NCBI GenBank assembly: GCA_959347315.1
Contig: OY365808.1
Coordinates: 3,711,705 to 3,775,704, forward strand
Source: Bimastos eiseni
Lineage: Eukaryota > Annelida > Clitellata > Crassiclitellata > Lumbricidae
Reading direction: 5' to 3'
Length of the DNA stretch: 64,000 nt
The stretch's first letter is position 1; every line of letters starts with the position of its first letter. The notes below the pieces were generated by a model, which did not search any database, was not told the DNA's origin, and saw only the letters and a list, made by a program, of their open reading frames with translations. This document shows, in pieces, positions 1-64,000 of the stretch. The position numbers and the translations under genes were made by a program.

Positions 1-115
1 CTCGTCCGAGGAGTCACTGTGTAGGGACCCTGAGCAAGTCTTTCGCGCACAATTGCTCTGCAGTACAACTGCAATTGCGCCGTCGAGGCGTATGTGTACA
101 CTTCTGAGGAAAAAA
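1..115 (+). repeat. 3' part of a tRNA-derived SINE, cut by the window edge
   Basis: The sequence from CGTCCGAGGAGTCACTGTG onward matches the 3' body of the SINE at 56855-57030 and the fragment at 63315-63450 (shared: GAGGAGT.ACTGTGTAGGGA, then GAGCAAG, then ACAATT.CTCTGCA). The tRNA-like promoter half would lie left of the window. It sits in the predicted intron after the linker exon of gene copy A. Confidence 0.6.
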
Positions 116-259
116 TTTTGGAAAAAGAGCGGTATCAAATTTCGGTAATAAAAAAAAAAAAATTTTAAAGTGAACACCAGCACAACATTGGCAAGTATTA
201 AAACTGAGGAATGAATGATTACAACAAATATTTCTTAGGTCTATTAAAAATTTACTTAC

Positions 260-3200
260 CAGCTGGACTACAGCCGTCAAATGACACGGGTTCATAAGTC
301 TTCAACAATGGACGATTCGGCGACAATAAATGAACATCAATGTTTTTTGGGTCACTCTCATTTTGCCCTGGAAATAAAAAATATTGTCAGTTTCGTCACC
401 ATCATTTTATGGATTTCTCCCATTTCGTTTATTAGGAAATATTTTCACTTGTTTTTATTATAACTGCTACTGCTGTTGTTACCATCATTATTGCTACTGT
501 TATCATTATTATCAAACTTATAATGCTCTTGCACACTCATTAAAGCCAATAACCAGAGTCCAACCAATGGTCAACAGCAGATGCAATGTTAAAAAAATCC
601 TAAAGCATCTCAAACTGAGCATAAGAAATCATTATAACTATTATTATTGTTATTATTTAAGGAACAGCGACTGAACAACACAATACTCTACAGAAGTAAC
701 TTTTTACAATTAATATTCTTTCAAGCCTCTTTAATGCTTATATTGAATAAACAATGAATCTTTGCATGTCAATTGCTTATATCTGAAAATGTTCACTACA
801 GTTACTTTGCAGTGAGATCTCATTATCCAACACTGGAAGGAGAAATTTGTAGAGATCCAGCTGATTTGGTTTCTCTGAAATTAAATATCATTAAACTGAA
901 TAATAGATGGCTGGCACAATAAATTTGATTAAAAAGCACACAGCTGCTCTAAGGCATTTTCATCAACCAATATTACCAATGTTATCAGATGACAGAAGGG
1001 CGATGAGGTCAAGTAGATACTTGGGAGTTTGGCAGTATATGACCTGTAGCTCAATGTGAGCTGAACATGAGCAGCAATATCAGCAATGATAATTGGAGGA
1101 AAAGTGTCCAGTTCATAAAACTTAAAGTTAGAATAAATGAGCAGCGGTTGTAAGTCAATTTCCAGAATCTGTCAAAATCTATCAAGGATGGAATCTGTTG
1201 ATGCGATTTCAGGCAGAAGCAAATCAGCGGTACACTACGGAAGCTTTCCATTTGGCATTTGCATGTATGTGCAAGTTTGTATGCATGGATCAATGTACAT
1301 AGTTACACAGTGCCTTTTTACTCTCCAATAAATCAAAATGGGTCTTTCTTAAAGCAAACTCCTAGTTAACTAGTTAGGTTTACGGTTTTCGATCTGAATT
1401 GTCTTGTTATACAGCTGCTTTTCCAAGAAAAGGGTAGCCCGACTACAGGCGCGGTCTATCCCTTTATCTTCCATATTGTTCAAACTCTTGTTGGTTATCA
1501 ATTTATGCATTTTACTCACATGTTCTTCTGTTGGAATCAATAAAAAAAGCATATTGAATTGAAAAAATGTGGGGCATGAGTTTCAACTAAAACAATATTA
1601 AATTTATGCCACATACTTGTTGCTGGGTCTGACCAGTAGAGTAGTTTGAACTGGTCATTGCACTCAGCGTTGTCTGGGTGACTGAGAATGGATTTCAGCG
1701 TGTAGTAGAAGCCATCTCTTTCTTCATACAGCTGGTCCATTGTAGTACCACAAAGGCCGTGTAAATACGACTCATACATCGTCAGCAGTGGAGTCGCAAA
1801 CTCCCCAACAAAGTAGAAGTCCTGTTGTTTCTGAGATTTCAGAATTGCAGCATTACTCGCAAAATCATAATCACAATAACTTTCTAAATATCAACTAATA
1901 ACTAAGTATTTTGCATCAGCTGATTTAAGGACTTTGTTAAGTCACAGAGCTCGTACAAAGATACCATAGATAGGAGACATTATCGGTTACATTGAGTTGC
2001 ATGAAATGGAAAGATGGTAAATATGAAGGTTCAGACAAAGCTTTCTGTTTGGTCACCATAAAGGACAAAATATGTCAAATATGACCCATTGTAGACTCCC
2101 TCCCCATGTCCATATTTGGGAGCAGCTAGAAGTTCTGATTGGTTCCTAACTAATTGCAATAATAATTACAATAACACTATCATAATTCACTTAAGTAGTG
2201 TTGACTGAATACCTCTCAACTATACCACACAACCATAAACAAACATACCTCCTTATCGATAACCTTGTACAGTGAGCTCTTGAAGTCACGTTTGTTGTTG
2301 CCAGCTCGATGTCCAACACGGACTATGTACTTTTCAGTAAATACTATCTGATCTGGCAAATCCAACTTGGTTACACAGAAGCAGCTCTCTGGCATTATGA
2401 TCAACATCTTCTGAAGGGTCTTTGGCACAAGGTTTGAATCATTCTTCAGTGAATTGAGTAATTGAGCCTTGAAATCTGACAGAATCATATTTCTCCACCA
2501 ATTACAATTACTATTATTATAAAAACGAAATTAACTGATCATGTACTGAGAATTGAGTTCTTTGGATTAGAGTATGATGCACAGGTACATCAAACTAAAT
2601 GTAATTAGTAATTTCTGTTTGCAAAAAACCTTCATGTACCATTCCCCAAACTACTGTACAAAAGCATCCATTAATATAGCATTACAATTATTATTATGCA
2701 ATTATTATGCATCACAATTCGATAACCAACTATCAATTTATGATCCTGAACAACTGTCAAACAGAACTTTTCAAAATTAAAACCTTGCTTATTGCATTAC
2801 TTCGCAATTACATTATCTGGTTTTACCGGTATTATGCTACCTGGCTACACATATTATATTATCTAGTCATATGTTCCCAGCTAGTATGCTACCTGGTTAC
2901 ATTATCAACTGATTTAGTTATCCAATCAATAATCATGTTCCATGGTTTTGTATTACTCGGGTCACAATTTTAACTGAATATTTTGTAGCTCGATAAAATT
3001 AAAGCTGGATTTAATGTTACCTGGTAACACCAGCTTAAGAAAGCCATAGAAGTAGTTACGAGCTGATTCATATCCGGGGATATGCATTGCCCTGGTAACA
3101 GCCAAATTCATTATGGGCTCTGAATAAACATGTAATACATATTTTCAGTCACACCAGGTTAAGAAATCCAGCCACAAGAGTTGCACATGTCGCTGATGTG

Positions 3201-4079
3201 AGAGTGATGATGATGATGGCTTGATGATGATGATGATTACTATAATGCCACATAAAGAAAATACTAAAGCAGAAGAAGCAAGCAGATTAGTTTTTCTCAA
3301 TGTGGTGTCATAAAAGATCTAATTACAACTATAATTATGTGCATTAATATATCACTATCAATATAGCATTGATTCTGTATAATCAAAATTGTTGGCATAT
3401 TTACAGCATATTTAATCATAAAAGACTAGTGCATAATAAGTCTTCATTATTAATAAATAATAATATGAATTCAATTGTGCTGAGAAATCGTAGTAGCTAG
3501 TTTGAACTTCCACCAAGACATTTATTGCATGAAAAATGCTGTAAATATCTGAATAGCATTATGGCTTTAACTGAATCTGTATCGCTAGATAGCAGTGCCA
3601 AATGAATTAGCAAATAAGAAATTAGTAATAGTCAGAATCAACAAAGGCATACCTCGAGTGTCTAAAAGCGGAGCAAGAAATTTCTCATCATTCAATTTTT
3701 CTGGTTTAAATTGATATACTGTGAATTTTTGCAGCATTTCTGGAATCACTTTGAGATCTTCACTTTGCAGAATGATCACCACGTCACGAGAGAAGAGCTG
3801 GGATTTCTCGACCACAGCATTGGTCTCCATAGTATACCATCGATCCTTCACATAGTCAGGTGTAAGGAAAAGCAGGCATTTCTGACTGGTACCCACTCCT
3901 TCTTGTATGGATCTTTGTATATCATCATTCATTGCTCGGAGGTCGCAAATCACCCCTAGCTTTTCCAACTTTGCACGAAGGCCGAGGACGGCGTTCTTAT
4001 TGGCTGGTGAAAAGCCAATGTAGAGGTGAGAATGGTATGGACCTTCAAGGCATCGGATGCTGGTAACACCGTTATCCAT
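260..4079 (-). CDS. Gene copy A: TIR-STING protein of the TIR-STING-caspase array (3' end beyond the window)
   Basis: Six minus-strand exons join in frame: E1 4079-3653 (TIR), E2 3119-3021, E3 2475-2249, E4 1830-1617, E5 874-806 (STING domain) and E6 367-260 (linker). All have GT donors and AG acceptors. Every junction is phase 1 except E3/E4, which is phase 0, exactly as in copies B and C. The start ATG at 4079 is preceded by a pyrimidine-rich acceptor at about 4127, so a non-coding 5' exon is likely. E6 ends with an open codon at a good GTAAGT donor, so more exons follow to the left. By homology these would be the caspase exons, which are not visible here. The STING pocket keeps the equivalents of human Tyr163, Arg232, Arg238, Glu260, Thr263 and Pro264, but Tyr240 is Phe. 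The predicted protein is cytosolic, with no membrane segment. About 381 residues are visible. Confidence 0.9.
806..3119 (-). CDS. Copy A exons 2-5: STING cyclic-dinucleotide-binding domain
   Basis: Exons 3119-3021, 2475-2249, 1830-1617 and 874-806. NYFYGFLKLVLP matches the first STING helix, HRAGNNKRDFKSSLYKVI the lid and ligand arginines, GEFATPLLTMYE the Glu-Thr-Pro floor of the pocket, and LDLYKFLLPVLDNEISLQ the last helix. Introns separate the same elements in all three copies. Confidence 0.9.
3653..4079 (-). CDS. Copy A exon 1: TIR domain
   Basis: 142 codons plus one base. A beta-strand HLYIGFSPAN opens the domain, followed by an alpha-helix, GVICDLRAMND, GVGTSQKCLLFLTPDYVKD and WYTMETNAVVEKS. 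The Glu four residues after Trp occupies the position of the catalytic glutamate of NAD-cleaving TIRs, but signalling TIRs also carry a Glu there. The donor is CGAG|GTATGC. Confidence 0.9.
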
Positions 4080-4384
4080 GATTCAAAGTGATTCAAAAAG
4101 TTTGATAAGAGTTAAAGCTCAAAAGCCTGAAACAAATAAATCAGCAATTGTGTTACATTGTAAAATATGATAATTGCCCCAATTCCTGACATCAATCTCA
4201 AACAGCTCTTTAATCTAATCCAATATCATCTGAAAACTATTATAAGACATTACTCTACTACGCATGGTGTCAGATGAGATGATCGATTTTAAGCAATACA
4301 CCATTCCAAATTCCTGTAAATGCATCTGAGGAGGTCCGGAAATAGAAAGAATAGCCACAAAAGTTGGAGTCATGAAAAGAATTC

Positions 4385-4530
4385 TTGACGAAGTAGGCAG
4401 CGATTGTCTGGGTCAGATTAGAAAAAATTGCAGATCGGACGTGATTCATCTGAGGCCAAGCAGAAAGACGAAATCCTGAACTTCATTAAGCGTCCGGCGG
4501 CTGAATTCGCTACAATTCTTGTCCGAGATG
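4385..4530. repeat. Inverted copy of a hAT transposase fragment
   Basis: Positions 4385-4500 are nearly the reverse complement of 4917-5025 (for example CTGCTTGGCC.CAGATGAATC in inverse). It lies just outside the left terminus of the hAT element at 4531 and forms a long inverted repeat with sequence inside that element. Confidence 0.7.
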
Positions 4531-5364
4531 CAGGCCCGGTTCTAAGGATTTTTCGTAAGTAGGCGGGAAGTAATGTTGCCGCCCCGCCCCTCCGCCTCAA
4601 AAACATTTAATACGAACAAGACATAACGAGGTTCTAAGCACTATTAACTTGCTAAATATACTAAGCAGTCTATATTGAAATTCTAAATATGAAAATATTC
4701 TATTGAGCAGATCTGACACGGAAAAACTAGAAACAGAAATAACAGAATTGTTTTATAATTTTTTTCAATCAAATGACACTTATTTATTTAAAATTCATTC
4801 TTTTGGCTTTCAATGCTGCAAACTCCCGAATGAGCTCTTCCATATTTAGTTGATCTGCAATTTTCTTATCGATCGAAATCGTGGCTAAACCAACTAAACG
4901 ACCATGCACCTCATAACCCGCGGACGCTTAATGAAGTTCAGGATTGCGTCTTTCTGCTTGGCCGCAGATGAATCACGTCCGATCTGCAATTTGTTATAAT
5001 CTGACCCAGACAATCGCTGCCTCTTTATAATTAAATATCCTATCTCCATTCAATTTAAAACTTAACTGATATCGATAAACAATAACCGAAAGTCGAACTT
5101 AATTGATGAAAGTGAATCGAAATAGAATGTAAGATTTTTGTTGAGCACGTTAAAAAGGAGAAGAAGCAGATGAACCATAATAATTTATTTAAAAATATTG
5201 ATATTTGAAAATAATTTAGAATATTGTGGTCAAAGAAAATATTATTTTCCTACGTCATGTATTTTTTTTTTAACTGAATTCAATAAAAGTGCCGCCTCTG
5301 ATAAATGGTTAAATTTGCCGCCGCAGGCCGTCGCTTACTTCGCCTACACCTAGATCCGGGCCTG
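4531..5364 (-). mobile_element. hAT-family DNA transposon remnant
   Basis: Terminal inverted repeats are CAGGCCCGGTTCTA at the left and TAGATCCGGGCCTG at the right. The flanking 8-mers CCGAGATG and CCACGATG look like a decayed 8-bp target duplication. The minus strand at 4950-4795 reads the C-terminal hAT dimerisation motif (LNMEELIREFAALKAKR, then stop), so this is a deleted transposase gene. A close relative lies at 54918-55725. The element is immediately upstream of gene copy A. Confidence 0.8.
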
Positions 5365-5617
5365 CCACGATGTCAGTCAACTCAGCTATCTTAGTATATA
5401 TATATATATATATATAATATAGGAAGGAATAACTGACAACTTGATACGTCATATCAAACACTCCCGTAGGTATAATGATATGCCCTGTGTATATTAAGGT
5501 GACCCAAACCATGGCACTGTCTGCACCCTAACACCAAATATGGTAGAGTCGTAGACTATGATATGACACTTTCTATCTCGCTTTGTATTTGATTTGTGTG
5601 GTGGTCAAAGCACACAA

Positions 5618-5690
5618 ACCACTTCTCCAGTCGCTACGTGGCGCGGTTGACGCAACGCCAGCCGCGACAAGTTGCGACTGGGGAAGTGGT
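5618..5690. repeat. Imperfect hairpin next to the LTR element
   Basis: ACCACTTCTCCAGTCGC (5618-5634) pairs with GCGACTGGGGAAGTGGT (5674-5690) with one mismatch across a 39-nt loop. It could be one end of an older small element; no function is seen. Confidence 0.6.
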
Positions 5691-5703
5691 ATCTTAGTGG
5701 TAT

Positions 5704-8174
5704 TGTGGCGGACAGGCCACAAGGCTTGGATTAAAGAATTTGTTCGTAATTAATCGGCTCGCCATAGCGCTTAATTTACGTACATTTTCTTACAGTGTTG
5801 GTATTGGAGGGAAGACCGATCGGCGGTTTGTAGTTCTGTGCATAGCGTGCAGACGCATGAATCGGGTTGAGTATAGCCTGACATGCGGTGCGTCGCTTAT
5901 ATTGTAGAGTGGTGACGACTGCTCTGCATATACGGTGCATTGAATTCTTTGGTTAGCGATTAATACCGCACACCCGTGTGGTCGGTGAGCGTTCGTTCAA
6001 AGCTTGGTTCACGGCAAGTTGCGAGAAAATATAGTTGCGGACGAGAGGGCGTCCAAAAACTAGTCCGAGCTACAGCCGAGCGTCTGGTGTTGAGACCGAC
6101 TCTGCCGATCTGATAGGGCTGGGGCCCCACCCTGTTATCGATCGCGAGAAAGTCTGCAGCCGATCGTGAGGTTGCTTCCTCGGGAAGGTCCGACAGTGAA
6201 ATAAATAAATCACAGGTCTGTGTAAAGACCGGGTAAAGCCCGGGTTAGCCGTTCGCATATACCAAGAGAGGCCTCGGCGGCCGACAGTGAGACAGACTGG
6301 GTGAGTCCCAGAAGGGACCGACCGCATATACCGAGAGAGGCATCGGCGGCCGACAGATATATAGACTGGGAAAAATCCCCGACCGCGCAGACCGTGAGAA
6401 AGTTTTGGTAACCAAGAAATATAAATGTTGGCTACCTAGAACGGTCATAGTTAATCCTCGCGTTTTCCAGCAGGTTGTCGGATACGCAAAAGTTTCGGGT
6501 GGCCGAGTCTGAGAAAGTTTTGGTAACCAAGAAATATAAATGTTGGCTACCTAGAACGGTCATAGTTAATCCTCGCGTTTTCCAGCAGGTTGTCGGATAC
6601 GCAAAAGTTCCGGGTGGCCGAGACCGAGAAAATTAGGGTGGCCGCTAGAAATACAAGCCGGCTAGATTCCCGTAGTAGCAACCGTACAGACCGAAAGAGA
6701 GGCCGGTAATACGTTCGATAAATACAGGGAAAGTTTCCCATTGAATACGTTCGATAAATACGGGGAAAGTTTCCCATTGAATACGTTCGATAAATACGGG
6801 GAAAGTTTCCCATTGAATACGTTCGATAAATACAGGGAAAGTTTCCCATTGAATACGTTCGATAAATGCGGGGAAAGTTTCCCATTGAATACGTTCAATA
6901 AATACGGGGAAAGTTTCCCATTGAATACGTTCGATAAATACGGGGAGGGTGACCCCCTTGGTGCTTACGACGATTACAAGAAACGGTCGTGACTGGTGCC
7001 GAAGACCTCAATAATTGCGGCTGTTGCCTCATCTTCTTTTCCCCTGTAATATATATACTTGGCTACCTAACGTGGTCATACTTACTCCCTGTAATATATA
7101 TACTTGGCTACCTAACGTGGTCATACTTACTCCCGCGGTCTTCCGTGGTTTCTTTATTTACGTGTCTAATCGCAATATCTTTACTCGCGCGTCTGATTCG
7201 AAATATCTTTATTCGCGGTCTTACGGTCTTTCGACAAATATTCTTGTTGGCTACCTAACGTGGTCATACTTACTCCCGCGGTCTTCCGTGGTTTCTTTAT
7301 TTGCGTGTCTAATCGCAATATCTTTACTTGCGGTTTCCCCGCGATATCTTTACTTGTGTAACTGAACGCAGTATCTTTAATAGCGGTTTCCCCGTGATAC
7401 CTCTTCTTGATTGTATTACGGTTTTCCGATAAATATTCTTGTTGGCTACCTAACGTGGTCATAGATACTCCCCGAGTTTTCCCGAAGTCTCAGTATATGT
7501 TACGGTATTGGTGGATAACTGCAAAACGCAGAGGACGGTAAATCGTGGTGCATGATAATTTACACGTGTGAGGCCGGTATGCCACACACGGACATGGAGC
7601 GAGAGGTACATGAAGAGTGGAAGGTGCGATTTCCGGTGGATAAGTGTCTGGGAAAAGGCGACGTTAAGATCAGTGGCCAGCATTGCCTACGGCAAAGTGA
7701 CGAAGGGACTTGTTACAAATATTTCTTCTCTCCGGAACAGGGAGAACGTTTGATGCCCCCTGTTGGCGATTGTTCAAGAGTCACGAGATGTAGAATGATA
7801 CGACGAAGCTCAGGTCAGGTAGAGAGAAAGAGGAAAACCGTCTCTAAGCGAGTAAACAAGAAAGGGAAGACTCCGGTCGGTAAAAGAGCGAACCCTGTTC
7901 TGAATAAAGGCCATCCTCAGGACGTTGCCCATCCGGCGACCGCGGAAGTGATAGAGTCTGATCCCGAGACAGAGTCATATACTGTTGCCTCTTTTAGAGA
8001 AACGGTCAACCCCGATTCTCCTCTGACAGTCACTGCTACGATAGGCAGAGATGGAGAACGGTCAGGCTATGCTAAAAATCGACTTAGAAGTGACTCGAGT
8101 GGCTCCAGACACAGAAGAGAGCTGGAGCCGACACCGTTGCGCGACCTGGTAGCGTCCGAACGGTGTACGCCACA
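5704..8174 (+). repeat. 5' LTR (2471 bp)
   Basis: Matches 16219-18689 at a constant offset of 10515. It is unusually long for a Gypsy LTR. It contains two copies of a roughly 117-bp block (about 6390-6625), seven 36-bp units (6708-6946), and repeated blocks containing GGCTACCTAACGTGGTCATA (about 7040-7470). The last 623 nt are inside the gag-pol reading frame. I could not place the TATA box or the R boundaries. Confidence 0.95.
6708..6946. repeat. 36-bp tandem repeat in the 5' LTR, about 7 units
   Basis: Units begin AATACGTTCGATAAATAC and each carries the palindrome GGGAAAGTTTCCC before ATTG. The last unit is degenerate. The same array recurs at 17223-17461. Because 36 is a multiple of 3, the array stays open in several frames; I take these as by-products and not genes. 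Confidence 0.9.
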
Positions 8175-11100
8175 AATTGGTACCAGAAGTGGGGTTTCAA
8201 GGTTTTCTTTCCACAGATCAGAGGTTGGGCCAGATGATGCAGATGACGAGTCAGGAGACCTTCCTAACTATGAGCACAGAGGCTTAGCCCATGGAGGTGC
8301 GCGCTCTAAGACACAACTGATTGAGCGAGAGTCACCGTGTGAATTTGCAGCATATGGTGCGGTAAGGACAGTTGAAACGGAGGCTGAAGCTCGCAATGGA
8401 CACGGAAGAGGTGCGATCTATCTCGCTGGAATTGAAGATTGGGTGAGAACTGTTCCAAAAGATGCAGAGATGTCCGGTGATGAAAGGCCCAGAGTCTTGG
8501 AGGATATCCAGAGTTATCCGTTGAGTGCGGCGGTGGTAGGACGATTGTCCGGTGTGTTCGAAACGGGCAAACTACCAAGAGTTAGGCACGAAGAAACGGT
8601 GGAATACCTGGTGGGAAACGCTGACTCGGGTCGAGCCCATGGTGTTAGCCATTATTCGGAAGCTAGACGTTTGGGCGTAGCTGATGTAATGTCTAGGGCG
8701 CAGGACGAGGTCCGGATATCTTGTACTTCACACGACAACGATGGAGTAGATTGGAAAGAAGAGGTGCTTTTCCTAAGACAGACAGTAGCAGCAATGAGTA
8801 AGAGGCTTGAAGAATTGTCGGAACCTGCTGTTCGACCTACAGAGCCGTACCAGGTCGAGACTACGAAGGTCCCACGGGAACAAGGTTACCGTGATAAAGG
8901 CGCAAGAAAGCTGCAGGTTGAAGAGTCAGCGCGGGGTCAAAGTATCTCAGAAGCACGTGAGATAATATCGCATTCTGAAACTGCGGTACGATCACAGATT
9001 CGCGATTGTGCGGAAGATATTGGAGTTTCAGTGCATAGGATAAAAAGGGAAATCCCAGAGAAACGAGAATCTGGAAGAAGATTAATACAGGGTGAAAGTA
9101 CGGTGAACTCACGGACCCGATGTTTTTCGGAAAATCACGATAAACTCATGCAAACGGATAGTGCTAGACAGTTGCGGAATCGAGGTTTCCCTGATACGGA
9201 TGACAAGGCATCACCTTTCAGGACATCTAGAAACCCGCCGAGTCGATATCAGCTTGAGAGAGACGAGGTTAGGGTGAGGCAATCTGAATCCGAGGAGTCT
9301 TCCGGTCCAGAGGAAGGAAACAATGGTCGAGACGAACCTTGGATTGGAAAAAGTTATGGAACGATACCTCATCACAGAAGTGAAAGACGCGAGGCGTACC
9401 AGAATGCTGAAAGGGGTACGTATGGTCCCGTTGATACACGTGATTACAAGCTACGTGACGGTGATCGGAGTAATGATAGACGTCGGATAAGATTTGGAAG
9501 GCTCGATGAGAATGACAGTCACCAAATAGCCGAAGATCCTCACCGAGACAGGAAAACAATTTCGGACAACAAAGGTCTATTGGCGTTGCAGACGACTGTA
9601 GAACGGTGCTCTATTGACCGGAAACATGATTGTAAAGGCGAGACTGATGACGGCAGGAACGTTGATCGACCGTGGGCAATAACTCGGCCAAAGCTGATCA
9701 TTACAGATAACGGCCGTTTTAATGATAGGTCTGCGGTGGTTCCTGGAAAGATCCGATGGGATGTCACCAGTATGCACGAAGAGCCAGATAGATTCCAGAA
9801 GTCAAGGAAAGGTGAGGTGCGGGAACACGACGGAAGGACGACGCTAGCGGGCGCAAGTTCCCAGACAGATCAACGAATACAGCCAGATGTAGGCTGCTCT
9901 GTGGTTGGGGACCAGCGTCATAGAAGTCCGCCTCGCCTTGTCAGGAGCTTCGCAGAGGAAAGCGATTCGCTGAGTGACAATGAGAAAGCTACGAAGGATT
10001 CTATGGGACGTCCTAGGAAGAGATCCACCATTAAATGGAGAAGAAAAATCGCTCCACGTCAAATTGTCACGAGTACCGAAGACGAAGAGGACTCAATGAG
10101 TGATATCGATCGTCCAAGACGGGATCATCCCAAGAAAAGTGCAGGAAAAGTGCCTGTTACTAAGAGAATAAGTGAAAACTCGGGAGACCGTGGAATACGT
10201 ATTAAACTTGAGAAATATGATGGAAAAACTGCCATTGCTGCATTTTTGGCCAAATTCTATGTCTGTGCACGGTGTAATAGGTGGAGTGACCAGGAGAAAG
10301 CCGACCAGTTAATGTGTGCCTTAACAGGGGCTGCGTCTCAGCTATTGTGGGACATGGGTGCACAGAAAAACTTAACTTGGCAAGAACTTGTTGAAAGGCT
10401 CAAGGCCAGGTACGGTTCTGAAGACCAGACAAGCCTTTACCGAATTAAACTTCGCACGTACAGGCAAGCTCATGGAGAAAGTCTGAGCAATGTCGTGCAA
10501 GAAATCAGGCGATTGATGGCTTTGGCGTATCCTGGGCCGTCGAGCGACATTGTCGAAACGGTTGCGTGCGATGCATTCATTGATGCACTGACAAATCAAG
10601 ATTTGGCGCAGAAGGTGCGGGAAAGAGAACCTGCTAACCTTGAGGCTGCGTTCAAACATGCAGTTCGGTTAGATGCTTATGGGCGATCATCGTCACAGGG
10701 AAACGAGGTGGACCGAAAACACGGCAGAGTGAAAGCGACAAGGGAAGATCGAAAATCACCGGTCGACGATGAGCAACAGACGTTGCGTTTAGAAGAGCTC
10801 CAACGGGAGATTAAAAATTTGTCAAAAGAATTCGGGCGATTTGCAGCAACGCAGGATTCCGGTCCTGCAGCGAGTAAACCCTACGGAAAAACGGGCAATT
10901 CAGACAGACCCGTCGAAGATACAAGAAAAACCGAGCCCTTTGTAACACAGCGAAGAGTTTTTCCGCCAGGACGGTGGAGGAACCCTGATATTGAATGTTT
11001 CCAGTGTAAACAAAAAGGGCATATAAAACGTTTTTGCCCTCAACGAATTTCGGAGATGAGCGGAGAGAACCGAGTCGAGGAAATAACTAAAGTCGAGCCC

Positions 11101-14100
11101 ATCCAAGAACAAGCGCAAAGTCGATTGGTCAAAGGTAGCAGGATGGCTTACGTTGTGGCCAGAATAGATGGCAAACGATTGCACTGTTTACTAGACTCGG
11201 GAAGTGAGATGTCGCTTGTGCCACGGCGTCTTGTGCTAAACACTGAGATAATACCCTCAGAGCAAAGACTGTTAGCCGCAAATGGAAGCGAGATTAAAGT
11301 GGACGGTGAAACCAAGCTGGAGATTCGTATCGGAAAACAACTGTATCCGTTGCCATGCCTAGTGACAGACCAAGTGACGGAAGTGATCTTGGGGCTGTCG
11401 TGGTTAGAAAGCAATCAGGCCCAGTGGGATTTCGCAAATCGCAGTGTTTGTTTAGGAAGCGAGAGAATCCCTTTAAAAGAAGCTGTAACTGAATCCATGT
11501 GTCGGAGAGTTGTCGTTCAGGAAGATACATTAATTCCTCCAAGAAGTGAAGTCGATGTCCCAGCATCGGTGGTATACCCGCATTTTCAAGAGGATAACGA
11601 TAATTGGACGACTATACCCACTGAATTATCGCAAGACCTGATAATTGGACGTTCCTTAATAACGGGAAGGGAACCCAAAGTGTGGATTAGAATGCTAAAT
11701 GTCGGAGATAGCGACTCTGTTGTCAAAAGAAGAACGGAATGCTTGCTCGAAAGGGTAGACTTGGTCGGTCACACGGTAACCCAGCAAAGTTCCGATGACC
11801 TGTCATCCTCGATGATTCGAAAAGCGACAGCTATAACGGAGCAGATTGTCGAACCTGAAGCCGAAGAGACACTAAGACGATTATGGGATGAAGTGCCAGC
11901 AGATATCTCCGATGCCGAGAGAGGACGACTGAGGGAACTCGTGCTTATGTACAGTAGGACGTTTTCGCTTAGTGAAAATGATCACGGGTTTACGGCGGTT
12001 ATCCAACACGAGATTGATACACAGCAAGAAAGGCCAGTTCGCCAACCACTAAGACGACAGCCATTGTCAATGTTACCTGAAATTGACAGTCAAGTAAGAG
12101 ATATGTTGGAACAGGGAATAGTGGAACCATCAATATCCGAATGGGCATCCAATGTCGTAATGGTGAGGAAGAAGGATGGAAGCATGCGTTTCTGTATTGA
12201 TTACAGGCAGCTGAATCTGAAGACGCGGAAAGATGCTCATCCATTGCCTCTTATCCGCGAGAGTCTAGACACACTGGGTGGTTCGAGATGGTACAGTACA
12301 TTTGATTTGAGATCGGGTTATCATCAGATGGCTTTACACCCTAGAGACAAGCATAAGACCGCTTTCGTTACAAGAAGGGGGAGTTTCCAATTCAAGGTTT
12401 TACCATTTGGGTTGTGCAATAGCCCGGCATCGTTTTGTCGGCTAATGAACTTAGTCCTGACTGGACTCAACTACGACATATGTCTTGTCTATTTAGATGA
12501 CATAATCGTGTTCTCTAGAGACGTTGATACGCATTTGCAGCGGCTAGAGATGGTGTTTAAGAGGATCCAAGAGTACAATCTCAAGCTCAAACCATCGAAA
12601 TGTCATCTATTGCAGCAAAGAGTACTATTCCTAGGACATGTACTGAGCGAAGATGGTGTAGCGACAGACCCGAACAAGATCGTGGCAGTGAATGGATGGA
12701 CAGTTCCAAGGAATCTCAGACAGGTGCGATCGTTCATAGGCCTGTGTTCCTATTACCGACGTTTTATACACGATTTTGCAACCGTCGCGCAACCCCTTCA
12801 CTTCTTGACTAGGAAAAATGTTATTTTCCTGTGGACTGATGAATGTCAAGAGGCTTTTAATGAACTGAAGAGAAGGCTTGTGTCTGCACCAATACTGGCG
12901 CTACCGATGGATGAGGGACAGTACATCTTAGATACGGATGCCTCTGGTTATGCCATAGGAGCGGTGTTGTCACAGGTACAAGATGGTCAAGAAAAAGTGA
13001 TCTCTTATGCGAGTCGACTGTTGTCGACAGCGGAACGCAACTATAATGTAACCAGGAGAGAACTGTTGGCTGTGATATATTTCTTGAAAGAGTTTCGTCA
13101 GTATCTGTTAGGTAGAAAATTTCTTCTGAGGACAGACCACTCTGCCCTTCAATGGCTACGCAAGACACCAGAACCTATAGGCCAACAAGCGCGTTGGTTG
13201 GAGATAATAGAAGAGTTTGATTTTGAAATAAACCATAGAGTCGGATCGAAGCATGGAAATGCGGATGCGCTGTCACGACCTCCAACTGAAGAGGAGCAAC
13301 CTAATGTGGATGTTAGGATAGAGTCGGATGGAGAAGCAAGGTGGGTACGTCCGATAGAAGAGATAAGACCCTCAGGGGTGACCACTGAGAGCGCAGATCA
13401 GGAAGTCGGTTGGACCAAAGAGATGCTTCGAACAGAACAAGAAAAAGATGGTAATATTGGCCCGGTACTTAGTTGGAAGGAGTCAGATTATCATCCAGCA
13501 CAGCATGAGCTAATGTCTACCAGTGAAGAGGTTAAAGTTTTGGTAAGCAACTGGAACCAGCTGGAAGTCCGTCAGGGCGTGTTATACAGAATCTGGATCC
13601 AAAGTAATACTGGAGAAACGGAGCGGCATCAGTTAGTTGTACCTTCATCACTGCGAAAGGAGTTTCTCGGCTTAACGCACACGAGTTTTACCAGAGGACA
13701 CTTTGGAATTCGAAAGAGTATAGCTCAGTTGCAACGCAGGGCGTATTGGCCAGGCTGGAAGGACGATGTACGGAGGTTTTGCCAGCGTTGTGACAGCTGT
13801 GCTCGGTATCGACGAGAGAAACCTCCAAGGCAAGGTTACTTACAGAGTCCATTGGTCGGGGAACCAATGGAGAGATTTGGGATAGATATCACAGGGCCGC
13901 ATCCTGTTTCAAGTAAGGGCAACAAATATATACTGACGGCAATAGACTACTTCTCCCGATGGGCTGAAGCCCTGCCGATTAGAAACCAAGAGGCTGTTAC
14001 TGTTGCAGAAGCCTTGATGGTACATGTGTTTTCCAGATTTGGTATGCCACGTCAGATATTGACTGACCAGGGACCATGTTTCGAATCGAATTTGTTCAAG

Positions 14101-14928
14101 CAGTTATGTAAATTTATGGAGGTTGATAAAATACGAACAACGCCTTATCGACCTTCGGCAAACGGAATGATTGAGCGATTTCATAGGACGCTTAATATGT
14201 TGCTTGGAAAGGTAGTTTCGGAACGACAGAAAGACTGGGATGTCCATGTTCCGTATGTGATGGCGTCATACCGGTCAACAGAACATGAGTCTACCCAACG
14301 AACTCCTAATTTTCTGTTTCTGGGAAGAGAGAATCATGCGCCGCTAGACTTGATTCTCGCTCAAGTTAATGATCCTGAGCGACCATCTTACCACGACTTA
14401 GAAGATTATGTGGAGGAACAGAAAGAGAAAATGGAAAGAGCTTACCGTCTGGTACGAGACCAATTAAAGAAGACTGCGGAACGCAGAAAGAAAGCGTACG
14501 ACTTGAGAGTGAGACCTAACAAGTTCGCTCGCGGTGACTGGGTCTATTATTACTACCCTCGAATGAGGAGTGGAAGGAAGACTAAGTGGGCTCGGTTTTA
14601 TACCGGCCCGTTCTTGATTATTCAAGTACTTAGTCCAATTTTGTATCGGATTCAGAAGAGTTCGAGATCCACGCCTATGGTTGTGCACGTGGATAAGCTC
14701 AAGTGCTATTACGGTAATACTCCACACAACTGGTTGTTGGAGGATGAGAGGGAACGTACGGAGGAGACTGACAATTTACAAGTACAGTCTCCAGAACCGC
14801 ATACAGTGAATGACTTGGAGGAATTTCCGGAGGCCCCAGCGGAGTCCACTAGTCTTGAAGAGAACGGCGACGAAAGACCACGTCGACGATCGATTCGACC
14901 TCCTCGTTGGCTGGACGATTATTCTTGA
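7552..14928 (+). CDS. Gag-Pol polyprotein of the Gypsy element, 2458 aa
   Basis: The polyprotein forms the particle, copies the RNA to DNA and integrates it. A long Arg/Glu-rich N-terminal region (residues 1 to about 870) has no recognised fold. The capsid-like gag region is about 880-1047, the CCHC knuckle CFQCKQKGHIKRFCP about 1149-1163, the aspartic protease motif LLDSGSEMSLV near 1214, and reverse transcriptase with YLDDIIVFS at 1647-1655. RNase H has DTDASG at 1794. Integrase has an HHCC finger at about 2043-2083 and catalytic acids in GIDITGPH, TDQGPCFE and MIERFHR. A GPF-type module (YTGPFLIIQ) follows, and there is no chromodomain. The frame opens with ATG at 7552 inside the LTR and crosses the LTR end and PBS without a stop. 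A start at a later Met is possible, but 207 open codons in the LTR argue that it is translated. Gag and Pol are in one frame, with no frameshift. Confidence 0.95.
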   Translation: MIIYTCEAGMPHTDMEREVHEEWKVRFPVDKCLGKGDVKISGQHCLRQSDEGTCYKYFFSPEQGERLMPPVGDCSRVTRCRMIRRSSGQVERKRKTVSKRVNKKGKTPVGKRANPVLNKGHPQDVAHPATAEVIESDPETESYTVASFRETVNPDSPLTVTATIGRDGERSGYAKNRLRSDSSGSRHRRELEPTPLRDLVASERCTPQIGTRSGVSRFSFHRSEVGPDDADDESGDLPNYEHRGLAHGGARSKTQLIERESPCEFAAYGAVRTVETEAEARNGHGRGAIYLAGIEDWVRTVPKDAEMSGDERPRVLEDIQSYPLSAAVVGRLSGVFETGKLPRVRHEETVEYLVGNADSGRAHGVSHYSEARRLGVADVMSRAQDEVRISCTSHDNDGVDWKEEVLFLRQTVAAMSKRLEELSEPAVRPTEPYQVETTKVPREQGYRDKGARKLQVEESARGQSISEAREIISHSETAVRSQIRDCAEDIGVSVHRIKREIPEKRESGRRLIQGESTVNSRTRCFSENHDKLMQTDSARQLRNRGFPDTDDKASPFRTSRNPPSRYQLERDEVRVRQSESEESSGPEEGNNGRDEPWIGKSYGTIPHHRSERREAYQNAERGTYGPVDTRDYKLRDGDRSNDRRRIRFGRLDENDSHQIAEDPHRDRKTISDNKGLLALQTTVERCSIDRKHDCKGETDDGRNVDRPWAITRPKLIITDNGRFNDRSAVVPGKIRWDVTSMHEEPDRFQKSRKGEVREHDGRTTLAGASSQTDQRIQPDVGCSVVGDQRHRSPPRLVRSFAEESDSLSDNEKATKDSMGRPRKRSTIKWRRKIAPRQIVTSTEDEEDSMSDIDRPRRDHPKKSAGKVPVTKRISENSGDRGIRIKLEKYDGKTAIAAFLAKFYVCARCNRWSDQEKADQLMCALTGAASQLLWDMGAQKNLTWQELVERLKARYGSEDQTSLYRIKLRTYRQAHGESLSNVVQEIRRLMALAYPGPSSDIVETVACDAFIDALTNQDLAQKVREREPANLEAAFKHAVRLDAYGRSSSQGNEVDRKHGRVKATREDRKSPVDDEQQTLRLEELQREIKNLSKEFGRFAATQDSGPAASKPYGKTGNSDRPVEDTRKTEPFVTQRRVFPPGRWRNPDIECFQCKQKGHIKRFCPQRISEMSGENRVEEITKVEPIQEQAQSRLVKGSRMAYVVARIDGKRLHCLLDSGSEMSLVPRRLVLNTEIIPSEQRLLAANGSEIKVDGETKLEIRIGKQLYPLPCLVTDQVTEVILGLSWLESNQAQWDFANRSVCLGSERIPLKEAVTESMCRRVVVQEDTLIPPRSEVDVPASVVYPHFQEDNDNWTTIPTELSQDLIIGRSLITGREPKVWIRMLNVGDSDSVVKRRTECLLERVDLVGHTVTQQSSDDLSSSMIRKATAITEQIVEPEAEETLRRLWDEVPADISDAERGRLRELVLMYSRTFSLSENDHGFTAVIQHEIDTQQERPVRQPLRRQPLSMLPEIDSQVRDMLEQGIVEPSISEWASNVVMVRKKDGSMRFCIDYRQLNLKTRKDAHPLPLIRESLDTLGGSRWYSTFDLRSGYHQMALHPRDKHKTAFVTRRGSFQFKVLPFGLCNSPASFCRLMNLVLTGLNYDICLVYLDDIIVFSRDVDTHLQRLEMVFKRIQEYNLKLKPSKCHLLQQRVLFLGHVLSEDGVATDPNKIVAVNGWTVPRNLRQVRSFIGLCSYYRRFIHDFATVAQPLHFLTRKNVIFLWTDECQEAFNELKRRLVSAPILALPMDEGQYILDTDASGYAIGAVLSQVQDGQEKVISYASRLLSTAERNYNVTRRELLAVIYFLKEFRQYLLGRKFLLRTDHSALQWLRKTPEPIGQQARWLEIIEEFDFEINHRVGSKHGNADALSRPPTEEEQPNVDVRIESDGEARWVRPIEEIRPSGVTTESADQEVGWTKEMLRTEQEKDGNIGPVLSWKESDYHPAQHELMSTSEEVKVLVSNWNQLEVRQGVLYRIWIQSNTGETERHQLVVPSSLRKEFLGLTHTSFTRGHFGIRKSIAQLQRRAYWPGWKDDVRRFCQRCDSCARYRREKPPRQGYLQSPLVGEPMERFGIDITGPHPVSSKGNKYILTAIDYFSRWAEALPIRNQEAVTVAEALMVHVFSRFGMPRQILTDQGPCFESNLFKQLCKFMEVDKIRTTPYRPSANGMIERFHRTLNMLLGKVVSERQKDWDVHVPYVMASYRSTEHESTQRTPNFLFLGRENHAPLDLILAQVNDPERPSYHDLEDYVEEQKEKMERAYRLVRDQLKKTAERRKKAYDLRVRPNKFARGDWVYYYYPRMRSGRKTKWARFYTGPFLIIQVLSPILYRIQKSSRSTPMVVHVDKLKCYYGNTPHNWLLEDERERTEETDNLQVQSPEPHTVNDLEEFPEAPAESTSLEENGDERPRRRSIRPPRWLDDYS
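8178..8195 (+). other. Primer-binding site, tRNA-Leu type
   Basis: TGGTACCAGAAGTGGGGT lies 3 nt after the LTR end and begins with the TGG expected from a tRNA CCA tail. It fits the 3' end of an animal tRNA-Leu of the UAA class. It lies inside the open gag-pol frame. Confidence 0.8.
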
Positions 14929-15718
14929 ACAAGAAGTTTTTTTTCAATGAATGCTTTGAGGACAGGTGGCCGCTTAATTGCGCAGGTTTCTTGGAAGATG
15001 TTGGGAACGTATTTTGAGTTTCTTTTGATGACAATTTTTCGTTGAATTGAATATGTGTCTAGAACCGAAACGTCTAACAATTACGGTGCTCTTGATCGCA
15101 AACTTGGCTATTTTATCGACCGTTACTGAAGATCGTTGTTTTAGTTTCGTCTTGATAAAAGCATTTTAGTTACATTGTCTATTAGTAAGTAAATACTTAG
15201 CTAAAGTTCAGTAACTTTCCGACGAATATGGTCAGATGACCTTGTTACGCATACGACATAATTTGCGTAACAGGGAAACAGGTACCGTTCAGTGACGCTA
15301 ATTTATTTTTAAGAAGACTGGCGGATCGATTTTGTTTTCACAGGACCGCGAAGGATCTTTTGGGTTATTGGAATCGATGTAGTGTGCTGTACCGTTTGTG
15401 CCGTACTGCACGAGTCATAAAGTATAACAGCAATCTTTGCGGCTATTGCGCATGTGAGACGATCACATGATTTGAAATTCTAACTTTACGTCCGAACAGA
15501 AATTCGTTAGTGAGTAGTCGATGATTGAACGGTACCTATAGAATCTTAGAATTGGCTACGATGCAAAGCAAGCGCTGATTGACATGATAGTTAATGATTC
15601 AATGTTTACGTGGACGGTTGCGTCTAACAACGCCTACATATATCTGCATGTCCTATAAATAGTTACTTCATTTTATTCAAGAAGTCTTATGTTAACGATG
15701 ATTTATGTATTTAATATA

Positions 15719-15759
<41 letters not shown>

Positions 15760-16218
15760 ATTGCTGCAAGGCAGTGCTGGCTTTTGTGCTGCGAGGTCCG
15801 TGACAAGTGATGTATGAGCAAGATCGGGAGATTGTTGGTGACTTTTCTTTCCTACGTTCCTTTGCCAGTTTGGTCAGGTGGAACTCAGATTCAAGACAGA
15901 GGGCCTGTTAAGGTTGATAACTTGATGAGGAATAGACTGATTGCCAGTGCACCGGTAAAGATACCTGGCACCATTAAACAGGCTGTCGCCAGTGCAGATC
16001 GCTGGAGAATATCGCGGTTCGTTGGCGTACGTGCGTGGTAGCTGAGGTTCTTGGGTTTGTGGACGGAGTTGGACGTCCCATAACCGGTATTCTGGCCGAT
16101 AATCAAGAATCGGTACCTTACCTTCTAATTGGATCTGGGTTGGAGATGTTTCTGTGTCACGAATGATAGGTCCCCGGTTTTCTCGAAGATGCTCCGCATC
16201 AACGTAAGGTGGGGAGAG
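14929..16218 (+). other. Untranslated tail of the LTR element with internal poly(A) and polypurine tract
   Basis: This is 1290 nt between the pol stop and the 3' LTR. It contains about 31 A residues at about 15727-15757. The purine tract AAGGTGGGGAGAG (16206-16218) directly abuts the 3' LTR and would prime plus-strand synthesis. A 75-codon frame at 15814-16041 has no recognisable domain and I do not call it a gene. Confidence 0.75.
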
Positions 16219-18689
16219 TGTGGCGGACAGGCCACAAGGCTTGGATTAAAGAATTTGTTCGTAATTAATCGGCTCGCCATAGCGCTTAATTTACGTACAT
16301 TTTCTTACAGTGTTGGTATTGGAGGGAAGACCGATCGGCGGTTTGTAGTTCTGTGCATAGCGTGCAGACGCATGAATCGGGTTGAGTATAGCCTGACATG
16401 CGGTGCGTCGCTTATATTGTAGAGTGGTGACGACTGCTCTGCATATACGGTGCATTGAATTCTTTGGTTAGCGATTAATACCGCACACCCGTGTGGTCGG
16501 TGAGCGTTCGTTCAAAGCTTGGTTCACGGCAAGTTGCGAGAAAATATAGTTGCGGACGAGAGGGCGTCCAAAAACTAGTCCGAGCTACAGCCGAGCGTCT
16601 GGTGTTGAGACCGACTCTGCCGATCTGATAGGGCTGGGGCCCCACCCTGTTATCGATCGCGAGAAAGTCTGCAGCCGATCGTGAGGTTGCTTCCTCGGGA
16701 AGGTCCGACAGTGAAATAAATAAATCACAGGTCTGTGTAAAGACCGGGTAAAGCCCGGGTTAGCCGTTCGCATATACCAAGAGAGGCCTCGGCGGCCGAC
16801 AGTGAGACAGACTGGGTGAGTCCCAGAAGGGACCGACCGCATATACCGAGAGAGGCATCGGCGGCCGACAGATATATAGACTGGGAAAAATCCCCGACCG
16901 CGCAGACCGTGAGAAAGTTTTGGTAACCAAGAAATATAAATGTTGGCTACCTAGAACGGTCATAGTTAATCCTCGCGTTTTCCAGCAGGTTGTCGGATAC
17001 GCAAAAGTTTCGGGTGGCCGAGTCTGAGAAAGTTTTGGTAACCAAGAAATATAAATGTTGGCTACCTAGAACGGTCATAGTTAATCCTCGCGTTTTCCAG
17101 CAGGTTGTCGGATACGCAAAAGTTCCGGGTGGCCGAGACCGAGAAAATTAGGGTGGCCGCTAGAAATACAAGCCGGCTAGATTCCCGTAGTAGCAACCGT
17201 ACAGACCGAAAGAGAGGCCGGTAATACGTTCGATAAATACAGGGAAAGTTTCCCATTGAATACGTTCGATAAATACGGGGAAAGTTTCCCATTGAATACG
17301 TTCGATAAATACGGGGAAAGTTTCCCATTGAATACGTTCGATAAATACAGGGAAAGTTTCCCATTGAATACGTTCGATAAATGCGGGGAAAGTTTCCCAT
17401 TGAATACGTTCAATAAATACGGGGAAAGTTTCCCATTGAATACGTTCGATAAATACGGGGAGGGTGACCCCCTTGGTGCTTACGACGATTACAAGAAACG
17501 GTCGTGACTGGTGCCGAAGACCTCAATAATTGCGGCTGTTGCCTCATCTTCTTTTCCCCTGTAATATATATACTTGGCTACCTAACGTGGTCATACTTAC
17601 TCCCTGTAATATATATACTTGGCTACCTAACGTGGTCATACTTACTCCCGCGGTCTTCCGTGGTTTCTTTATTTACGTGTCTAATCGCAATATCTTTACT
17701 CGCGCGTCTGATTCGAAATATCTTTATTCGCGGTCTTACGGTCTTTCGACAAATATTCTTGTTGGCTACCTAACGTGGTCATACTTACTCCCGCGGTCTT
17801 CCGTGGTTTCTTTATTTGCGTGTCTAATCGCAATATCTTTACTTGCGGTTTCCCCGCGATATCTTTACTTGTGTAACTGAACGCAGTATCTTTAATAGCG
17901 GTTTCCCCGTGATACCTCTTCTTGATTGTATTACGGTTTTCCGATAAATATTCTTGTTGGCTACCTAACGTGGTCATAGATACTCCCCGAGTTTTCCCGA
18001 AGTCTCAGTATATGTTACGGTATTGGTGGATAACTGCAAAACGCAGAGGACGGTAAATCGTGGTGCATGATAATTTACACGTGTGAGGCCGGTATGCCAC
18101 ACACGGACATGGAGCGAGAGGTACATGAAGAGTGGAAGGTGCGATTTCCGGTGGATAAGTGTCTGGGAAAAGGCGACGTTAAGATCAGTGGCCAGCATTG
18201 CCTACGGCAAAGTGACGAAGGGACTTGTTACAAATATTTCTTCTCTCCGGAACAGGGAGAACGTTTGATGCCCCCTGTTGGCGATTGTTCAAGAGTCACG
18301 AGATGTAGAATGATACGACGAAGCTCAGGTCAGGTAGAGAGAAAGAGGAAAACCGTCTCTAAGCGAGTAAACAAGAAAGGGAAGACTCCGGTCGGTAAAA
18401 GAGCGAACCCTGTTCTGAATAAAGGCCATCCTCAGGACGTTGCCCATCCGGCGACCGCGGAAGTGATAGAGTCTGATCCCGAGACAGAGTCATATACTGT
18501 TGCCTCTTTTAGAGAAACGGTCAACCCCGATTCTCCTCTGACAGTCACTGCTACGATAGGCAGAGATGGAGAACGGTCAGGCTATGCTAAAAATCGACTT
18601 AGAAGTGACTCGAGTGGCTCCAGACACAGAAGAGAGCTGGAGCCGACACCGTTGCGCGACCTGGTAGCGTCCGAACGGTGTACGCCACA
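16219..18689 (+). repeat. 3' LTR (2471 bp)
   Basis: Same sequence as 5704-8174. It carries the first 207 codons of the gag-pol frame again, which run 12 codons into the flank and stop at 18726. This is a by-product and not a gene. GTAT follows as the target duplication. Confidence 0.95.
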
Positions 18690-18794
18690 GTATCGTAGCA
18701 ACAACAATCGATTCCAAGGTAGGTGACGTGAACATTCAGATACACAGCGGAGATAGGAAGTGTCACATCTTAGTCTACGACTCAACCATCTTTG

Positions 18795-18875
18795 CTAACA
18801 GTGCCAGTCAGTCCCAAACCTGGAAAATGGAGGAGGGCGAGGCTAATCATTTTGTAATGGCACAGCGTCGTTAAA
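18795..18875 (+). repeat. Dispersed 85-bp repeat, copy 1
   Basis: Contains GTGCCAGTCAGTCCCAAACCTGGAAA and GGAGGAGGGCGA followed by AATCATTTTG (motifs separated by short spacers). It is related to 41535-41625, 59390-59475 and 63875-63960. Sequences with this GCCAGTC.CAAGCCTGGA core recur in other animal repeat families. The class is uncertain. Confidence 0.6.
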
Positions 18876-19800
18876 CTGCAACAACCCACAACATAAGGTG
18901 ACCCAATGAAAGCGCATGATCAGTCAAATAAATTGCGGTTCCCAATACCAAATGTACACCGTGCTATCAACGTTCCTGATTATTACACCATTATAGCATA
19001 TTACGGTATTTAACAAATGTACAGGTTACAAAAACAAAACGATGTATTTACAATGTCATATACGTCTAGGAATATCGTAAGTGGCGCTTTAGAAGTTCGA
19101 AGATTATGATTAACAATAACAGGTCATCCTTGTATAACCATCCATACCAATGTCGCAGTTTCAACTCTTAGTACCACCCACCTTAGCTGTCTTATTGTCC
19201 GCCTGCCCAACTCCCTGGATCTTGATCCTCTGCCTATCGAACTGGTTTTGATTAAGCACCTGTGAATAAGTTGGTTCCCGCGACTTCGCTCTCGTGGGCG
19301 CTGTAGCTATTTCAAGTTTACGATTACTATATTATATGATGCTGCCAACGACCTGACATCAAATAACCACGAAATAACGAAATCACCGCCGAAAGTACGA
19401 TATCGTTAGTCATCACGATAACATAGAAATAAAATTTATTTAAACAGCAGTATCCGTTTCTTATGACAGAAATTTGGCAGCGATATGCACGAAATAAGAG
19501 ACCTCCATTGGTCTGTCGTTTGCCAATTACCACGTCTAGTCCAGCCTTCACTGCTAGAGATCGCAATTCTGGAATTTCCGATTTCCGAAAATCACGGCCT
19601 TTTACAGAAACTGAATTTCCGGAAATTTTCAAACACGAAATCCAGAATTATGGGTCTGAATGGCAGTTATCGTTTAATATCACTATTGTTATTACAATGA
19701 TTCATAGAACAAAAGATGCAGAACTTTAATGTATTTTACTAACTTTAATTTATGTACATAATAATTATATGAATATGATATATCTCCGTCAACTGTTCAC

Positions 19801-19957
19801 GATTCAACCACATCGACCCGGCACCGAAAGGAAACGAGTGGATTGGCTATTGCAGACTTAATTAATTTTGGTATGGCGCCGGTGAATAAGCTGGTCTCCC
19901 TGACATGGCTTTTGTGGGCGCTGAGAAATTTCCGAGGATTTACATTACATTACATCG
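19801..19957 (+). repeat. SINE-like repeat with TTACA tail
   Basis: The body carries CGGTGAATAAGCTGGTCTCC and TTTGTGGGCGCTGAGAAATT and ends in (TTACA)n. Relatives lie at 19245-19325 (partial), 22951-23035 (minus), 24095-24225 (partial) and 49436-49580. No A/B-box pair is obvious, so the class is uncertain. Confidence 0.6.
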
Positions 19958-22375
19958 CTCAACTCGTTCCTCTCCCACCCTTACACTGCTTCGCCCTTCC
20001 GTCACCTCATCACTCAAATTTGCAAATCGTCCATAAATAGCTGCTTTTCCGCCTCTTTGGAACAAACACCCTCCAGCATTGAGACAACGTAATCATCGCT
20101 ACCAATAACTACATGTTGGCAATATATCAGAAGCGGCATATAAGAACCTTCAGAGCTCAGAACGTACCAAGCTGAGGCTTGTTATTGGATGTAGAATATT
20201 TTTGAATAATTCTGAGGTCTGTATGCACGTCAATATAGTTTTTAGTATTTATCTGAATGACATTAAAAAATCGACAGAAGAAACTCCCTGGGCATTGGAT
20301 TCCTAAGCTCTGTACTATGATCTAAGCAAATATTGAACATAAGGTCAATTCAGACAAAGGTTATAAAGTTAAACAGTGGCAGAATCAGCCACAGAAGAAA
20401 ATTCAGATAATTAGAGAGGTTTAAGTCCAGTCTAATTCATGTTTATATGAGTCACTACATCCAAATACTGACTGAACTGACTGAGATAAACAGATGCCCT
20501 ATATAGCTATATCTTTCTAAAGGCTATGTTTACATCCATATTTTAGAGGTTCTTTAAGAGCACAACGACAACACGATGCAATATAAACATGTTTAGATTG
20601 TCTCTACAGAAGTTCGGCAAAGCACTATTAAACAAATAATTATACATTCATAATAATTATACTGTCCAGCAATAAAGCATTTGAACAAACTGTAAAAATC
20701 CTGTACAGTCAAATGCAGAATGCTTCCTTTTAATACTTAAAATATATAAATGAGCTAGATTGTTTTGCCACTCACTTTTAGTAGTACATGCACATCATTA
20801 AAGGTTTAACAGTAAGCAAATCAAATCTCTACTCCAAGCTACATTTTCCAGGTAATTTAGGTACACAAGTATTCTGGCCACACAGCTCTTATCTGTGATA
20901 TAAAGCGTAAGTGTTTTCTGTGTCCTGAGACAGGCTCAGGAACGGAACGCTCTGGAAATATGAAAAATTTTACAAAACGTTCTTATGCGAGTTTCTAGGT
21001 CAACCTAATTCATGCAGATAATTTAAAAAAATTCAGATAAGTGAACAATTTTTAGTTTCGAATTGCACATTTCGCCAACATTCGATATAATAACAACTGC
21101 TATACGCATTCACGTTATCTGAAGGCTGTGCTAATTTCAATTTGCAAATCACGCTCATTTATTATCAAATGACACCCGCACATGGAACGCTCACCAAACG
21201 GAACACTCTCGATCAGGGTAAATTTCAGAGGTGAAGCAGAGTACCCGCTGAGCTCAAAATTCAATCCCAGGCTTGCAAAGCTGAAATTGAAAATGCATTC
21301 AGGTATTTCTATAAGTACCTTCTAGAACATTAAATGCATGTGTAAGTACGTATATGTGGACATTAATGTATATGTATCAAGGTAAGTATGTATGTAGAGG
21401 AGCATCCACATAGGGGGGATCCAGAGGCAAATGCCTCCAATTTGAGGTAGGGCGGATAATTTTGTAGTCTTAGTGGGAATATCTTGCCTTCCTAACACCG
21501 GGGAATCGGAGTTTGCCTCCATCACTCAGAGGGGGATTGATGCCACGTTATGAATGTATCACTGTGCTAGTATGTATGTAGATATTAACATACCATGGCA
21601 TATACATTGCATGAGCATACCGACATGTATGCATCTATGTATCCATACATGTCAATGGGATTTTCACAACTTTTGCAAACATCTTAAAGAGGTGTTGACA
21701 GAATTACATTAGGAGAAAATAACGTCTGTGTGAACGATGGAGAAAATGAGAATATCAGTTGTAATATGGCATATTGTAACTTCCTTCAATAAACTCATAA
21801 CATGATATGCAATAAAACATAGATACTTATGTATACACAGCCCAGCTGTGCAGGAAGACCTTGCAGTTATTACTTTTGCACAATCGGTAAATGTGATTTG
21901 GTTGTGAAGCAATTGTGCGAAGGACATGCCCAATTATAGTAACTGTTCCAGGGTAGGTTCAAACCTCCCAATACATATGTGTGCATTGAGGTTTGGATGC
22001 ATGTGTGTATGACTAAATACATGTAGGCATGTACATGTTATCTATGTTGACATTTTACAAAGTCTTTCAATTCAAACAAAATCCACAAGCAGAAGCACAA
22101 CTCCATTCGTGTAGCCTAGATAAATTAATTTGCCATCATACTGCTTGGCAAAATTCCCTTGCTGATTTTAATTTAAATTAACTAAAACATACCATCCCAA
22201 AAAAAATTAAAGCTATCTGACAACAAATTAAAACACATCTGAAAAATCAAGTTCGTGATATAATACGATAACACCATCCTATAAAGCACATTGCAGGGTT
22301 TCCTTGAAACACAATGACAGATTTTGGTTGTGACACACTGACAACTCTCCTTTGAAACACAAAGGAGTGTTGAAT

Positions 22376-25233
22376 TCAAAGATAAATGAGCCGATCCATT
22401 CCGGAAGTGAGATGGAATGGCAGCTGGAATCGTTCTGTGACTCGATCATGTTCCTCTCGTTGGCTCAGCTGCTTCTTGACACTGGAACTGACCATCTTGA
22501 GCGCCCTGTCGATTTCCATGTCTTTCCGGAGACATTCGTTCAGTGCCTGTATGTACAGCGATCCAGTATTCGTGTCACGATAAGATATGGACCCAGGCAG
22601 AGTTGAGTAAGACATCAAGAAGTCCGGGGATCCAGGAACAAGGACTGCCTTGTGCTTGAAGGTGATGGGTAAAGACTCATCAAGCGACGACACACTTGGA
22701 GCACTTCTTGCATCTTCTTCCAGGTCAGCTTCCGTCACGCTGATGTTGGAAATCCCTTCTCCAATTGTGTCACAATTTGCCACATTTGCTTTAGAGTCTG
22801 ATTCTATATTTTGTGAGGGTGAATATGTTACATGGTCTCCTGTAGAACCATCAGTTGAAAGGATGTTGCCTGCTGCACCATTTTCTGGCTCAGAGTCACC
22901 TAGGAACATAATGGAATAATTCGCATAAAATTCAAAATATTTTGCATAAAGTAATGTAATGTAATGTAAATCTTCGAAAATTTCTCAGCTCCCACAAAAG
23001 CCATGTCAAGAAGACCAGCTTATTCATCGGCAATGAAATAGTTATGAAATTCAAGTCCGTCAGCTGTCTCAATTGCATCCAGATAACAATTCACATTTAA
23101 AACATATTATTATTTCTGTGTTTATTAATCGCTAAGCACTACATAACGATGAAGCATCAACTCAGGGCAATAAGCAGCTGTAGCTGTGACGGATCAAGGC
23201 TCCCATTTATTGACGGCCCCAAAGGAGGCCCGAACTCATGCTCTATGCGCTACATGCCCAGTACCGCAATCATTCAAATTACGTAATTATCATAAAAAGT
23301 TCAATTTAATACTAGTTATGAAATTCAAACAACTGTTAATTCCTTAGCTACATAGACTCACTTAAAGGTTACAAATAACTGCTGAAGTGAAGAAGAAACT
23401 ATAGTAGGCAGGAGATCAGAGAGAGAACACAAATCCTGTTGTGGTGAGTTGAGTCGACCAGTATATTCAGTGAAATGGGAACACAATTTGGAAAGATCAG
23501 AGTAAGACACAAACAAAAGCTACTTACTTACTTTATGTATGTAAATCAGCATCAAGACACTTTCCAAAAATGCTTCATACATGAGTCTTGTCTCTAACTG
23601 CTTGTTCAATACATTCAAAATTTTCATTTGTTGTTTTTTACGACGATAAAAGATCGATAGAAACCAACCTTTCTGGCATGCCTGAATAAAGAACATCTTC
23701 GGTTTCCCTTTCAGCGACGGACACTTTCTGTCTGTGAAGAAGTCAACAAGGTTGAGGATTTCGACCGGCTTTCCGTCACTTGTGTAGATGACTCCGAGCT
23801 TTCCATGCGTCAGGATGCAGCAGACAAAGGCATCGTAATCGGTGTGATCAGCGATGTGCATTGTCAAAAACAGAGACTCGAGAGTTTGTTGGTTGACGTC
23901 CTTGTGCACATGAACCTCAAATTTTAGGTCTTCAAACAACTTCTTAAGACTCTCTGAAAGACATAAAAGATTTCCATTAGCATCTCAGATTTTAAATATA
24001 GTATTGGTCCTCAAAAGTCCTCAAATATAGTGATGGTCCTCAATAATAGTACAATTATAATTATTCTCTATAACTATTCTCTTATGTCAGTTCAACCAAT
24101 CGTTCGTTCTGGGTAAATGCTATATTGTTCAATCCGATATTATGCTGGTGAATACACTGGGCTCCCGATGCGGCTCTTGTGTGGCATAGACATTTCAGAG
24201 GGTTACATTTCATCATGTCTCATTAGCTTCAATTAATCATAAGCTTCTGCTAGCTCACCTTGTCACCTTGGGCTGTCAGTTCTTTGAACTCTAGATAGCG
24301 ACCATCATGATCAACCTTCTCCATGTCTTTCTTTCCAAAGTCGCGTCCCTTAGTTCCTCCAGGTTCATTCCAGTTTTTTCGTGTATCTCGTCCATTTATT
24401 TTTCCATAGACGCCCTCTTTTCTTCCTTCCTTCTCCACACACCAGCATCATTTCCTTCTGCAGTCCATCTGGTCGCATAACATGTCCTAAGAAGCTGGGG
24501 TGTCCAAAGAACCCCAGCTTCTGCTAGCTAGTTGGGCCAAAAGTCCAACTGGGATAAATCAATGAAACTTAATATACAGTCCCACCAAGATAGAATGAAG
24601 GAAGGAAAAATTCACTGTTGCAGCTCGTCAGTTTCAAGTCATGCAAGTAATTGAATGAAACCCTGATTTTGAGACTTCAGCCCAGCATAATAACTAATAA
24701 TTAATCTAAGTGTGAAGGGCAATCATGGGTATACAGTCTAAGCAACTTCGCTTTCTTAGCTTCAACGCACAAGGGCGTGTGGTTAAGCCTCTCCTTCATC
24801 CCCTGATAATCCCATAAACAGACTGCAATGATTTAACTCATTTCAGAGCACAATAGAGCACTCAACGAGGAAAGAATGTCTGGGCAAACAAACAAATCAC
24901 CACAACACTGGGTTTACACTTGCACACTAATCCTCAACACCATTACACCCCACTCATCAATACAAATTAATCTGAACTTAAATTTAATTTAGAAATCAGA
25001 CTTTCATATGAAAGCATCACAAAAGTACAATCAGATCCACCAAGATATCTTTCTTTTCCATGATCACAATCAACGATCACTCGTTAGCTAGGTCTTTCTA
25101 CCTGCATCTTTATCAGCTCCTTTCCGAGACTGCAAATGTCTGTGTCCTTTGTTGAAGTGTTCGATGTTGACAATCAGACACATTCCTCTCGGGTTGTGGT
25201 CCATCTGATATCTGCTGATCTCATCATAGATAC
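22376..25233 (-). CDS. Copy B exons 7-9: caspase p20 and p10
   Basis: E7 carries the substrate-binding Arg in NPRGMCLIV. E8 carries the catalytic His (THGKLGVIY) and catalytic Cys (QACQK, with the next Gly split by the intron). E9 carries an interdomain linker with TEADLEEDARSAP, then PGSPDFLMSYSTLPGS, the second pocket Arg in SYRD, and a stop after DRLIYL. The interdomain Asp residues are candidate self-cleavage sites. The overall fit is to the initiator caspase-8/10 type. Confidence 0.92.
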
Positions 25234-28200
25234 CTAACATCGTCCAAACAGTGAAATACTTATCAATCAATGAAACTTAATATAGCGCCCTTTCAAGATA
25301 TCTACTCACAGGTGCTCCCGATCTGACTATGGCCAAAAAGTGCAGTTTTCAGTAAGGAGTAGAATGCAGAAGAGATTTTGGGGTAGCCCATTCCATGTGG
25401 TTGGACATACCACTGCAAAGACCCGGTTCAACATCATAGAGGTGCCGACATAGGGACAGTCAAGATCCCTCAAGTAGCAGATTACAGACCTTTGACCGAC
25501 ATTGGCAGTGACAGGTCGACACAGTTCCTTTACTTGTACTGTTAATGTATGCATGATAGGAAACCACATAAAGTGCCTTAAGAAAATGTGAAAGCAAGCA
25601 TACCATTGGCAAGAGTTAAAACTATGGAAGGACAGTTACAGATATTTATTAAAATTTACTCACGAGCTGGATTACATCCATCAACAGCAACAGTTTCAAA
25701 AGTATTCAACAATGAAGGATTTCGGAACAATACATGAGGATTGGTGATTGATCCCATTTTAGATGGATTTCTTTCATTCTGTCCTGAAAAAAAACACATT
25801 TTCATGTTTATAATCATCAATACTAGCATTATTTTCAATCTATTAATCAATATAAACAATAAAATAAGCCCTTCAAGATGCCTACATAGAAGCACTCCAG
25901 ACCCAGATGTGGCTGAAAATAATATAATAATTATCATTTGACTCTCATCTCATCCCTGGAAAAAAAGTTGTCACTTACATGTATTATTGATCACAACTGC
26001 TCCTGATTTTATTAATTCTTTCATTTTGGAAATTTAAATAGTGCCTCTTCAAGAAATCTACTCAACGCAGTCACAGACCAGCCGAAGAGAAGGAAGGGAC
26101 TTCAGCAGGTGGTAGAAAGCATGCGAATTATTCTAGGGAACAAAGTTCCAGCAAAGTCATACAGAAATGTAAATCTGAGGCACATTGCGGGGAATGACGA
26201 CAGCAGGACAAAAAACCATGGCTATTACTCTACAGCATAATTTCTCGCATCAATTTCACTTAACTCTCTCTCACAATATACAAATTTCCAAATTGGCCAC
26301 TATAACTGCTATCTACATTGCATAAAGGCCCATCCATATATTACATATGCAAAGAAATCGAATTTTCGGACCCCCATCACCCTATTGCGTGCATACATTT
26401 CGTGGACCCCTCCTCCATGCGTATGTACATCTGAACTGTGTCCCCCCCAATTGCAAATGCTAAATAGCTAAAGACATCTATAAGATATTGATTATACCAA
26501 AGACTTTTTATTTTTTAAGCATCATATTTAACAGCCATTTTTGTCAACTGTTATGAAGGAATAAACTACTAACTACACTTGCATTTAAAAATGTTTGCCT
26601 GCTACATAAAATTGATTAAGCAGGAATATAGTCTGTGATTGGGTTTACAGTTCTGATCTTAATATGCCGTATTGTGTATGTCAGAATTAGACAGTTGTAT
26701 TTGCATACGTAAATATTTTTGGAACCCCTTCGCCCTTCCATCATACACACCCATATGCACATTCGCAGAAATTCGAAATCCCCTCCCCTCGTAATATGTG
26801 GACAGCTCCTAAGTCATGAATTTTTGCCCTTGAATTGTTCATATATGTCTGCAAAATTTTGTTGATTTCATCCACTTACGTTCCAACAAGATCTCATGGC
26901 GCAAGACTGGAAGAAGAAAGCTGTACATATCCAACTGATTTGGTTTCTCTGAAAATAAATAAAAAATCTATAAATTGAACAAATAATCAAAGCAAAATTA
27001 GGTGAAATAAAAGCAAACAAAGCAATGCACTTTAATAAACTGTAATCATCCAGTGCTAATCGCAATTTCCAAAGCAGAACTGTTTTCAGTAAATTATATC
27101 CTGAATGCAAACGAAGCACATGTAGACGGTTACATATTGCAGAAGTATGCTCATAAGCGTAAAACAGTAGCCAACTGGTTTAGCACTTTATTGACAAGAG
27201 CATGCTAAAAGTGAAACCAACGTAGCATGTCGCAAACGTATAAAACCAGTGTTTCTCAACCTGGTTACCGTGCCACCCAAGGTTGCCATGAACCTGCTGC
27301 ATGGGTGCCACGACTGGATGACAAAAGGGATAAAAAAGAGAACAAATACAGCCATTCACAGTTAGTAATAGGCTTATAATTATTTTTGAAAACATAAAGT
27401 AGTGTACAAATAGTCGCAACCTGCCCTGAAAACTTTTTAAAACTATTGGTTCAAGCACTTGTATTGAAATGACAAGCCTCACTTGTTTACAGCCAAATTA
27501 TCTAAACTGGTGAACTTAACCCTTTATCAACCAGCGTTATTGATAATGCCTTACGTTTTATTACGTGCCGGTCGTTAGAGGGTTAAGGAAAGCAGTGAGT
27601 AATAGAGTAAAGGCATATGCTGAGTCCCAACTGGGACAATATTTATACCAGATACCTGTTGCTGGGTCTGACCAGTAGAGTAGTTTGAACTGGTCGTTGC
27701 AATCGGCGTTGTCTGGATGACTGAGAATGGCTTTCAGCGCGAAGTAGAAGCCATCTCTTTCAGCGTACAGCTGGTCTTTCGTCATACCACAAAGGTTGTT
27801 GCTATACATCTCATACATCGTCAGCAGAGGAGTCGCCAACTCTCCAACGAAGTAGTAGTCCTGCCGCCTCTGTGATTTCAGAATTGCAGCACAACTCATG
27901 AAATCACAACCACAGGCTTGGAAATTTCTAAGGTGCTACTTAATAACCACGTGTAGGACATAGACATTTTCAAAATGCTGTCTAAATAAAGAGATTGTGT
28001 TGATTTTAGAACAAAGAGAGAAGGCATAGGTTCTGTGACAATGGAGCAAGTTTAGAGCACAAGAAATGGAAAGTGGTGGAATACAACAATCAACCAATTT
28101 CCTTAGGATCAATCAAAAAAGATGTTCTTAAATATGACATACTTTTGACTACGCCCTCTCCTTCTCCATATTTCCCCACACACAGCATTGCCCTTCCCTC

Positions 28201-30582
28201 TCTCCTTCTGCAGACAGCTGCACTCCAACCAAGTTCTAGTGCAGCGGATCTCAACTTACTTAGTGGTACAAGCCCTTGGTAATATTACAAAGTTGTGGCA
28301 ACCCCAACAATAAAATTAATTGAGTTACTACCATTCACTGCATTTTTGCTACCATTTTCATGTATTTCACTTCTCTATATTTTATAATCCACACACACCA
28401 TACATACTAACAGCATTGTCAATCATTAACCAACAAAGCAGTTTTTTTAATAATTTTGAAAATTTCAAAATAGAATTTATGAAATGAAATGTTAATCTGC
28501 ATTTCAATATTTATTGTACAAAAACTAAGTTAAAAAGTTGCTTTTAGTGTAGTAGTTAGGGTAGTAAACACTATTACACAACTATTTCAAACTACACTGA
28601 CAATAATCTTCACAAATTTAAGAAGGTTCCAGTTGACCTCTTACAAATTGTAAGGCAACCCCGTGAGGGTTGCCCATAGGCTGAGATGGTCCACTATTCT
28701 AGTACCTAGATAAATAAACCTAATGATCACAAATATACCTCATGACCATAAACCCCATATGATGCTTGTATCCAAACAAATACATCTCGAGTAAATATAT
28801 CAAATATATCTCGTATATATAAATATCACCTTCAGGCTTATTAATCCCACACAATGTAGGGTCAGCCACACCGATCCTTCTTCCTTCTCCTCCACTTTAC
28901 TCTGCCACAAGTGTCTTCATTTTTAAATTTGGGAGTCTTCAGATCCTATTGCATCATATCTTCCCATTTCTTCTTCTGTCGTCCCCGACTCTGTCATCCG
29001 TTAACATATGCTTTCATAATTCTTTTAATGTACCTTTTGTCCTCTCTTCTCGTTACATGACCGTACCATCCCTTCGTTCTGCCCATGAACTCATGGCGGT
29101 TAATCCAGGAGCTTTGCCTACGCGGGTCAGACCAGCTGGAACAGCCTCACCTTTCCTTTTCGGAAGGAGCTGCTGTCTCTTTCCCCTGCTGCCTTTCAGA
29201 AGCGCTTGAAGACTTTCCTTTTTCTGTTTAGCCTTGTGTTGAGTCGTGAGCGTCTGTGATTCGAGTGGCGCTATATAAGTGCACCATTACATGTACATTA
29301 CATTACATCTCATTCTGGCCTCTCATATTTTTTCTGTAATACATGTCACTCCCAGTGTCTTTCTGATATCTTCGTGCCTTTTCTCAGCTCTAAGTGTTAC
29401 TGCAAGAATCCACCTCAGCATTCTTATCTCCGTTCTCTCCAATAAAACTTCTTCTTTCATTGATGGTGTCCATGCCTCTGCTCCATAGAACATTGCCAGT
29501 CTTATCATTGTTTTGCAAACCTTTTTCTTGAGGAGAATCGACATTTTAGTGTCATACAATACGCCCGTCAAATCCTTCCATTTTTGCAGGCTGTCTTTAT
29601 CCCGTTCTTGACATTATTCTCACAGCCACCCTTAGCACTCATTGCCGATCCAAGGTATTTAAAATTTTCAGTTTGTTTCAGCACATTTTCCGCCCTGTCT
29701 TTGACGAGTATTGTTTTATTCGACTTGGAGAAGATCATGGTTTCTGTTTTACTGATGTTTCTCGTAAGTCCCTTGCTTTCCAATGCTTCCTGCCAATCAG
29801 TGAAACGTGTTTGTATCCCTGCCTCCTCCACATCTTCCACTATAAGATCATCTGAAAACAGCATATCTCACGGCACCTCTCTTCTTACATGATCCGATAT
29901 AACATCCATCCAAATACATCTCGTGGCCACAAACACAGCTCATGACCATAAACAAATCCATCTCATGACCACAACAAATCTACCTCATGACTATAAACAT
30001 ATATACATCATGACCATAAGCAATCATACCTCCTGATCAATCAGCTTGTACAGTGAGCTCTTGTAGTCACGTTTCTGATTGCCGGCTCGATTTGCAACAC
30101 GGGTAACGTACTTATCAGTAAATTCTATTTGCTCTCGCGATTGCAAATTGATGGCACAGAAGCAGCTCTCTGGCATTATGATCAGCATCTTCTGAACAGT
30201 CTTTGATATTAGGTCTGGATCATTCTTCAGCGTATTCTCAATCAACCTCTTCTTGAAATCTGACACAAATAGAAGCATTGTTGTTTAAATTAAATGCTAT
30301 TTTGATACAGACAAATATTGGTCACTGGTAACTATGAATCCTATAAAGTGAGAGATAATTAACTGGCCACATGCTCAGAGGATACTTGTTTGGACTGTCA
30401 GTTAGTCATAGACTGATATATCAACTAGTAACTTCTGTCTACAATTACAAATATTCATGTAACATTCTATTTTTTTAACCTGGCAACTGCTACCCGATTT
30501 AGAAACCTGATTATGATGTTACCTGGCAACACGAGACGAAGAAATCCGTAGAAGTAGCCGTAAGCTGATCCATATCCAATGT
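22376..30582 (-). CDS. Gene copy B: STING-caspase part of the array (5' end in assembly gap)
   Basis: Exons on the minus strand: E2 30582-30523 (5' part in the gap), E3 30259-30030, E4 27869-27656, E5 26948-26880 (STING), E6 25783-25664 (linker), E7 25233-25102, E8 23953-23669 and E9 22899-22376 (caspase). All junctions are GT-AG, in frame and in the same phases as copy C. Visible coding length is 1634 nt. STING keeps the pocket Tyr163, Arg232, Arg238, Tyr240, Glu260, Thr263 and Pro264 equivalents. The caspase has YQMDHNPRG, CILTHG, FIQACQKG, SYRDTNTGSLYIQ and a normal C-terminus. The p20-p10 linker is longer than in copy C and is Asp/Glu-rich. No TIR exon occurs between the gap and copy C, so it is either inside the gap or lost. 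Transposon fragments sit in the introns. Confidence 0.9.
22951..23035 (-). repeat. SINE-like repeat with TTACA tail (in the copy B E8-E9 intron)
   Basis: Reverse complement of the 19801-19957 family: TTACATTACATTAC tail, GAAATTTTC.AAGATTTAC, GTCTTCTTGACATGGCTTTT. It lies inside the intron. Confidence 0.55.
24245..24505 (-). pseudogene. LINE C-terminal fragment
   Basis: The minus strand reads LGHVMRPDGLQKEMM and, after a frameshift, DEIHEKTGMNLEELRDA and RKTWRRLIMMVA, which is the tail of an RTE/CR1-like non-LTR polymerase. It is a fragment in the E7-E8 intron of copy B. A perfect 12-bp hairpin (AGAAGCTGGGGT and its complement, around 24491-24525) marks its right edge. Confidence 0.7.
26330..26815. 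mobile_element. Probable MITE
   Basis: Left end GGCCCATCCATATATTACAT and right end ATATGTGGACAGCTCCTAAG are roughly inverted. Both sides carry CCCC-rich inner blocks next to GAAATTCGAAAT or AAATCGAATTTTC. It resembles the widespread GGCCGTCCATAAAT-type MITEs. It sits in the intron between E5 and E6 of copy B. Confidence 0.5.
26880..30582 (-). CDS. Copy B exons 2-5: STING domain
   Basis: Exons 30582-30523 (partial), 30259-30030, 27869-27656 and 26948-26880. Motifs are YGYFYGFLRLVLP, NRAGNQKRDYKSSLYKLI, GELATPLLTMYE and LDMYSFLLPVLRHEILLE. This is the full ligand-binding fold except for the residues lost in the gap. Confidence 0.9.
28242..28696. mobile_element. hAT MITE, 455 bp
   Basis: Begins CAGCGGATCTCAAC and ends TGAGATGGTCCACTA. 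It is flanked by TTCTAGTG (28234-28241) and TTCTAGTA (28697-28704), an 8-bp target duplication with one change. It has no coding capacity and lies in the E3-E4 intron of copy B. Confidence 0.75.
28850..29870 (-). pseudogene. LINE reverse-transcriptase fragment, interrupted
   Basis: The minus strand reads MLFSDDLIVEDVEEAG, WQEALESKGLTRNISKTE and FKYLGSAMSAKGGCENN. A frameshift near 29568 follows, then LAMFYGAEAWTPSMKEE and RMLRWILAV, and after an insertion WYGHVTRREDKRYIKR. This is the C-terminal half of an RTE-like non-LTR polymerase. The plus-strand insert at about 29080-29310 is itself the end of another LINE. Broken and in an intron of copy B. Confidence 0.85.
29080..29310 (+). mobile_element. 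LINE 3' end inserted in another LINE
   Basis: The plus strand reads AGTASPFLFGRSCCLFPL and FRSALKTFLFLF-like text typical of the last residues of Jockey/CR1-type polymerases. It then has GGCGCTATATAAGTGCACC and a TTACATTACAT tail. It splits the minus-strand LINE at 28850-29870. Confidence 0.6.
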
Positions 30583-30782
30583 NNNNNNNNNNNNNNNNNN
30601 NNNNNNNNNNNNNNNNNNNNNNNNNNNNNNNNNNNNNNNNNNNNNNNNNNNNNNNNNNNNNNNNNNNNNNNNNNNNNNNNNNNNNNNNNNNNNNNNNNNN
30701 NNNNNNNNNNNNNNNNNNNNNNNNNNNNNNNNNNNNNNNNNNNNNNNNNNNNNNNNNNNNNNNNNNNNNNNNNNNNNNNNNN
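30583..30782. other. Assembly gap (200 N)
   Basis: Exactly 200 N, so probably a placeholder of unknown true size. It cuts STING exon E2 of copy B. The right edge coincides with the start of a tandem repeat unit. Confidence 0.99.
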
Positions 30783-30985
30783 AAATCAGTCACTCAAATA
30801 TGGCACCTGAATGAATATGCCTCTTAACATTTTTGTCAGCTAACATTCTATCATAACAAATCTCGCTTTTAAATTTAAGTTTAATTATTCAAAATTTATC
30901 AAATCAGTCACTCATATTTGGCGCTTGAATGTATGCTTCTTAAAAGTTTTTTTCTGCTAATATTCTGTCATAAAATTCAACACAT
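30783..30985. repeat. Tandem repeat at the gap edge, unit about 118 bp
   Basis: AAATCAGTCACTCA begins at 30783 and again at 30901, each followed by related text (TATGGCACCTGAATG and TTTGGCGCTTGAATG, later ATTCTATCATAA and ATTCTGTCATAA). The gap probably hides more units. Confidence 0.8.
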
Positions 30986-32540
30986 GTTTCTTCCATATTC
31001 ACTTTCACGATCATAATAGCTTCATGAGTTTCTTCTGATAATCGACATTTTTGATCTGACCAATAGGAGTTCATCACCATCTTTTAATCTTACTATATTA
31101 ATATTTATATATAGTCAGTAGTAATTCAATAGTTATTTGTTACAATATAACAATTAACCATTGAATTAACTACTGAATGAACTCCTGAAGCCGATGTGAT
31201 CCAGGAGATCAAAAGACCAGCAACAGAGGTCAAGCAATATTAAAAAGACACGCATTTAGTATAGATATTAGCGACAAGAGATATGCTGGCAGTGAATAAC
31301 AATACCTTGGACAACCACTTATAAAGCTCACAACCCTGGTTTGAGAATCCTGAGGGGGTCGCATTCCCTGATAGCAATAACCCTAGGAACCTGCTTGAAA
31401 CTATGATGTTTGAAGTGCATTGGTCTCATGAATAATTAAGCGTACTTAAAAGGAAGACATCAAAATGCCCAAATCAATTGGTCAAAACACCGGTTCGTAA
31501 AGCAAACAAAAGATATACCCATTTCCTTCTGACACTAACACTTAATTATATGCTGAACAAACCGTAATCGAAAGCTTCAAATTTCTAAAGCTTTTGGTCC
31601 TGATCTTTCATCATAAGATAAACAAATGCAGCGTTGTTTGCTGGAGTCCAACCTGCCTTCTAAAACTGAATTATGCCCGCTGGTTAAGTTTTATCACGTT
31701 TGCGTCAATCAGCAAAAGTTTCCGCTGCTGTGATTCATACTATTTTAAAGTTGAACTACCAAAGTAATAGTTATTTTAAGTCGATCAAAGGTTAGCGAAA
31801 ACCCCATCACATGAAATCAGCCTTTCTCGAAACTCGTGTAGTTTAACAGTCCGGAAGTTATTTTACAAAATTTACCTTGCCCTGAAAGATCACTTGAAAA
31901 TAGTGCAATCACACAATCGCTGAGAATTAAAATCTTTCTTCGCTGTATATCATTGCGATGAATCGTTGCCAACTTACAATTATTGATAATTAATTACAAT
32001 TACTTTCTATAGTTCAAACATGCGAGATGAAAACATCGTGTTAGTAGAGGATAATAGCCTATGAATAGGTATTGCGATGTAAAAGTCCAGAGCGTTCCAA
32101 ATTCTCAAACTCTCGAAATGACGCTCAAAATTCCCAACGCAGAAAAATTACTCTAACCTGAAAACCCCAGCGAAGTTTTAGCAGACACTCAAGGACTTAC
32201 AGTAATACAGTTCAATGCCATATACCCCAAGAATAGAAACTCAGACGTAGCACAGTCTGACGGTCTTTCAAGTTGATGGTAATTTTTTTTATTAAACTGT
32301 CATTTATAGCGCGCCTAAAAACAAGTGAATCTTGCACGAAAGCGCGTAAGAGAAAAGAGTAAAATGTAAATGTGCATCTTAATTTAAATCCTGAAATTCC
32401 TAAACGACACAGAAAAGCCGCACGTTGACTCAGGAACGATGTTCCTCGGAATTCCGGAAATGTTCGGTTCCCACCAATCTCGCCTCTTGCCACCAACGAA
32501 ATGTTCGGTTCCCACCAATCTCGCCTCTTGCCACCAACAG
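30986..32540. other. Upstream region of copy B, no gene recognised
   Basis: AT-rich sequence without a credible coding frame on either strand. No TIR exon like 3653-4079 or 52904-53336 is present. A non-coding 5' exon or promoter of copy B could lie here but I cannot identify one. Confidence 0.5.
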
Positions 32541-32543
32541 TCC

Positions 32544-32544
<1 letters not shown>

Positions 32545-32613
<69 letters not shown>

Positions 32614-32775
32614 ATATATATATATTATATATATATATATATATATATGTATATGTATATATATATGTATATATATATATATTATATATATATATAGTGA
32701 GAGAGCGAGAGACAGACAGACAGACAGACAGACACAGACAGAGAGAAAAAGAGAGACAGACACAGACAGACAGAA

Positions 32776-32826
<51 letters not shown>
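32545..32826. repeat. Compound (AT)n-(AG/ACAG)n microsatellite
   Basis: About 150 bp of TA repeats followed by GAGAGA and CAGACAGA repeats. The long open frames across it are low-complexity artefacts. Confidence 0.97.
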
Positions 32827-33508
32827 ACTGTCCTTTGTTTCCCTTGCGCTAGTCTTTCCCTTAGAATTTTCCAGACACCACATAATTCACCATAACTGTG
32901 TGACTACGTTTATATAGCACATTTTCTACTCTGTTATTGGCTTACTATGACGCTTAATTATGATCATTCGTAAGAGTACGATGAAACTTGCGGAGAGATG
33001 ACTTAAGAGGTAGGTGAAAGTTTTTGAGTACTAAAATTAGTTTTAAAAGTTAATTGGAAACAATAGCCGTTTTCCAAGATCGTCGGTTGGATAATAAGGC
33101 AACCTCAGAGCTACGTCAATTGAACGATAGCGTAAGTTCTTAGTCTTCCTTCGCTTTCGCCGAAAAGGTATCCATCTCGCACCTTCAATTCCCACCTAAC
33201 TCAACGATAATTCGACAGACCAACCGATATACTGACCAGGCTGATCTGTCGATGATGAGAAACCGAAAGTAGGCAGGCGAGAGTAGACGCCATGGTCAGA
33301 TGTAGGCCTAGTCTGAGCAATGCTGTAGAAACAACTGGGATCGTTCTCTAAATATACATGATTCATAAATAGTGTCAGAGCTCTGATGGAAGAAAATGAA
33401 AACATAACAGGGAACTATTGAGTGTTGACATCGACAATAGCCACGACGACAACCGCTTATATGGAGACGACTAATGACAAAAGAAAGTAGACCTAATAGC
33501 TGGTCGAT

Positions 33509-33557
33509 GGTGGTGGTGGTGGTGGTGGTGATGATGATGATGATGATGATGATGATG
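33509..33557. repeat. (TGG)n(TGA)n microsatellite
   Basis: Pure trinucleotide run. The surrounding 32830-34010 holds no gene I can support. Confidence 0.95.
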
Positions 33558-34013
33558 ACTATGATTACGGTAATAGTGGTAGTCGAACGACAGTGATACA
33601 GAAGTATAATCCTGCAGGTATCGATATGCATGTATTTACACGCAGGTATTCACTTTCAGTGTTTATATGCAGGCATGTGCATGCGGCATGATGCAGTTAC
33701 TCACTTTCAGGTGGTTATATGCAGATGTTTATATACAGTTGGTAGTGGTGATAAAGATGCTGGTGGTGCTAATTGTGACGACGTCAGTAGTGGTGATAAT
33801 GCCCGTTCTGTAACACTGTGCCTTTTGCACTGTAACATGACACCCTACGACGTCATCCATTGTCACGGCAGAACCCTAGCGCCGCCCACCTGACAATCAT
33901 CCATTGCTGTGAGACCACACTTGACCTTTGTACTGTACACAACCCGGAAATCAGGAAATAAAGGGACCCCTAATGATAACATGAGAATAATTAGCAAATG
34001 ATTGTGGATTTAA

Positions 34014-34447
34014 ATAATTCCAAAACCGTTTTAATCCTGACATATTAACCCACAAATGCTTAATTTATGAACGTCTTGGCTTGAGAATGTTTAGTAATAC
34101 TGACGTCTTTAAATAACGATGTTAATGCCTTGGGAGGAATTTGATCAGCTGGTCATTGGTGCTGCTGTTGACCATTGAATGGTTCACGAGCCTTGAAGCT
34201 TGTGTTGAGGCTGAAGGTGGACACTTTGAACACACCATGTAATCTAATATTATTCAGATATAAAAATAAATTTGAAATAAATTCAGGGCGAAAATTTCGC
34301 AGATATATTATGGGCAGTGTTTAATGCTTAAATTTTTGAAAAAAATGACGTAACTTATGACATCATTATTGGACGACAGGAGCTGTAATATTTTATGCAC
34401 TGCTAGATAAAAATATATCCGGATTAAAACGGCTTTGGAATTTTAAA
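34014..34447. mobile_element. MITE with 30-bp terminal inverted repeats
   Basis: The left arm AATTCCAAAACCGTTTTAAT and right arm ATTAAAACGGCTTTGGAATT are inverted copies. The interior is AT-rich and non-coding. The target duplication is unclear. Confidence 0.7.
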
Positions 34448-34514
34448 AATTGATGAATGTATATTATTTATATTCATATTACCATTAGGATCCCTTTATT
34501 TCAGGACACAGTAT

Positions 34515-34515
<1 letters not shown>

Positions 34516-34548
<33 letters not shown>
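34516..34548. repeat. (AT)n microsatellite
   Basis: Alternating TA run. Confidence 0.95.
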
Positions 34549-34549
<1 letters not shown>

Positions 34550-35183
34550 ATAGACAAACAGTCACAAAGTGACACACTGCAGTTAGTTCCACCCAACATC
34601 ATCATTGACGGACTAAACCTCATCTGTGCAGCAGACGGAATGTTCTCCTCCTGTGAACCAAACAGTGGCGCTGTGTGCATTCGGCGCATTAAACACATGT
34701 GATGGCTCGTTCGACTTAACCTTTTCAGGGTTATTTAACATGTGAGTCATGTTATAGGCATGAAAAATATTTAACAGATCCGAATCAGTTTGACCGAGAT
34801 ATTTAAGTTTATGTCACCCTATATTATCAAGGAAAAAGTCTGCGATTAGTTATTTTGGGTGATGTTATAAAATTATAGGCCTCCAAAAAATGACGGTCTT
34901 CTGTTATAATGGTAAACTTCGTCTGTATGAAATCGAACTATAAAACAAACTTTATGCATATATGCCTGTGTCTGGTGATACCAGATATACAGATTACCTC
35001 ATAATCACGTCAAAGAATAGAAATCGACGAATAACTCTCAGACGGTATAAGAACGCGTCGGAACAGAACCTACAATTCTTAGCGTTAAGCTATGCTAAGC
35101 TACTTTATGCATGCTGAGCAGACTGACCTTGCAGATCGCCACAAATAATTATCTCGTGTTGTCTATTTCCATATGCCAGAATT

Positions 35184-36969
35184 CAGTGATGGGCACCAAC
35201 AAATTGACTAGTAGTTAAAACTACTTCCTAACTGCTTTCAAAATATGTAGTTATAACTACTATTTAACTACTTTAGATGACAAGTAGTTAGGAAGTAGTT
35301 TTGTAACTACCAAATAAGTAGTTAACTACTTTTAAAACTACTTTGCTAATGTTATGTCATGGTGCATTGATAGTCACCAACAGTAGGTCTCTGTAAATTT
35401 ATTGTCAGCATTATTGCTGATATTCAACGTTTACAAGTAATAAAAATGATCAGAAACACAATGACATATCTAAATGTGTAATTGTACACTAACAAGAACA
35501 AGAAGTACTAGGACTTGCTACAAAGCACCCTTATCAGTAACATAATTAGGCCAACTTGTTACAACTAAAAAAATGTATAGCCTACAAAGTCCAGAACTGT
35601 AAAACCCTTAGAATTTTTTTTCAGAATCAATTTTTCAGGCTAAACATTTTTTTAGTAGTATATATACATATATTGTAACGGAACGGGGCCTATTCGACAG
35701 TGACCAGGATGATGACTTGCAGCTCCGTCCGATGTGGGGGTAGTTCGAGTTGCAGTCCGCTGAGTAAGACTTCCGTGGTTTGCTGAAGACTAACCATTTA
35801 AGGTTTAAATAGCTCCTTTCTGGATGACGCTTGGAATAAGACACGCTTGTTCGATAACCCTCTTTTAATGAAAACAATACTTCTGTAGCGCCCATTCGGA
35901 AACAGTCCGTATCTCACTCCCTCAATACGCCCTACGTCGATAACTAACGAGTAACTGCAACGCTACGTCAATGGCTGATGGCGACTACTATGCTACGTCA
36001 ATGACTGACGGCGACTATCGCAAATCTACGACGACTATATCCACGACGACTATCGCAAGCCACGATGACTATTCGTGCGTCCTAGGAGCCGATAGCAAAT
36101 AGACTACAGTAGATAGTAGATATCTACAGTAGATGGACCACAGTAGATAGTAGATAAGCGTATACAACAGGTAGATACCACAGTAGAAATAACACGGTAG
36201 ACAGGTGTACACAACAGGCAGACACTACAGCAGGCAGACACTAGGTAGGTGTACCTATGAACCGTTTCAATATTATACTACAGTACTACAATATTATACT
36301 ATACAAGTGATATATACTATATCACTGCATATCTCGCCTTTTGCTGTCTGCACCAACCGTGCTTCTCCAATCGCTGCTCAAATTTAATACGATCACAGCC
36401 TCACAGGTGACAATCCAGCAAGTAGCGGAATGCAAAGTCTCATACCGTTGTGTCTTTGTCTGTTTGTCTGTTTGTCTGTTTGTCTGTTTGTCTCTCTATT
36501 TCTGCGTGTCTCTCTCTCACCTCTGTCACTCTTGACTCGTTCTTTAACTTAAGCCCAACCCCTAAGACCGCTTTACTCTAGTTCTTATCGCGCAACAATC
36601 TCCAGGTATGCCATTAAGCAGGCATAATGCCTTAGGCTTTCTCTATAGTTCTGAGAGGAACCCACTTCCTCACAAATTCCTGCGCAAATTTTAATGAAAC
36701 AATTACATGGCGAATTTACTCATGAGATTATATGGGCAACGTCCATGTTTATTGTGAAATAACAGAAATTCCTGTAAGACGGAACTAGTAAATAGGAAAA
36801 ATGCAGTTAATGTGAAATATTGTAGTTAACTTAAAACTACTTGATAAAAGTAGTTATAACTATGTTTTAAACTACTTCTTAAAAACTAGTTATAACTACT
36901 AGGCAACTACTTCTATAGTAGTTATAACTACTAGTTAATAACTACAGTAGTTAATAGTGCCCATCACTG
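35184..36969. mobile_element. Non-autonomous hAT transposon, 1786 bp
   Basis: Perfect 13-bp ends CAGTGATGGGCAC and GTGCCCATCACTG, flanked by a perfect 8-bp target duplication CCAGAATT (35176-35183 and 36970-36977). Both subterminal regions are packed with AGTAGTT and AACTACT motifs in both orientations. The centre has TAGATAGTAGATA-type repeats and no transposase. Confidence 0.92.
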
Positions 36970-37073
36970 CCAGAATTATCTTAGTCGCTGGGTGATGAGC
37001 AAATCGCAGGTAATGTATGCCTATAGGCATATCGAAAAGCAGGTTCTCACCAGTCAGCAGGCATATGAAATCG

Positions 37074-37077
<4 letters not shown>

Positions 37078-37116
<39 letters not shown>

Positions 37117-38085
37117 AATAATAAATGTGTAACGCTCACAAGGTCACACCTAAATGTGAATCTGAGGCGCGGATAGTCAGTCGCCAGGAGAAGATGCAAT
37201 CAGATTTCCAAATCCTTGAAAGCCAAAGAGAAATAGTGAGTTTTGAGTCGCTTTTTAAAGGAAGGAAGTGAATTTGAGCTACGAAGAGAGAGTGGCAGTC
37301 GATTCCATTCCCTAGGAGCAGAGACATGAAATGCACGAGAGCCCATAACTGTTCTGCATCGTGGTTCAACTAAAAGACCTGTACTTGATGATCGTAAGCA
37401 ACGAGGAGGAATGTAAGGAGTTAGTAGAACATTAATATAGGTAGGTGTACTGGTGATGATGGTTTGTAGGTCAAACAAACTAACTTAAATTTGATTCTGA
37501 ATTCAACAGGGAGCCAATGCAGCTGGTGGAGTAGGGCAGAGGAGCATGTTCGTAGTGGGACACGAAGCACTACTCGAGCTAACGTATTTTGGATACTTTG
37601 AAGCCTTTTGAGTTCAAGGTCTGAGAGACCGACAAAAAGTGAATTAGCATGATCGAGGCGAGAAGAGACAAGTGAGCAGGCCATATAGTTTCAGACATAT
37701 TTTGGGTTAGAGCCGACCTTATGTGACGTATTGCCCTGATGTGATAGAAACAAGATTTACAAAGGCTTGTTATGTGAGCTCGAAATGTGAGCTTGCTGTT
37801 GAGGGTAACCCCAAGTGTTTTGACAGAGTCTGAAAGCGGCACAGCAGTGCCCGCCAGTTCAATGCTAGAGAGCATAAGGGAAAGAACGCAGGCGTTGACA
37901 TGAGCCAAATACAATTGCTTCAGATTTGTCTGGGTTTATGGCCAAACCATTGAAACAGAACCATGCATATATGGATGAGAGGCATTCTTCCAGTTTTAGT
38001 TTACCAGACTGATCAGTGTGTGACAGAGCAATATGGAGCTGAGTATCATCTGCATACTGTTGTAATTGAATTTCAAAGTGTTTAG
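37078..38085 (-). pseudogene. Jockey/CR1/L2-like LINE 3' fragment
   Basis: The minus strand reads QYADDTQLHIALSHTDQSG (RT active-site box), then after frame breaks VKTLGVTLNSKLTFRAHI, VSSRLDHANSLFVGLSDLEL, LHQLHWLPVEFRIKFKL and APREWNRLPLSLRSS. This is the C-terminal third of a non-LTR polymerase. A (TAA)n tail at 37128-37078 marks the 3' end. Truncated and frameshifted, so dead. Confidence 0.88.
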
Positions 38086-38354
38086 CTATACGACTGATTG
38101 GGGTTGGTTGGTTAAGGGATGTAAAACGGCGTGGGACAAAAATACCAGGGAAATATCCTGCCCTTATGTAGGTTCATGTGAGTTTCTATTTATAGCCACG
38201 GTGCTGTATCATGTAGACACATGTTGCATATGTAGAGAACGGCCACGAGAGGATGTCACAAGGCCATTAGAAAACTGTTATCTGTGTCCGGCTGTTTTTA
38301 TTACGCCTTTGTTTATCAAGGACAAAATGCGGATACAAGTACACACGGATACGT

Positions 38355-38356
<2 letters not shown>

Positions 38357-38410
<54 letters not shown>

Positions 38411-38475
38411 ACATACACACACACATACACACACACACATACACACACACATATACACACGCACACACATGCATT
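38357..38475. repeat. (CA)n microsatellite
   Basis: CACACA run with TA interruptions. Confidence 0.97.
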
Positions 38476-38882
38476 CGCTCGTTGCAATAGCTTAAACCTA
38501 CAAAAACTGCTCATCGGCCCTGATCCAAATGAGCTTGCAAAGCAAGAGGCGAGTACTTGTAGTAGGCCTACGTGATTTTACACCATAACTTTCTCTGTCT
38601 CCGCCAACTGTAAATCTCTCACAACGATCTTCACAATTTGTCTCAAGTTGACTATGTGTGTTAGCCTATGTTTGTTTTGATGTTTATTGAAGCACTTAAG
38701 GCGCGAACAAGCTTAATGAGACAACCTGTGAAAGGCTGTCAGAGCGCGCAAGAAGATTATTGACATAATGTAGGTCTATTGGATAGTTTGGTTATGCCTA
38801 TGTTAAGTTTAGTTGCTGCTATAACTATCGAAGAACACAAACGTGTCGTTTCATTTTGTAGGCTACTTCTTATATCTACAAC

Positions 38883-40040
38883 CAGAGGTGTAACAAGGTT
38901 TTGAAAAGTGAGGGCATAGACATAATTTTTTGAAAATTTGCGCGAAGCTCAGGAAAGTTTTTTGCCCCCCACTTCTTGAATTTTGCCCCTCCCATAAATT
39001 CTATAAATGGATGAGGGGCACAAATTATCTTAACAAGTCATCTTATCATAATTACGCCATAGAAATAAGATGTGCAGGACGCTTATAAAGTATACACTAT
39101 AAAGTAGGCCTTCTATTTTGCACAATATACAGTAATATTGCATGCAAATTAATCTTTCCATCATCATGAGGCTGGTAACATGGTCATTGCAATAGCGTTC
39201 ATCACTCACTCTCGGAGCTTCCATCTTGGAGGGTTTAGATCAATGTAGGCCTAACACTCGTGTATTGTGAGATCACTTGGTTAACACATTGCTATCAATA
39301 GCCGAAACTAATTTAGTATTGCTAATTTGAAAATGAGCGAGTTTTTCCCCCAATTCATTATCCGGCTCATCATGGTCAACGGGACAACTTTAGGTTCGTA
39401 AACTGGATTGCGGGATACGATTTTTGTCATACTCAGACTGCAAAAATGGAAGTCATGGGTTACGATTGTAGATTCGGGCCGGATGATGACTGAAAGAAAA
39501 ACCGATCACGCACTATACTTACGTAGAACTATAGATCGCCACAGTCTTTCACCAACCTCTGTCACCACGAGAACAGCTCCACGCAAGTCTTCCATGCTAG
39601 GAACTTCTCATTGTAGCGTAGTCGGCTAGGAGGTGCTTGTTCCAACAGACATTTCCATAAAAATTTGCGCCATGGCTGGGATCTGAAGCCCGACTTCATC
39701 ATTGTAGACCAAACACTAGGCTATTTCTTTAGCCATACGAATATTTTACAGTCAGAAATTTTCTGTAATTTGGGTAGGAACAAAGTGATACATTATGGAT
39801 GGGTGAATAACCAAACATGCATTATTCTCCTTTGTAACTGAGTTTTTATACCTTCAATAAGTAAGAAAAATCGTAAAAACAAACTTTGAACTGTTGGAAA
39901 TTTATTGACCCACAATACCTAAATCATCAAATATAAAAAGCTATTGGATAAACATAAAAAAATAGAACCGATTTGGGAGGATTTCCCCCAGTTTTAAAAC
40001 TGGGGGTCCGGTGCTTCTGCCCCCGCCTGATACACCCCTG
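38883..40040. mobile_element. hAT-like non-autonomous element, 1158 bp
   Basis: Begins CAGAGGTGTAACAAGG and ends CCTGATACACCCCTG, flanked by TCTACAAC (38875-38882) and TTTACAAC (40041-40048), an 8-bp duplication with one change. Fragments of the same family lie at about 44085-44403 and 44995-45296. No transposase frame. Confidence 0.8.
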
Positions 40041-40427
40041 TTTACAACATATATTATAATATTGTAAATATAAGAAAAAGTTGAAAAGAAGAGAAAATGT
40101 TGTAGTTTGAGTTTTGGTAAGTTTAACTAAGAGAATGGAACGGTTGAAGGTTACATTTTGGTGGCAGCGGCGGGATACGAAAAGAAAGGATCAAGGATCA
40201 AAAGGATTAATGATCAAAATTATTAAAAGATCAAGGATCAAAAGGATTAAAAGGTTTAACAGAATTGAAATGATTTAAAATATCGTTTGCAAAAGAAGTA
40301 CTGAAAAGTGGATGAAACGGATTATACGAATCAAATGAATTAATCAAGTTTCTATGTACTGAAGGTAAGGAATATAAAGATTATTTTCGGGAGGATTACT
40401 GACAAGGTATATTTTGCTTATTTTAGC

Positions 40428-40630
40428 ATGAAACAAAACCACGTAATTGCGAGCTCGTTAGTATTAAACAAACAAAATGGCGTCATATTGGTGAATTACC
40501 AACGCGTTTATATTACACACACAAAATCACGTTCAATTGATGAATTGCGAAATCGTTAATATTAAACAAACAAAAGCACGTACAATTGGTTAATTGCGAG
40601 GTCATTGATTGCAAACACGCAAAATGGGAA
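40428..40630. repeat. Degenerate tandem repeat, unit about 55 bp
   Basis: Four decayed units containing AAACAAACAAAA, CACGT or GCGTC, and AATTGCGA. Confidence 0.55.
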
Positions 40631-40660
40631 AATTAAGTAGTGATTCAAACGGTTCTGTAT

Positions 40661-41370
40661 CGATAGTCCGAAGGTTCAATAGTTCGAAGGTTCGATAATC
40701 CGAAGGTTCGATAGTCCGAAGGTGCCACTTAAAATCTTCTCATCATTACCGCTTCCATTTAAACGGGGTAAATGTGTATTTCAGCGTATTTTAGTCTTGT
40801 GAAATTAAAAAAAACAATTAGTGTATTTTGTTATTATACACATTACTGCACGCAAAGTAGCATAATTCATTTAATCAATCCAGCTACTACTTAAGATCCC
40901 TTTCATCTATCCAGCTTCCATTTACGCATACTTCTTTTCGTCGATCCCGCTTCCATTGAGGTACATTTGTTTCATTATTCCCGCTATGGCCTATGTGTTT
41001 TTTCATCATCCCTCTTATACAGAGATATGAGTATATTTCTTTTCATAAATACGGTTTCTATTTAGATTTATTTGTTTCATCAATCCCGCTTCCATTTAGA
41101 TGCATTTTTCATCATCCCGTTTCTACATAGGCATATTAATTTCATCAATTCCGCTTCCATTTAGTCGCAGTTAGCTCATGTTTTTATCCGAAGAAATGCG
41201 CTACGAAAAATAATTAATAATAATTAATGTGCTATGTATACGAAGAATTGCTATACGAAGAACTGCTTACGAAGAATTTACCGTGAAATCGGAGGAAAGA
41301 ATTTTCGGACTATCGAACCCTCGGACTAGAAAATTAACTTCGGATTTTCAAACCTTCGGACTGTCGAAGC
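40661..41370. repeat. Element bounded by inverted 16-bp minisatellites
   Basis: The left edge has four units of CGATAGTCCGAAGGTT. The right edge (41303-41370) has the inverse, TTCGGACTATCGAACC and related units. Between them (40735-41170) is a degenerate tandem repeat of CATCAATCCCGCTTCCATTT. No coding frame. The inverted ends suggest a transposable unit of unknown class. Confidence 0.55.
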
Positions 41371-41534
41371 CAAAAACAGAAGCACGACTCTATTCATGAA
41401 GTTCATATAATTAGCTTAGTTATTAGTTTGGAGTGAGGCCTATACCGTCAAGCAGTTTTGTTCCCTTGCTAATTTTCTTGTAGGCCTACTTTAATTTAGT
41501 TGAAAAATAACATTCCATTAAACTCCGCTACTGT

Positions 41535-41625
41535 TTGGACTTTGACAGTGCCAGTCTCAAGCCTGGAGAAAGGAGGAGGGCGACACCAAATCATCTTTGA
41601 TATGAAAAGGTGTCGGTAAAAAAAA
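41535..41625 (+). repeat. Dispersed 85-bp repeat, copy 2
   Basis: CAGTGCCAGTCTCAAGCCTG then GAGAAAGGAGGAGGGCGAC. Same family as 18795, 59390 and 63875. Lies just 3' of gene copy C. Confidence 0.7.
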
Positions 41626-41694
41626 TCAAAACGCATAACATTCCATTAAATAACAAACGACTGAAAGCATTTAAAACCAAATAAAATGTAGAAA

Positions 41695-44019
41695 TCAAAG
41701 ATAAACAAGCCGATCCATTCCAGAGGTCAGATGGAACGGTATCTGGAAAAATTCTCCCAGCCTCTTTCTTATACCATCACTCACCAGTTTCAGCGCCCTG
41801 TCGATTTCCTCTCCTTTCCGAAGACATTTGTCCAGCTCCTGTATGTAAAATGATCCGGTCTGCACGTGCCGGTAAGATAAGGACCCAGGCAGTGTAGAAT
41901 AGGACATCAAAAAGTCCGCAGATCCTGGTACGAGGACTGCCTTGTGCCTGCGAGTCGTGGATAAAATATTGTCATGTACCCACACAGTTGGGGCGCTACT
42001 GGCATCTGCCTCATGTTCTGATGCCGCATTTAGAAAGGATGGATGTGTCACGTGATCTCCTGTAGCTGTAGAACCGTCATATGGAGGACAGTTACCTGCT
42101 GTTTTATTTTCCGGCTCAGGGTCACCTATAGGAACATGATGAAACAATTAACTTTTCAAAATAGTTCTGCAAAAAGTCAATAGCTGCCTCAACTGCATTC
42201 AGACAACAATTCACGTGTAAAACATAATTAACATTTCTGCATTTCTTAATCGTTACTGCGTAACGACGAAAGCATCAACCCAAGGCAATGAACAGAGGCG
42301 GCCATCTCGTTTGACAGGTGGGAGGGGGGCATCCAATGCTAGGGGTAGGAAATGTGGGGGACACATGTATAACTTGTTCCCTCAACCCCTCCCCCCGGAT
42401 CGCCGCCCCTGGCAATAAGGAATTGTAACTGAACGTTTTTATCAAGGTCTCTAATAATTAAGGCCTAACTGTCTCAGAGGAAGCTCGAATCCATACTCAA
42501 TGCGTACCATGCCCAGCGCGATAATTACTCTGATGCCGTGCCCAATTAATATTCATGCGGCTGCCCACTGCCCAGATGAAAATAATGATCGGCCTGTAGT
42601 TGCAAAATTTTAGCACCAATTGTTATCTTATTCTATGCTTGAATGTCAGAACCTCCTTAAAGTGAAGCTACCAGAACTTTCAGAAGCTGGGGAGTGATGT
42701 TTCCTACTGGAAAAACTGTTGAACCAATAAACCTATGTATCTCCGGCAGCGGAAGGAAGAAGCAATGGAAACCATCCACGGAGTTGGGATTGCTGCGTGT
42801 CATAGTTATTAACAATTGGTAGAAACCAACCTTTCTGGCATGCCTGAATAAAGAACATCTTAGGTTTCCCTTTCAGCGACGGACAATTCCTATCCGTGAA
42901 GAAGTCAACGAGGTTGAGGATTTCAACCTGCTTTCCGTCACTCGTGTAGATGACTCCGAGCTTTCCATGGGTCATGATACAGCAGACAAAGGCATCGTAG
43001 TTGGAGTGATCGACGCAATGAGTTGTCAAAAACAGAGACTCCAGAGTCTGTGCATCAAGATCATTGTGCACTTCGACTTTGAAGTGAAGGTATTCAAACA
43101 ACTTCTTAAGAAGCTCTGAAAGACATTAAAACTCCATGACCATCTCTGAGTTTTTGCTGTATTGATCCACAATACCAGTATAATTATTATCAATCAATAA
43201 ATCAATCAATTGATATAGCGCCTCTTCAAGAAATCTACTCAGAGGCGCTCTAACTATCCTTTTCATATGGTTTCAGAGATCCACATCACATCATTCCTGG
43301 TTACTTTCAATTTCTCATAAGCTAATTGCCCAATCTGGGGTAAATTCACTGTTGCTGCTCGTAAGCTAATGTAATTGTAATTGTAGTTGAAAACTTATAT
43401 AGCGTAGGCAACATAAGTATTGCCAATGAACTCCAATTTTTGTAGGCCTTCATCTCAGCTAAATAACTAATTATCCAAATGTTGCTATACTTGAAGGGCA
43501 TTCATGCGTATGAAGTCCTAGCAACTTAACTTTCTAAGACTCAATGTAGCCATATTATAGGGTGTGTGGCCAGTCCTCTCCCTCATCTCCTAATCTTCCC
43601 GAAAACAGACTACAATGAATGAAGTCATTATAGAGTCCACGAGAGCTATCAAAGAAGAAACCTTGACTATATCTGTGCAAACAGGCGAATCACAAAAACA
43701 CTGGGTTTACAGTTGAACTCACTACTGCTCAGCATCATCACACCCGTGCACGCATTAATGCAAATTAACCTAAATTTAAATATCATGCCCATATTTGGAC
43801 TTTCCAATGAATACATAAACAAATTACAGAAACCCTCGGCTTCAACGAAGGCAATACTACGTAACGATGAACCTATTAGTCAGGACTTTATACCTGTGTC
43901 CTGTTCAGCTCCTTTTCGAGTCTTCAGATGTCCTTTGTGGAAGTGAGCATTGTTAACGATCATACACAATCCTCTGGGATTGCGGTCCATCGGATACGGT
44001 TCAATCTTATCATAGACAC
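41695..44019 (-). CDS. Copy C exons 7-9: caspase p20 and p10
   Basis: E7 44019-43894 has MDRNPRGLCMIVNNAHF. E8 43115-42831 has CIMTHGKLGVIYTSDGK and KMFFIQACQK. E9 42125-41695 has GDPEPENK, the linker EHEADASSAP, PGSADFLMSYSTLPGS, LSYRHVQTGSFYIQEL and the C-terminus DRLVYL. The His/Cys dyad and both substrate-pocket arginines are intact. The active-site pentapeptide reads QACQK where most caspases have QACRG or QACQG. Confidence 0.93.
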
Positions 44020-47000
44020 CTAGCATTTTCCAAACAGTAAAATGCTTGTACTATTAACTCAACGTGATAGGATACGTGGAAACCAACCACTAGACTATTC
44101 CACTATCAGAAATTTTCCGTATTTTAAGTAGGAACAAAGTGATGCATTATCGATGAATAAATAACCAAACATGCATTATTCTCCTTTGTATGTGACAGTT
44201 TTTATACATGCAATAAGTAAGCACAATCGTAAAAACAAGCTTTGAACTTCTGGAATTTTTTTACCCACAATACCTTAATCACTAAATATAAATAGCTATT
44301 AGAGAAACATAAAATTAGTACTGATTTGGAGGGCCACATGGGGCACTTGGCACTAAAACTGGGGGCTTTGTGTTGACCCTCTGCCCCCGCTTGTTACACA
44401 CCTGGTTTTAAGTATTTTTACAGTTATAATTACGTCCTTCAGAATTATAAGTAAATTTGCATATAACATTCTAAACATCTGGTTTCATTTTCGGGGATAC
44501 AGAGCTTTGTGATGTCAAAAATTGCGTGACATCATTTATGGACGGCCCCATATCCTACCTTTGGCATCGCGGGCCATTCTACGTGGAACACTAGCGATCC
44601 TCAGTAACCTTAAAGTCCGGGGTTCGACCCTCATCTCTTCGTTGCCGGACGACTTTCCTATTTCCTGAGGCTGTAACGATGTGAGCGCTTCTGAATACAT
44701 GTAGATGTACGCCTACTTGAAGAAACGGTGTTTAAATTCTCGGATACGTTACGATTATCGTGAGGCACTTTAAGAAACTGCACTCGAGAATCTTATAGCC
44801 ATTGTTTGTAGATATTGATTAGGCCTAAGCATGAAATCCTAATCAAAACTCTGGCGTATTAAGTAAATAATTGCGAAGGCGCTAGAGAAATGTCTGTGTA
44901 CATGCATATCAAATATTAGATCTAAGTAACTTATATGTTGAAATGAATCTTTCGGCAAGTTAAAACCGAAATTTATTTGGCAGCCCATGCGCTGTTGCAA
45001 TTACCATGTTTCAAGCGACATGATGATGGAAAAGATTAATTTGCATGCAATTTTACTGTACATGTATGTTGTACAAAATAATAGGCCTACTTTATAGTGT
45101 ACACTTTAAAAGTGTCCTGCATATCTCATTTCTATGGAGTGATTATGATTAAGATGACTTTGTTAAGATAATTTGTGCCCCCCCATTTTCAAATTTCTGG
45201 GGAATTCAAAAGTGGAGGGGATTTTTTCCGCTTCGCGCTATGTTTTACAAGTTATGCCCCCACCTTTCAAAATCTTGTTACACCTCAGCTTAAAACTATA
45301 TGAGACCTAGTAGAACGAATAAAAGTAGGCCTACAGAAATTTTAATTTTTACACTCATTATGCATTCCACAAGGGGTTCCGAACACCTCCTACGGACAAT
45401 TCCACCCGGACATTTCCCCCGTGGGACAATTCCCCACCCCTCCCCCCGTATTTCCCCCTGTGATCATAAAACGAGTTTGATGTAAAAACACAACCATCAA
45501 TCTTATTTCGACGTGTCTCACTTTGATGCTTAAGGCAAATGTTGAATCAAAAATAAATAGAAGAATAGTTGATCATGCAGGCTTGTATTGCTTAATTAGT
45601 TGATAGTTAACTAAGGAACAACCAACAACCTTTCTTAATCAAATGTATCTCACTTTGATGCCTTAGGTAAATATTTAACAAATTTTTTATATTTAGCCTG
45701 GCTGCTGCTATATAATCTGCCATGAATCTGTAAGATAAATTATTAGACGAGAAATCCGAAGAGACGGAGGTAGAAACTCTAGCTAATATGGAAAGACCAA
45801 AGTTGCGTTAAACGGCTATGTTTATGTTGAAAATGTTTTATTAAATAACGTCGTTAGTTATGAGTGCGAACGTCGGAGGCGAATGGACAGCTTTAAGTCA
45901 ATGTAAAGCAAAGGTGAAATTGAATGAATATCTTTCGGTCGTTAGTCTGATTCCTTTTCAATTAAAAGATAGTTTAAATTTAAAAAAATGCTCATTCATT
46001 TTGCAGTCTAATTTCATGCTTTGATTTCTTCGGTTAAAAGATAGTTTAAATTAAAATAAATACTCATTCATTTAGCTTGCACTATTTAAATAGTTCAGCT
46101 GTGTCACAAGGGGTGGAAATCCGGGGAAATTGTCCTACGGAGGAAATGTCCGGGAGGAGATGCCCTTGATCCTCCACAAGATGATAAGCTCGGGTTGAAT
46201 CATTACATTAAAAAATGTTTAATCACAATAGCTTGAAACAATTCAAACTTTATGCTTCTCCATACCCCACGGAGAAGCAAACTGTTCCTTCATGGAATAA
46301 GTAGGGAGAACCTGGATCACATCACCCTATTCAATGAATATTCCATTCAGATCCAGCTCGTCCTGGCCTATCCAATCTACACTCTCTCCATTTCTATGTT
46401 TGCGCTTTCGAGTACGACCATTAGTTCACGTTGCCGACGTGCAGTGATTTTTTGTGGCCTCGTGCGATTTGGCGGTTTAATTGATTAGTGCTTGTGCTAC
46501 AGAATGTCTACCTCACTCCCAAAGCCCCAAATTTGACACCAAGCGTAAAAATAAGTAATCCAAAAATTAAGAATATAATTATTATTATTGGTGTAGCTAA
46601 ATTGTGGTAACATTTACTGCTATTTAAATGAAACTTGTTTAATTGAGTGACAGTTTTAAATAAAATTACGACCTTTGTTTGACATATTGTGACGTCACAT
46701 TTCGTCGACCCCTCTCCTTCGTCACACTTTGTAACAAATGGGTGACCCCTCTCTAAACGCGAGACGTCATTTATGGACGGTACCTATTGCGTTGTGAATA
46801 CCGGCATAACATTGGCATGAATTACTCTGTGGGATCTTTATTACAAATAATTATTCGAAAAATTACTTACGAGCTGGATTAGATCCTTTAACAGTCAGAA
46901 TCTCAGAAGTATTCAACACTGGAAGATTCGGCGATATTAAATCGACATTAGCGGTTGTTCCCATTTTAGAGGGGTTTCTGTCATTTTGTTCTGGAAATAC

Positions 47001-50000
47001 AAAATATTATTATTATTATTATTATTGTTATTATTATTATTATTATCATCATCATCATCGTCGTCGTCGTCGTCATCATCGTCATCGTCATCATTACTAT
47101 TATTACCATTATCGTTATTACTTGATGCGTTTCGTTCATTTTTGGTAAGATTCCTGCCTCTGAAAATTATACCTACTGTAAATTAGGCCATTGCCAACTA
47201 TTGCTTTTATTAAACAATGATTACTAATAAGACTGTTGTCATTGAACTTTCTACATGCATCGGGTGGTCATCCGATTAACATTGACAGAATTTTTTTTAT
47301 TTAACTTAAAACATGAATTTGGCATCTTAACAACTGTTGTTTAGATTGGATCACAAATCTTTGCACACTAAGTTGGTCAAATGAGCTTATGGATCACACG
47401 AAAATTGAGGTTACGACGTTACGTAATCATTCGACTTACGCTGCAAGACGATCTCATCGCGCAAGTGTGGAAGAAGAAAGTTATATAAATCCAGTTGATT
47501 TGGTTTCTCTGAAATTCAGTTAGAAATCTTTAAGTTGAAATAAAAATAATCTGGAGGCAAATTCAAGTTCATTTTAAAAAAGCAGAATACAAAGCCTACG
47601 ATGTGCTTCAAGAAACTCTTAATCATCCGAGTTTTTTCTTCGTAATTTAAATACTAAGAGTAATTTTTTCATTCATACAGTGAATGAAGCGAAAGAAGTA
47701 GTTTCATATTTTGTAGACTTATGTGACCAAACGTGTAAGTTGTAACAGTACTCAGCCATATGTTTTAAAACAGTATTTTACTTTCTTTTTCATACATGTA
47801 GCTTGATGCCAAGCCCCCAAGAGAGCCAAATGCGCCCCATCATAAGCGCCCATTATTGCCTATTGCCGTCTGCGTATTAGGCCTATATACTTTGATGTAA
47901 CGTTGTGTTGTCTTCGCGTGAGCACTGGGCACACTTGAAATCATACATCAAAGTGTGTAGAAATCTGTATTGACGTTGCAGCTACTTTTGATGAACTGGT
48001 GGAAAGCTGCAGCCCTCCACTACTTGCACAAATCAATGATTATTGGGAGGGTGACTACGCTGAAGGACAAAAAGAACCGCCGAGGAAATCCGAGATTTCC
48101 GATCACCCTTTGAAACATGCGCAAGCGTTTACAAGACAGTTTGCCACGCACCAACAACTCTGGTGACGCTTGGCATCTCTCATTTCAATAGACAGTAGAT
48201 GGTCAACAATACGTCGGTCGACAAACTCGTTTCCCAGTTTAGGAAGGAACAACATCACGCAGAGTTAAAGATAGAACGCTATCGAGCAGGATTTCGACAG
48301 CCGGAGTTTTCTAAATCAACGTACAATCAGTCTCAATCGACTCCTACTTTCTTTGATTCCAACACACGGCAACTGTTGGAATAGAGACTATGAGAGGAAT
48401 CGCACATAAAGTCGCAGTTTGAAAAGGATGGAAGAAAAGTTTGAAATCCAGTAAAACATTAACAATTAGGCTACGTAGCCTAAAGAGTTTCATTACTGTT
48501 TCAATAGACATTTTCTCTTTCATACTCTGTTTCAATAAAAAAAACTCTTATGTAAACATATGTGTTTATCTTTCTTTCGTGTTTCTCTTGAGTAACGAGC
48601 GCTTTTGACGGCGATGAGCCCATGGTTGTTGACTGATTGATTGAGGGATTAAGCAAATGGCTTGAGAAATGAGGGTGGGCTCGGGGCTCGGTACGACAGA
48701 GCAGATTAGGCGATCCGATCATTAGATCATGGGAATTATATTCTGTTACTTGAAGTAAGCAATGAGTAACTGAGTACATGTTTAGTCTCAACTGAAGCAA
48801 TATTTATACCGCATACTTGTTTCAGGGTCTGACCAATATAGCAGTTTGAATTGGTCGTCGCAATTAACGTTTTCCGGATGACTGAGAATGGCTTTCAGAG
48901 TGTAGTAGAAGCCATCTCTTTCTGCGTACAACTGGTCCATCGTCATTCCACATTGTTTGAAGTAATAAGTCTCGTACATCGTCAGCAGAGGAGTCGCCAA
49001 CTCTCCAACGAAGTAGTAGTCCTGATTTCTCTGAGATATCAGAATTGCAGCACAACTCGTGACGTATTAATAAAGCGCTACTTAATCATCAGGTATAGGA
49101 CATAGGATTATGCAAAAATAATGCGTCAAGTCACAGAGCAGGATCTCGTTGATAAGAGAGGAGACATGTTTTGGTCGAGAGAAGTGGAATGGATGATGGC
49201 TTGGATGGATCAAACCTAGGCCTATTCTTTGGGGCGACAGAGGTTCTGTTATTATGGATCATGTTTGACTGAAAAATGAAAAGGGTTCGACAAAAATTAC
49301 GTCCGTATAAGTAATCTACTATTGATCCCACCTTTTCCCCCTGGCCGTATTCGGCACCATGCAACATTGTCCTTCACCATTCCCCTTGTAGATATCCGCA
49401 CTACGAGTTCCAGGCAAGAATTCTCCGGATTTCGATCAATCACCGGAGAGAAACGAGAAGATTGGTTATTGCGGACTCGATTTGTCGTATCGTCGGTTAA
49501 TAAGCTGGCCACCTTGCCTCGACTCTTGTAGACGCTGATGAATTTTTTAAGATTTACATTACATTACATTTACATTACATTGAAGGGCCTATTATCATGC
49601 TACCCCTTTAGTACTTCAGAAATCTCTTCCTCTGTAGGCTGACTCATTATTAAGAAGCTGATCTTCTGCTGGATATTGTGCCACCGGTTGATGCATCGTG
49701 AATTGGACATTAGCCCGATTCAACAAACATAAGTAAATACGTACAGGGTTGGCCAAACAAGTAACACCCTGCGGATTTTTGCTAATATTTCAGCCAAAAG
49801 TAGGAAATATGAATGAAATTTTACAGACTCAAAGCCAATTCATATCTGCATATAACCGCCAAAATTGATTAACATATGTCAAGCAGAACAAAAGTTATAT
49901 CACTCTTAATGAGTGCAACCACTTATTTACCACTGATTTTTGAGGGCCAAAAACATTTTACGCTACAAAACACTATAAAAACTGAATTAATGAAGTCATA

Positions 50001-53000
50001 TTTCAAGTAGCCTAGTTGTAATAAAACACACTTGAAAATTCTTATTATTGAGAAAAAGAAACTGGAAATAATCGCATACAGAAGTCACTTTGACGTCATC
50101 TAGCAAGCAGTCGATTATATTGGTGGATAAAAATTTCTTGCGATTAATCATTTTATGATAGCTTTTATAACAAAATAAACATGCGAAGGTGTCCATGACA
50201 GACAAAATGTGTATACAGACACTTCATGAATCATGAGCATGATCCTGGAGCCAACGCTGTAATCAAAGCTCACTCTGAAATCACTGGAGCTGAGCAAATC
50301 AAAAATATGCGGACGCATTGGTGATAGGGGTGGGCGGTGGAAGGACACCGGAAAGCAGAAATCTATCGGCACCCGAACAAATATCGAGCATGTTGACGAG
50401 CTTATTTACTCACACAATACATACATACATACATACACACATACATACATACATACATACATAGATACATGTATGCATACATACACACATACATACATAC
50501 ATACATACATAGATACATGCATGCATGCATGCATACATACATACATACATACATGCATGCATACATACATATATACATACATACATACATACATACATAC
50601 ATACATACATACACACATACATACATACATACATACATACATACATACATACATACATACATACATACATACATACATACATACATACATACATACATAC
50701 ATACATACATACATACATACATGCATGCATGCATGCATGCATGCATGTATACATACTAAATAAATAAATAAACTAATAACAGTAATTATGTATGATCTCT
50801 TTTGGCTACGGTGGAAGTGAATTCATAGGTTTAAGCTGCTCCAGTCTTCAAAAACAAGACGCTGTGCACAGTAAAGGCTCTTTAGTGACACAGTGCACAG
50901 TATTATTATCAATGCAAATAACTATGCCTCATAATAGAAAAACGTAGGCCTACCTCGTGATCATAAGCAAACGTAGTAGGCCTACGTACCTCGTTATCAA
51001 TCAGCTTATACAGTGAGCTCTTGTAGTCGCGTTTTTGATTGCCAGCTCGATTTGCAAAACAGACAACGAACTCTCCAGTAAATTCTATTTGCCCTGGCGA
51101 TTGCAAATCGATAGCACAGAGACAGCTCTCTGGCATTATGATCAGCATCTTCTGAACGGTCTTTGACACAAGGTCAGGATCATTATTCAGCGTATTCTCA
51201 ATCAACCGCTTCTTGAAACCTGGCAGAATTATATCAGCATTTTCTTTGAAATAATCAAATAAATGCCATTTTGATCAAGAAAACACTGGTAATTATGTTA
51301 CCTGATCATTTTGTATCCACCCTAGTGTGGATTTAAAGACTCTTACCTTTAGATTATATCTCGTCAATGTTATGTTACCTAGTTATTATGATACCTGGTT
51401 GCAAGGTTCCAATACTTAGGCCTACAGCAGACCATAAATATGAAAATGTAGGCCCTATTCTATTAACTAGTATTAAGCCAGTGGCAATCCAACTTCTGCT
51501 TAAGCGAAACATCTTCATCAAACGAACTTCCAGTTAAGTAAAGAATTCTATTCTTCAATCCAACTTTTATCGAAGGAAGGAACTATTTTCGTCAAAAAAC
51601 TTCGATCTAAAGCTTTAAGCAAAGACTTATTTTCATCATTCGAATTTCTGTGTAAGCAGAGAGTTATTCTCATATTCATGAACTGCTCTGTGTACTGGAT
51701 GTGGGTACCTATTCATAAATTACATGGATATTGCTTAGACGTTATTAGTTGATCTCCGTTTGTAGCCTCGTTCTTATGTTGCCTGGCTATTATGTGAACT
51801 GATCATATTGGTACCTCGCTATCTTTAACCTGGTTATTGTTACTTGCCTTTCTTGCCACCTGATTATGACTTTACCTGGCAACACGAGACGAAGAAAGCC
51901 GTAGAAGTAGCCACAAGCTGATCCATATCCAATGTTCTGTTTTGGCAGTACAGCTAACATCACATTGGGCTCTGAATCCAAAAGTTTTAAGTGCAACAGC
52001 AACAAATTAATTTAGTGCGTCTTCTAAGTCCTGAATGTTTATTTGTTGTTTTTATAGAAGACTAGGTCAAGTATCCGGTTTTGTCCGGGTTGAACTATGT
52101 AAGGTGGTACATTTGAAGTATATTTCGCTAAATAAATAATAATTTTGTTCCTCAAATCTTCATACAATAATACAATAATCATAATTATGACTGCCAGAAT
52201 GATGAATGATGTTGCTGTCATCGGCATAATCGTACGTTTATCATCATCGTCGTCGTAATCATCATTATCATCATCATCATCGTCATCATCGACATCATCA
52301 TCGTCGTCGTCATCATCATCATCATCATAATCATTATCATCATCATCATTTTAGACTTGCTATATTTAAGAGTCATTATATACATTTACAAACATACATA
52401 CATATATACATACATACATACACACACACAGCAACCATCACGGCCACCTTTCCCACCATGCATGTACCTTGATGTGCAACTACAAGAATTCGAGCCTCTC
52501 CACCAAGGCAGTAACTATTTACTGAACGACAGCTTTGTGCATTTCTGTGTTGCTCAACTGTTTTAACTGAATCCTTCCTATTTGAATGAACAGATAGTGT
52601 TATGCCATTCTATTTTTTAGCTACATTGGTTAAGAGCGTGTAGGTCTACTTCGCCTCAGTGAAAGTGACCAAGCGAACAGCGGTTCTGTTCCCCATGCTG
52701 GCTTATTTCAGAGATTTAAATCTTGTGTTAGTACGGTCCTTGTAAGTTGGCGTCACGTCCATTCAAAAGAAAGAGCGGTAGTGAAGGCTCTCATCTGATC
52801 TAATCATTGAAGAAAGGACATTATTATAATAAATTATGGTCCCAATAGAAAACTTTGAATATTTTTATTTTACAAAATATGCAGACCATTGGCATTGGCT
52901 CACCTCGTGTAATCAAATATACAAAATGTGCTAGATATTTCTCATCATTGAATTTCTCCGGTTCAAAGTCTTTCGATGTGAATTCTCGCAGACATTCCGG

Positions 53001-53336
53001 AATCACTTCCTGATACTCGCTTTTCAGAATGATCACCACATCACGAGAGAGGCGCTGGGATTTCTCGACCACAGCGTTCGTTTCTATAATGTACCAGGTA
53101 TCTTTCATGTAATCAGGCGTAAGGAAAAGCAGGCATTTCTGACTGGTGCCTACTCCATCTTGAATTGATGGTTTGATAGAACCCTCCATTTCTCGGAGGC
53201 TGCAAATCACTCCTCGCTTCTCCAACCTTCTGCGAAGGTCGCGCACGGCATCCCAATTGGCTGGCGAAAAACCGATATACAGGTGAGATTTGAATGGACC
53301 TTCAAGTTTTTGGATGATCACGTCTTCGTTATTCAT
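41695..53336 (-). CDS. Gene copy C: complete TIR-STING-caspase fusion protein, 667 aa
   Basis: Nine minus-strand exons: 53336-52904, 51971-51876, 51219-50990, 49030-48817, 47508-47440, 46990-46871, 44019-43894, 43115-42831 and 42125-41695 (2004 nt with stop). Every intron is GT-AG, and phases are 1,1,0,1,1,1,1,1, so the whole protein is one frame. TIR is residues 1-144 and STING 145-347. Its pocket matches human Tyr163 (Y166), Arg232 (R234), Arg238 (R240), Tyr240 (Y242), Glu260 (E263), Thr263 (T266) and Pro264 (P267). The linker is 348-387. Caspase is 388-667, with pocket Arg R403 and R610, catalytic H479 and C522. There is no membrane helix and no CARD or DED. I infer that a cyclic dinucleotide bound by STING clusters the protein and activates the TIR and/or caspase. 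Copies A and B share the exon map. The start has a non-coding exon acceptor at about 53380. Confidence 0.93.
44085..44403. mobile_element. Fragment of the 38883-40040 hAT-like family (intron)
   Basis: Shares GGAACAAAGTGAT.CATTAT and CCAAACATGCATTATTCTCC with 39770-40040 and ends CTTGTTACACACCTG. Lies in the E6-E7 intron of copy C. Confidence 0.7.
44575..44705 (+). repeat. Probable tRNA-derived SINE
   Basis: A tRNA-like core ends in GGGGTTCGACCCTCATC (B-box). A short body with GCCGGACGACTTTCC follows. No complete cloverleaf, so not a tRNA gene. Confidence 0.45.
44995..45296 (-). mobile_element. Second fragment of the 38883-40040 family (inverted)
   Basis: Reverse complement of about 38883-39170, ending CTTGTTACACCTCAG. 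Lies in the E6-E7 intron of copy C. Confidence 0.65.
46680..46792. mobile_element. MITE end, GGACGGYCC type
   Basis: Contains GACGTCACATTTCGTCGACC and ACGTCATTTATGGACGGTAC. A similar end lies at about 44520-44555 (GACATCATTTATGGACGGCC). It belongs to the common marine-invertebrate ..CCGTCCATAAATGACGT.. repeats. Confidence 0.5.
47005..47125. repeat. (ATT)n(ATC/GTC)n microsatellite
   Basis: Lies in the intron just before linker exon E6 of copy C. Copy A has a decayed version at the same intron position (about 455-530), supporting common descent. Confidence 0.95.
47440..51971 (-). CDS. Copy C exons 2-5: STING cyclic-dinucleotide-binding domain
   Basis: Exons 51971-51876, 51219-50990, 49030-48817 and 47508-47440 encode about 203 residues, the size of the soluble STING domain. 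Elements in order are IGYGSACGYFYGFLRLVLP, KMLIIMPESC, NRAGNQKRDYKSSLYKLI, GELATPLLTMYETY, QFKLLYWSDPE and LYNFLLPHLRDEIVLQ. The human Ser162 and Tyr167 positions are Gly and Phe; the other contact residues I could align are kept. There is no C-terminal TBK1/IRF3 tail, as expected when a caspase follows. Confidence 0.92.
49436..49580 (+). repeat. SINE-like repeat with TTACA tail
   Basis: TCGGTTAATAAGCTGGCCACC and GATTTACATTACATTACATT match the 19801-19957 family (similar order and tail). It lies in the E3-E4 intron of copy C. Confidence 0.6.
50418..50756. repeat. (CATA)n microsatellite, about 340 bp
   Basis: Tetranucleotide run in the E3-E4 intron of copy C. It creates several spurious long frames (MYVCMYV, HTYIHTYI). 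Confidence 0.98.
52237..52350. repeat. (CAT)n microsatellite
   Basis: Trinucleotide run in the intron between TIR and STING exons of copy C. Confidence 0.95.
52904..53336 (-). CDS. Copy C exon 1: TIR domain
   Basis: 144 codons plus one base, ending CGAG|GTGAGC. Motifs are HLYIGFSPANWDAVRDL, RGVICSLREMEGS, GTSQKCLLFLTPDYMKD and TWYIIETNAVVEK. Glu85 sits four residues after Trp81, the position of the NADase catalytic glutamate in SARM1-type and bacterial TIRs. Because TLR-type TIRs also have it, enzyme activity is only possible. Confidence 0.92.
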
Positions 53337-53489
53337 CTTTGAGATTTATTCAAACAAGTGAACTGTTCGATAAGAAAACCTGAAAAATCATCAGCAATTC
53401 GCTGCACTGTAACGAACGGTAATTGCCTTAATTCATGATATCAATTCAACAGTTACCCATTTAAACTGATAATTATTATTGCGAACTAC

Positions 53490-54789
<1,300 letters not shown>

Positions 54790-54831
<42 letters not shown>

Positions 54832-54838
54832 CGATGAC

Positions 54839-54876
<38 letters not shown>

Positions 54877-54917
54877 CGATGACGATGACGACGACGATGA
54901 TGATGACGATGATGCAT
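54790..54917. repeat. (GAT)n microsatellite, LINE tail
   Basis: GAT/GAC run directly after the LINE fragment. Probably its expanded 3' tail. Confidence 0.95.
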
Positions 54918-55725
54918 CAGGTCCGGATCTATGGATTTTTCGTAAGTAGGCGGGATGTAATGTTGCCGCCCCGCTCCCCCACATAAAGAAAAATGTAATA
55001 CGAACAAGACATAACGAGGTTCTGAGCATTATTAACTTGCTAAATATACTAAGCAGTGTACACTGAAAATCTAAATACGAAAATATATGCTATTGAGCAC
55101 GTAGTCTGACATAGAAGAACTAGAAACAGAAATTACAGAATTGTTTTCTTTTTTTCAATCAAATGACACATTATTTATTTTAAATTCACTCTTCTGGCTT
55201 TCAATGCTGCAAACTCCCGAATTAACTCTTCCATATTTAATTGATTTGTAGTTATCTTCTAGATCTAAATCGTGGCTAAACCAGCTATTAGAGCCTGCAA
55301 CATTTTTTTAGATCTCAGATATGATTTGATGAGCTTCAGCTTATAAAAACTTCGTTCATCGCTGACAACTGTGATAGGAAACGTTTAATGAAGTTGAGGA
55401 TTGCGTCTTTCTGCTTGGCCACAGATGATTCACGTCCGAGCCTAAATTTTTTATATTCTCACCCAGACAATCGCTGCCTCTTTCTTCCTCTACCATCCGC
55501 CATTTGGTTATGATATTATTAGCATTTTAGAGAATTAATTTTAATTAAATATCCTATTTCTATATAATTTACAACATTACGTTTTAACTGATATTGATAA
55601 TTATTAACAAGGCGCCCATAACCGGAAGTTGAACTTAATTGATGAAAAGTGAATCGAAAATTGAAATCGAATATAAAGAATTTTGTTGAGCATGTTTAAA
55701 GAGAGAAGAAGCAGATCCGGGCCTA
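54918..55725 (-). mobile_element. hAT transposon remnant, 808 bp
   Basis: Begins CAGGTCCGGATCTA and ends AGATCCGGGCCTA, flanked by the perfect 8-bp duplication TGATGCAT (54910-54917 and 55726-55733). The interior is collinear with 4531-5364, including decayed transposase C-terminus and GATTGCGTCTTTCTGCTTGG. It inserted into the (GAT)n tail. A third terminus of the same type is at about 55785-55835. Confidence 0.85.
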
Positions 55726-55838
55726 TGATGCATGGTTTTACTAACTGGTGTAAAATAGTCATCCGTAATGCAAAACCATGCATCACAGGCCCGGATCTAG
55801 GCGTAGGCGAAGTAGGCGACGGCCTATAGCGGAAAATG

Positions 55839-55841
<3 letters not shown>

Positions 55842-55892
<51 letters not shown>
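55842..55892. repeat. (AT)n microsatellite
   Basis: Alternating TA run. The stretch from 55893 to 56635 after it holds no gene I can support. Confidence 0.95.
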
Positions 55893-55893
<1 letters not shown>

Positions 55894-56635
55894 CATAGCG
55901 CAGAGAGCGCCTCGGAGTAGATCTATATCTTGAAGATAAAATTAATGATCAAAATACAAGCTGGAGGTAGGTCTAATCCGAGTATGCATTGGTCATGCGA
56001 TGATCAATTTCTAAAGAATGGGCCATCGCTACAGCATTTCACATTTTTTCACCTGCAGTCAAACAATGTCCACGATGTCGACTGACCTCATATGCAATAA
56101 TTTGAAAGAGACAAGCCTTTAGTCCCGATGGCGAATAACCACGCCTGGGAAGACCACCTAACAGTCAAGAACTGGTCCAGTATAATTCATGATAGAAGCA
56201 CTTATCTAAATTGAGTAACTTAATAGCTTGCAATGACGCAATCAATAGGCCTACACGAATATTCTTAAGACAAATAATAATATAATGAAATGTTTCAACA
56301 CGTTTATGTTTCACAAGCATAGGCCTATAATTACATATCAACTAGGAAAGACTTACGACAATCTGATCTCCCAGCAAACAATGGTTTGAATTTTGCAATT
56401 CTCGCGAAAGGCAGCACGCAAACCTTTAGACCTAAATGTGTACGCATTGACTGAGGTTAGCATGATAGATATCCCAGCAAACCCGAGGCATCAGGATATT
56501 GTATTCATGCTTAGCCAAACAAACATTAATAATGTACGGAACCTTCACCTATAGAGACTGGACACTTGCAACGCACTTGACCCGTTTGTGAGCGTCCACA
56601 TTATACAGATTTACCAACCGATAAGGACATAGTAA

Positions 56636-56702
56636 TTGAACTGCATGGTTATACAGATGAACTCCATGGTTATACAGATGAACTGCATGGTTATACAGAT
56701 GT
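56636..56702. repeat. 23-bp tandem repeat, about 3 units
   Basis: Units of GAACTGCATGGTTATACAGAT plus TG. Confidence 0.9.
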
Positions 56703-56854
56703 TCGCATTCTCAAGAAGATCGGTGATGGAGCAGCAAAAATGTCGGGATAAGTGTACATTCTTGTAAACTTGGTAATTCATTCGACTTAACTGGATCCCA
56801 ACGTCTCAGTTGGGGGATGGGGGAATTCGTATTCTATGCCCTGCATGGCACAGT

Positions 56855-57030
56855 TACCGATTGGTTATAGCGGTCAGCCTGTAACGTGAAGAGTACGGTT
56901 TCGATCCCCGTCCGAGGAGTTACTGTGTAGGGATCTTGAGCAAGATCTTCGTGTACAATTAATCTACAATATAACTTCAATTACGCTGTCGATGTGCACG
57001 TGGACTTCCGAACTAATTGCTAGCCGGTCA
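56855..57030 (+). repeat. tRNA-derived SINE, most complete copy
   Basis: The tRNA-like head GGCACAGTTACCGATTGG continues with TTATAGCGGTC and the B-box GGTTTCGATCCCC (56897-56909). The body starts GAGGAGTTACTGTGTAGGGA. It is mirrored by fragments at 1-115 and 63315-63450. Confidence 0.8.
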
Positions 57031-60000
57031 ATATCAAATAACAGTTGTGTTGCACGGTTGTGTCATACAGATGCACTTTGAACCTACTCTGGCGTCATAT
57101 GGCTACACTTAGAACCTGTTTTTATTTCAATAACAATTGCCGATCAGATAGAAAGACAGGACAATCAAGTTGTCAATATCACTGAACTTCTAAACAAATC
57201 TTGAGACAGTGCCTGCCCTATATCGAGAGTCTTACCATCTGTACAATTATATTCACTCACTTCAACAGCCTTGGTATGTGATTAAGCGTAGGCCCTATAA
57301 ACTTATCATCTGCACGGTCAATATACATACCTAGGGCGTACAGTGGGTTAACAGACATTTTATCAGCACATTATTATTCATTAATCATGCACTATCAGAT
57401 ACATAATTATTATGATACGCGGAATACAGGGCCATTTCAAACACTAGGCCATGATGATGATGACGACGACGACGACGATGATGATGATGATGACGATGAT
57501 GATGATAATGATGATGCTTATTATTATTAGTATTAATGTTATTATTATTGTTATTATTATCATAATTATTATTTATTTATTTTTATGACACGAGGTACTT
57601 CGTTCCCCAGGGACGGAGAAATTATTATTATTATTTTATTATTATTATTATTACTATTTTTAAATTCTTTTATTACTATTATTATTATTTTATTAACACT
57701 ATCATAATCATTATCATAATCATTATCATTATCATTGTCATCAACATTATCATTATTTTCACTGTTATTAGAGGATGATGAAGACGACGAAGTGGGTGAA
57801 GGTCAATTGTTTCACTGCAATTCTTTCCCACTCAAAATTTCAGTTACAGTCTTACAAACATTCCGGATCCGAGGCGGAAAAATTCCAGGCCCCAGTGATC
57901 ATAAAATAATTCCTAAGATGATTGGGAGCCCGGACTGGCCCCCAATCGCCGAGCCCCAATCGTCGGGCCCCTGTGCGTTTGACCCCTCTGCCTCACTGTC
58001 GACGGGCCTGCAGCGTGACTAGGGCCTAAAGACAATACTTAACCAGGTAAATTCACTTCGTAGTCACCGTCGTCTTGCCGCTCTTGCGTGTGTGCCTAAA
58101 TGACCTTGTCGCTCAATATGGGATGTCGGTCTATAATTATTAGATCTATTTTTAATTTACTCTGATGACTTCTATATCGCCGTTTGAAAATTCCCAAGAC
58201 ATCAGTCGATGGCCGTTTAATGCAAATCTTAACTTAAACGGAAAACTGACGCCATTTGGTTAAAGCGGGAAGCGGGGCCGCAAAAGTTATCTCTTGCTGG
58301 GTATCTGACAACAGGGTTACAACGGGGTCGTGGATCAACTGATCCCCTACGCTTTACTTTTAACTGTGATCTCGTCTCTAAGTACTACTTTAATCTCTTC
58401 TCTGAATACTATGATCTCAGCAGGCAAACTGGCAAAATAGCATAAGCTGAAAAAGTTTGTTATATAACGAAACCTTCAACCTACCCCCCACCCTCCCACC
58501 ATACACAATATGCCTATAACGCTAACAAAACAGGAACCCACCCACCTACCCTTGAGCGTTATATAATATGTGAACGGTCCATAAACGCAAAATTTTATTT
58601 AAACCTTTCACCAGTTGAAACAAGTTCCACTGAATTAACAGTAATTGTAAGCTGTTGTCGTGAAATGCTAAGAAACGGTCGGATTTGAAAAAGCGATGAT
58701 TTTTTTAAGCTTTTTCAGAACAAGAAGACAGAATTCCCTTCAATTGTCGACACCTAGCGAACTGGCCAGTTAATCTCGCAGAACGTCTTCTGCCTACAAA
58801 CGTTCTACATTATCGGGACACGACACCTGGCGAATGCACAACCATGGCGTCTATTGTGCACTTGTCATCTGGCTAACGCCTAGATAATCTACGAGGTATA
58901 CACTCGTATGTTCGTTTTATTGAAGAAACCAATTTGACAAACGAAATATCGTCATCATCGCTTTATCGTCGTCATCGTCATCGGTCTTACCATCACATCG
59001 GTCTTACCATCACTGTAAACTTCAACTTTCTTTTCCTTGAGTTAAGCTTACCAAACTACAAGGATCTAGACACGTCTTCGTGTTTTCTCAATTTTCTTTA
59101 TTAACAACATAAAATACAGTGCCTAAACTAGTGTACAAAAATTAAAACATAAAACGACCGTCCGTATCCTTCGGATGTCAGAGCAGCAACTGTCTTAATA
59201 CAAGCAATCAAACGTCTTATCAATACCTTCTATCTGCCACCTCATTCGCCCCTAACAGCCCTTCCAAACACCACCACCCACTTGCGCCCCAAGTGTATAA
59301 ATCAACATATTAACAAACATTGGCTGACAATCACATTGTTATTCTTATGTATAACAACGTAACCTCTGTACTTCTAGGTTTAACTTCTCCACTGTTTGGA
59401 CTTTGACAGTACCAGTCTCAAGCCTGGAGAAAGGAGAAGGGCGACATCAAATCATTTTCGATATGGAACGGTGTTGTTAAAAAATCAACAACAGCGGAAT
59501 TCTCGGTATGAAGCTGGGTTATTAGAGCACAAAATTTACGTCTTCGTCATGATCATCGTTGTCGTCATCATCATCATCAGAAACAAAAGCACAACATTAT
59601 CATCATCAGCACCAGCCAAAACAACAATAAGAAATAAGGCTTACACGAACATAGTCATTATCGTAATCACTGACCCCGCAATTATTTTCTTCCCGGCTAC
59701 TTTTGCATCACCATTATCACCGCCATCACATTCACTATCATCACAATCATCATCGCGATCATCACCGTTATTGTCTTCCTCGCCACGTGTATAATGATAA
59801 TCATTAGCGTCATCATCGCTTCATTGTCGTCGTCGTCATTTTTACAATCATCATTGTCATCATCATTCACCGTCATCATAATCATCGTCATCACGACCAC
59901 CATTACAATACCCACACCAACAACAACAACAGTCATCCTCATAGTCATCAAAAATCAAGTCGTTCCATTCTTGTCACGTTACTGTTTAATTAAGTCCAAT

Positions 60001-61271
60001 GCTTTTTGGATGTTGGTTCGTTAACTGCGGCAAATAATTGGCTTATCAAATGGTCGTACCATAAATCATCTGATGCGAACTCCACTGGGAATAGGTAGGT
60101 CTATGCACCCGTGGAAAACTAGAACTGTCAACACCCTCTTCTTAACCATTGCAACTCACCAATTAGTGAGGGGCGCGGTTAAGCCGGTGCGGAGGAAAAA
60201 CACAAAAACAGGCCATGAATACGGCGTCGAGTCACCAATTAATTAGCACGATTGCCAGACGATAACAAAGGAAATGCCGACAAAGAATAGTTTATAGCCT
60301 ACATGCATGGGTTGGTGTTTAACAAAGACGAATGATCTTTCCAATCCGAAGGTTTTCAAACTTAACAACTTAGCTGCAGATTGGTAGACCCTTATACGGT
60401 TGAATACGGAGTTCACATTGTTTATTTGTATTGCAGCGCTTCTTGGGATCGTTTCCTTCCGGTCACCAAATTGCCTTTGATCGAAACGTCAACCAGCATT
60501 CCAACCAAATATTCAGCTATTACTGTGATTTAACGTGGTATAATCCTCTGACTTGACGGAGCAGGCCCGTTGTTGATTTCTTCAGCAAATGCTGTCAATT
60601 GGCGTAGACGTTGCTATCTTGGCGCATTGCTTCAAATTTTGCTCTACAGTTTGACGTCAACTTTGCTGCCATTGCTAGATCTACAAAGATCTACAGAATA
60701 GGCCTACAGATGCCTTGCAATTGATGGAAAACAAAGTTGGCCCAATAATGAATCTAAAAATTCTGAGACGTTGTTCCAGAAACTGCCGCTGAGTGTTCAC
60801 TCATATACAAAGAGGGCTTCAAGGCTGGAATCCCCTGGATAGTAGGCCTACTACATGGAATCTACTATTCCAGCTTATAAAGGCAACCTGCTTCAGTTGA
60901 CGATTTTGCCCTCCATTGTTCTGAGCAATCAAAATTTATGGATTAAGCTTTAGAATTTAATTCTTGAATCTTCGTCCTTAATCCTTTGTAATAATTCATC
61001 GATGAGTTGTAGACTTGTGGAATGGTCTGAATGTTGGTAGCCTACTGTCTCAGTGGACACTATAACAGCATTTAAGAGGAAACTTGGAAAATTGGGCTAT
61101 TAATCATCAAAGATCAAATTGCGGTCGTCTTAATGCAGGCTAAACGTCTTCTGAACCACCTTAGGTCTAAACCCTTGTTATGTAATGTTATGTTCCCAGC
61201 TCCATCTAACCTTGCCCAATAGTCAATACCCAGTCTGTGGATGCTTCTCTCAATACATCATGAAAATCAAT
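57031..61271. other. Non-coding stretch with microsatellites
   Basis: Holds (GAT)n/(ATT)n at about 57448-57780, (CAT)n clusters at about 58950-59010 and 59545-59950, and the dispersed repeat at 59390. I see no exon with a recognisable domain on either strand. The 132-codon frame at 59396 and the 95-codon frame at 57735 are microsatellite-driven. Confidence 0.5.
59390..59475 (+). repeat. Dispersed 85-bp repeat, copy 3
   Basis: ACTTTGACAGTACCAGTCTC then AAGCCTGGAGAAAGGAGAAG. Same family as 18795, 41535 and 63875. Confidence 0.7.
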
Positions 61272-61640
61272 TCACACAGCCATGTTCCTGAACTCTCTCC
61301 AAAACTTCCGTAACTTGGGACCGGGGGTTTTGCCTCCATCATTCAGAGGACTGACGCCTCTGTAGTGACCTAACAACACCGTTGCTTCCTTCTTGCTGCT
61401 ATCGTATGTGCCATCGGCAATCATAAAACACTTCTTCTTCTGCCTTATGTGACCAACAATTTCCTCTATTATCAAGACCTTCATGACCGACAGGAGTTGC
61501 TGTAGGCCTACATATGATGGGCTTAGAAAGTTCATTGCCATCTTCTTACCGGTGTAATGTGCACGCACGATTCTATCAAGCAATTATTCTCGTGAAAGAA
61601 GACCTTTCTTACAGGTTTGTAGCATCAAGACTAAATTGTA
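61272..61640 (-). pseudogene. hAT transposase fragment
   Basis: A 103-codon frame has VGHIRQKKKCFMIADGTYD and SSKKEATVLLGHYRGV, matching the catalytic-core strand of zinc-finger-MYM-linked hAT transposases (FF...DE..D...KEQ). The usual second acid appears altered. The frame lacks the zinc finger and dimerisation parts, so it is a remnant. Confidence 0.6.
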
Positions 61641-62591
61641 AATTAATTGAATTAATTAAATAAACTATGTAATTAATAAATCACAAAAGAAATAAAATAA
61701 TTAATTTAATTATTCCCCCCCCCAAGATCACTGAATATTATCCCCCCAAGGAAATATTGAAAGCAGTCTGCTTCCACGGACATGCCTGTAGAAGCCTCTG
61801 ATCCTCATTCCCGTCATCGCCGCCGTCGTCGTCATTATCATCGTCATCATCATCATTAGCTGTTACAGTAGTAGTAATAGATGCAATGGAAGTAGGCCAA
61901 ATAGTAGCAGTATTAATAATTTTCATTAGAACCCACTGTGAGCTTAATCTGCTCATAAGCTTATGCCAACGCCCTGTCTGGTTTGATCGCGCCGCTTCAT
62001 CAGCTAGCTGTTGATAATTCATTGACCCAATTTGACTATGCATCCAACGCCGCCCAACTTGCCCAAGGCTGCAGTTAGGTTACTTACGTACAAAACAGCC
62101 TAGACTGGCAATAATTCTGGGTAGACGCAAATGTAGACCTACACAATGACCTTCTCTGCACAGATTAAGGGCCACTACTTGAAACATCAAGTCAGGTATA
62201 GGCTACGTCTAAGTTGGGACACAGCGTGTTTTTGTCCGCTTCAGATTAAATTATTTGGTGTTAGATTCAGTGCGCAAATGTTTAGGCCTACACATACGCA
62301 TGGGTTGGTAGACACGTTGCGGTGCTAAGAGATCAGGTTTCTTTGTAATGTTAGTTTCAGATTCCTCGCGATCTTATTCCTTGCCAATAACATCTGTAAT
62401 ATTATGCTACCCATCATCACCTTCTCCGATATCATGCTCTTATTTAGAAAATTTCATCCTATTTAAATAGATTTTAGTTCTATTTAAATTCGTAAATAAT
62501 TATTCCATGGCGTGTTTGCCAAGCGAGCGCAGAACGAACGATGAATTAAGTGGCAACTGGCGACACCTATTACGCGGCGAAGTAACTCGGC
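61641..62591. other. Region upstream of the convertase promoter, no gene seen
   Basis: Has a short C-rich run near 61710 and a few CAT-type trinucleotides at 61815-61855. A 101-codon minus frame at 62043-61738 is low-complexity (poly-D) and not supported. Confidence 0.45.
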
Positions 62592-62599
62592 TATAAATA
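62592..62599 (+). promoter_or_regulatory. Candidate TATA box of the convertase gene
   Basis: TATAAATA within GGCTATAAATAGAGCG, 336 nt upstream of the ATG at 62928. Downstream sequence is CpG-rich. Three short upstream ATG frames (near 62682, 62756 and 62873) would lie in the leader if transcription starts near 62620. Confidence 0.5.
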
Positions 62600-62927
62600 G
62601 AGCGACAGCTGTGCAGTTGTAAACAATTGCAACGGTCGTGTGTTTTGCAATTTCGTGGTGAATCGCCAAAAAGTGACCACCATGATACGTGACCGATCAT
62701 ATGCGATTTGTTTTACAGTTATTTGTCGTGTGATAGAATTAGTCCTGTTGAACCGATGAATCCGTGCCGTCGTGGACTTACGCCCAGCGGCGGCTTGCCT
62801 CATTGGCCGATCTAGCCTCTTGGGCGGTCTTTTACTCGTATCGTCCCTGCGGGGTACTTTCGTCTGCCTTTAATGTCGTGGTTTTACCCGCCTCAGATCG
62901 GATTAACCAGTTCGTAGGCGTGTGACA

Positions 62928-63143
62928 ATGGTTAGGGTATTCCGCGGGTGTTGGGGTGAACATTCCGAATGTGGCGCGGTGCAGGGAGTGGCCATGTGGT
63001 TAAACACCCTCGTCGTTTGGATCGTGCTTTTCCAGCGTGTTCAGACGGCGGTCTATTTGAACAAGTGGGCGGTGGAGATTCTGGGGGGACCGGATGTGGC
63101 CAACCAGGTTGCGGCGGATTACGGATTTAGAAATCTTGGCCAG
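62928..63143 (+). CDS. First coding exon of a furin/PCSK-type proprotein convertase (gene continues right)
   Basis: Proprotein convertases are secretory-pathway serine proteases that cleave precursors after basic residues. This exon gives a hydrophobic signal segment (MWLNTLVVWIVLFQRVQTA, from the Met at 62994). It then gives the start of the prodomain, NKWAVEILGGPDVANQVAAD and YGFRNLGQ, and ends exactly at a CAG|GTAACC donor. An intron after LGQ is the position I expect in furin-family genes. ATG 62928 has a strong context (A at -3, G at +4) and would add 22 residues before the signal segment; ATG 62994 is the alternative. Catalytic exons are outside the window, so the subtype (furin, PC5, PACE4) is open. 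Confidence 0.82.
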
Positions 63144-63314
63144 GTAACCATTTCAGTTGTAAAATTTGTTTGCATATTTTACGGCATTTTGAAACAGCAA
63201 ATACTTATCTGTCAGTCAGACAGTCAATCAGTTAGTGTCTCTCTATGAAATCAGTGTCTGTTCCTGAGGTCAATGGATGCATCCAGCAGTCATATTTAGT
63301 CCAGTCAACCATTA

Positions 63315-63450
63315 TTTGTATGGGTTCGATCCTTGTCCTAGGCAGTTACTGTGTAGGAACCTGAAGTAAGTCCGTCCACACAGTTGCTCTGCAATATAAC
63401 TGCATTTGTACCATCTATGCATGTGTGTGCATGTGAACTCTGTAAAAGGT
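63315..63450 (+). repeat. tRNA-derived SINE fragment
   Basis: GGGTTCGATCCTTGTCC (B-box) then GCAGTTACTGTGTAGGAACC, matching 56895-57030. Confidence 0.7.
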
Positions 63451-63874
63451 GCATTATCAAAGTGCAGTTGTATTGTATTGTATTGTGTGGGTATTTGAAA
63501 TGTGAGTGCAACCACAAGTAGTTATGTACTGTGTCATTCAATTCAACGGTGTTGTTTTGTTTCAATATTTGGTTTGGTAGGCAGTTATAATGTTTATAGA
63601 TGGCTATAAAGCATGTCTCAAGCACCTCTCAAAAGATACTTTATTGTTATATGAGCTGCCAAGCAGGTGTTGCATGCATACATGCATGGCCGAATGCATA
63701 CACATGCGCATATGCACGCATACTCGAATCCTTACACACACATGCACACGTACATACGTCCTTGAATAATAACATGCACGATTATATGTCCATGTATATT
63801 GTAAATATTGACATATATACATACACACTTGCATACATGTATGAATATATTAGCATTGACATTTGATAAGCCAC

Positions 63875-63960
63875 TGTTTGCACTCTGGCAGTGCCAGTCC
63901 CAAGCCTGGATATAGGAGGAGGGTGGCACTAATGATCTTTGTTATCAGTGTTGGTAAACT
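63875..63960 (+). repeat. Dispersed 85-bp repeat, copy 4
   Basis: GGCAGTGCCAGTCCCAAGCC then TGGATATAGGAGGAGGGTGG. Same family as 18795, 41535 and 59390. Confidence 0.7.
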
Positions 63961-64000
63961 GAAACTGCTAGTACAAGCAAAGTATGCTCACTGACAACAA

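Follow-up and report, generated by a model that had tools for sequence, protein, structure and literature searches.

Does the minus strand between positions 53336 and 41695 encode a single protein in which a TIR domain, a STING cyclic-dinucleotide receptor and a caspase are joined and, if so, how would such a chain work? The gene at this locus, copy A, is one of three tandem copies (A, B and C) found in the window, the whole 64,000-nt stretch of DNA analysed here; the first-pass annotation does not mention the other two. The genome is most likely that of a lumbricid earthworm, as its mitochondrial contig indicates. Its recomputed structure agrees exactly with the first-pass annotation: nine minus-strand exons (53336-41695), eight introns all with GT-AG borders, and mutually compatible phases (1,1,0,1,1,1,1,1) give one spliced frame of 2004 nt that encodes 667 amino acids and has no internal stop.

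Exon 1 (52904..53336, minus strand like all the following) carries the start codon and the TIR domain (residues 1-145; TIR_2 match of its open frame, E 5.1e-9) and ends with a GT donor in phase 1. The STING ligand-binding domain begins in exon 2 (51876..51971; residues 145-177; AG/GT borders, phase 1), which is matched by homologues in tblastn. It continues in exon 3 (50990..51219; STING_LBD E 1.1e-9 on the open frame), whose acceptor was placed from homologues, and ends in exon 4 (48817..49030; STING_LBD E 3.2e-9 on the open frame). We take exon 3 to hold the counterparts of human STING R232 and R238, and exon 4 those of E260, T263 and T267. Exon 5 (47440..47508) encodes a post-STING helix, L-Y-x-F-L-L-P-x-x-R-x-E, which aligns in relatives and corresponds to residues 332-352 in the predicted model of the relative P0002, while exon 6 (46871..46990; AG/GT, phase 1) provides a variable linker between STING and caspase. 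The caspase large subunit begins in exon 7 (43894..44019), with the S1-pocket R422, and proceeds in exon 8 (42831..43115; Peptidase_C14 E 1.7e-24 on the open frame), with H479 and C522. Exon 9 (41695..42125; Peptidase_C14 match of its open frame, E 3.2e-11) codes for the inter-subunit linker with D565-A566, the small subunit with R610, and the stop codon. The His479, Cys522 and pair of pocket arginines claimed initially are found at their places, the arginines being R422 and R610.

A Pfam search on the spliced protein confirmed the proposed composition, all three families scoring above cut-off: TIR_2 at residues 21-127 (E 6.2e-8, 33.6 bits against a cut-off of 28), STING_LBD at 157-343 (E 8.2e-32, 110.5 bits) and Peptidase_C14 at 403-655 (E 8.4e-48, 163.5 bits). 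The TIR domain lies N-terminal to the STING ligand-binding domain, as in animal TIR-STING; unlike the latter, the chain continues past STING into the caspase. Pfam detected no DED or CARD prodomain in the copy A protein.

The alternative that two adjoining genes, one for TIR-STING and one for a caspase with its own promoter and prodomain, were joined by eye draws on the long intron (2.85 kb) that separates exons 6 and 7 and on the separate occurrence of the two halves in animals, as oyster TIR-STING and ordinary caspases. Six of 13 homologous proteins from other sources, however, have all three domains in uninterrupted frames on contigs of 2.2-3.5 kb and cover 94-100% of the query, a 652-aa version of copy A. 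Given their length and open frame, we infer that these contigs are most simply mRNAs. They continue through into the caspase, the opposite of transcripts ending before the caspase exons; the relative P0004 ends before the C terminus. Against two genes stand also the compatible intron phases, the alignment of exon 5 in relatives and a domain order that recurs in both other tandem copies, B and C, and on C4. We looked for a prodomain of the caspase's own between exons 4 and 7 in 25 minus-strand open stretches of at least 38 aa in 44020-48816 and reject it within that size range: none gave a death-fold match in Pfam, and the matches obtained were weak, below cut-off and mostly low-complexity. The two-gene reading is thus very improbable. 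Homologues from other sources match seven of the nine copy A exons in tblastn, exons 5 and 6 align with homologues at the protein level, and exon order and phases are common to the tandem copies A, B and C; for these reasons the gene model, judged by its homologues, is far beyond chance. On the sequence evidence TIR, STING and caspase are parts of a single gene and the two-gene join is rejected; the single-gene architecture first proposed is borne out by the uninterrupted homologous frames, the tandem and dispersed paralogues and the purifying selection described below.

Copy B (22376..30582, minus strand) is a STING-linker-caspase paralogue comprising exons 2 (cut) to 9. A 200-N assembly gap (30583-30782) falls at its exon 2, and a TIR exon searched for upstream to 41650, a region that includes the gap, gave no match better than E 1.1. 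Copy C (1..4079, minus strand) has exons 1 to 6 inside the window, and its exons 7 to 9 extend past the left end to G000:C3:3708429; it is a complete TIR-STING-caspase paralogue of 699 aa. A divergent copy with the domains in the same order lies on another chromosome (C4) and is without one S1 arginine and part of the STING pocket, as judged by eye. A STING at C17:9959528 was considered as another fusion and discarded, with no caspase match at E 0.01 in C17 9945000-9974999; it is taken as STING alone on the basis of this search. In a 12-row family tree copies A, B, C and the relative P0014 cluster with support 93/93, which is below the tool's starred level. The A-C comparison gives dN/dS values of 0.35 for TIR, 0.36 for STING and 0.31 and 0.26 for the caspase subunits, and the range over TIR, STING and both caspase subunits is 0.19-0.57; for the exon 6 linker it is 0.51-1.05 among copies A-C. 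Judging from these ratios, TIR, STING and caspase are under purifying selection.

Alignment of 13 proteins shows a largely conserved ligand pocket. The STING columns are labelled by what we take to be human numbering (R232, R238, E260, T263, T267, Y167, S162). Arg is found in 13/13 rows at R232 and in 12/13 at R238, Glu in 12/13 at E260, and Thr in 13/13 at both T263 and T267. The column of Y167 differs from human STING, with Phe in 7 of 12 rows, and that of S162 has Gly in 8/12 and Asn in 2/12. With most pocket residues kept, the STING domain is predicted to bind cyclic dinucleotides. Column 85 of the TIR domain is Glu in all ten rows with TIR, a residue that scaffold TIRs can also carry at the position of the NADase catalytic Glu.

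The caspase part has caspase-8 as its closest solved relative (E 1.9e-37). Foldseek with the P0002 model likewise has caspase-8 at the top of its ranking, with oyster TIR-STING (6wt7) in seventh place; the model has a mean pLDDT of 68 and a pTM of 0.41 and therefore does not fix the domain arrangement. In VIA-align the 50 matches listed are all caspases or caspase complexes, a list uninformative on TIR and STING because one domain fills it. The catalytic His is present in 12/13 aligned rows and the Cys in 11/13, being missing in P0008 and P0011, and the S1-pocket arginines are found in 10/12 and 10/11 rows. The usual caspase pentapeptide is QACxG; copy A departs from it with QACQKG, and in each of the 11 rows that retain the Cys the Gly comes one position later than usual. 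The inter-subunit linker shows an Asp in 13/13 rows followed by Ala in 12/13. Independently of the alignment, 11 of the 12 full linkers, whose length varies from 67 to 102, contain an Asp-Ala 21-27 residues ahead of the small subunit. This near-invariant Asp565-Ala566 in a variable linker is predicted to be an autocleavage site; in 8 of the 12, another Asp, with Gly or Ser after it, lies some 20 residues into the linker, and Asp565 is therefore not the sole candidate.

The variations of the catalytic part could mean that the chain serves chiefly as scaffold or decoy, with partners brought in by TIR and a caspase domain that is, like c-FLIP, a regulatory pseudo-protease. The loss of Cys in P0008 and P0011, the QACQK-G shift and the C4 copy short of one S1 arginine (by eye) go in this direction. 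However, copies A, B and C all retain His, Cys and both S1 arginines, and the caspase subunit parts have dN/dS of 0.19-0.57, which makes a scaffold role improbable.

We favour the hypothesis that the TIR-STING-caspase chain is probably soluble and works as an initiator caspase under the control of cyclic dinucleotides. Copy A has no predicted transmembrane segment (top 19-residue Kyte-Doolittle mean 1.17; at most 1.46 in any of 16 rows). A C-terminal tail with TBK1/IRF3 motifs is the mark of vertebrate TM-STING, and no such motif (P-x-P-L-R-T-like or L-x-I-S string) is present in copies A-C. It is on these two absences, together with the mostly preserved ligand residues and the near-invariant linker Asp-Ala, that this interpretation rests, and because of the same features the mechanism suggested by the first-pass annotation, clustering by ligand that bypasses TBK1/IRF3, fits. 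Cyclic dinucleotides, perhaps produced by the Mab-21/cGAS-like genes of this genome (at least 148 Mab-21 matches), would close the STING dimer. Contacts of STING (and TIR) would then assemble a side-by-side oligomer, like bacterial TIR-STING filaments, gathering the caspase domains so that they dimerise and cut themselves at the conserved Asp565-Ala566. The active caspase may cleave downstream proteins, leading to cell death or to an NF-kB-type response. TIR-STING would fill the place of the DED or CARD prodomains of other initiator caspases, and TBK1, IRF or an adaptor would thus not be needed. An infection signal would likely switch the protease on directly, without the relay proteins of other animals.

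For the output of this initiator caspase, a Dredd-like signalling role fits as well as death. Caspase-8 is the nearest solved structure to the caspase part, and Dredd belongs to the caspase-8 kind. In the reference list of PMC8204762, one title connects STING with NF-kB activation through the Dredd caspase in insects. It is conceivable, with a minor but real chance, that the caspase output is signalling by cutting an NF-kB/Relish-type factor or an adaptor, the fusion shortening a STING-Dredd-Relish route; against this, the sequence identifies no substrate and does not separate death from signalling, and an engineered TIR-caspase-8 protein activated caspase-3/7 (PMC13403374). A bolder and rather unlikely scheme is a two-armed death receptor in which one polymer built by cyclic dinucleotides would fire both an NAD+-destroying TIR and a protein-cutting caspase, in a tandem family downstream of many cGAS-like genes, with the catalytically dead relatives as built-in brakes.

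Known STING proteins depend on relay proteins or, when bacterial or fungal, work next to a single attached effector. A chain in which STING is followed at the end by an apparently intact initiator caspase would be, to our knowledge, the shortest animal route from cyclic dinucleotide to protease. If true, animals also built sensor-effector fusions of the bacterial sort. Such a protein would make a compact reagent for testing ligand, oligomer and protease output in a single tube, and would permit asking if the ancient role of STING is cell death rather than interferon. Among the matches listed in the open-licence literature we found no natural TIR-STING-caspase or STING-caspase fusion, and the string "STING-caspase" (PMC11668524) corresponds to no passage on such a fusion in the main text. 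The claim that TIR and caspase on one chain are undescribed thus holds for natural proteins as far as these searches of open-licence full text extend; it fails for engineered ones, a MyD88-TIR-caspase-8 fusion being presented in PMC13403374.

Several systems share parts of this architecture. Vertebrate TM-STING has the ligand-binding domain and most pocket residues in common with copy A, which has TIR at the N terminus instead of four transmembrane helices and is without the TBK1-tail motif. Initiator caspases of the caspase-8 type share the large and small subunits, His/Cys, two S1 arginines and a linker Asp; copy A differs by TIR-STING in place of DED/CARD and QACQK-G in place of QACxG. Oyster TIR-STING, presumably devoid of transmembrane helices and full length in its solved 415-residue chain, is the best solved relative of copy A residues 1-344 (aligned over 11-323, E 9.1e-28). 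The Crassostrea gigas protein (PDB 6wt6/6wt7) likewise has an N-terminal TIR followed by the STING ligand-binding domain, but its 415 residues match TIR and STING only, the caspase part being absent; it is regarded as a convergent animal fusion in a passage of PMC10732462. The TIR-STING order is also that of bacterial CBASS, and the ligand-driven SfSTING filament is a model for activation, whereas the bacterial protein has the TIR NADase as single effector (PMC9402430). Type IV Thoeris, as cited in PMC12847820, likewise has a pathway that links a TIR and a caspase-like protease through a nucleotide signal; there TIR makes the signal, the protease comes from a separate gene of a bacterial operon and STING is absent. 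Fungal PNP-STING is likewise a eukaryotic fusion of a STING domain with a new effector, although this effector is a nucleoside phosphorylase rather than a caspase and TIR is lacking (PMC12424679). The engineered MyD88-TIR-caspase-8 fusion carries TIR and caspase on one chain too, and its clustering activates caspase signalling; it is man-made, without STING and clustered via a synthetic TLR. When it was clustered by a light-driven receptor it activated caspase-3/7 in cells (PMC13403374), so that the proximity step works when hand-built.

Copy A is one gene, not two. It spans window positions 53336 to 41695 on the minus strand. Its nine exons are flanked by GT-AG splice sites, fit together in phase and splice into a single frame of 667 residues without internal stop. 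The start of exon 3 (51219) was set from relatives, and comparison with these relatives showed that exon 5 (47508-47440) is included in the gene. The rebuilt frame agrees in length with the nine-exon, minus-strand frame proposed in the first-pass annotation, and it contains the caspase residues named there, H479, C522 and both pocket arginines (R422 and R610). The predicted domains were also recovered: TIR_2 (6.2e-8), STING_LBD (8.2e-32) and Peptidase_C14 (8.4e-48) all score above the curated Pfam cut-offs in the whole protein.

The protein search returned 13 proteins, six of which (P0001-P0005 and P0008) combine all three domains in a single frame, that of P0004 not reaching the C terminus. 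Pfam matches all three families at E 0.01 or better in each of the six, and at the curated cut-off in four, the TIR of P0003 and P0004 falling below it. Their longest contigs measure 2.2 to 3.5 kb and have unbroken frames, whereas the gene in the window extends over 11.6 kb in nine exons; these contigs are thus most simply read as assembled mRNAs. A profile search gave 12 proteins, adding the shorter jgi-sourced relatives P0014-P0016 and the caspase-bearing P0017, and lacking P0005, P0007 and P0011-P0013 of the protein search. The six homologous single-frame proteins, the complete copy C and the repeated exon order of copy B bear out the claim that a single gene joins the three domains. The TIR-STING-caspase gene family is real and conserved. 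The 25 open stretches of at least 38 aa between exons 4 and 7 yielded no death-fold domain.

The tandem paralogues B and C have the same exon order and phases as copy A. Copy C is complete (699 aa), with exons 1-6 running leftwards from 4079 and exons 7-9 just outside the window. Copy B (30582-22376) is cut in exon 2, exactly where a 200-N assembly gap (30583-30782) falls; no TIR is visible in this copy, which counts against the main reading. A divergent paralogue on the plus strand of another chromosome (G000:C4, about 10514294 to 10524450) has a TIR, three STING and three caspase exons in the order of copy A, exons 5 and 6 not being identified there. By eye it retains the caspase His and Cys but has lost one S1 Arg as well as part of its STING pocket, losses also counted against the main reading. 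Among copies A, B and C, dN/dS is 0.19 to 0.57 across the TIR, the STING domain and the caspase subunits, 0.14-0.38 in exon 5, up to 1.05 in linker exon 6 and 0.71 in the linker start of exon 9. Upstream of exon 1, copies A and C share an 87% identical stretch (54918-55287 and 4531-4896), a common 5' flank that is perhaps a promoter or untranslated exon. Between copies C and B, a 2469-aa open frame (7519-14928, plus strand) resembles by eye a Gypsy-type retroelement polyprotein; two repeats of 2471 bp, 100% identical and 10.5 kb apart (5704-8174 and 16219-18689), overlap its start. This element is likely a recent insertion.

The alignment indicates that much of the STING ligand pocket is retained. 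In human numbering, R232, T263 and T267 are found in 13/13 rows and R238 and E260 in 12/13; the Y167 column has Phe in 7/12 rows and the S162 column has Ser in just 2/12. In the caspase, the catalytic His is kept in 12/13 rows, the Cys in 11/13 and the S1 arginines in 10/12 and 10/11. The Cys is missing in P0008 and P0011, the latter also without His. Both are predicted dead caspases, possibly decoys, and count against the main reading, as does the alteration of the QACxG motif to QACQK-G. The linker between large and small subunits varies in length and sequence around one recurrent Asp-Ala (Asp in 13/13 aligned rows, Ala in 12/13). In 11 of the 12 full linkers, read without alignment, Asp-Ala lies 21 to 27 residues ahead of the small subunit, and in the twelfth the pair is Asp-Gly. 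A second Asp occurs about 20 residues into 8/12 of these linkers, with Gly or Ser next to it on the C-terminal side. Since caspase activation cleavage takes place in this inter-subunit region, D565 is the predicted autocleavage site, with the second Asp as a possible additional one. No hydrophobic segment long enough to span a membrane is apparent, and copies A-C have no TBK1-tail motif.

Bacterial TIR-STING is activated through ligand-driven STING filaments (PMC9402430). An analogous course here would begin with ligand closing the STING dimer; closed dimers would stack, and caspase domains would be brought together for dimerisation and self-cutting. TIR-STING would then fill the role held elsewhere by DED or CARD. 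For the natural protein, ligand binding, assembly into an oligomer, cleavage and downstream output are all inferred. The final step is feasible, since clustering an engineered MyD88 TIR-caspase-8 fusion raised caspase-3/7 activity (PMC13403374).

The genome comprises 660 Mb in 118 contigs. Within the first 9000 bases of contig C118 (15,339 bp) there are nad4, nad1, nad2 and cox1 frames, assigned by eye, and a match to large-subunit rRNA. Among the matches listed, the nad4 protein is nearest to an Aporrectodea tuberculata cluster (88% identity), followed by Eisenia species at 85% or below, which points to a lumbricid earthworm. The genome has at least 148 Mab-21 (PF03281) matches, counted by exon and not as genes; many sit on C5 and C7, and many belong to open frames 600-1000 aa long. 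Mab-21 is a family of cGAS-like enzymes. Among the best eight matches, four (L038-L041) have an in-frame G-S...D/E-x-D/E NTase-like string, and the other four, without it, resemble ordinary Mab-21 proteins. The set amounts to a large expansion of candidate cGAS-like genes in the worm, and the NTase-like strings make enzymes producing cyclic-dinucleotide signals plausible in this genome. A STING locus with no caspase nearby (G000:C17:9959465-9962635, minus strand) may be an ordinary STING. Caspase exons at C7:17983176 and C1:67722605 share 51% identity with copy A exon 8, with no STING beside them among the matches listed.

STING-effector fusions are known. PMC10732462 mentions bacterial fusions of STING with a hydrolase or a trypsin domain and treats eukaryotic TIR-STING as a rare, convergent animal fusion; the word 'caspase' does not occur in it. 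PNP-STING is reported from fungi (PMC12424679), and in type IV Thoeris a TIR signal activates a caspase-like protease (cited in PMC12847820). STING and TIR are absent as whole words from the coral and bivalve caspase papers PMC4715348 and PMC7836458. A natural STING-caspase fusion was not found in the open-licence literature, among the matches listed, which is not proof of novelty. Within that scope, the architecture can still be called undescribed, as first annotated, for a natural protein; an engineered TIR-caspase-8 fusion exists (PMC13403374). Within the same scope, what is new is a STING receptor that itself carries, at the end of its chain, an initiator caspase that looks intact.
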